34,029 nucleotides of DNA. Source: an uncultured Bacteroidales bacterium. Lineage in GTDB: Bacteria; Bacteroidota; Bacteroidia; Bacteroidales; UBA932. Location of the stretch: assembly GCA_900318955.1 (NCBI GenBank), contig ONMJ01000022.1, positions 1 to 34,029 of the forward strand. The letters are read 5' to 3'. The position numbers and the translations under genes are program-made. This document shows, piece after piece, positions 1 through 34,029 of the stretch. Below the pieces are notes generated by a model, which saw nothing but the letters and a program-made list of their open reading frames with translations, did not search any database and was not told where the DNA came from. How positions within the stretch are numbered: position 1 is the first letter of the stretch; each line of letters opens with the position of its first letter.

Positions 1-1323
1 AAAGAGGTGGATGCAGACGGACTGTTGGTGTTGAGGTGGAACCGATTCACCCGCGATGCGTCGGACGGGTGGGACTACATCTCCAAGTTCAAGAAGTACG
101 GCATAGAGGTCAATGCGTCGGAGGAACACCTTGATTTCGAAGTGGCGGAGTCCAAGATTATGCTATCCGTGTACTTGTCGATGGCGGAGGTGGACAATGA
201 CAAGCGTTCCAAGGCAACCAAGGACGGCATACATCAAGCCCTTGCGGATGGGAAATGTGTGGGGATGGCTCCCTATGGATATGCGAACAAGAGGACGGGC
301 AAGCACGAGTGTTGGATAGAGTTCGACCCCAAGGAAGCCCCGTTTGTAACCGAAGCATTCCATCGTGTTGCCTACGGAGTGGAGTCACCCACCGTCGTAT
401 GGAGGGACCTGCGTTCACGCGGAATGAAGGTCAGTGAATCTACTTTCTTCCGCATCCTGCGTAACCGATTCTACATCGGTCAAGTGTTCGTACCCGAGTA
501 CGGCGATTCGCCCGAGCAGTATGTCAAAGGAAAGCATCAGGCATTGACGGATGCCAAGTCATTCTACCTTGTTCAAGACCGTTTGGACGGCAATCGAGAC
601 AAGGCAGAGCCCGAAGTGAAGAAGGTCCCCGACGAGACCTTCTTTATGCGTTCTTTCCTGCGTTGCCCGTACTGTGGTCAAACGGTGTACGGTTCGTTCA
701 GCAAAGGTCGCAACAAGCGATATGCGTACTATCACTGCAACTACTGCGGGAAGTATCGTATTGCAGCGGAGGATGCCAATGACAATATGTGCCGATTCCT
801 GCGTTCACTGAAGCCGAGCGAGGCGGTGATGGCTCTCTATGAGGCTATCCTTGTCGATATGGCCCGAGAGCAGCAGAAACTTTCCAAGGAGGAACTGAAG
901 AAGATGAAAACGGACCTTGCGTCGATGGATGCCAAGATGAAGAAACTGCAAGACAAGTGGTTTGAAGGTGTCATCGATGACGATTCGTTTACGGCGATGA
1001 ATTCACGGCTCGTGGCAGAGAAGAAGAACCTTGAACTGCGGCTTGAGGATGCCAAGGAGCAGCCGATGGACAAGGAGGTGGAGGAGAAGATGAAGTTTTC
1101 ACTCTCGTTCATCGAGAATATGGGCTCCTGCGTGGCTGCAGCCCCGATTCATCTCAAGTTGAATATCCTCGGTTCGATTTTCAACGGAAAAATCATTTTC
1201 GAAAATGAAGCCCCTCGAACCGCGACACTTTCGCCACTCGTTTCTCTAATCGTTGGAGAACCAAGTGTTTACAAGACCCCTAAAACAAAGCAACCCTCGG
1301 ATTCCTCCGAGAGTTGCAGCAGG
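1..1323. mobile_element. Probable end of an integrated element next to tRNA-His
   Basis: A serine integrase gene sits directly against the 3' end of a tRNA gene and points at it. This is the usual position of an integrase beside its attachment site. The rest of the element would lie left of base 1. No second att copy or tRNA 3' fragment is visible because the other end is outside the window, so the boundary given here is an inference: the junction could be in the terminator or inside the tRNA 3' end. Confidence 0.45.
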
Positions 1324-1332
1324 GGTGGATGA
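1..1332 (+). CDS. Large serine recombinase (site-specific integrase), 5' end cut by window edge
   Basis: The reading frame is already open at base 1, so the N-terminal part of the resolvase domain, including the catalytic serine, is missing. What remains starts in the resolvase domain (LRWNRFTRDASDGW, then the long helix with EVDNDKRSKATKDG). A Recombinase domain follows (about residues 80-190), then a zinc ribbon with two CxxC pairs (CPYCG and CNYCG, about residues 220-250). Next is a lysine/glutamate-rich coiled coil (about 290-360) and a short basic tail. This order is that of large serine integrases, which insert phages, conjugative or mobilizable elements at one att site. The last residues (PSDSSESCSRGG) are encoded by the terminator and 3' end of the convergent tRNA-His gene, so the C-terminus may be supplied by the insertion site. 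The family call is firm. Which element it belongs to is not visible. Confidence 0.9.
   Translation, partial: KEVDADGLLVLRWNRFTRDASDGWDYISKFKKYGIEVNASEEHLDFEVAESKIMLSVYLSMAEVDNDKRSKATKDGIHQALADGKCVGMAPYGYANKRTGKHECWIEFDPKEAPFVTEAFHRVAYGVESPTVVWRDLRSRGMKVSESTFFRILRNRFYIGQVFVPEYGDSPEQYVKGKHQALTDAKSFYLVQDRLDGNRDKAEPEVKKVPDETFFMRSFLRCPYCGQTVYGSFSKGRNKRYAYYHCNYCGKYRIAAEDANDNMCRFLRSLKPSEAVMALYEAILVDMAREQQKLSKEELKKMKTDLASMDAKMKKLQDKWFEGVIDDDSFTAMNSRLVAEKKNLELRLEDAKEQPMDKEVEEKMKFSLSFIENMGSCVAAAPIHLKLNILGSIFNGKIIFENEAPRTATLSPLVSLIVGEPSVYKTPKTKQPSDSSESCSRGG
1281..1317 (-). terminator. Rho-independent terminator of tRNA-His
   Basis: On the minus strand a 12-base-pair stem (1306-1317 with 1290-1301, one G-T pair) closes a GGAA tetraloop and is followed by a T-rich run (TTTGTTTTA). 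It begins 6 bases past the tRNA discriminator. On the plus strand no T-run follows, so it works in one direction only. The whole stem is also coding sequence for the recombinase C-terminus. Confidence 0.85.
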
Positions 1333-1397
1333 TGGGGCTCGAACCCACGACACTCGGAACCACAATCCGATGCTCTACCAGCTGAACTACATCCACC
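1324..1397 (-). tRNA. tRNA-His (anticodon GTG)
   Basis: The minus strand folds into a full cloverleaf: a 7-bp acceptor stem (GTGGATG with CATCCAC), anticodon stem TCGGA/TCCGA around the loop TTGTGGT with anticodon GTG, and T arm GTGGG-TTCGAGC-CCCAT. An extra G at position -1 (base 1397) faces discriminator C (base 1324), the identity mark of bacterial tRNA-His. CCA is not encoded; the genomic bases after the discriminator are CCT. A promoter lies just upstream and a strong terminator just downstream, so it is a single-gene unit. Its 3' end overlaps the convergent recombinase gene by 9 bases. Confidence 0.97.
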
Positions 1398-1410
1398 ATT
1401 GATAGGACTG

Positions 1411-1441
1411 CAAAGGTACAAATAATTTTTTTGACTGCAAT
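1411..1441 (-). promoter_or_regulatory. Promoter of tRNA-His
   Basis: On the minus strand a -7 box TACCTTTG (1411-1418) is preceded, 19 bases upstream, by ATTG (1438-1441), one mismatch from the Bacteroidota -33 element TTTG. The spacing puts the transcription start a few bases before the tRNA 5' end at 1397. Confidence 0.7.
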
Positions 1442-1451
1442 ACCTAAGAGG

Positions 1452-2153
1452 TTAATTTTTCCTGACAATTGATCCTGGCTCGCTGAATTCTATGATATCT
1501 GAGCTTTCAGGCGAGTCGGGATTGCTGAACCAGTTCCATTTTACTTCTATATCGGTAGTGGAATTAGTAGGGAACAAGTCGTCTGCCTTGAAACTTATAT
1601 ATGAGCCGACAAGGGTGTATTGATCATAATCGATTTTGCCCTCAGGCTCACCTTCGGCGCTATGGCGAAGATACAGGGTCAAAACTTCTCCATCTTCGGA
1701 AGGACGTTTGGCAATGATGTCTATGTTATGGACAGTTGAACTGTTTACCTTTAGGTAGAAACTAAAGCCTACGTTGAGGTAACCACCTGAGAACCAAATG
1801 CTTTGTGGAGATACAGGATAGCCTGTCGGAATCACTCCTTCAGGAAGGGTAGAAGCGTCGGTATAGTCTTTTATCTGAATCTTGGTGATAGATTTCAGAT
1901 TAATCTGATATGAGCCATCCTCATTCAATTTCAAAATGTCGCAGACTATAATGGCGCGGTTGTATTCTGCCAAATTGGCCTCCGTATTGTTTTCGACAAT
2001 CTCATATGTGAGGCCGTTGTCTGTAATAATCTTACCGTCGACAATGCTGCAAAGTTCGGTATCATTGTATATTATAAACTCGTCTTTAGGATTGACGTCA
2101 CATGCGCTCATGCCGATAAGTGCCACGGCAAAGAGTATGAGAAACTTTTTCAT
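1452..2153 (-). CDS. NigD-like surface lipoprotein
   Basis: 233 residues with a lipoprotein signal ending at Cys18 (MSAC), followed by acidic residues (DVNPKDE), as is common for surface-exported Bacteroidota lipoproteins. The N-terminal half fits the OB-like domain of NigD proteins. The C-terminal half has the beta-sandwich signature (IWFSGGYLNVGFSFYLK, then LTLYLRHSAEGEPE). NigD-type proteins are named from a Bacteroides bacteriocin (nigrescin) locus, but most copies have no known function. The start codon overlaps the stop of the upstream Fur-family gene by 4 bases (ATGA), so the two are translationally coupled and share a promoter. Family assignment rests on pattern recall rather than a search. 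Confidence 0.7.
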   Translation of the reverse strand: MKKFLILFAVALIGMSACDVNPKDEFIIYNDTELCSIVDGKIITDNGLTYEIVENNTEANLAEYNRAIIVCDILKLNEDGSYQINLKSITKIQIKDYTDASTLPEGVIPTGYPVSPQSIWFSGGYLNVGFSFYLKVNSSTVHNIDIIAKRPSEDGEVLTLYLRHSAEGEPEGKIDYDQYTLVGSYISFKADDLFPTNSTTDIEVKWNWFSNPDSPESSDIIEFSEPGSIVRKN

Positions 2154-2611
2154 AATGCAGTTTTTATCTTTCTTGTTGGTTTTGCAATAATTTGAATGTC
2201 AATATCTTCTACAGTATATCCCTTGAATTTTCTTCTTTTAAGACGGGATCGAATAAGGTCCATGAGTTCGTCATCGAAGATGTCGCGGAAACGGTGGTTC
2301 TCTTTGTCGTAGAGATGGATATGCTTTGACGTAAGGACATCGAAGTACATCTTGTTGTTGCTGCTCATGCGACGGGAATACACCTTGATGTCTGCCAGCT
2401 GAGACAGTATGTTGTATACGGAGGCGACGGTGACTTTGGCGGTCCCTTTCGCTTCCAGTTCCTCGCATACCATGTCGGCGGAAGCATGTCCAAGATCCAT
2501 CATAACCTCGTGAACGGCAAGCCTTTGTCTTGTCGCTTTCATCTTATGTCTCTTCAGGATGGATTTGAACTCATCCATTGAAGGAGTCTTCTGACTGGTC
2601 GCTTGGTTCAT
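2150..2611 (-). CDS. Fur-family transcriptional regulator lacking the CxxC zinc motif
   Basis: 153 residues. The N-terminal winged helix is clear (ATRQRLAVHEVM; recognition-helix region KVTVASVYNILSQL, about residues 59-72). It is followed by the dimerization and metal-binding half, with His42, His97, His99 and His106 in the places where Fur proteins hold metal (GHASAD; SKHIHLYDKENH). The CxxC pairs that hold structural zinc in many Fur proteins are absent; Cys49 is the only cysteine. The effector (iron, zinc, manganese, heme, peroxide) cannot be told from sequence. The promoter just upstream contains a long palindrome shared with the SusCD/nuclease operon promoter, which suggests autoregulation. 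The predicted transcript begins almost at the ATG given here, so it may be leaderless, or translation may begin at the second Met (codon at 2576-2578), right before the conserved domain. Confidence 0.9.
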   Translation of the reverse strand: MNQATSQKTPSMDEFKSILKRHKMKATRQRLAVHEVMMDLGHASADMVCEELEAKGTAKVTVASVYNILSQLADIKVYSRRMSSNNKMYFDVLTSKHIHLYDKENHRFRDIFDDELMDLIRSRLKRRKFKGYTVEDIDIQIIAKPTRKIKTAL

Positions 2612-2615
2612 GATG

Positions 2616-2659
2616 CAAATATACCGCCAATTTTGAAAAAATCAAAAATGGCGGTATAT
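2616..2659 (-). promoter_or_regulatory. Promoter of the Fur-family gene with overlapping palindromic operator
   Basis: Minus-strand promoter: -33 TTTG (2643-2646), 19-base spacer, -7 TATATTTG (2616-2623), a full match to the Bacteroidota consensus. An inverted repeat with 18-base arms and one mismatch (2619-2636 and 2642-2659) around a 5-base A-run covers the -33, the spacer and part of the -7. Each arm carries ATACCGCC followed by AATTTTGA or its near-complement. Because it lies upstream of the predicted start of transcription it acts as DNA, not as an RNA leader. A near copy lies at 14417-14452. Confidence 0.8.
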
Positions 2660-2663
2660 AGTG

Positions 2664-2679
2664 CAGTCCCGAGGGACTG
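2664..2679 (-). terminator. Small hairpin after the SusCD operon, possible weak terminator
   Basis: A perfect 6-bp stem (CAGTCC/GGACTG) with a 4-base loop lies 15 bases past the stop of the last operon gene and just before the Fur-family promoter. In the operon's reading direction no T-run follows, so termination is doubtful. It may only reduce read-through into the regulator gene. Confidence 0.35.
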
Positions 2680-2693
2680 GTTTTAGTTATACT

Positions 2694-4940
2694 CTACTTG
2701 GAGTAGCGGATGGCAAGGTAGTTCATGCACCAGTGTGCCGTAGGATTGATTTCCGCAGTGTCATAGACGGAAGCACTACCTGACGCATTCTTGGTGGGAG
2801 TAAAGCGAATCCATACTTCTTCCTTACCAAGCATTTCCAGAGGGAGTTCGAAGGAGAACTGCTTGTAAATACCAGGAAGCTGCCACCAGCGGACGTTGCC
2901 CCACTGAGCACCTTCAGGAGTGTCGAAATCTGCGATTCTCTGCCAGCCGGATGCCTTGTTGTCGCCAACGGTGTTCCAGTCTATGCTCATGTATCGAGGG
3001 CTTCCGAAGCCCTGCCCACCGGCGGAGAACACTATGGTGAGGTGATCGGTTGAGATACCTGCAGTAGAGAACTTCAGAAGCCATGCTTCAGGAGAATCGG
3101 TCTCAGGATTCCACCAGTGATTCCATCTCCATGCCGAGTTGTCGGAGGCATCCACCTGGCACTTTCCGGCGTTGCCATCGCTGGCAACTGCCGTAGGATA
3201 AGCCGGACGGTTGGTCTTTGGACTCTTGCACAGCATGCTACCGTCAGGAAGGTATACTCCGTTTCCGGTATAAGTGTTTTCAGCATAGTACTTTCCAATC
3301 GGTCCGAGATATGTGAAGTCCAACATATTGTATGCTGTTGCTCCACTGTTTGGATCGGGATAGGAGTGGGTCAGATAGCCGTTGTTGCTTCCGTCAGTCG
3401 GGTTGATTACGTTGTTGTTGATAATAGCATACTGGTATTCAACTACGTAACCGAATGTACTACTTTCCTTCGCTTCTGCAAAAGCGTAGTCAGACTCCTC
3501 GAGGTGACGGATCTGGTAGCGGCCGATGTCTCCCTGATTAGGCTCTCCGGCCCAGGAATACTGGTCGAAGTTCTCATGGACTATGATACCTTTGAAAGTA
3601 CCGGCCCCGTAAGGGAGCTGCTTACCTAATCGCCTGTAAGGCACCTTGGTGTTGGTGAGAGTATAGAGGCTTCCACCCTGATTGTCAATCACAAGAGCAG
3701 GGAACTTGCCGATGTAGTTTGTCCCGGCCGAATGGTTGTTCGGATTGTTCAGGTCGCTGGAATACATGCAAGCGTAGCCTTCATTGATAGGAGTGATAGG
3801 TCCCTTCTTGATACCGAATTCGCAGTCGAGAAGCTCCACCCATGTGTACATGTCATCGTCCGTGAGGTCTTTGATATGCTTCTGCTTGGGCGTTATGGAG
3901 GCTTCTGTGCCACCTGTTGAAGAGAGTACCATATCGGCAGTCACACCGTCGATAATGAAACGGTGAGGGTTTTGCTCTTCAAGGACAGTAGTACCTCTGA
4001 TAAGGAGGCGGACTGTGCTGTAACGTTCAAATACGTTGTCTGCGGCTGTCTTTGTCTTTATCATGAAGCCATAGGCGCCATCCTTTGTCTGAATGTAGGC
4101 AGTGGTGGGGTTGCCTGTGTAGTCGATGCTGGACTCAGTGAGCCTGAGGTTGTCACCTACGTTCTCGTTGCCGAGTTCGCTGATTACGACGCCTTCAACA
4201 ATGTAATCCTGATTGACAGAACCAACCATGTCCCTGACTGATTCGAGCGGGACAAGTACGCCGAACTCGTTCTTGGCGTTGGCCTGGGTAAGCATCAGCG
4301 AGGAGCTGGTGGACTTACCCCATCCGTCGACGAAGTCAAGTTTGATGGTTGCACGACGAAGTGCGACCTCGTCGGGGTTGGCGGCGGCGTCAAACACCAG
4401 CATTCCGTTGGAAATTCTGAGGTTTGAAATCCACTTGGGGTCGCTCTCATTGTTGTATGAGATGACGGGGGTGATGTCCTCAAGGTCGAGATTGGTCAGA
4501 AGGGGAGTGGTCACCTGACCGCCTGTTCCCTGGATAGCCAGGCTCACATTGTTGAATTTCAGCTGCGGGGCCTTGAATCCTTCCTGCTTAACAGTGACCG
4601 TATCTTTTCGGCTTGCAGAAGCAAGAGCGATTCGTCCGAGGCGGGGGAATCCGCTGTTTGTGGCATAGTCTACCTTTATGGTGGCGTCGCCGTCGAAGGT
4701 GGTCTTTCCTTCAGGGAAGGTAATCCAGTCCAGCCCTTCTTCAACAATGCTGATGGAGAAGGTCTCGTTAGAGAGGAATTCCACTTCTAGAGAACCGCTT
4801 TTGTAGGGAACCTGATACTCATGCTTGAGAGTTCCGAACTCGGAGGCGGAACGATACTCGGCGTCATCGATTTTGCATCCAAGGGCGCATGCTGCGCCAG
4901 CTGCGAGGATGAGGATATTTTGGAGTATTTTTGTGTTCAT
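2694..4940 (-). CDS. Surface lipoprotein with BACON-like and DUF5689-like domains
   Basis: 748 residues. A lipoprotein signal ends at Cys22 (ALGC), followed by KIDDAE, an acidic start typical of surface export. Two BACON-like immunoglobulin folds (about 40-125 and 125-225) come next; the first has the usual WITFPEG and TVTVKQEG signatures. A DUF5689-like region (about 230-480) follows, with YIVEGVVISE, an OB-like fold pattern, and the ending GRYQIRHLEESD. The C-terminal 250 residues are rich in Trp and Asn (WRWNHWWNPETDS, AWLLKFSTAGIS) and look like a carbohydrate- or ligand-binding beta-sandwich. No catalytic motif is seen. It is the last gene of the seven-gene operon, 12 bases after its neighbour. 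It is a paralogue of the product at 11177-13312. Likely role: surface substrate binding for the SusC/D transporter (inference). Confidence 0.75.
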   Translation of the reverse strand: MNTKILQNILILAAGAACALGCKIDDAEYRSASEFGTLKHEYQVPYKSGSLEVEFLSNETFSISIVEEGLDWITFPEGKTTFDGDATIKVDYATNSGFPRLGRIALASASRKDTVTVKQEGFKAPQLKFNNVSLAIQGTGGQVTTPLLTNLDLEDITPVISYNNESDPKWISNLRISNGMLVFDAAANPDEVALRRATIKLDFVDGWGKSTSSSLMLTQANAKNEFGVLVPLESVRDMVGSVNQDYIVEGVVISELGNENVGDNLRLTESSIDYTGNPTTAYIQTKDGAYGFMIKTKTAADNVFERYSTVRLLIRGTTVLEEQNPHRFIIDGVTADMVLSSTGGTEASITPKQKHIKDLTDDDMYTWVELLDCEFGIKKGPITPINEGYACMYSSDLNNPNNHSAGTNYIGKFPALVIDNQGGSLYTLTNTKVPYRRLGKQLPYGAGTFKGIIVHENFDQYSWAGEPNQGDIGRYQIRHLEESDYAFAEAKESSTFGYVVEYQYAIINNNVINPTDGSNNGYLTHSYPDPNSGATAYNMLDFTYLGPIGKYYAENTYTGNGVYLPDGSMLCKSPKTNRPAYPTAVASDGNAGKCQVDASDNSAWRWNHWWNPETDSPEAWLLKFSTAGISTDHLTIVFSAGGQGFGSPRYMSIDWNTVGDNKASGWQRIADFDTPEGAQWGNVRWWQLPGIYKQFSFELPLEMLGKEEVWIRFTPTKNASGSASVYDTAEINPTAHWCMNYLAIRYSK

Positions 4941-4952
4941 TGTCCGTAGTTA

Positions 4953-5630
4953 TTAAGGATTCATCTGGGTGATTTCCGCATAGGTCGTAGTCGTCTTCCC
5001 GTCCAGTTTTGTGAACTTGAGAGTGATTCTGGCTCTGCGAGGACGTGTGCCGGTATTGGGCGCGAGAGTGGCTGTGACCATCTCTTCGCTCACGGAGACT
5101 CCCTGTACCCAGCCCCCTTCGGGAGTGGGAACATCTTCGTCATCCTCATCATCGAAGAGGTACTTAAGGTAGCTTACCTCGTTCTCAATAACATCGAGAT
5201 GTTTCACAAGATTGGTCTTGAAACCGAGCTCTACGCTTGTTGTGGCTGCGTCGACAGTCTGGGACCCGGTGAAACTCATAGAAGGTTCAAAGGCGCCTTT
5301 CTGGGTGAACAGCACTGTGTCGCTCTTCCCGGGGACGTCGAAGATGAGACTTACCTGTCTCTCGATGTCGACATTCTGCGACCATGAGAAGGTAATGGCA
5401 GAGTTCCCCTCGCCTTCAAGCCTGTCAAGAGACGCCCAGTCTACAGGATCTTTGAACCGTGCGGTCCAATGCTTGGTGGACCAGACGTTTACCTTGGTGG
5501 AACCGCTGGTGTTCTCAAGCTTGATATCTACAGCGTCGACAGCGAGGTCGAAGGTGGTGTCAGAACTCTTCTCGCAGGAAGCGAGGGCAGCCAGGGCTGC
5601 AAAGGATAAGAATAATAATCTCTTTTTCAT
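4953..5630 (-). CDS. Two-BACON-domain lipoprotein
   Basis: 225 residues with a lipoprotein signal ending at Cys19 (LASC), then EKSSD. Two tandem BACON-like modules fill the rest: residues about 28-115 (STKHWTARFKDPVDWASLD ... VLFTQKG) and about 120-225, the second broken by an acidic loop (DDEDDEDVP). There is no catalytic or C-terminal binding module, so it looks like a short version of the BACON-containing proteins on either side of the transporter genes. It lies 18 bases downstream of susD, the usual place of an accessory surface-binding protein (SusE/F-like position). That role is inferred from position only. Confidence 0.75.
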   Translation of the reverse strand: MKKRLLFLSFAALAALASCEKSSDTTFDLAVDAVDIKLENTSGSTKVNVWSTKHWTARFKDPVDWASLDRLEGEGNSAITFSWSQNVDIERQVSLIFDVPGKSDTVLFTQKGAFEPSMSFTGSQTVDAATTSVELGFKTNLVKHLDVIENEVSYLKYLFDDEDDEDVPTPEGGWVQGVSVSEEMVTATLAPNTGTRPRRARITLKFTKLDGKTTTTYAEITQMNP

Positions 5631-5648
5631 GATGTCGTTCCTCCTTTT

Positions 5649-7145
5649 CTACAGTCCGTATTTTTCATATTCTGCATTGTCCAGAGCACCTCCGGAGTAG
5701 GTTACCTGCTGGCTCGGGATCGGATAGTATTCATGGCATGGCCTGAGGTTGTCTATGGCCTCGGCACGACCAGAATTGTCTCTTACAGACTCATACCAGA
5801 TACCCCAGCGTACAAGGTCGAACTTACGCTGCCATTCGCCAACGAGTTCGCGGCCTCTTTCCTTCTGGATCTCATTGATAAGAAGAGCCTTGGTCTTGAA
5901 AGAGTAGTCTCCCGTGCCGGCTCTCTGACGAACCATGTTCAGGTATCTTACCGACTCTTCGGGTTGGTCTTTCTCAGCATAGTTCTCAGCCTGCATAAGG
6001 ATAGCGTCGGCATAGCGGAAGATATGGTTGTTGTTGTGGTCGGCAGCCTGGTCGAGGTTGGGGCACCAGAATTTAGGTCCCATCCAAGGCCTGGAGGCGA
6101 CGCTCTTGAATGTAATTCCGTTATAATCCCATGCCATGTTGAGGTGGGTGCGCTTGTCAATACCCCTTCTCGGCTGCAGCGAACCGCTCATGTAAGCGGT
6201 CGGACGCATCGAGGTCCATGTGGTGGAGGTGGTACCGATCTCGGGAATTGAAACGCCGTCATAGATGTCGGTGGTTCCCTGATGGGTAGGGGTGGAGATG
6301 GATGCGGTGTTGTGGGTGACATTCAGACCTCCGGCTACATAGACCCTCTGGACCTCGAAGATGGATTCCGGTTTGTTTTTGCAGCGGAACAGTATGTCTT
6401 CGAGAGGATAGTTGGTCTCGTTGAATTCGCCGTAGATATCCTCAATGTGCTTGATTGCACTTATTGCAGTGTCCCAGTCCTTATTCCACTGAGCCATCTT
6501 GGCAATGAGCATCCAGCCGCAGGCTGCGCCCATATGATAATCCTTGATGTCGGCAAAACGGGCCTGCTGCATAGAAGGAACACATCCCTCCAGGTCCTCG
6601 ATCAGGGCCTTTCTGGTTTCAAATGCGCTCATCCTTCCCATCTTTGCGATTTCCTTCATAGTGTCGATATCGGCAACCCTGTTGGTGTAGAAGGGGACAT
6701 CGCCGAAGAAGGAGGTGAGAAGCCAGTAATAGAAGGCTCTTACGACCTTGGCTTCCGCAACAAGCGGAGCTTTGCCCTCGTCTGTAAGGGCGGGGGAGTT
6801 CTCGATTCCGTAGATTACCGCATTGCTCCTCATGATGGACTGGTAGCAGTGCTGCCAGAGCGTAGAGCCGAATCCGGGATTCGAAGGGGATATCTTGAGC
6901 CTTGCATTGTCATTGTTGGTGTTGACAAACAGAAGGTCTGTTACAGCCTCGACCGAAGTCATCATGTCAGAACTGTAGATAGTCTTGAGGCTCACGTACA
7001 ATCCGTTGAGGGACGCCTTGCACTGGGCTTCGCTCTGGAAGTAGTCGTCCGGCGCCACGAAGGAAGTAGGAGTCTCGGTGAGATCGCATGATACCGCTGC
7101 AAATACGAGGGCGGCAAGGCTGAGCTTTATAAATATATTTTTCAT
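5649..7145 (-). CDS. SusD/RagB-family outer-membrane substrate-binding lipoprotein
   Basis: 498 residues. A lipoprotein signal ends at Cys20 (AVSC), then DLTETPTSFVAPDDYFQSE, the standard opening of SusD proteins. The N-terminal TPR part (KVVRAFYYWLLTSFFGDVPFYT) and the C-terminal RagB/SusD domain (FRYADAILMQAENYAE; YLNMVRQRAG; INEIQKERGRELVGEWQRKFDLVRWG) are both intact and of normal length. SusD proteins form the lid of the SusC barrel and bind the substrate at the cell surface. It follows susC by 20 bases, so the two are co-expressed. The family also serves peptides and other oligomers, so the fold alone does not indicate a glycan substrate. Confidence 0.95.
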   Translation of the reverse strand: MKNIFIKLSLAALVFAAVSCDLTETPTSFVAPDDYFQSEAQCKASLNGLYVSLKTIYSSDMMTSVEAVTDLLFVNTNNDNARLKISPSNPGFGSTLWQHCYQSIMRSNAVIYGIENSPALTDEGKAPLVAEAKVVRAFYYWLLTSFFGDVPFYTNRVADIDTMKEIAKMGRMSAFETRKALIEDLEGCVPSMQQARFADIKDYHMGAACGWMLIAKMAQWNKDWDTAISAIKHIEDIYGEFNETNYPLEDILFRCKNKPESIFEVQRVYVAGGLNVTHNTASISTPTHQGTTDIYDGVSIPEIGTTSTTWTSMRPTAYMSGSLQPRRGIDKRTHLNMAWDYNGITFKSVASRPWMGPKFWCPNLDQAADHNNNHIFRYADAILMQAENYAEKDQPEESVRYLNMVRQRAGTGDYSFKTKALLINEIQKERGRELVGEWQRKFDLVRWGIWYESVRDNSGRAEAIDNLRPCHEYYPIPSQQVTYSGGALDNAEYEKYGL

Positions 7146-7165
7146 AAACTCTTTCCTTTTAAGCG

Positions 7166-10100
7166 TTAGTATCTAAGCTGGAGGCTGAACATTACGATAC
7201 GAGCCTTAGGATAGGCATTGAAGTCGTAACGTCTGAGGGTTGAGCCGCCGCTGCTGGTTGAAACGTCGGGGTCGAAGCCGGCATATTTCTTTAGGAGGAA
7301 GAGGTTGTCTCCACTCACACTCAGCTTGAGGTCTCTGAGGTTGCCGCTAGTGAGTTTTCTCATATCGAAGGTGTAGCTCAAAGAAGCCGACTTAAGCCTC
7401 AGGTAAGAAGCATCGTAGAGGATGCGGGTACTTGGAAGCTGGTCGTACGAACCTGCACGCGGAATATCGGATTCGGGATTTCTGATGGGATGCCATGCAT
7501 TCTGCATGTAGCGCATCTGGTTGGTGAACTGCGAACCGTTTCCGTTGAAAAGCTCCGGAATATTGTAGATCTTTCCACCAAGGGAGTAGTTGAAGTAGAT
7601 GCTCAGGGCAAATCCGTGGATGTTGAAGGTATTCTGGAGACCTCCGTAGACGAGGGCGTCAGCACTTCCTAGGTAAATCAGGTCATTCTTGTCAAGAATA
7701 CCGTCATTATTGATATCCAGATACTTGCTGTGACCTACTGATTTGTACTTGGAAACGTAGGTGTGGGTGATGGCATTTCTGTCAAGTTCTTCCTGATTAT
7801 GCCAAACACCGGCATCCTGGAATCCCCAGAGGGCGTTGAGCGGATATCCCTTTACATAACCATACATTCTGTAGTTGGTAGCATAGTTCGGAGCGTAAGC
7901 ATCTACGAAGTCTTCGCTTCCGATGTCCTCTACCAACTGGGTGTTGTGGGAAAGGGTAAAGCTTGTTGTCCAAGAGAACTTTGGCTTGAGGATATTGTAG
8001 CTCTCGATTGAAAGCTCGACACCCCTGTTGCTGGTCCTACCGATATTGCTCATCACTGAAGAGAATCCGGAGTGATTCGCCACCTGGACATTCAGGAGAA
8101 GGTCCTTGGTCTGGGCGTAGTAAGCTTCGGCCGTAATGTTGAGCCTCTTGTCGAAGAATGCCATGTCGAGGGCGGCGTTGTAGGTGTCAGTGATTTCCCA
8201 TGTAAGGTCGGGAGCTGCAAGACGGTCAACATATGTACCCATGTTCATCGTCGTCCCTCCTTCGCCGTCACCGAATAAGTATGCGTTTGCATTGGTGTTG
8301 ATGCGGGCAAGCGACTGATATGCCGAGATTCCGTTGTTTCCGGCGCGGCCGACACTGAGCCTGAGGGCAAGTTCGTCGACGTTGCGGGCGTTTTTCATGA
8401 ACGGCTCGTTGTGGATGTTCCACTTGACGGCAGCTGAGGGGAAGAACGCCCACTTGCGGTTGGAAGCGAAGTTCGAAGCACCGTCGTAACGGAAGGTCGC
8501 GGTTGCATAATAGCGGCTCTTCCAGTTGTAGTTCAACCTTCCAAGGAAGGATTCAGTCATTCGGAGCGAGTTGCTGGTGGTGACTGTCATGTTCTCCTTG
8601 TCGGGAATTCCCTGCATGTTGTTCCACTTGAGCTGGTCAAGGGTATATCCCTTTCCATTTGCGGTGATGCTGTTGGATTCCGTCCTTGAGAGGGTGAAAC
8701 CACCGAGGACATTAAAGTTATGTCCATTGTCGGTCTCGTATGTCCAGTTGATGGTATTCTCGTTGGAGAGGGTATAATTGTCATATTCGTTCCTCTCTGC
8801 GGTACCACCTTCGCCAACCTTCTTTGCAGGAAGGAAACCTGGCTGGTAGTAGTAGTAATGCCTCTCGTAGGTCTTATAAGTGAACTGGCTCTTGATCACC
8901 AGGTTCTTGACAGGAGTAATCTCCAGATAGGCGGTGTCGTTCATCAACTGGTGGGTGTATTTGTTGGTCACGTTGTTGATGAGGGTGAGAGGCGAATTGA
9001 ATTTCTGTCCAGAGTACCAGAGGTCGTTGAAGTCAGCCTGTGAGTCCAGAAGAGGATTCAGGAAGATGGCGGCGCTCCACCATGACGTACCGGAGATGGT
9101 CGCATTGTTGACCCTCTGGTTACGAAGGGTGTAGTTGAACATGACGCCGACCTTGAGCCACTTGAAGAGCTTGCGGTCGAGATTCAGACGCATCATGTAC
9201 TTGTCTTCACCGCTGTTCTTGATAATACCTTCATTGTCCTGGTATCCAAGGGAGGCAAAATACTGTCCGGCGTCGGTCCTTCCGGAGACGGAAAGGCTGT
9301 AGTTCTGGTAGGGGGCCAGACGGGTTATTACATCCATCCAGTCAGTACCTTCTCCATAGCTGTCCGGATCCTTGTAGGGGAATGCTGACATCGGAGCGTT
9401 GACTGTTGCATCGGCATTGTTATCCGAGGTGAGGAAGGTGGCGAGGTCGTTACGGAATCTTGCGAACTCAGCGCCGTTCATAATATCCAGCTTATTAGGA
9501 AGCATGGAGAATCCGGCATCAGCGCGGAAGGTGATGTCAGGACGTCCCTGCTTGTTGCTACCTGTCTTTGTGGTGATGACTATGACACCGTTTGCTCCTC
9601 TTGCACCGTAGATGGCGGTGGAAGAAGCATCCTTAAGGATAGTGATGGAAGCAATATCAGCGGAGTTGATATCGTTGAGGTCGTTGATACCGTCGATTAC
9701 ACCGTCGACCACGATAAGAGGTTCATTCGTTGCGGTAATGGAACGGGTACCACGGATACGAATTGAAGTGGTTGCACCAGGCTCACCGGTGGTGGACATG
9801 ATATCGGCACCTGCGACACGGCCCTGAAGGGCATGGTCGACGGAGGCGATAGGAATATCCCTAAGGTTTTTCATGTCAACCGCGGTGGCACTTCCGGTCA
9901 GGTCGGCTTTCTTGACCGAGCCGTATCCGATTACCACCACCTGATCCAACTCATTGGCATTGGTATACATGGTAACGTCTATGACGCTTCGTTTGCCAAC
10001 CTTTTCCTTGAGGTCGTTGTATCCGATATATTGGAATGTCAGGACCTGATCCGGTCGGGCTTTGATGCTGTAGCGACCCTGGGCGTCGGTAGCCGTTCCG

Positions 10101-10261
10101 GTCTTGGTACCCTCGACCATGACAAAGACACCCATCATAGGCTCCTTCTCCTCGTCGAGAACGGTACCAGTGATTGTCCTGGGACCGGCATCCTGAGCAA
10201 ATGACTGCCAAGGTATAAGCATCAGGATCGCTGCTATTATCAATACTGAAAATCTTTTCAT
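7166..10261 (-). CDS. SusC/RagA-family TonB-dependent outer-membrane transporter
   Basis: 1031 residues. A cleavable signal peptide (ends about QSFAQ) is followed by a carboxypeptidase-D-like domain (ITGTVLDEEKEPMMGV ... GRYSIKA), a TonB-box region (ELDQVVVIGYGSVKKADLTGS), the plug (SIRIRGTRS; NEPLIVVDGV; ITILKDASSTAIYGARGANG) and a 22-strand-type barrel ending in SLQLRY with the usual aromatic/hydrophobic close. No STN domain is present, so no anti-sigma coupling is expected. With SusD it would import a bound oligomer using TonB energy. It is fourth in the operon, behind two lipoproteins and a nuclease-fold enzyme, whereas susC is usually first in a locus of this type. Confidence 0.96.
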   Translation of the reverse strand: MKRFSVLIIAAILMLIPWQSFAQDAGPRTITGTVLDEEKEPMMGVFVMVEGTKTGTATDAQGRYSIKARPDQVLTFQYIGYNDLKEKVGKRSVIDVTMYTNANELDQVVVIGYGSVKKADLTGSATAVDMKNLRDIPIASVDHALQGRVAGADIMSTTGEPGATTSIRIRGTRSITATNEPLIVVDGVIDGINDLNDINSADIASITILKDASSTAIYGARGANGVIVITTKTGSNKQGRPDITFRADAGFSMLPNKLDIMNGAEFARFRNDLATFLTSDNNADATVNAPMSAFPYKDPDSYGEGTDWMDVITRLAPYQNYSLSVSGRTDAGQYFASLGYQDNEGIIKNSGEDKYMMRLNLDRKLFKWLKVGVMFNYTLRNQRVNNATISGTSWWSAAIFLNPLLDSQADFNDLWYSGQKFNSPLTLINNVTNKYTHQLMNDTAYLEITPVKNLVIKSQFTYKTYERHYYYYQPGFLPAKKVGEGGTAERNEYDNYTLSNENTINWTYETDNGHNFNVLGGFTLSRTESNSITANGKGYTLDQLKWNNMQGIPDKENMTVTTSNSLRMTESFLGRLNYNWKSRYYATATFRYDGASNFASNRKWAFFPSAAVKWNIHNEPFMKNARNVDELALRLSVGRAGNNGISAYQSLARINTNANAYLFGDGEGGTTMNMGTYVDRLAAPDLTWEITDTYNAALDMAFFDKRLNITAEAYYAQTKDLLLNVQVANHSGFSSVMSNIGRTSNRGVELSIESYNILKPKFSWTTSFTLSHNTQLVEDIGSEDFVDAYAPNYATNYRMYGYVKGYPLNALWGFQDAGVWHNQEELDRNAITHTYVSKYKSVGHSKYLDINNDGILDKNDLIYLGSADALVYGGLQNTFNIHGFALSIYFNYSLGGKIYNIPELFNGNGSQFTNQMRYMQNAWHPIRNPESDIPRAGSYDQLPSTRILYDASYLRLKSASLSYTFDMRKLTSGNLRDLKLSVSGDNLFLLKKYAGFDPDVSTSSGGSTLRRYDFNAYPKARIVMFSLQLRY

Positions 10262-10291
10262 TTTGTTGGTTTTATGAGGATTGCAGGAACC

Positions 10292-11173
10292 TTACTTTTT
10301 AATTCTGAATATTGCGCACACGGGGTAGTGATCCGATACGCCGCTCAGTGTGAAATCATCCTTCAGGATTCGGGCGGAAACTACATTCGACGCCATTGCC
10401 TTGGAACCGAAAATATAGTCGATTCGAGTGCCGCCCGTGGTTGAACTCTGGAAGGCGGAGTGAGCCTCGTGCACAAGATCGAAGTATCCGCTACTGAGAA
10501 CCTCGTTCTGCGCGCGGTATTCCCATGTACCGGCTGTATTTGCCTTGTCATAGGGTGACGGGCTGTTGAAATCGCCCATCATTAGCCATGAGGGTTCCTC
10601 AGGATACTGCCTGATAGTGTTGTCGAGATATGTTGTGATTTCAGAGAGGCGGTAGTCTTCTCCCGTTCCGGAAGCACCCACATTATGAGGCCAGGTGCTG
10701 AAGGGGTAAAGATGGAGAACCACAAAGTTGATTCCGTTGATCTTGGCATGGATTGCTCCACGTGCTCCGTCAGGATAGTCCAGCATGCGGACTACGTCCT
10801 CGATGGGATATCTGGAAGTGAGGCCCACAGTGTAACCGGAGTTGTTGGGGTTTAGAACAGCGTATTCATGTCCCCATCTCTTTGCAAGGGCACCGAGGGA
10901 GGTCTCGGAGAAGCCGTTGCATTCCTCAAGGGCGAGAACATCCGGATCCTGTTCTTTTACCCATGCGACAAAGTTGTCGTAATTATTACCCTTGTCAGCG
11001 ACCATCCCCTGGAGGATATTGTAATTGACGACCTTGAAGGTCCCATACTCAACATTGCTGCCTGCATTGACATCGATATTGGGCTCGGGCTCGACGGTGG
11101 GAGTCTTGGTGCAGCCTGCTAGAAGGGCCACAGAAAGCATCAGAGATGATGCGATATAATATAACTTTCTCAT
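10292..11173 (-). CDS. Endonuclease/exonuclease/phosphatase (EEP) family lipoprotein
   Basis: 293 residues. A lipoprotein signal ends at Cys21 (LAGC), then a Pro/Glu linker. The EEP fold fills residues 46-293 with all expected motifs: Asn52 (VVNYNILQG), Glu83 (LALEECN), His154 (VVLHLYP), Asp201/Asn203 (MMGDFNSPS), Asp252 (TRIDYIF) and Asp281-His282 (SDHYPV). The superfamily cleaves phosphoester bonds with a divalent metal, and its members include DNase I-like nucleases, sphingomyelinases and inositol-phosphate phosphatases. Lipid anchoring and its place between the binding proteins and susC suggest surface cleavage of a phosphodiester polymer before uptake (inference). The catalytic core is closely similar to the C-terminal part of the product at 14646-17111 (shared pattern GMxADxxNNYxNFVxWVK). 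Confidence 0.9.
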   Translation of the reverse strand: MRKLYYIASSLMLSVALLAGCTKTPTVEPEPNIDVNAGSNVEYGTFKVVNYNILQGMVADKGNNYDNFVAWVKEQDPDVLALEECNGFSETSLGALAKRWGHEYAVLNPNNSGYTVGLTSRYPIEDVVRMLDYPDGARGAIHAKINGINFVVLHLYPFSTWPHNVGASGTGEDYRLSEITTYLDNTIRQYPEEPSWLMMGDFNSPSPYDKANTAGTWEYRAQNEVLSSGYFDLVHEAHSAFQSSTTGGTRIDYIFGSKAMASNVVSARILKDDFTLSGVSDHYPVCAIFRIKK

Positions 11174-11176
11174 GGC

Positions 11177-13312
11177 TTACTTCTTATAACGGATTGCTGA
11201 ATAACAGATATCGAGATAGCCATTGTTCTTGGAGAGCGGACCTCCATTGTTCCATCCTGTTGCACTCTCTATCATGTCCCTGGAAGGAATAATCCTTACC
11301 ATGGCTACATCATGTCCGAGAATTTCGGCAGGGAGGGCATAGAAGTTGGGCTTTTCTCCGGAAATCTGGTGGAACATAGTCTTGGGGCTCCAGGTTGCGG
11401 TCGGCGGGATGAAGAATTCGTCCCCGACTTTCTTCCATGTTGCACCTTCGTCAATACTGTACTCTACATTCCAGAAAGGCGGACTTGTCTGGCTATGGTG
11501 GCGGGTTGTAAATGCAAGGGAAGCGAATGAACCGGAAAGGCCCTTTGTGGAGAAGCGCCAGACGGCGTAGTTCGGCTCTCCTGCGGCAGCATCCCACCAT
11601 GTGTTGAAACCGTAGATGGCGTTACCGACAGTCTTGGTGTAGTCCGAAGGATGGCAATAACCTGAAGTAATAACCGGCCATAGACCCTTGCAGTGATAGA
11701 AGAAGCCCTTACCGTAGGTGGGCTCTATTCCCCAGTATGTTGCAGGGGGATAGTCGTCGATATTGAATGACGGATCGGGATGGACTCGGCGAGCATGCCC
11801 GTCGGAGGCATTGTCGGCCCATTCGGTGATGACCGTGGTATAGCTATCCTTTGCGGAAGCAGTAACCTGGATGTCGGCCTTGTTGCAACTACGTATCTGG
11901 TAGCGGCCTAGGCTCTGGGCACTGTCAGGATTATATCTCTGGCTCTGCTCATGGACGAGGATGCCGCTTACCTTGCCCTGTCCCTGCGGAACGGGGAAGT
12001 TGTTGATCCAAGGGCACATGGAGTTGAAAAGCTGGTAAATCCAGTCTCCATGAATGTCGGCAACCACGCTTGCGAGTTTGGCCTGACGGGCGCGGTATCC
12101 ATAATTCATAAGGCAGATCATACCCCTGCGGATAGGATATTCGCATTTTTTCAAAGTGACGTATGTATAGATATCTTCGTCCTTCAGATCCCTGATATAG
12201 CGATTCTTTACCGGGATATCTTCAGCCGTACCGACAACACTGGAAATATAGTGCTCAGCCTGAACTCCGGAGAGGGTGTACCTGACGGGGTTACTCTCCC
12301 TCTTGAGGGTCAGTCCCTTCAGCCAAAGCTTGGTCTTTGCAAATCGGACAGTCTGGTTGGCTTCTATTGAAGAAGTGATAATCCTGAATCCCAGCGATCC
12401 GTCCTCGTTTTCAAGGTACACGGTAGTGTCGTCGACGGTGTAGTCTACACCCTTGTATGTGGCGGTAGGAGATGCCGGGTCGCCGCTTGAAGTCTCAGAG
12501 TCAATTGTTTCCCCCATATTTCTTCCGTCGCGGTCGCTCACCACAAGACCTTCGATGGAGATATCGTCCTGAATTACCATCTCTCCGTCGGCAGTGAGAA
12601 GATTCCTCACATCCTGGAAGGTCTTAAGGACGGTGCTCTCGGTACCTCCGGGGATTCCCTGGGTAATCCGGGTCGAAGTGCTGTGTGTGTTGCCCCATTC
12701 ATCTTTATAGGTAATAGTGACAGTTGCCTTGCGCTCTGCGAACTTGGTGTTCTCGTCAACCTTTATGACAATCCTTCCAAGGTCATCGCGGAGGATAGGA
12801 GTAAGCCAGCCTTCACCGCCTTCGTCCCAAGTGGTAGCAACAGTGAAATGTTCAAATTCAGATACAGGGACATTGGTGTCAAAAAGGGTGGAATCGGCAC
12901 CTGCCACGCATGAGAAGTTGAGATTCTCGGCTTCGATTGCAACAGACGGCTCAATTCCATACTGGTTGAGAAAAACAGTATCGATTGTGGCCTTTGAGTT
13001 GGAGCTCACCAGGACCATTCCCTGGCGGATAAGTCCGTTGTTGGCGCGGTACTTGACGGTGACTTTTCCGTTCCCGTTGCCGGTGTTTTCCCCTTCGATG
13101 GATGCCCATGTAGCGGTGTCGTATCCAAGGGAAGCTTTCCACTGGCCATTGGAGGTGACGGCAATGTCCTTCGTTCCGGCCTCTGAACTTATGGTGACCG
13201 AAGTGGACTTTCCATAGGTCCCGGGTTCAATCTCCACGGGGACCTCTTCCTGGCAGGAAAGAGCCGCTCCGACGAGCATCAAAATGATTGATAATTTAGT
13301 TATGGGTTTCAT
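11177..13312 (-). CDS. Surface lipoprotein with BACON-like and DUF5689-like domains (paralogue of 2694-4940)
   Basis: 711 residues. A lipoprotein signal ends at Cys20 (ALSC), followed by QEEVPVEIE. Two BACON-like folds (about 35-120 and 120-220; signatures NGQWKAS and TVFLNQYG) precede a DUF5689-like region (about 230-470: ISIEGLVVSDRDGRN; GRYQIRSCNKAD). The C-terminal part has YGFNTWWD, WRFSTKGLSG and WNVEYSIDEGATWKKVG, which line up with the same features in the protein from 2694-4940, so the two are paralogues placed at opposite sides of the transporter genes. No catalytic residues are recognised. It ends 3 bases before the EEP gene. DUF5689-type proteins commonly accompany EEP enzymes in this phylum (from memory, not checked). 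A substrate-capturing role is inferred. Confidence 0.75.
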   Translation of the reverse strand: MKPITKLSIILMLVGAALSCQEEVPVEIEPGTYGKSTSVTISSEAGTKDIAVTSNGQWKASLGYDTATWASIEGENTGNGNGKVTVKYRANNGLIRQGMVLVSSNSKATIDTVFLNQYGIEPSVAIEAENLNFSCVAGADSTLFDTNVPVSEFEHFTVATTWDEGGEGWLTPILRDDLGRIVIKVDENTKFAERKATVTITYKDEWGNTHSTSTRITQGIPGGTESTVLKTFQDVRNLLTADGEMVIQDDISIEGLVVSDRDGRNMGETIDSETSSGDPASPTATYKGVDYTVDDTTVYLENEDGSLGFRIITSSIEANQTVRFAKTKLWLKGLTLKRESNPVRYTLSGVQAEHYISSVVGTAEDIPVKNRYIRDLKDEDIYTYVTLKKCEYPIRRGMICLMNYGYRARQAKLASVVADIHGDWIYQLFNSMCPWINNFPVPQGQGKVSGILVHEQSQRYNPDSAQSLGRYQIRSCNKADIQVTASAKDSYTTVITEWADNASDGHARRVHPDPSFNIDDYPPATYWGIEPTYGKGFFYHCKGLWPVITSGYCHPSDYTKTVGNAIYGFNTWWDAAAGEPNYAVWRFSTKGLSGSFASLAFTTRHHSQTSPPFWNVEYSIDEGATWKKVGDEFFIPPTATWSPKTMFHQISGEKPNFYALPAEILGHDVAMVRIIPSRDMIESATGWNNGGPLSKNNGYLDICYSAIRYKK

Positions 13313-13324
13313 GGCTGGTTCCTT

Positions 13325-14362
13325 TTATTTATCTTTTTCTAATTGATCCACCCAGGCGAGCCCGCCGATGAGATTGTCCCAATGCTCACGGTTGATTGTG
13401 AACAGGTAGAAGTTGTCAATGAATACCCTGCTTGGAGAGGCGTTCGTGTATTCTCCGTCCATTACCCTGATACGGGTGGAAGAGGAAAGCATGTTTCCGG
13501 GCTTTGAGACCACGTAGAAGCGGTTCCCGACATTTGTCCACATACTTTTTGCCAGCTCTTCTGCATTCGGGTCCAAATTTGGAACCTTGACGGTCTTGAC
13601 TTTGCTTCCGTCGGAGAATTCTCCGCCTCCAGTGACTTCAACTGTAAGAGTGACATCGTCTTTGACGCCGTCTTTGTCTGCGTACGCAACCGCGTCGAAG
13701 TAAACAAGGAGTACGGTGTCCCTGTAGAAGTTGGAGTTGTAGGGAGAGATGAGGTCTGCTCCGTGTGAAGCGTCGTCACCCAGCTGGATGAAGCCGTTAC
13801 GACCATAGCAGTAGGCTTCGTCGAGCCCGGGGCCCTTCGTAGAAGACCAGCCTTCGTCGGCCTGGGCTTCTGTCCAAAGGGAAATCAGACGGCCGCCGAG
13901 ACCCTCCAGAGGGTTGGCAGAGCCATACTGAAGGAAGGAGAAATTGCTTCCGGAGCGGGAGGCGAATCCTTGGTTCACCTGCACGAAGTTGTTGAGATAC
14001 TTCTCCGGAGCCATCAGGGAGATCGTCCCGGTCCTGCGGAACGGAGCGCCTTCCTGGTCCTTTACAGTGAAGGTGATGATATCCTTTCCAGTGGCGGCGT
14101 CATGCCGTTTTCCTTCAAGGGTCAGCCAGTCCTTCACCGTGGAAGCAGTCTCGAACTTCATCGTGTACTCCACATTGGCATCCACGTAAAGGGAATAGGT
14201 GCCTCCTTCCGCAATGTTGACCTGAGGGTTATATGTGCCCTTCTCGTCAGCCTTGTCGGAAGCCAGCAGGTATTCTCCACGGGACCAGTCTTTCTCCTCA
14301 CAGCCGACAAGAGCAGTCAGCGCAAGAAGTGCAGTCAGGATGAATAGATTCTGTTTAGCCAT
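13325..14362 (-). CDS. BACON-type lipoprotein, first gene of the SusCD/nuclease operon
   Basis: 345 residues from the Met of MAKQNLF. An upstream in-frame ATG at 14482 is rejected because it lies before the promoter at 14411-14442. A lipoprotein signal ends at Cys21 (LVGC), followed by EEKDW. Residues about 45-150 form a BACON-like fold (VEYTMKFETASTVKDWLTLEG; NNFVQVNQG). Residues about 155-340 look like a jelly-roll binding module (SFLQYGSANPLEGLGG ... RVFIDNFYLF). No enzymatic motif is seen. The predicted 5' untranslated region is about 40 bases. As the lead gene of the operon it should be strongly expressed once the promoter is derepressed. Function beyond surface binding is unknown. Confidence 0.75.
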   Translation of the reverse strand: MAKQNLFILTALLALTALVGCEEKDWSRGEYLLASDKADEKGTYNPQVNIAEGGTYSLYVDANVEYTMKFETASTVKDWLTLEGKRHDAATGKDIITFTVKDQEGAPFRRTGTISLMAPEKYLNNFVQVNQGFASRSGSNFSFLQYGSANPLEGLGGRLISLWTEAQADEGWSSTKGPGLDEAYCYGRNGFIQLGDDASHGADLISPYNSNFYRDTVLLVYFDAVAYADKDGVKDDVTLTVEVTGGGEFSDGSKVKTVKVPNLDPNAEELAKSMWTNVGNRFYVVSKPGNMLSSSTRIRVMDGEYTNASPSRVFIDNFYLFTINREHWDNLIGGLAWVDQLEKDK

Positions 14363-14378
14363 AGATTGACTTGTGTTA

Positions 14379-14621
14379 TTAAAAGGTTTTGATGTTGTTA
14401 TAGTAATAGACAAATATACCGCCGAATTTGAAATAAAGCAAATTCGGCGGTACAAAATCGATAGCCCTTTTGGCGTAGACATCGATAAACTCGCTTCTTT
14501 CAGCGTTCGGATCGTTATGAACGCAGGAAGAAACGGTCATCGGGGCGGCTGCGATCAATCCTGCTCCGAGAAGAGTCCCGGCCAGGCTTTTCAGACTGCT
14601 CACGAATCTGTTGTTTGACAT
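14379..14621 (-). CDS. Possible small lipoprotein ORF (80 codons) running into the next operator
   Basis: The first half looks genuinely coding: a signal peptide (SLKSLAGTLLGAGLIAAAP) ending in VSSC, then VHNDPNAERSEF, with GC-rich third positions. It begins 24 bases after the upstream EEP gene, so it could be its last cistron. The second half is encoded by the operator and promoter of the seven-gene operon (PPNLLYFKFGGIFVYYY) and is probably not conserved protein. It may be a real short lipoprotein, or the remnant of a longer gene cut when the promoter region arrived. No family is recognised. Confidence 0.4.
   Translation of the reverse strand: MSNNRFVSSLKSLAGTLLGAGLIAAAPMTVSSCVHNDPNAERSEFIDVYAKRAIDFVPPNLLYFKFGGIFVYYYNNIKTF
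14411..14452 (-). promoter_or_regulatory. Promoter of the seven-gene SusCD/nuclease operon with palindromic operator
   Basis: Minus-strand promoter: -33 TTTG (14439-14442), 20-base spacer, -7 TATATTTG (14411-14418). A perfect inverted repeat with 14-base arms (14417-14430 and 14439-14452; TACCGCCGAATTTG and its complement) around an 8-base A-rich centre covers the -33 and touches the -7. It matches the repeat at the Fur-family promoter (2619-2659) in both arms and in its position relative to the promoter. Start of transcription is predicted near 14405. Confidence 0.82.
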
Positions 14622-14645
14622 AAATGAAATGATTAGTTAAAATAA

Positions 14646-17111
14646 TTAGAATTTGAAATCTACTAGAATGGGCCTATGGTCTGAAGGATCCCTGAACGAG
14701 GATACGTATTTACTTACTTTCGGGTCAGTCCATCCGTCCATAATAATATAAGCCTCTTCTACTTTGTCCATAAGTGCAGGGGAAGCATAGAGAAAGTCTA
14801 TTCTGGATGTACCTCCGGTAGAAGCGATGAAGTAATCCGGATAGGTTTCGTGGATTACGTCTTTCAGGTCGGTCTTGTTGAGAACTACATCCTGCGTCAG
14901 CAAGAGGGTGTTGCCCTCAGCATATTTATAGTACCAGTTGTCCAGTCGGGAGCGGGAGTTGAGGTCTCCGAGGAGAATCCATTCCCTGCCGGAATATTCA
15001 GGGTTGTTAATAGTCTTCTTGACGATATATTCCATCTCGAATTCCCTATAATAATCGCCTCCGTGTTCCGCCTTGCTGGCTTCACGGGCTGAATCTCCGC
15101 TTACCCCGAATGCGTATGCCTGAGGCCACATATGGCACGTGACAAAGCTAAGTGTGCGTCCTCCCACGGTAATCTCCTGGATAGCGGCTCCGTGAGCGAT
15201 GGGTTTACCGGAAACATCGCTGTCGGTAATCTTCAGAACGGTCTTGATCGGATACTTCGAGGTTATTGATTGAGGATAATTGTCCCTGTCGCCGCCAGTA
15301 GCTGCATAGGTGTGTCCGTAACGGGCTCCGAGTGTTGCCCAGCCTGCGGGAAGGAAGCGCGAAGAGGTGGAAGATTTCGTGTTGTCTTTATAGATGGTTT
15401 CGGATTCGCACCAGACACAGATATCCGGGTCATAAGTTTTTACCCACTTCACGAAGTTGTTGTAGTTGTTGGCCTGGTCTGCCCACATTCCGTTCTGGAT
15501 ATTCCAGTAGAGAACACGAACGGTTCCGGCAGCTTTCTTTGTCCTGTCGGCGACCTTCCTCACTTCGATATTGTCAACATAGAATCCATGGTTCATGCTT
15601 GAGGTCTGGTCCCCCGCAAGATACAGGGAAGTTCCGCCTCCGCCTCTTTCTATGTCCATCACGACGTGATGCCATTTCTTCGCCTCGGCAATGCTCGCAG
15701 GGATGGAAACGCTGGAATGGGGAACTTTGAGGATGGCGTTCGCAGCTTCATATCCGGAATTACTGCTAGTCAAGAAGTAGGGAACCCCGTCTATGGTAAT
15801 AACTTTTTTTATCATTCCGCCACCGATGACGTTGCATAGAAGGTCGTCGTTAATGCCGTTGCAGAAGCAGAAATCGAAGGAAATTCTCATGTCGGCAACT
15901 CCCTCGATGTTACCGAAAGCGGGAGTGCGCATTATGCCCCTTGCGGATCCGGTCGCGGCAACCGCAATGCAGCCCTGGTATTCCTGGCAGCGGAACATGT
16001 ATGTCCAGTCAGTGAGGTAGCGGCTCTTGACATAAGATTCGCTCATCTGGTGCGATGTCCCTACTGTCTTTCCGGAAACATTGTCCCAGACATTGGGCTG
16101 GATAAATCCAGAACCTGCGATGTTGTATGCGACTTTTGTCATGGCATATTCGTACCCGGTGCGGGAAGTGGCTCCGTCGATTCCGACTGTCTCTGAGGAA
16201 GGCGAGTATCCTTTAGAAGCGCTTCCTCCCATTATATCTCCGCCCCAAACGAAGTTGTCGAAGCCCTCATACCAAAGGAGGTCCTCGTCAGGACGGTACT
16301 CGAAGTCGACTGTGAGAGTTTCGCCGGCTTTCAGTTCGGTGGCGGAAACCTTATAGACCATAGCCTTATGGGATGCGTCTACAAGGGTAATTTCAAATCC
16401 TCCGGGATATTCACCGGGGGCAACGATGACCGGGAAACTGCTTCCGGAGGAGAGAGGCGTGCCTGTCCCTGACTTCCCGGTACAGTTCATCACGACAAAG
16501 CCGATTCCTTCGGAGAGCTGAATCCGCTTTTTCGAAGGAATGAATGATCCTTTGCCTGCAAGGTTGGCTCCGGTACTTTTGATTTTAATGGAAATAATTG
16601 AACTTGAACCTTTTGGCTTAACGTCAATTACGGAGAAACCATCTCCGAATTCAAGCTTTCCGCTACCGCTTTCAGCGGAAGCAAAGAGGGGAAATCTCTT
16701 CATGTCCTCGGCAGTCGAACCGACGAATTGGGAAAATGGAATGACGAGGTCAGAGTATGCGGAGGCGCCGTACCATGCCGAAGTCCCTTTCATTTTTAGG
16801 ACGGCATTGTATTGCCCAGCCTTTTCGACATCTGCATAAAACTTCCCGGAAGCGTTTTTTGAGATAGTGACGCTGCTGCCGTTAACTTCGAGATTATACT
16901 GGTTGAATACTTCGGGGGTAATCCCGAGGACCTTTCTTGTCGAGCTGCCTTCCGCCGAGATGTAAAGCCTTTCTACACCTTCTGGAATGGGCGTTTCTTC
17001 TTGCTCTGATGGTTTAGGATTGTCAGGCTTGTTTTTGTCGTTGCATGAGACGACGCATAAATTTAAACACAGCATTAAAAATGCCGTCATGCGTGAAATG
17101 ATGGTTGTCAT
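14646..17111 (-). CDS. Multidomain lipoprotein with C-terminal EEP nuclease/phosphodiesterase domain
   Basis: 821 residues from the Met of MTTIISRM. The ATG ten codons earlier is ruled out because the -7 box lies downstream of it. A lipoprotein signal ends at Cys23 (VVSC), then NDKNKPDNPKPSEQEE. Residues about 45-280 are beta-rich and BACON/immunoglobulin-like. Residues about 290-535 look like a jelly-roll or lectin-like module (LWYEGFDNFVWGG ... HGFYVDNIEVRKV). The EEP fold fills the last 280 residues with intact motifs: YWNIQNG, CESET, CHMWPQ, LLGDLNSRS, SRIDFLYAS and SDHRPI. It resembles the EEP protein at 10292-11173 but adds two N-terminal modules that may hold the substrate. It is transcribed from its own promoter, which lacks the palindrome, so it may be made under other conditions. 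Confidence 0.85.
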   Translation of the reverse strand: MTTIISRMTAFLMLCLNLCVVSCNDKNKPDNPKPSEQEETPIPEGVERLYISAEGSSTRKVLGITPEVFNQYNLEVNGSSVTISKNASGKFYADVEKAGQYNAVLKMKGTSAWYGASAYSDLVIPFSQFVGSTAEDMKRFPLFASAESGSGKLEFGDGFSVIDVKPKGSSSIISIKIKSTGANLAGKGSFIPSKKRIQLSEGIGFVVMNCTGKSGTGTPLSSGSSFPVIVAPGEYPGGFEITLVDASHKAMVYKVSATELKAGETLTVDFEYRPDEDLLWYEGFDNFVWGGDIMGGSASKGYSPSSETVGIDGATSRTGYEYAMTKVAYNIAGSGFIQPNVWDNVSGKTVGTSHQMSESYVKSRYLTDWTYMFRCQEYQGCIAVAATGSARGIMRTPAFGNIEGVADMRISFDFCFCNGINDDLLCNVIGGGMIKKVITIDGVPYFLTSSNSGYEAANAILKVPHSSVSIPASIAEAKKWHHVVMDIERGGGGTSLYLAGDQTSSMNHGFYVDNIEVRKVADRTKKAAGTVRVLYWNIQNGMWADQANNYNNFVKWVKTYDPDICVWCESETIYKDNTKSSTSSRFLPAGWATLGARYGHTYAATGGDRDNYPQSITSKYPIKTVLKITDSDVSGKPIAHGAAIQEITVGGRTLSFVTCHMWPQAYAFGVSGDSAREASKAEHGGDYYREFEMEYIVKKTINNPEYSGREWILLGDLNSRSRLDNWYYKYAEGNTLLLTQDVVLNKTDLKDVIHETYPDYFIASTGGTSRIDFLYASPALMDKVEEAYIIMDGWTDPKVSKYVSSFRDPSDHRPILVDFKF

Positions 17112-17130
17112 GTTATCAATTTGTTCAATA

Positions 17131-17138
17131 CAAAGGTA
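17131..17138 (-). promoter_or_regulatory. -7 box of the large EEP lipoprotein gene
   Basis: TACCTTTG on the minus strand matches TAnnTTTG and lies 19 bases before the chosen start codon. No convincing TTTG is seen 19-21 bases further upstream, so the promoter may be weak or activated. The palindrome of the neighbouring operon is absent. Confidence 0.5.
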
Positions 17139-17195
17139 CAAAAAATGTAATAAACTTGTAATTCCAATTCAACTAATACTATGAAAGAATATTAT

Positions 17196-17203
17196 TATAT
17201 TTG
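17196..17203 (+). promoter_or_regulatory. -7 box of the trxB-bamD-rpoZ-recN operon
   Basis: TATATTTG lies 9 bases before the trxB ATG, so the leader is only a few bases long. It sits in a 17-base stretch (17193-17209, TATTATATTTGCAGATT) that is repeated exactly before bamA (26932-26948). No clear -33 element is seen. Confidence 0.6.
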
Positions 17204-17212
17204 CAGATTGTT

Positions 17213-18145
17213 ATGGAGAAAAAGATAAAATGTCTTATACTGGGTGGCGGCCCTGCTGGATACACAGCTGCCATCTATGCCTCCAGGGCCAATCTCGCTC
17301 CCGTACTCTACGAGGGGATGGAGCCCGGCGGCCAGTTGACGACAACGACCGTCGTTGAGAACTTCCCCGGATTCGAAAGGGGAGTAGACGCGGCTACCCT
17401 TATGGCTTCCATGAGGGCACAGGCAGCATCGTTTGGAGCGGACATCAGGAGCGGTGCAGCTATCGCTGCAGATCTCTCCAAAAGGCCTTTCAAAATTACT
17501 CTTGACGGAGGTGAAGTAATTGAAGCTGAGACTCTTATTATAGCGACAGGAGCGACGGCCAAATACCTTGGACTGCCTTCCGAGGAGAAGTATCGCGGCG
17601 GCGGTGTTTCCGCATGCGCGACCTGCGACGGATTCTTTTACAGGAAAAAGACTGTGGCAGTTGTCGGAGGAGGCGATACTGCCTGCGAAGAGGCCCTCTA
17701 TCTTGCAGGTCTTTGCAAAAAAGTCTATATGATTGTACGTCGCGATGTGTTCCGCGCCTCAAAAGCGATGCAGAAAAAAGTATTCGATACGGAGAATATC
17801 GAAGTCCTTTGGAACTGCAATACCCGCGAAGTCCTCGGCGACGGATTTTCCGTTACGGGAGCTCGTCTTGAGAGAAAGGATGGCAAGGTCTTTGATATTG
17901 AAATCGACGGATTTTTCCTCGCCATAGGTCATCATCCCAATTCCGAGATGTTTGCCGGTCAACTTGAGATTGATGAAAACGGATATATAGTCACGGGAGC
18001 CAAGACCTCTGAGACATCTGTAGAAGGTGTTTTCGCGGCAGGAGACGTCCAGGATCCGCTCTATCGCCAGGCAGTGACTGCTGCTGCATCAGGCTGCAAG
18101 GCCGCCCGCGATGCGGAGAGGTTCCTTATCGAGCACAAGAACTAA
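17213..18145 (+). CDS. trxB: Thioredoxin reductase
   Basis: 310 residues from the Met of MEKKIK; the earlier in-frame TTG at 17201 lies inside the -7 box and is rejected. An N-terminal FAD-binding motif (GGGPAGYTAA), the redox-active pair Cys135-Cys138 (SACATCDGFFY), a NADPH-binding motif (VVGGGDTACEEA) and the C-terminal FAD motif (VEGVFAAGDVQD) are all present, and the length is normal. It passes electrons from NADPH through FAD to thioredoxin in the cytoplasm. It is the first gene of a rightward unit with bamD 7 bases behind. Confidence 0.95.
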   Translation: MEKKIKCLILGGGPAGYTAAIYASRANLAPVLYEGMEPGGQLTTTTVVENFPGFERGVDAATLMASMRAQAASFGADIRSGAAIAADLSKRPFKITLDGGEVIEAETLIIATGATAKYLGLPSEEKYRGGGVSACATCDGFFYRKKTVAVVGGGDTACEEALYLAGLCKKVYMIVRRDVFRASKAMQKKVFDTENIEVLWNCNTREVLGDGFSVTGARLERKDGKVFDIEIDGFFLAIGHHPNSEMFAGQLEIDENGYIVTGAKTSETSVEGVFAAGDVQDPLYRQAVTAAASGCKAARDAERFLIEHKN

Positions 18146-18152
18146 GGTTTTT

Positions 18153-19073
18153 ATGATGAAATATACTTTCAAATCCCTGATTCTAACGGCGGCGGCGATG
18201 CTCGCCATTATGGGATGCAAGTCTCAGTATGAGACACTTCTTAACAGTAACGACGTTGATGCCAAGTATGCGGCGGCGTTTGATTTTTTCAATCAGAAAA
18301 AGTATTCCAAGGCAGCTCAGCTCTTTGAGAGCTTGTCCGTCCTGACCAATGGTACCGAGAGGGACGACACTGTCCAGTACTACTGGGGACTGAGTAACTA
18401 TCGTTACAAGGATTACTATACAGCTGAGACCAACTTTACAAAATTCCTCGAGAACTTCCCGAGAAGTCCCTTCGCAGAGGATGCCAGGTTCCTTCGTCTG
18501 GATTGTATGTATAGGAGTACCTATCGCTATGAGCTCGATCAGACCCCGACCTATGCCTGCCTGCAGGCGATTGCCGAGTACATGACCGAGTACCCCGGAG
18601 AAAATCCTCATATGGAGGCCTGCCGTAAGATGGCAGACGATCTCAATGAGAGACTTGACCGCAAGGCCTATGAGAACGCGAAGCTCTACTATAGAATGGA
18701 GGATTATCTGGCCTCAAGAGTTGCTTTCAAAAATGTGCTAAAGGATGATGCTGACAATATTTATAGGGAAGATATTCTCTATTATACCGCAATGTCATCA
18801 TACCACTATGCGCGCCTAAGTGTAAAGGAAAAGCAGAAGGAAAGATATCTTACTTTCGTCGATGACTATCTCAATTTCATCGGCGAGCTCCCCGAGTCCA
18901 AATACCGCAGGGAGCTTGATGTTATGTACAAGCGTGCCCAGAGGGCTCTCGGCCGTTATACCGGTACTGAGGAAGAACTTAATGAGAAGGAGAAAGACTT
19001 CGCCCGCGAGCGCAAGATGATGGAAAAGGAGGAAAGTAAGAAAAATGAAACCTCCGCAGCAAAAGCGAAGTAA
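18153..19073 (+). CDS. bamD: Outer-membrane assembly lipoprotein BamD
   Basis: 306 residues. The start (MMKYTF) follows an AAGG ribosome site; an earlier in-frame ATG inside trxB is rejected. A lipoprotein signal ends at Cys22 (IMGC), and the rest is tetratricopeptide-like helices (AAFDFFNQKKYSKAAQLFE; YYWGLSNYRYKDYYTAETNF; NFPRSPFAEDARF), the pattern of BamD/YfiO proteins. The last 40 residues are highly charged (Lys/Glu), as often seen in this phylum. BamD works with BamA, encoded at 26960-29551, to insert outer-membrane barrel proteins such as the SusC protein in this window. Confidence 0.9.
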   Translation: MMKYTFKSLILTAAAMLAIMGCKSQYETLLNSNDVDAKYAAAFDFFNQKKYSKAAQLFESLSVLTNGTERDDTVQYYWGLSNYRYKDYYTAETNFTKFLENFPRSPFAEDARFLRLDCMYRSTYRYELDQTPTYACLQAIAEYMTEYPGENPHMEACRKMADDLNERLDRKAYENAKLYYRMEDYLASRVAFKNVLKDDADNIYREDILYYTAMSSYHYARLSVKEKQKERYLTFVDDYLNFIGELPESKYRRELDVMYKRAQRALGRYTGTEEELNEKEKDFARERKMMEKEESKKNETSAAKAK

Positions 19074-19104
19074 TTATTAATGGATAACAAAGTAAAAAGA
19101 AATA

Positions 19105-19428
19105 ATGGAAAAGAAGAAAATTCCCTCAAATACCATTACAAGGGATGTTAAGTATTTGGCAGCGCCGACAGGCAACATCTATGAATCAGTAGTTATCATG
19201 TATAAAAGGGCCAATCAGATTGCCGCTGCAGAGAAAAAGGAGCTTACACGCAAACTCGAAGACTGCCGCAATGAGCGCGACACTATGGAAGAGGTTTTCG
19301 AGAACGAGGAGCAGATAGAAATATCGAAGTACTATGAGAGGCAGCCGAAGCCGGATCTCGTTGCGATTGCCGAGTTCGAAGCCGGTGAGCTTGAATACAG
19401 GAGAGCCGGAGGCTCCAAATCCGAATAA
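19105..19428 (+). CDS. rpoZ: RNA polymerase omega (Rpb6-type) subunit
   Basis: 107 residues. The opening MEKKKIPSNTITRDVKYLA and the helix NIYESVVIMYKRANQIAAAEKKEL match the Bacteroidota omega/Rpb6 family, which is longer than the E. coli omega. It stabilises the beta-prime subunit of RNA polymerase. It sits between bamD (31 bases before) and recN (3 bases after). The C-terminal acidic region (ENEEQIEISKYYE) is usual for the family. Confidence 0.88.
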   Translation: MEKKKIPSNTITRDVKYLAAPTGNIYESVVIMYKRANQIAAAEKKELTRKLEDCRNERDTMEEVFENEEQIEISKYYERQPKPDLVAIAEFEAGELEYRRAGGSKSE

Positions 19429-19431
19429 AGG

Positions 19432-21081
19432 ATGCTATCCGTCCTTCACGTCGAGAATTATGTTCTGATAGACTCTCTGGACATCCATTTCCCGGAGGGT
19501 CTAATCATTATTACAGGGCAGACCGGCGCCGGGAAGTCGATTCTTCTGGGCGCTCTTTCTCTGGTTCTGGGCTCGCGCTCTGACTCTTCAGTGATTGGAG
19601 ATCATGGTGAGAATTGCGTTGTTGAGGCAGAATTCGATGTTGAAGAAGACGATACCCTAAGGGATGTTTTCAACGGTAATGACCTCGAGTGGGATGGCGG
19701 TCACATAATTATCAGGCGTACTCTCTCAAGGTCCGGAAGGTCCAGGGCTTTTGTCAATGATTCCCCGGTCCCTCTTGTCGTTCTCCAGGAACTCTCTTCG
19801 AGGCTTGTGGATATCCACTCCCAGCATGATACCCGCCTGCTTTCTGACAGGCGATACCAGATGGGAATCCTCGATTATTACGCGGGCAATACGGAGCTCC
19901 TGAGAGATTGCAGGGCTTCTTGGGATAAGCTTTCTTCCTTAAGGAAGAGTCTCTCTGAGGCTAAGGATGATCTCGAAAAGTCGAAAGCGGAAAAAGATTA
20001 TACAGAGAGCCGGTTCAATGAACTTGATGCAGCTCATTTAGTGGAAGGAGAGCTCGAATCGCTCGAGGAGGAAGAGAAAAAGCTTTCCAACGCAGAAGAT
20101 ATTAAAATGGGCCTGGGGACTATTGCAGAAGGGTTTTCTCCTTCGGAAGAGGGCCGTCCTTCCATTGACTCGCTGATCAAGGAGTCGGTCAAGACTCTCA
20201 ATAGGCTTTCCCGCTTTATCCCTTCTCTCGAGACGCTTTCTTCCCGTCTTGAGTCATCCCGTCTCGAAATTGACGATATAATCGACGAAATTGTCCGTAC
20301 AGACTCGGAAATCGAGCTCTCAGAGGCTCGCCTTCAGATGGTCTCCGAGAGAATATCCTTCTTGTACTCGCTCATGAAAAAGCATTCCTGCTCTACTGTG
20401 GGAGAGCTTATAGAGCTTCGGGATTCCCTTTCGGATAAGCTTTTCGACAGCGCCTCTCTCGAGGAAAGGATAGCGTCTCTTGAAAAGAGCCTTTCCGCTG
20501 CCCGGAAAGAATATGATTCTTTGGCAGGGGCCCTTGATTCATCGAGACGTAAAGCCGCCGGTGGCTTTGCAGAGGCAGTAGGTGATTCCCTTGAATTCCT
20601 CGAGCTTGAGAAAGCTGTTTTCCTTGTGGAAGTCGGTGATGCTCCAGAAGGACCTTCCGGCCGAAATAGCGTGACATTCATGTTCTCATCAACAGGAAAG
20701 GCCCCTCTCGAACTTTCGAAATGCGCATCCGGAGGCGAAATGTCCCGGATCATGCTTAGCCTCAAGGCTATGCTTGCCCGATATACTGATATGCCCTCTC
20801 TTGTCTTCGATGAGATCGATTCCGGAGTTTCCGGAAGTGCTGCGGACAAGATGGGGTCCATGATCTGCCGGATGGGGGAGAATATGCAGGTCTTCGCAAT
20901 CACCCATCTTCCTCAGGTCGCAGCCAAGGGCAATGCCCATTATCTAGTGTCCAAGAGCGGAGACGTCTCTTCCATCAGCCGCATTGACGGCGAAGAAAGG
21001 GTTATGGAGATAGCAAGAATGTTAAGCGGCTCCTCAATCTCGGAAGCCGCTATTCAAAATGCCAAAACTCTTCTGGGATAA
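19432..21081 (+). CDS. recN: DNA repair ATPase RecN
   Basis: 549 residues, normal for RecN, an SMC-like protein acting on double-strand breaks. Walker A is GQTGAGKS at residues 29-36, directly after the typical opening MLSVLHVENYVLIDSLDIHF. Two coiled-coil arms (about 150-230 and 260-370) follow. The C-terminal ATPase half has the signature ASGGEMSRIMLSLKAML, Walker B LVFDEIDSGVSG and the HLPQVAA motif. It is the last gene of the trxB unit and ends 6 bases from the stop of the convergent gene at 21088, with no clear terminator between them. Confidence 0.95.
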   Translation: MLSVLHVENYVLIDSLDIHFPEGLIIITGQTGAGKSILLGALSLVLGSRSDSSVIGDHGENCVVEAEFDVEEDDTLRDVFNGNDLEWDGGHIIIRRTLSRSGRSRAFVNDSPVPLVVLQELSSRLVDIHSQHDTRLLSDRRYQMGILDYYAGNTELLRDCRASWDKLSSLRKSLSEAKDDLEKSKAEKDYTESRFNELDAAHLVEGELESLEEEEKKLSNAEDIKMGLGTIAEGFSPSEEGRPSIDSLIKESVKTLNRLSRFIPSLETLSSRLESSRLEIDDIIDEIVRTDSEIELSEARLQMVSERISFLYSLMKKHSCSTVGELIELRDSLSDKLFDSASLEERIASLEKSLSAARKEYDSLAGALDSSRRKAAGGFAEAVGDSLEFLELEKAVFLVEVGDAPEGPSGRNSVTFMFSSTGKAPLELSKCASGGEMSRIMLSLKAMLARYTDMPSLVFDEIDSGVSGSAADKMGSMICRMGENMQVFAITHLPQVAAKGNAHYLVSKSGDVSSISRIDGEERVMEIARMLSGSSISEAAIQNAKTLLG

Positions 21082-21087
21082 TAGTTC

Positions 21088-22791
21088 CTAGTTGACCATT
21101 ACAGTTCTGAAGTCCTTTCCGTAGACTATGCGTCGGACTGCGGTATTTTTGTGTCCCGAGAATTTGAAATCCGTATGAAGCCCTTTGGCGGTAGTGCCCT
21201 CGAGCAGGTATTTCCAGCCTCCTCCGTACTTGGAGACTATATTTATGAAATACATAGCTGTGTCATAGCCCTGGAAGGCGAATTGATTGGGTTCTGTGCC
21301 ATAAAGCGCCCTGTAAGCGAGTAGGAATTTCTGCACATCCTTGCGGCTGTAGTCGACAAAGTAGGATGAGACCACATGGAGTTCTGTCTTGTGGAAGGCG
21401 TCAGGATCTATATCGAAATTACGAGCTCGAGAAGGGGCATAAAGGACCACATTGTATCCCTTATTGACCATGATTCCGGCGCTTCTCGTGGCATCATTCA
21501 TAAACTCCTGTCTGTCGGAAGCGACTATGATTCTGTTGATTCCGGTTTTCGTCATCTTCTGGGTAAGCCTTGAAGGAATGCCGGTACCTTCGCTCAGAGA
21601 GTATGTTATTGTCGAATGACTGATTCCATTTTCCATAAGGGCTCTTACCATTCCTTCTCCGGCTGAGCTAGCCTTCCCTTTTTCATTGAGGACGATTATA
21701 ACATCTTCAGGGTTCTTGTCCTTTTGGATCCATGAAGCCAGGTCGCTGAACTGGGCCTCAGATGGACTCGGAGCCTGAATGACATTTATAAGAGTGTCGG
21801 CCATAGGGGCGGCTTTCGGGTCGAGAGGGGAAATAATAGGGATCTTTCCGTCAGTTAGGGAGTAGACCTTTTTAATATCGGCGGCTGCGACAGGACCAAG
21901 AATGAAATCGCACTTTTCAAGGGAAGATTTCGAGGGTAGTCCTTTCGAGACATCGTAGACATCCAGTTCAGTTCCGATACCCTTCTCTTCCATGTCCTTG
22001 ACGGCCATGAGGACGCCTGCATAGAAGTCCATATTGGTATCATTGACCTTGCCTGAGGCTCCAAGGGGAAGAAGGAGGGCGGCCTGGACTGTCTGTTTGC
22101 TGGTGAAAGTCACCTGCTCAGGGATAGTTTCCTCTACTTTTTCTTCTTCTTGGACCGGCGGAGTTACAATCTCCTCTTCCGGCTCGACCTTAGGCTTTTC
22201 TTCGATTACCGGAGGCTCCTGAGTCTCCTCTTTGGTAGAATATGCTGACCTGTCGAAAGGCTTGAGAGGTATTCTTAGTACCTGCTTTCTTGTGACTTTC
22301 TTTGAAGGAAGACGGTTATAGAGAACTATATCGTCAGCAGAAACGCCGTATTTGTTGGCGATCATGTTGAGGTCCTCATACCATTTGACGATATGCTCAG
22401 TGTACTCCGGAGTGTTAACCTCTTCTTGCTGGCTGTTTACTGAAGGAGTGGGTGCAGCAGTGCCTGAAGGGGCCTTTTTAGTTGTCTCTTCTTCCAGAAG
22501 GTCCTGATTCTTAATAGGTATGAGAAGAATAGAGTTCTTCTGGAGTCCCTTGTCAATAAGGGAAGGGTTGGCCGCATAGAGATCGTCCACTGTTACCCCA
22601 TAGGCTTTCGATATCGAGAACAGTGTCTGCTTCTCGAGAACTACATGGGAATAATACAGTTTTCCGCTGAGTTTGACTTTCTCCTTCGAGACAGTGACCG
22701 GAGTAGGAACGTAGTCCTGTGCGTAAAGTGCAGGCGCTCCGGCAGTCATGAGGCAAATTGCCGTCAGGATTATGGCTTTTCTCATTTTCAT
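21088..22791 (-). CDS. LysM-repeat protein with periplasmic-binding-protein-like C-terminal domain
   Basis: 567 residues. A signal peptide (ending near ALYAQ) is followed by two LysM-like repeats (about 46-92 with HVVLEKQTLFSISKAYGV, and about 131-178 with HIVKWYEDLNMIANKYGV). A Pro/Glu-rich linker (about 183-228) leads to a type I periplasmic-binding fold (about 232-567; QAALLLPLG, FAFQGYDTAMYF region). LysM binds peptidoglycan. The C-terminal fold is that of branched-chain amino-acid-binding proteins and also of LpoA, an activator of a peptidoglycan synthase, so a cell-wall regulatory role is possible but unproven. It is the last of three minus-strand genes with a glycosyltransferase 12 bases before it. 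Confidence 0.8.
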   Translation of the reverse strand: MKMRKAIILTAICLMTAGAPALYAQDYVPTPVTVSKEKVKLSGKLYYSHVVLEKQTLFSISKAYGVTVDDLYAANPSLIDKGLQKNSILLIPIKNQDLLEEETTKKAPSGTAAPTPSVNSQQEEVNTPEYTEHIVKWYEDLNMIANKYGVSADDIVLYNRLPSKKVTRKQVLRIPLKPFDRSAYSTKEETQEPPVIEEKPKVEPEEEIVTPPVQEEEKVEETIPEQVTFTSKQTVQAALLLPLGASGKVNDTNMDFYAGVLMAVKDMEEKGIGTELDVYDVSKGLPSKSSLEKCDFILGPVAAADIKKVYSLTDGKIPIISPLDPKAAPMADTLINVIQAPSPSEAQFSDLASWIQKDKNPEDVIIVLNEKGKASSAGEGMVRALMENGISHSTITYSLSEGTGIPSRLTQKMTKTGINRIIVASDRQEFMNDATRSAGIMVNKGYNVVLYAPSRARNFDIDPDAFHKTELHVVSSYFVDYSRKDVQKFLLAYRALYGTEPNQFAFQGYDTAMYFINIVSKYGGGWKYLLEGTTAKGLHTDFKFSGHKNTAVRRIVYGKDFRTVMVN

Positions 22792-22803
22792 GGTCTTTCG
22801 GAA

Positions 22804-23919
22804 TTATAGTGTAGCGGCAAAGCCGGTCAGCTCCGAGCAAAATCTCTCCCACGAAAGGCGCTCTTTTTCAGAACGGATGGAAGCGATGCAGTGCTCCCTT
22901 ATGTTATCATCGGAGAAATAGCGGAGTATTTCAGCGCGGATAGAGGCTGGGTCTGCCTTTTGGGCGACGATTCCTGTCCCGCGGTCTCCTATAGTGCTTT
23001 TGAGTCCACCTACGTCAGTGACGATCATCGGGACTTCGAAATGGTATGATACTGAACTGATTCCGCTCTGCGTTGCGCTCCGGTATGGGAGGACAGTGAC
23101 ATCTGCGGCAGAGAAGAATTTTCGGACCTCCGAGTCTTTGATATAATTGGGAAAGACTTTGATTCTGTCTTTCCCGGGGAGTGAATCAATTATAGACTGG
23201 TACTTTTCGAATGAGCCGTAAGGCTCTCCTGCGACGATAAGCTGATAGTCTTCCGGAAGGTCCCTGAAGGCTTCCAAAAGAATGTCCAGACCCTTGTAGG
23301 AGCGGATTAGTCCAAAAAAGAGGAGATTCTTCTTCCCGTGCTCCAGTCCCAGGAGGTTCTCTGCTTCCTCCCTCGGGAGTTTCTCCCCGAAATGGGAATA
23401 TAGCGGGTGAGGAAGCAGGACATGCTTTGCATCCGGCTTAAGAGCGAGAAGATCGGCAGTAACACTGTCCGACATCGTTACAAAGCCGTCGACCCCGCCG
23501 AGGAAATACTTAGTCAGGGGCTTATCGAAGAACCTCTGTTCATGCGGGATTACATTGTCGAGCACGGAAACGCTCTTACATCCGACATGGCGGGCAATAT
23601 ATCCGAGGGAAGGGGCGAACCAGGACATCCAGTATTTCATAACCAGAAGATCCGGCTTCCACTCCCTGATAGCCCTTGCCGTCTTTCCGTATGTAAAAGG
23701 ATTGGCCGTATCCAGCAGAGATACGCTCTCTACAGGTACGGCCTCGTCGTCAGGAGTCACGTACTGCGTTTTTCCGGGGAAGAGGATTCCGGGGTATTGC
23801 CTTTTGAAATTGAATGCCCTGACATCATGCTTTTTGCCCAGCTCGTTCAGCATACTGGCATTGAACTGGGAGATGCCGCCCCTTAGCGGATAAAAACTTG
23901 ACAGTAACGCGATTTTCAC
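22804..23919 (-). CDS. Glycosyltransferase, GT4-like (GT-B fold)
   Basis: 371 residues with no signal peptide, so cytoplasmic or membrane-associated. The N-terminal half starts MKIALLSSFYPLRGGISQFNA, the donor/acceptor pattern of GT4 enzymes. The C-terminal half has LLFFGLIRSYKGLDILLEAF, the glycine-rich turn with the basic residue that contacts the sugar nucleotide, then DVTVLPYRSATQSGISSVSYHFEVPMIVTDVGG, where the E-x7-E motif is expected but poorly kept. The sugar and acceptor are unknown. It starts 3 bases after the Skp-like gene, so the two are co-transcribed, pointing to envelope work. Confidence 0.85.
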   Translation of the reverse strand: MKIALLSSFYPLRGGISQFNASMLNELGKKHDVRAFNFKRQYPGILFPGKTQYVTPDDEAVPVESVSLLDTANPFTYGKTARAIREWKPDLLVMKYWMSWFAPSLGYIARHVGCKSVSVLDNVIPHEQRFFDKPLTKYFLGGVDGFVTMSDSVTADLLALKPDAKHVLLPHPLYSHFGEKLPREEAENLLGLEHGKKNLLFFGLIRSYKGLDILLEAFRDLPEDYQLIVAGEPYGSFEKYQSIIDSLPGKDRIKVFPNYIKDSEVRKFFSAADVTVLPYRSATQSGISSVSYHFEVPMIVTDVGGLKSTIGDRGTGIVAQKADPASIRAEILRYFSDDNIREHCIASIRSEKERLSWERFCSELTGFAATL

Positions 23920-23922
23920 GGA

Positions 23923-24537
23923 TTATTCGGTAGCGCTTTTGGTCTTTACGTACTCGTCGTTGAGACCCTTGAGAAGCTCGTCAGTGATGTCGAGAGTAGG
24001 ATCTCCTGTCACGACGGGAGTCGGGAGGATGTCACCGGTAGTCGTAAGGATCAGAGCATATTTCTTGTCAGCGTTGAACTTGAGGACAAACTCGTTGATA
24101 GCGTTGGCGATCTGGTTGAGGGTAACCTGCTGCTCCTCAGCTATTTCCTGCTGCTTCTGCATTGCGTACTGCTGGTACTGCTGCTGTTGCTGCTGGAGCT
24201 TCTGCTGCTGTACTTCGGCAACCGAACGGGTCAGGAGTCCCTTGTCGATCTTGTCCTGGAAATCCTTGACATCTTTGTCGAGTTTCTTGCCTCTGCGGTC
24301 GATCTCAGACTGGATGCTACCAACCTTGGTCTCGAGAACGGAACGAAGATCATTTGCCATATCGTATCCGGACATTACCTTGTCGAGGTTGAAGTAAACG
24401 ATACTTCCGGCAACTGCAATAGAGTCAGAAGTTGCGGTAGGAGCCTGTGCGGTTGTGCCGGTTGTGTTGTTGCATCCTGTGAGAGAGAAGGCAAGGGCCA
24501 TTGCGGCTACGATGCCGAGAGTGAGTGACTTTTTCAT
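23923..24537 (-). CDS. Skp/OmpH-like chaperone with a lipid anchor
   Basis: 204 residues. A lipoprotein signal ends at Cys22 (LTGC) and is followed by NNTTGTTAQ, without the acidic residues of surface lipoproteins, so a periplasm-facing anchor is likely. The body fits Skp/OmpH: a strand segment (GSIVYFNLDKVMSGYD), then a long coiled coil (about 65-150) with a glutamine-rich stretch near 112-135, then the closing strands (KYALILTTTGDILPTP). Skp holds unfolded outer-membrane proteins in the periplasm. A second, non-lipidated Skp is encoded at 29582-30142 directly behind bamA. It is the first gene of a three-gene minus-strand unit. Confidence 0.82.
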   Translation of the reverse strand: MKKSLTLGIVAAMALAFSLTGCNNTTGTTAQAPTATSDSIAVAGSIVYFNLDKVMSGYDMANDLRSVLETKVGSIQSEIDRRGKKLDKDVKDFQDKIDKGLLTRSVAEVQQQKLQQQQQQYQQYAMQKQQEIAEEQQVTLNQIANAINEFVLKFNADKKYALILTTTGDILPTPVVTGDPTLDITDELLKGLNDEYVKTKSATE

Positions 24538-24578
24538 TATTGTTTAATTATTATTTGTTTCGTTATCAAAATAGATTA

Positions 24579-24611
24579 CAAATATACTTATTTTTTATTG
24601 ATTTCTGCAAG
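24579..24611 (-). promoter_or_regulatory. Promoter of the Skp-like/glycosyltransferase/LysM operon
   Basis: Minus-strand -7 box TATATTTG at 24579-24586 with CTTG 21 bases upstream (24608-24611), one mismatch from TTTG. It overlaps the 3' end of pdxJ. The leader would be about 35 bases. Confidence 0.6.
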
Positions 24612-25307
24612 ATAAGCCTTTATAGTTTTCTCGAGACCGAGGTACAGTGCGTCGGAAATGAGGGCATGGCCGATAGAAACCTCGTCGGTCCAGGGGATTG
24701 TGCGGATGAAATAATTGAGATTGTCGAGGTTGAGGTCATGTCCTGCATTCAGTCCGAGGCCGGCCGAGCGGGCGGCTTTTGCCGTCTCGAAGTATCTTGC
24801 GATAGCAATTTCCGGATCGAGATAGTATTCCCTGGCGTAATCAGCCGTGTACAGTTCCACCCTGTCAGCCCCGCAAATAGCGGCTCCTTCCGCCATAAAA
24901 GGATCCGGATCAATGAAAATTGAAGTTCGTATTCCCTTGGATTTGAATTCTTTGCAAATATCCGTCAAGAAACTCCGATTCTTTATCGTATCCCATCCGG
25001 CGTTGGAAGTGATGGCATCCGGAGCATCCGGAACAAGAGTTACCTGATCGGGAACGACCTCGAGTACGAGGTCTATGAAACTATCTATCGGGTTGCCTTC
25101 TATGTTGAATTCGGTCTTTATATTCGGACGAATTTCCCTAACGTCGCTGTAGCGGATATGCCTTTCGTCCGGCCTTGGGTGGACTGTAATCCCTTGTGCC
25201 CCGAATTCTTCACACCTTCGTGCTGCGAGAGCTACGTCCGGAAGATTTCCCCCGCGGGCGTTACGGATAGTCGCTATCTTGTTGATGTTGACACTTAGCC
25301 TTGTCAT
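24588..25307 (-). CDS. pdxJ: Pyridoxine 5'-phosphate synthase
   Basis: 239 residues from the Met of [10 protein letters not shown], where the family begins; an ATG eight codons earlier is less likely. PdxJ joins 1-deoxy-xylulose 5-phosphate and 3-amino-1-hydroxyacetone phosphate to make pyridoxine 5'-phosphate. Family motifs are all visible in a TIM barrel: [71 protein letters not shown] and [18 protein letters not shown]. It is divergent from nadK with 86 bases between the starts. Confidence 0.96.
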
Positions 25308-25393
25308 AATTGTAGCTGTTAACTCTGGCAAAATTATATATTATTGTCAAACAAATGAATAAAAAATGTTAATTTTGGCAATTGTTATAGATT
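25308..25393. promoter_or_regulatory. Divergent pdxJ / nadK promoter region
   Basis: AT-rich intergenic stretch with a TAATTTTG -7 box on each strand: plus at 25370-25377 for nadK and minus at 25329-25336 for pdxJ. Neither has a clear TTTG at the right distance upstream. Predicted leaders are short (about 10-20 bases). Confidence 0.45.
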
Positions 25394-26209
25394 ATGAAGC
25401 TAGCAGAGTACATCAAAAACAATGCCTTGGAGGGCAATGAACGGCTTTTGGCTCTTGAGGAAAAACTCGCCGGAGCAGGCAATATTTTATACAAAATATA
25501 TTCTCCCGGCGATCTCGAGCCGGATACCGATATGCTTCTTTCCGTTGGGGGAGACGGGACATTCCTTTCAGCCTCCAAAAGGGCCGGTGATACGGAAATC
25601 CCTGTGCTCGGAGTCAATCTCGGTCGTCTTGGCTTCCTCTCGGAAAACGCCCCGGAGGATGTTGCAAAGGCGATTCTTTCAGGAAAGTATGAGATTGAGG
25701 ACAGATCGCTGCTAAAGGTCGAAATGCCTTTTGAGAAAGAGATTTATCCCTATGCTCTGAATGAAGTCTGCCTTCATCGTCAGGGGGCATCTATCCTCGG
25801 GATAGACCTTTCGATTGACGGACATATGCTTCCTCAGTTCTATGCTGACGGAATACTGGTAGCTACGAGCTCCGGCTCGACGGCATATTCCCTAAGTGTA
25901 GGCGGACCGATTTGCACCCCGGAAGCCAAAGTCTTTATCGTCTCTCCGGTCGCTCCTCACAACTTGAATGTCCGTCCTATTGTGGTCCCTGACTCATCAA
26001 GCATTTCTATATCACTTGTTTCACGGGATCCCAATGTGATGCTTTCGATCGACAATCGAAGCATTCCCGTTCCAAAGGATACGACCTTTACAATATCAAT
26101 GGCACAATTTTCGCTCAAGAGAGTGCGGCTTCCCAGGTCCGGCTTCGTGAAAGCTCTGACAGAAAAGCTTTTCTGGGGAGAAGATAAGAGAAACGGTAAC
26201 GGTCAATAA
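25394..26209 (+). CDS. nadK: NAD kinase
   Basis: 271 residues. It phosphorylates NAD to NADP. The catalytic GGDGT motif is at residues 52-56, the NE motif that contacts NAD at Asn123-Glu124 (YALNEVCLHR), and the conserved glycine-rich loop GSTAYSLSVGGP follows. The start ATG is the first in frame after the -7 box. The N-terminus is slightly shorter than in many homologues (GGDGT commonly lies nearer residue 70), but the fold motifs are complete. It is followed by uppS after 8 bases. Confidence 0.94.
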   Translation: MKLAEYIKNNALEGNERLLALEEKLAGAGNILYKIYSPGDLEPDTDMLLSVGGDGTFLSASKRAGDTEIPVLGVNLGRLGFLSENAPEDVAKAILSGKYEIEDRSLLKVEMPFEKEIYPYALNEVCLHRQGASILGIDLSIDGHMLPQFYADGILVATSSGSTAYSLSVGGPICTPEAKVFIVSPVAPHNLNVRPIVVPDSSSISISLVSRDPNVMLSIDNRSIPVPKDTTFTISMAQFSLKRVRLPRSGFVKALTEKLFWGEDKRNGNGQ

Positions 26210-26217
26210 CTGTTGAA

Positions 26218-26928
26218 ATGGAGATAAAGAGGATTCCACGCCACGTTTCCATTATTATGGACGGAAACGGAAGGTGGGCAAAGCAAAGGGGCAAAGAGCG
26301 TATCTACGGCCATTTTGAGGGCGCGGAAAGCGTCCGCGCCTGCGCTGAAGCCGCAGTCGAGGAAGGGGTGAGGTATCTCTCGCTCTTCGCTTTTTCGGAG
26401 GAGAACTGGGGCCGTCCCGAGGAGGAGGTCATGAAGCTCATGGACCTGATGATGGATTCCATAAAGAACGAGGTCGGGACATTCATGGACAATGATATCC
26501 GATTCCTGGTTCTTGGAAACCGGGCGCGTCTCAGCCCTTCTCTCAACAAGGCGATCGACGGCCTCGAGCAGATGACAGCCGGGAACGACAGGATGACCAT
26601 GATAATATTCCTCAGCTATAGCGGGAAATGGGACATTCTCCAAGCCGCGAAAAAGCTTGCTCTCCGCTATAAGGATGATCCGGAAGGACTTGATTCTCTT
26701 GAAATTAAAGACTTCGACAATTATCTTGTGACTGCCGGTATCCCGGATCCTGACCTTCTTATCCGTACTTCCGGAGAAGAAAGGATAAGCAATTATCTGC
26801 TCTGGCAGTGCGCCTATACCGAATTCTATTTTACCGATATACTTTGGCCCGATTTCCGTAAGAACGAATTCAGGGCGGCTCTTGAGGAGTATGCTCAAAG
26901 GGACCGCCGTTATGGAAAAGTCAAATAA
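26218..26928 (+). CDS. uppS: Isoprenyl transferase (undecaprenyl diphosphate synthase)
   Basis: 236 residues. It condenses isopentenyl diphosphate units into the C55 carrier lipid for peptidoglycan and polysaccharide assembly. The opening HVSIIMDGNGRWAKQRG contains the catalytic Asp15; FSEENWGRP and the C-terminal DLLIRTSGEERISNYLLWQ and EFYFTDILWPDF motifs are all in place, with normal length. It lies between nadK and bamA; the bamA promoter begins just past its stop. Confidence 0.96.
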   Translation: MEIKRIPRHVSIIMDGNGRWAKQRGKERIYGHFEGAESVRACAEAAVEEGVRYLSLFAFSEENWGRPEEEVMKLMDLMMDSIKNEVGTFMDNDIRFLVLGNRARLSPSLNKAIDGLEQMTAGNDRMTMIIFLSYSGKWDILQAAKKLALRYKDDPEGLDSLEIKDFDNYLVTAGIPDPDLLIRTSGEERISNYLLWQCAYTEFYFTDILWPDFRKNEFRAALEEYAQRDRRYGKVK

Positions 26929-26934
26929 TTCTAT

Positions 26935-26942
26935 TATATTTG
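26935..26942 (+). promoter_or_regulatory. -7 box before bamA
   Basis: TATATTTG, 17 bases before the bamA start, inside a 17-base stretch (26932-26948) identical to the one before trxB. It would allow bamA-skp to be transcribed separately from nadK-uppS. The -33 region shows no TTTG at the right distance. Confidence 0.5.
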
Positions 26943-26959
26943 CAGATTCAAAAACCAGA

Positions 26960-29551
26960 ATGATGAATTTGAGAAAAATACTCTTTGTTTTCGCGGCCCT
27001 TTCCGGCTCTTTGGCAGCCTTCGGACAGGAGGTTCGCGGGGGCATCGAGATTGATTATAATGCTCCGAAGAAGTATATCGTCGGAGGTGTCGGAGTTGAA
27101 GGAAACAGCTATTTCGGAGAGTCTCAGATAGTGAATCTTACCGGTCTGCAGAAAGGGATGGAGGTGACTGTTCCGAGCGACGAATTGTCGAATATCGTGA
27201 ACCGCATATGGATGCAGAGATACTTCGAAGATGTCGCCCTTGTAGTAGATTCCCTTTCCTCCCAACGTGATACCGCGTGGTTGAAAATCTGCGTCAAAGA
27301 GCGTCCGAGAGTGTCTCGTTGGACATTCTCCGGCATTAAAAACGGAGACAAGAAAGAGCTTCAGGAGAGGTTGAATCTGCGTCCGGGACGCGAGTTCTCC
27401 GACTATGTGAAGAATACATCCGTTGATATTATAAAGCGCTACTACAAAGAGAAAGGTTTTCTCCTATGTAATGTCGATGTCCAGGCGGAAAAAGATACAG
27501 TGATCCGAAGCGCCATCAGGGTCAATTTTGCAATCGACAAAGGCAAGAAGATTAAGATCAGGGATATCAATTTCATCGGCAATGAGAATGTCTCAGATTT
27601 CAAGCTCGCACGCTCGATGAAGAAGACCAAGTCCAACAAGTTCTACAACTTCTTCAGCAGCAAGAAGTTCAATGAGAAGGAGTATCCCAACGACAAGAAG
27701 AGCGCAATTGAGAAGTTCAATGAAGCTGGATACAGGGATGCACGTCTGGTGCGCGATTCCATTTATTATGTAGAAGACAACCGTCTCGGAATCGACCTGG
27801 TTTTCGATGAAGGAAAGAAGTATTATTTCAGAAATATCTCATGGACAGGTAATTCCGTTTATTCTTCGGACGCCCTTAATGAGATTCTCCAGGTCAAGAA
27901 GGGTGATGTGTACGATGTCGTTACGATGAATAAGCGTCTCTTCGGCGGCGGCAAGCAGAATGAATACGATGTCTCCAAGGCATACCGTGACCGAGGATAC
28001 CTCTTCTTCAACCTTACCCCTGTAGAGGTCAATATCCAGAACGACTCTGTCGATGTTGAGATGCGTATTTCCGAAGGTAAGCCTGCCACACTGAATAATA
28101 TCGTGATCAACGGCAATGACCTGACCAATGAGAAGGTCGTCCGCCGTCAGGTCTATACCAGGCCGGGATACCTCTTCCGCCAGACCGATTTCGAGCGTTC
28201 CATCCGTGAGATTGCATCTCTGGGGCAGTTTGATCCGGAGGCCATTACCGATCCTTCGACGGGTTATTCGATAATCCCTAACCAGCTCAACAATACTGTA
28301 GATCTGGTCTATAACGTCACTGAGAAGCCTTCCAGCCAGTTGGAACTCTCCGGAGGATGGGGCGGCAATACCTTCGTCGCGACTGCGGGAGTAAGTTTCA
28401 ATAATTTCTCTACCCACCGTTTCCTTGACAAGAGCGCGTGGCGTCCGGTTCCTCTTGGCGATGCTCAGAATCTATCTTTCCGCTTCCAGACCAATGGACA
28501 GTACTATACTGCGGTCTCGGCCAGCTTTATGGAACCGTGGCTCTTTGGAAAGAAGCCGACATCCCTGAGCCTTTCGGGCTATTATACCCGTATGACCGAC
28601 TCCTACTTCATGATCGGATTCCTCTCGACAGACAAGGTCTATGAGGTCTTCGGATTCAACGCCGGACTCGGAAACCGCCTGAAATGGCCGGACAACTACT
28701 TCGTCCTATACAACAGTCTCAGCTGGCAGACATATCGTCTTACCAACTGGACCAACAATTACTTCATGTTCAACGACGGTGTCTCTCACAACTTCAGCTA
28801 TAATATCTCGCTGAACAGGAACTCCACCGACCAGCAGATATTCCCCCGTCAGGGATCGGATTTCTCCCTTTCCCTCCAGCTGACTCCGCCGTACTCCCTT
28901 TTCAGGAAGCATGACTTTGACGAGAATGGCAACAAGGTCGCCGTGAAGAGTTGGAAGGATGTAAAATATGATAATTGGTCTTCACAGGATCGCTACAAGT
29001 GGATTGAGTACCATAAGTGGAAATTCTCCGGCGCGGTCTATACCAAACTTTTCCCTGAACTTGATTTCGTCCTCATGACAAGAGCGCAGTTCGGTTATCT
29101 TGGCTACTACAATAGGAACTGGGGCTATTCTCCTTTCGAGGGATTCCAGGTCGGAGGCGACGGAATGACAGGATATAACACTTACGGATCTGATATCATA
29201 GCACTCAGGGGTTATGCCAACTACTCCCTGACCCCTATGGAGCTGACTCCGTACAGTCAGAATGGATATAACTATGCAGGAAACGTTTACGACAAATTCA
29301 CTGTCGAGCTCCGTTATCCGGTGATTCTCCAGCCGCAGTCTACGATTTTCGTACTCGGCTTCCTCGAGGGCGGAAACTGCTGGTCTGATATTCGCAACTT
29401 CAATCCTTTCCAGATCAAGAGATCTGCCGGAGTCGGCGTGAGGGTATTCCTCCCGATGATCGGACTTCTCGGAGTCGACTGGGGGTATGGTTTCGACGAT
29501 ACGGCCAACGGCGGAAGCCAGTTCCACTTCCTAATTGGACAGCAATTCTAA
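26960..29551 (+). CDS. bamA: Outer-membrane protein assembly factor BamA
   Basis: 863 residues from the Met of MMNLRK; an earlier in-frame ATG inside uppS is rejected because it precedes the promoter and signal peptide. The signal peptide ends near AAFGQ. Tandem POTRA domains cover about residues 25-430 (IVGGVGVEGNSYFGESQIV; RVSRWTFSGIKNGDK; KIRDINFIGNENVSD; YYFRNISWTGNSVYS; ATLNNIVINGNDLTNEKV). The barrel (about 440-863) contains the LELSGGWGGN opening and ends in FHFLIGQQF with a terminal Phe. The POTRA array recruits BamD and clients, and the barrel inserts them into the outer membrane. skp follows 30 bases later. Confidence 0.96.
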   Translation: MMNLRKILFVFAALSGSLAAFGQEVRGGIEIDYNAPKKYIVGGVGVEGNSYFGESQIVNLTGLQKGMEVTVPSDELSNIVNRIWMQRYFEDVALVVDSLSSQRDTAWLKICVKERPRVSRWTFSGIKNGDKKELQERLNLRPGREFSDYVKNTSVDIIKRYYKEKGFLLCNVDVQAEKDTVIRSAIRVNFAIDKGKKIKIRDINFIGNENVSDFKLARSMKKTKSNKFYNFFSSKKFNEKEYPNDKKSAIEKFNEAGYRDARLVRDSIYYVEDNRLGIDLVFDEGKKYYFRNISWTGNSVYSSDALNEILQVKKGDVYDVVTMNKRLFGGGKQNEYDVSKAYRDRGYLFFNLTPVEVNIQNDSVDVEMRISEGKPATLNNIVINGNDLTNEKVVRRQVYTRPGYLFRQTDFERSIREIASLGQFDPEAITDPSTGYSIIPNQLNNTVDLVYNVTEKPSSQLELSGGWGGNTFVATAGVSFNNFSTHRFLDKSAWRPVPLGDAQNLSFRFQTNGQYYTAVSASFMEPWLFGKKPTSLSLSGYYTRMTDSYFMIGFLSTDKVYEVFGFNAGLGNRLKWPDNYFVLYNSLSWQTYRLTNWTNNYFMFNDGVSHNFSYNISLNRNSTDQQIFPRQGSDFSLSLQLTPPYSLFRKHDFDENGNKVAVKSWKDVKYDNWSSQDRYKWIEYHKWKFSGAVYTKLFPELDFVLMTRAQFGYLGYYNRNWGYSPFEGFQVGGDGMTGYNTYGSDIIALRGYANYSLTPMELTPYSQNGYNYAGNVYDKFTVELRYPVILQPQSTIFVLGFLEGGNCWSDIRNFNPFQIKRSAGVGVRVFLPMIGLLGVDWGYGFDDTANGGSQFHFLIGQQF

Positions 29552-29581
29552 AAACTGATAAACAATTAAAATTATTTGAAT

Positions 29582-30142
29582 ATGAAAAAGATCTTCATTA
29601 TTGCCGCTATGGCACTTATGACTCTTTCCGCTTCTGCTCAGAAGATAGGTCGTGTCAATTTCTCGGAGCTTGTCCAGCTCATGCCGGAAGCCGACGAGGC
29701 CAGAGCTACTCTCCAGGCTATCAGCAAAGAGGCTGATGAGACCCTCCAGAGCATGTACGAGGAGTACCAGACCAAGATGAACCAGTACCAGCAGAAGCAG
29801 GCTACCTGGACACCTGCAATCAAGGAGTCCAAGGAGAAAGAGCTCATGGAAATACAGAACCGTCTCCAGGAGTCACAGCAGACTTTCCAGCAGGAAATTC
29901 AGCAGAAGCAGAACGAGCTTATGGCTCCTATCTATGAGAAGGCTCAGAACACTATCAAAGAACTTGCAAAGGGACAGGCTCTCACAGCCGTATTCGACGC
30001 TTCTTCAGCTCTCTATTTCGATGAGGCGACGACTGTAGATCTCACTCCTGCAGCCCGCAAGGCCCTCAATATTGCAGAGGGAAGGACTCTCCAGAGCCTC
30101 CAGGAGGAGATCCAGGCCCAGGCCGCAGCCCAGCAGCAGTAG
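29582..30142 (+). CDS. skp: Periplasmic chaperone Skp/OmpH
   Basis: 186 residues from the Met of MKKIFI; an earlier TTG two codons upstream is less likely. A cleavable signal peptide (ending SASAQ) precedes a beta segment (KIGRVNFSELVQLMPEAD), a long coiled coil (about 35-125, rich in Gln/Glu/Lys) and a closing segment (LTAVFDASSALYFDEATTVDLT). Skp shields unfolded barrel proteins in the periplasm on their way to BamA, encoded immediately upstream, a very common gene order. It ends in an Ala/Gln tail and is followed by a terminator-like hairpin. Confidence 0.92.
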   Translation: MKKIFIIAAMALMTLSASAQKIGRVNFSELVQLMPEADEARATLQAISKEADETLQSMYEEYQTKMNQYQQKQATWTPAIKESKEKELMEIQNRLQESQQTFQQEIQQKQNELMAPIYEKAQNTIKELAKGQALTAVFDASSALYFDEATTVDLTPAARKALNIAEGRTLQSLQEEIQAQAAAQQQ

Positions 30143-30158
30143 ACAGACTCTTTAACAT

Positions 30159-30189
30159 GTCAGGGGGCGCAGCGATTCAGCCCCCTGAC
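30159..30189 (+). terminator. Hairpin terminator after skp
   Basis: A perfect 10-bp GC-rich stem (30159-30168 with 30180-30189, GTCAGGGGGC) with an 11-base loop lies 16 bases past the skp stop. Only a few Ts follow (TGATCTCT), so it is a strong hairpin with a poor T-run. It separates the bam unit from the kor genes. Confidence 0.6.
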
Positions 30190-30223
30190 TGATCTCTAAT
30201 CAATACGCTATCAAATATTCGAA

Positions 30224-32065
30224 ATGAAACACAAAGTCATTGACGCAAGTGACGTAGTGATCAGATTCGCAGGAGATTCGGGAGATGGTATGCAGCTCAC
30301 CGGGTCTCTTTTTGCGAATATGTCAGCCGTCTACGGAAACGGACTTTCAACTTTCCCCGACTACCCGGCCGAAATCCGAGCTCCCAAAGGCACCGTATCC
30401 GGTGTCTCCGGATTCCAGGTTCATATCGGTAGTCACCATGTAAATACCCCCGGAGATTTCTGCGACCTGCTCGTCGCTATGAATCCCGCCGCCCTCAAAG
30501 CTGACGCCAAGTGGCTCAAAAGGACAGGAATGGTCCTCGTCAATGAGGATGCATTTGACGAGAGCGGCATGAAAAAGGCCGGTTTTACCACTGATAACCC
30601 CTTCGAGGAACTGGGAATTGAGGATCGTACGATAATCGTCGCTCCGATTTCCAAGTTGACCGAGGAGAGTCTGTCGGAAAGCGGTCTTGACAAGGCTTCT
30701 GTCCTTAAGTGCAAGAACATGTTCACCCTCGGAATGGCCTGCTATATCTATAGCCGTCCGCTCGACTATGTATATGAATACATAGAGAATAAGTTCAAGA
30801 AAAAGCATCCGGAGATGATTGAGCCGAACAAGAAGGTCATCACTGACGGATACAATTATGCTGCTGCTATTCAGGCGGTTCCGAATACATATACAGTTGC
30901 TCCGGCTTCCCCTGAGAAGGGTACCTGGCGCAATATTACCGGCAATCAGGCGGCAGCCTGGGGGCTCATGGCTGCATCTGAAAAGAGCGGCCTCCCTCTG
31001 TTCTGCGGGTCATACCCCATTACCCCCGCCACCGCGATTCTTGAAGAGCTCGCTTTCTATAAGAATCTCGGTGTCAAGACAATGCAGACGGAAGATGAGA
31101 TAGCAGGTATTTGCACGGCCATCGGAGCTTCTTTTGCCGGCAATCTCGCGGTCACAACTACTTCAGGCCCGGGTCTTTCCCTTAAGTCAGAGGCCCTCGG
31201 TCTGGCGGTTATGACAGAGCTCCCGCTTGTCGTGATCGACGTGCAGCGGTCAGGCCCTTGCACCGGTATGCCGACAAAGACAGAGCAGACCGACCTTAAT
31301 GAGGCTCTCTATGGTCGAAACGGCGAAAGTCCGATGGTAGTCATTTCGTCCCATTCTCCTGCTCACTGCTTTGACGCAGCCTTCATGGCAGCCAAGATCG
31401 CCCTTGAGCACATGACCCCGGTCCTCCTCCTTTCTGAAGGATTCCTAGGGAACGGATCGGAACCTTGGAGAGTGCCGTCAATGGCTGATTATCCGACTAT
31501 TACCCCTCGTTTTGCCAAGGGTAAAGAGGGCTCGTTCAAGCCTTTTGTCCGCGATGAGGCTACATTTGCCCGCGAATGGGCAATCCCTGGGACCCCGGGC
31601 TATGAGCACAGAGTCGGAGGACTTGAGAAGACCCACATGGGAGTTCTTTCCACAGATCCTGACAATCATGAGCTCATGGTTCGCGAACGCGAGGAAAAAG
31701 TAGCCCGCGTCGCAGCGGATATTCCTCTTCTCGAGGTTGACGGTCCGGCGGAGGGAAAACTCCTCGTAGTAGGCTGGGGCGGCACCTACGGCCATATTCT
31801 CTCCGCTGTGGAGGAAATTCGAGCCGAGGGAAGGGAAATAAGCTTTGCTCATTTCGATTTCATCAATCCTCTTCCGTCCAATACGGAAAAGGTCCTTTCG
31901 GGATTCGACAAGATTCTCGTCTGCGAGCTCAATACAGGCCAGTTTGCCGGCTATCTTAGAGCTAAGCATCCGGACCATAAATACTTGCAGTGCAATAAGA
32001 TTCAGGGCCAGACTTTCCTCGTCCGGGATATTGTCGAGGCCATCGATAAAGCTATGGAGGAGTAG
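30224..32065 (+). CDS. korA: 2-oxoacid:ferredoxin oxidoreductase, fused gamma-alpha subunit (2-oxoglutarate type)
   Basis: 613 residues. The N-terminal gamma domain (about 10-190; VIRFAGDSGDGMQLTGSLFA, PDYPAEIRAPKGT) is fused to the alpha domain (about 230-613; FCGSYPITPATAILEELA, TEDEIAGICTAIGASFAG, TTTSGPGLSLKSEALGLA, QRSGPCTGMPTKTEQTDL). This is the layout of KorA-type enzymes, which oxidise 2-oxoglutarate to succinyl-CoA with ferredoxin, or run the reverse. The substrate is inferred from the subunit layout and the gdhA neighbour; a related 2-oxoacid is possible. The beta subunit gene follows after 3 bases. No separate ferredoxin subunit gene is in the window. Confidence 0.92.
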   Translation: MKHKVIDASDVVIRFAGDSGDGMQLTGSLFANMSAVYGNGLSTFPDYPAEIRAPKGTVSGVSGFQVHIGSHHVNTPGDFCDLLVAMNPAALKADAKWLKRTGMVLVNEDAFDESGMKKAGFTTDNPFEELGIEDRTIIVAPISKLTEESLSESGLDKASVLKCKNMFTLGMACYIYSRPLDYVYEYIENKFKKKHPEMIEPNKKVITDGYNYAAAIQAVPNTYTVAPASPEKGTWRNITGNQAAAWGLMAASEKSGLPLFCGSYPITPATAILEELAFYKNLGVKTMQTEDEIAGICTAIGASFAGNLAVTTTSGPGLSLKSEALGLAVMTELPLVVIDVQRSGPCTGMPTKTEQTDLNEALYGRNGESPMVVISSHSPAHCFDAAFMAAKIALEHMTPVLLLSEGFLGNGSEPWRVPSMADYPTITPRFAKGKEGSFKPFVRDEATFAREWAIPGTPGYEHRVGGLEKTHMGVLSTDPDNHELMVREREEKVARVAADIPLLEVDGPAEGKLLVVGWGGTYGHILSAVEEIRAEGREISFAHFDFINPLPSNTEKVLSGFDKILVCELNTGQFAGYLRAKHPDHKYLQCNKIQGQTFLVRDIVEAIDKAMEE

Positions 32066-32068
32066 GGT

Positions 32069-33091
32069 ATGGCAGCAAAATATACAATCAAGGATTTCAA
32101 GAGTGACCAGGAAGTCCGTTGGTGCCCAGGCTGTGGAGATTATTCAGTGCTTGCAGCTCTCCAGAGGGTGCTCCCGAAGGTCTGCGAAGAGAAGGGAATC
32201 GATAAGGAAAAGGTGGTTGTAGTTTCCGGTATCGGATGCTCTTCCCGCCTCCCGTATTACATGAACACTTTCGGCTTCCACAGTATCCATGGAAGGGCTA
32301 CCGCCATTTCTACCGGTATTAAAGTCGCCAATCCGGAGCTCTGCGTATGGCAGGCCAGCGGCGACGGAGACGCCCTTGCAATCGGTGGAAACCATTTTAT
32401 CCATGCAATCAGGCGTAATGTCGACATTAATATAATGCTCTTCAACAACCGTATCTATGGTATGACGAAGGGACAGTATTCTCCTACATCGAAACTCGGT
32501 GCAGTGACCAAGACCTCCCCGTACGGAACAGTTGAGAATCCCTTCAATCCGGGTTCTCTCGTGCTGGCGTCGAAAGGTACTTTCTTTGCCCGTAGTCTTG
32601 ATGCGGAAGTGGCTCTCAGTGAGGAAATTATGCTCGAGGCTTCCCGCCATAAAGGGACCTCTGTCATGGAATTTCTGACCAACTGCGTAATCTTCAATAA
32701 CGGCACTCATGCAGAGATTTCCGACCGCGAATGGCGTGCAGACAGGACCATTGTACTTCGAGACGGAGAGAAAATGATTTTTGGAAAGAATCGCGACAAG
32801 GGCCTTGTCCTTGACGGCTGGCGTCTTAAAGTAGTTACGATAGGGGAGAATGGCATCACTGAAGATGACATCCTGACTCATGATTCTCATTCCGACAATC
32901 TCGGCCTTCAGATGCAGCTTGCTGACATGAAGTATCCGGATTATCCGGTCGCCCTCGGTGTTATCCGCGACGTTGCGGACGCTACATACGACGAAAGGGT
33001 GGCCGCTCAGGTCGAGGAAGTCTCCGCAAAAGCGAAATTCCACAGTGTCGATGCTCTGCTAAGGAGCGGTTCTACATGGGAAGTAAAATAG
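32069..33091 (+). CDS. korB: 2-oxoacid:ferredoxin oxidoreductase, beta subunit
   Basis: 340 residues. It carries thiamine diphosphate (GDGDALAIGGNHFIHA ... MLFNNRIYGMTKGQ) and one [4Fe-4S] cluster, whose likely ligands are Cys19 and Cys22 (RWCPGCGDY), Cys57 (GIGCSSR) and Cys206 (LTNCVIF). It pairs with the korA product. Length and motifs are normal for KorB. gdhA starts 30 bases later and acts on the same substrate, 2-oxoglutarate, so the set links the citric-acid branch to glutamate synthesis. Confidence 0.93.
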   Translation: MAAKYTIKDFKSDQEVRWCPGCGDYSVLAALQRVLPKVCEEKGIDKEKVVVVSGIGCSSRLPYYMNTFGFHSIHGRATAISTGIKVANPELCVWQASGDGDALAIGGNHFIHAIRRNVDINIMLFNNRIYGMTKGQYSPTSKLGAVTKTSPYGTVENPFNPGSLVLASKGTFFARSLDAEVALSEEIMLEASRHKGTSVMEFLTNCVIFNNGTHAEISDREWRADRTIVLRDGEKMIFGKNRDKGLVLDGWRLKVVTIGENGITEDDILTHDSHSDNLGLQMQLADMKYPDYPVALGVIRDVADATYDERVAAQVEEVSAKAKFHSVDALLRSGSTWEVK

Positions 33092-33120
33092 TCAACACAC
33101 ATATTAATAACCGTTTATAA

Positions 33121-34029
33121 ATGAAAACCACAGAAATAATGGCCCGTCTTAAGGCCAAGTATCCCCTGGAGAACGAGTATCTCCAGGCTGTTCAGGAAGT
33201 TCTCGAATCCATCGAAGATGTCTACAATCAGCATCCCGAGTTCGAGAAGGCAAAAATCGTCGAGAGAATGGTGGAGCCTGACCGTATCTTCACATTCAGG
33301 GTGACCTGGGTTGATGATATGGGAGAGGTCCAGACAAACCTCGGATACCGTATCCAGTTCAACAGCGCTATTGGACCATATAAGGGAGGTCTCCGTTTCC
33401 ACAGAGCTGTCACCCCTTCGATGCTTAAGTTCCTCGGCTTCGAGCAGACTTTCAAGAACGCCCTGACAACCCTTCCTATGGGAGGAGCTAAGGGAGGATC
33501 TGATTTCGATCCGGTAGGGAAGTCCGATGCAGAGATTATGCGCTTCTGCCAGGCCTTCATGCTTGAACTTTGGAACTGCATAGGCCCGGATCAGGATATC
33601 CCGGCAGGTGACGTAGGTGTCGGCGGCCGTGAAATCGGTTATCTCGACGGTATGTATCGTAAACTTGCAAGAGAATACAATACAGGCGTTCTTACAGGAA
33701 AGGGTGCAACATGGGGAGGCTCTATCCTCCGTCCGGAGGCAACCGGTTATGGCGCTCTCTATTTCACCCAGCATCTCCTTCATAAGGCAGGACATGATAT
33801 CAAGGGTAAGAAGGTCGCTCTATCCGGCTTTGGCAATGTGGCTTGGGGTGCTGCCAAGAAGGCAACCCAGCTCGGCGCAAAGGTCGTAGCTATCTCGGGC
33901 CCTGACGGAGTTTGCCACATTCCTGACGGTATTACAGAGGAAATGATTGACTATATGCTCGTTATGAGGGCGTCCAACCGTAATATGGTAGAGGACATGG
34001 CAGTCAAGTTCCCCGACAAGGCGAAGTTC
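33121..34029 (+). CDS. gdhA: Glutamate dehydrogenase, 3' end cut by window edge
   Basis: 303 codons are present with no stop; the full protein should be about 445 residues. It interconverts 2-oxoglutarate plus ammonia and glutamate. The type I hexameric family motifs are clear: GYRIQFNSAIGPYKGGLRFH, the catalytic-lysine region LPMGGAKGGSDFDP, PAGDVGVGGREIGY, and the start of the Rossmann domain (KVALSGFGNVAWGAAKK). The family and the length before the Rossmann motif suggest the NADP-type biosynthetic enzyme, but cofactor choice is not proven here. Confidence 0.95.
   Translation, partial: MKTTEIMARLKAKYPLENEYLQAVQEVLESIEDVYNQHPEFEKAKIVERMVEPDRIFTFRVTWVDDMGEVQTNLGYRIQFNSAIGPYKGGLRFHRAVTPSMLKFLGFEQTFKNALTTLPMGGAKGGSDFDPVGKSDAEIMRFCQAFMLELWNCIGPDQDIPAGDVGVGGREIGYLDGMYRKLAREYNTGVLTGKGATWGGSILRPEATGYGALYFTQHLLHKAGHDIKGKKVALSGFGNVAWGAAKKATQLGAKVVAISGPDGVCHIPDGITEEMIDYMLVMRASNRNMVEDMAVKFPDKAKF

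Follow-up and report, generated by a model that had tools for sequence, protein, structure and literature searches.

A predicted Fur-type operator, with a probable diverged and similarly armed second copy, at the promoters of a CxxC-less Fur-family gene and of an EEP/BACON/SusCD operon in an uncultured Bacteroidales bacterium

Within the Fur family, PerR has peroxide-defence targets and a box of 7-1-7 architecture, and the ICE box has the full consensus TTTAGAA-N3-TTCTAAA; to our knowledge, no GC-rich arms are known on ICE boxes. Irr itself binds DNA in the heme-free state, and heme causes its release or degradation. Irr, from the alphaproteobacteria, carries an HxH motif (PMC7762939) and has a rubrerythrin-like gene among its targets (PMC3413700), and the ICE box contains the half TTCTAA (PMC7540006). 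Closer in lineage is the Bacteroidales Fur homologue Har of P. gingivalis, which represses dnaA, binds the dnaA promoter, is released from it by hemin, and has Cys-Pro-Leu where the HxH motif would be expected (PMC4222909), with two CXXC motifs being described for PgFur (PMC6613475). Heme binding by Har/PgFur was reported in the former paper (PMC4222909) and denied in the later one (PMC6613475), and because these reports conflict, the iron, heme or peroxide signal discussed below is one that we only infer. On the side of possible target functions, the extracellular DNase BT3563 of Bacteroides thetaiotaomicron acts on extracellular DNA and is not induced by bile, and the consulted part of that paper makes no mention of a Fur link (PMC11078008).

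The DNA analysed here (the window) is a stretch of 34,029 nucleotides, contig 37 of a 2.4-Mb assembly, and contains a gene for a Fur-family protein, here called fur, that resembles Irr and PerR (Table 1). The match of this protein to PF01475 (48.9 bits against a curated cut-off of 23.1) places it in the Fur superfamily, whereas the CxxC of the classical structural zinc site of Fur, PerR and Zur is missing, with HIHLYDKENHRF standing where HxHxxCxxC would be expected. An HxH motif is present as HIH, as in Irr and unlike in Har, and the best NCBIfam profiles are IrrA (57.7 bits, cut-off 150) and Irr (53.5 bits, cut-off 170), both matched below their family cut-offs. The best solved chain by sequence is PerR (4i7h, E 2.2e-6), from which the window protein differs in lacking the CxxC zinc site; the absence of CxxC likewise separates it from PgFur. 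Among 79 of 80 orthologue proteins, the remaining one being unreadable, HxH was found in every case and CxxC in none, in agreement with the CxxC-less clade posited in a preliminary description of this DNA. At the level of the order and the genus, the homologues have HxH and no CxxC in the 22 of 29 loci that gave a readable protein, and an order-wide search gave a match in 97 of 247 genomes, a few from the same genus included. The genome itself has two FUR-family matches, namely the window gene and one with CxxC motifs.

Table 1. Positions of the genes, palindromes and predicted promoter elements considered in the window
Feature	Position	Strand	Remarks
NigD-like lipoprotein gene	1452..2153	-	Overlaps the fur stop
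fur, 153-aa CxxC-less, HxH-bearing Fur-family regulator (PF01475)	2150..2611	-	Pfam, motif reading, NCBIfam
-7 element TATATTTG, fur promoter	2616..2623	-	Overlaps P1 arm; read from the sequence
P1 palindrome	2619..2659	-	18-base arms on fur promoter, TACCGCC and GGCGGTA, around an AT-rich core
P1 core, Fur-family box AATTTTGAA-AAA-ATCAAAAAT	2629..2649	.	2 mismatches to AAWTTDGAA-NNN-TTCHAAWTT; 21.3 bits
-33 element TTTG, fur promoter	2643..2646	-	Inside core box; read from the sequence
BACON protein, 748 aa	2694..4940	-	Last gene before P1
BACON protein, 225 aa	4953..5630	-	
SusD-type lipoprotein	5649..7145	-	
SusC-type TonB-dependent receptor	7166..10261	-	Pfam/NCBIfam
EEP (endonuclease/exonuclease/phosphatase) family protein	10292..11173	-	Lipoprotein-type N-terminus by eye
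DUF5689/BACON-type protein	11177..13312	-	Both just below Pfam cut-off
BACON-type lipoprotein, 345 aa	13325..14362	-	First gene behind P2; Pfam BACON below cut-off
80-aa ORF	14379..14621	-	5' part of a lipoprotein gene with a longer counterpart in L123; alignment by eye
-7 element TATATTTG, P2 promoter	14411..14418	-	Read from the sequence
P2 perfect palindrome	14417..14452	-	14-base arms, on promoter inside EEP/BACON/SusCD operon
-33 element TTTG, P2 promoter	14439..14442	-	Read from the sequence
EEP-family protein, 820 aa	14646..17108	-	

Two palindromes, P1 and P2, lie on the promoters of fur and of the operon that encodes the SusCD pair and an EEP protein. An inverted-repeat search recovered both where the preliminary description had placed them, P1 with 18-nt arms (2619-2636/2642-2659) that are 94% complementary around a 5-nt loop, and P2 with 14-nt arms (14417-14430/14439-14452) that are 100% complementary around an 8-nt loop. 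What had been called the same palindrome is the same in its arms and in the inner TTTG/CAAA, but the two are not identical, since P2 is 1 bp wider; in addition, the bases adjoining the arms show a symmetrical difference, with A in P1 and G in P2. ATACCGCC was seen three times in the window (0.49 expected), every copy within P1 or P2. Over the whole genome, TACCGCC-N10-26-GGCGGTA occurs in three places, namely P1, P2 and a third, at position 24597 of contig C31, that is GC-rich inside. The joint pattern TACCGCCNNNTTTGN{7,8}CAAANNNGGCGGTA, that is, TACCGCC-NNN-TTTG-N7/8-CAAA-NNN-GGCGGTA as written from P1 and P2 themselves, with up to three mismatches in its 22 defined positions, recovered only P1 and P2 in the 2.4-Mb genome and nothing in the reversed control of that genome.

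The inner part of P1 is a conserved box before the regulator gene. Orthologues of fur were taken as the best 80 of 167 relatives, 55-72% identical (the closest among them 72%), with titles naming Bacteroidales or Bacteroidia and, in several cases, Candidatus Cryptobacteroides. A 21-base inverted repeat matching at least 13 of 18 consensus positions was found in 71 of the 80 upstream regions, which were counted from the tblastn match rather than from a proven start codon, versus 2 of 80 shuffled controls that preserve base composition only. As scored by a matrix that, like the consensus, was derived from the same 80 regions, the orthologue boxes have a median of 26.3 bits, a 5th percentile of 14.7 and a minimum of 9.7, and the P1 core reaches 21.3 bits, with the next-best 21-mer in the 34-kb window being that of P2, at 6.6 bits. 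Nine orthologues are without the box, and seven of these have fur directly behind recN (L036, L038, L039, L040, L041, L043 and L088); in L032 and L033, fur is also behind recN, yet the box is present. More generally, the 80 orthologue loci include 71 with trxB, 68 with recN and 49 with a nigD-like gene.

Thus P1 is best read as the predicted operator of the adjacent regulator itself. The earlier proposal of an operator on the promoter of an autoregulated Fur-family gene appears right for the core, which is the predicted self-control site, whereas conservation before orthologous regulator genes extends to the core (71 of 80) and not to the full palindrome, the two arms of which were found together in none of the 80. 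The palindrome had also been held to be unlike AT-rich Fur boxes; on the contrary, its core is an AT-rich inverted repeat of the Fur/Irr type, and GC is confined to the outer arms. Its half TTC(T/A)AA resembles that of the ICE box, and the box is of a kind similar to Irr/ICE boxes, although Irr belongs to another phylum and the targets here include dnaA and nrdD. The 9-3-9 arrangement differs from the 7-1-7 box of PerR.

Both palindromes sit on what we take to be -33 and -7 elements, named according to the Bacteroidetes promoter consensus. The spacers between TTTG and TATATTTG are, as first described, 19 bases at the fur promoter and 20 bases at the P2 promoter. The same layout, with the core box on the -33 and -7 elements, is seen in the orthologue L042, in which the stretch TATATTTGCATCATG at the fur -7 element recurs, and likewise in some other relatives; in many others, the core box lies just upstream of a TTTG. 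The -7 box of P1 stops four bases short of the fur ATG, so that the fur mRNA may be leaderless or translation may begin at a later Met. P1 and P2 would accordingly be placed as operators over two Bacteroidetes-type promoters, where the protein-covered stretch under a dimeric repressor would include the -33 TTTG and extend to the -7 box, so that RNA polymerase would be blocked.

Alternatively, the palindromes could act as hairpins in read-through transcripts, as an attenuator or a processing or stability element. The genes on either side of each palindrome share their direction, the gene-strand folds of the palindromes are strong (-27.7 and -25.8 kcal/mol, z -9.7 and -7.7, for P1 and P2, respectively), and the arms stay paired while the loop length varies (5 and 8). 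Such folding is, however, expected of any long palindrome, and no T run follows either palindrome on the gene strand. Furthermore, both contain promoter elements with the predicted start downstream of the repeat, and the P1 core is kept as a box in orthologues with non-pairing flanks. A role in RNA is thus considered very improbable, and the operator reading is retained in what follows.

The GC-rich outer arms have a different distribution from the core. All nine flanking bases on each side of the box pair in P1, compared with at most 6 of 9 in the 71 orthologue sites, a comparison from which 13 of 30 genus rows (minus-strand loci) were left out. ACCGCC and GGCGGT together were not found within 220 bases upstream in any of the 80 orthologue promoters, one region of which is under 200 bases; as single halves, ACCGCC occurs in 3 of the 80 and GGCGGT in 4. 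The joint pattern gave four places in 399 other genomes of the genus, each at three mismatches, against five in the reversed control of 400 genomes, that is, chance level, and no exact match in viral contigs. The suggestion of a new operator type for the clade is rejected on these two results, the absence of the arms from the orthologue promoters and their chance-level occurrence in the genus. In our best explanation, the TACCGCC/GGCGGTA arms would instead be an addition of this lineage, and they may either add contacts for the same protein at the weak P2 or serve a second protein.

The latter option can be extended to two regulators, with the Fur-family protein reading the AT core of P1 and a second, putative protein reading the arms at both P1 and P2, so that the second protein would be the real regulator of the nuclease/SusCD operon and P1 a meeting point of the two. 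The arms are identical in P1 and P2 although the P2 core is weak, and at the dnaA and nrdD boxes of the same genome they are, on reading of the sequence, absent, as they are from the 80 orthologue promoters; the regulator therefore probably does not need them. Moreover, the stretch TVASVYNILSQLAD, the expected DNA-reading helix, is unchanged in L031, L184 and L191, all of which are armless. The PF01637 ATPases, some of whose genes have GC-block palindromes of their own, offer a possible lead to this second protein. In a genome from another genus of the same family (G036, locus L030), a PF01637 ATPase gene is closely preceded by a TACCGCC/GGCGGTA palindrome whose core is AT-rich, and three plasmid-borne homologues of this gene in other Bacteroidota likewise have upstream palindromes, with arms of 17-27 bases and each of a different sequence. 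On the other hand, the L030 palindrome is without the TTTG/CAAA inner part, the inner bases of P2 are symmetric too, the arm centres, 28 and 29 bp apart, are ill-suited to one usual dimer, and two sites per genome are few for an independent regulator. An arm-reading protein other than Fur is thus a serious possibility, although the two-regulator scheme as a whole is judged unlikely.

The L030 case indicates that TACCGCC-armed palindromes are not wholly confined to the genome studied here, and it makes the two-regulator scheme slightly more probable, and the preferred explanation slightly less so, than they would be without it. Together with the plasmid-borne palindromes, it suggests that promoters elsewhere in the Bacteroidota may carry GC-block palindromes too. 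In the wider family, TACCGCC-N10-26-GGCGGTA was matched in 28 of 149 genomes (own included), a pattern that also matches many places in the reversed control, and by eye none of these family matches had the TTTG...CAAA inner part. A scan for arm pairs that are AT-rich inside, over 265 sequences (2.18 Mb, duplicates of P1 and P2 included), returned P1, P2, L030 and the coding-looking L017, L021 and L022, versus none in the reversed control.

Returning to the preferred reading, in which the two palindromes are operators of the Fur-family regulator, the case for P2 is weaker than that for P1. With the strict box model, P2 is a poor box with a centre that is 1 bp too wide; with one centre base removed, it scores 10.3 bits and ranks second in the window, compared with 13.4 for P1 on that scale and 9.0 for the third, a 22-mer at 24939. 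This value is reached by 1.3% of 20,000 composition-shuffled palindromes. The better of its half-sites is fair, with 9.7 of 14.5 bits and a rank of about tenth in the window, and the other is poor (-1.4). Given that P1 and P2 have their arms and promoter layout in common, we regard common control of the two as somewhat favoured. P2 is thus probably a diverged second copy of the operator that would place the BACON/EEP/SusCD operon under the same control, with P2 as a plausible point of regulation for the SusCD/nuclease operon.

The surrounding genes suggest that P2 arose within an existing operon. The window has a 14.4-kb EEP/BACON/SusC/SusD block between fur and trxB, and a similar block upstream of fur and without P2 occurs in three other genomes, represented by L184, by L191 and by L123 together with L185 from a single genome; that of L191 has the same trxB neighbours as the window. 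Five further stretches (L186-L190) contain the block, in whole or in part, without a fur gene, which may lie outside them. A homologue of the 820-aa EEP protein heads the operon wherever it is present in the relatives examined. The first gene behind P2 occurs in 79 other genomes, and in the 29 of these loci that were checked, no P2-like palindrome precedes its homologue; no more than a single box-like site was seen among these loci (11.7 bits, L173), where the gene is internal to the operon. Because these 29 loci are without P2, and because the likeness of the shortened lipoprotein gene (the 80-aa ORF) to its L123 homologue stops, in an alignment by eye, near the edge of P2, P2 looks like a new internal promoter. 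Most likely, then, P2 would be a further operator-promoter, diverged but laid out like the first, within an older EEP-BACON-SusCD operon, through which this operon would be controlled together with fur.

The end of this likeness near P2 could also mark a mobile cassette around the operon, with the palindromes as its ends or targets, perhaps acted on by a serine recombinase. Such a recombinase is encoded at 1-1332, and stretches 98% and 95% identical to it are present in a genome in which fur shows only 72% identity. The two repeats, however, are placed on their promoters in one and the same register, the P1 core is an old conserved box, and the three genomes with a similar block next to fur are without the P1/P2 arms; the chance-level occurrence of the joint pattern in the 399 genomes and the lack of an exact viral match also weigh against mobility. 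A recombination role is accordingly rated the most improbable of the readings weighed here. The explanation of the P1 core as a conserved site through which the neighbouring regulator, with HxH and without CxxC, controls its own gene, of P2 as its diverged second operator and of the arms as a lineage-specific addition is, taken as a whole, moderately probable on the patterns described. If it is right, an operator was extended and reused, and a nutrient operon was thereby brought under an existing regulator.

Sites resembling the core box are also found away from fur. In the same genome, boxes of 24.5 bits precede dnaA and nrdD. At up to three mismatches there are 36 boxes compared with 16 in the control, so that only the places with no or one mismatch, at dnaA and nrdD, and P1 are trusted; five further box loci of this genome gave nothing convincing. 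Across 61 genomes of the genus that are at least 90% complete, own included, a box with at most one mismatch was found in 43 genomes (115 sites, versus 5 in the reversed control). The best site was followed up in 30 of these 43 genomes, one locus per genome, the other 13 being left out, and Pfam was run on eight of the proteins behind the boxes. Downstream of the box lie dnaA in nine of the 30 loci, as would be in line with the dnaA target of Har, nrdD in six, rubrerythrin-type genes in five, fur in three, and an msrA/msrB fusion and ppdK in one each, with the remaining five being without an assigned target. Where the box lies between divergent genes, the target was picked by the analyst, as in L208, in which the rubrerythrin start is 315 bases off and that of the divergent gene 149.

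With boxes before dnaA, nrdD, rubrerythrin-type genes and fur, the regulator probably makes DNA replication, dNTP supply and peroxide defence respond to the status of iron, heme or peroxide. The targets are assigned by sequence, and we infer binding by the regulator as well as its ligand and its signal, be it iron, heme or peroxide. If this assignment is right, a CxxC-less Fur clade that occurs in many uncultured gut and rumen Bacteroidales gains both an operator sequence and a set of targets (fur, dnaA, nrdD and rubrerythrin-type genes), and the connection of heme or iron with the initiation of replication described for P. gingivalis Har becomes testable in another lineage. A search of openly readable papers returned none describing the box or the locus.

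For the products of the operon, the EEP protein encoded at 10292..11173 has exodeoxyribonuclease III as its best NCBIfam model, below the cut-off, and BT3563 is a possible functional analogue of the EEP proteins, likened to them by function alone. A composite operator particular to this lineage can be envisaged, in which the armed Fur-type box would couple EEP-nuclease/SusCD uptake to the CxxC-less, Irr-like regulator, and scavenging of outside DNA would be tied to replication control by iron, heme or peroxide, with the arms acting as a novel type of extended Fur-family contact or as the docking site of a partner; this proposal is tentative and, in our estimation, distinctly doubtful. In the genus member L191, a 17.6-bit box lies directly before an EEP-family gene in the order EEP-fur-nigD, and the product of this gene is 48% identical to part of the 820-aa EEP protein of the window, which lends independent support to the view that the box of the regulator can precede an EEP gene. 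Upstream of homologues of the 820-aa EEP gene, boxes of 12.9 and 13.4 bits were observed in L186 and L187, respectively.

A Fur-family box, the AT-rich inverted repeat matching the core of promoter palindrome P1, lies approximately 190-270 bases before dnaA in nine genomes of the genus, and this recurrence in sequence suggests that the replication initiator is under conserved control. In the genome of the window itself, nrdD is preceded by two overlapping boxes, with an inverted repeat, seen by eye, lying between these boxes and the gene. Outside this family but within the order, Fur-family homologues are preceded by repeats that approximate TAAGAAT-N-ATTCTTA, which may be the form that the box takes more widely in the Bacteroidales.

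Long GC-block palindromes occur upstream of four Bacteroidota genes for PF01637-type ATPases; their sequence differs in each, and that of L030, a locus from another genus of the family, has the TACCGCC/GGCGGTA arms of P1 and of the second promoter palindrome, P2. An 80-aa ORF at P2 resembles a lipoprotein gene's 5′ portion. Its beginning is similar to that of a 373-aa ORF in L123, a relative's locus with a similar EEP/BACON/SusCD block, with this similarity stopping near P2; further along, the 373-aa ORF shares 37% identity with the BACON gene that follows P2. An exact 11-base direct repeat, GAATTTGAAAT, has one copy inside P2 and the other at the 3′ end of the gene for the 820-aa EEP-family protein, reflecting either chance or a relic of P2's origin.

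The serine-recombinase-like gene beside nigD looks like a recently mobile element. Between the window and L123, two stretches of it are 98% and 95% identical, compared with only 72% for fur, and both contigs terminate within it.

Locations of the features discussed
Feature	Location	Strand	Remark
Fur-family box before dnaA	around position 1501 in L115, L198, L204, L205, L210, L211, L212, L217, L218		
Overlapping Fur-family boxes	L117:1501-1537		24.5 and 9.3 bits
TAAGAAT-N-ATTCTTA-like repeats	L228, L241, L245, L248, L249, L250		
GC-block palindromes	L030:1500-1535; L265:405-475; L266:354-409; L267:497-548		
80-aa ORF	window 14379-14621	-	
373-aa ORF	L123:11864-12985		
Direct repeat	window 14424-14434, 14649-14659		
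Serine-recombinase-like gene	window 1-1332; L123:3-785		adjoins nigD in two genomes
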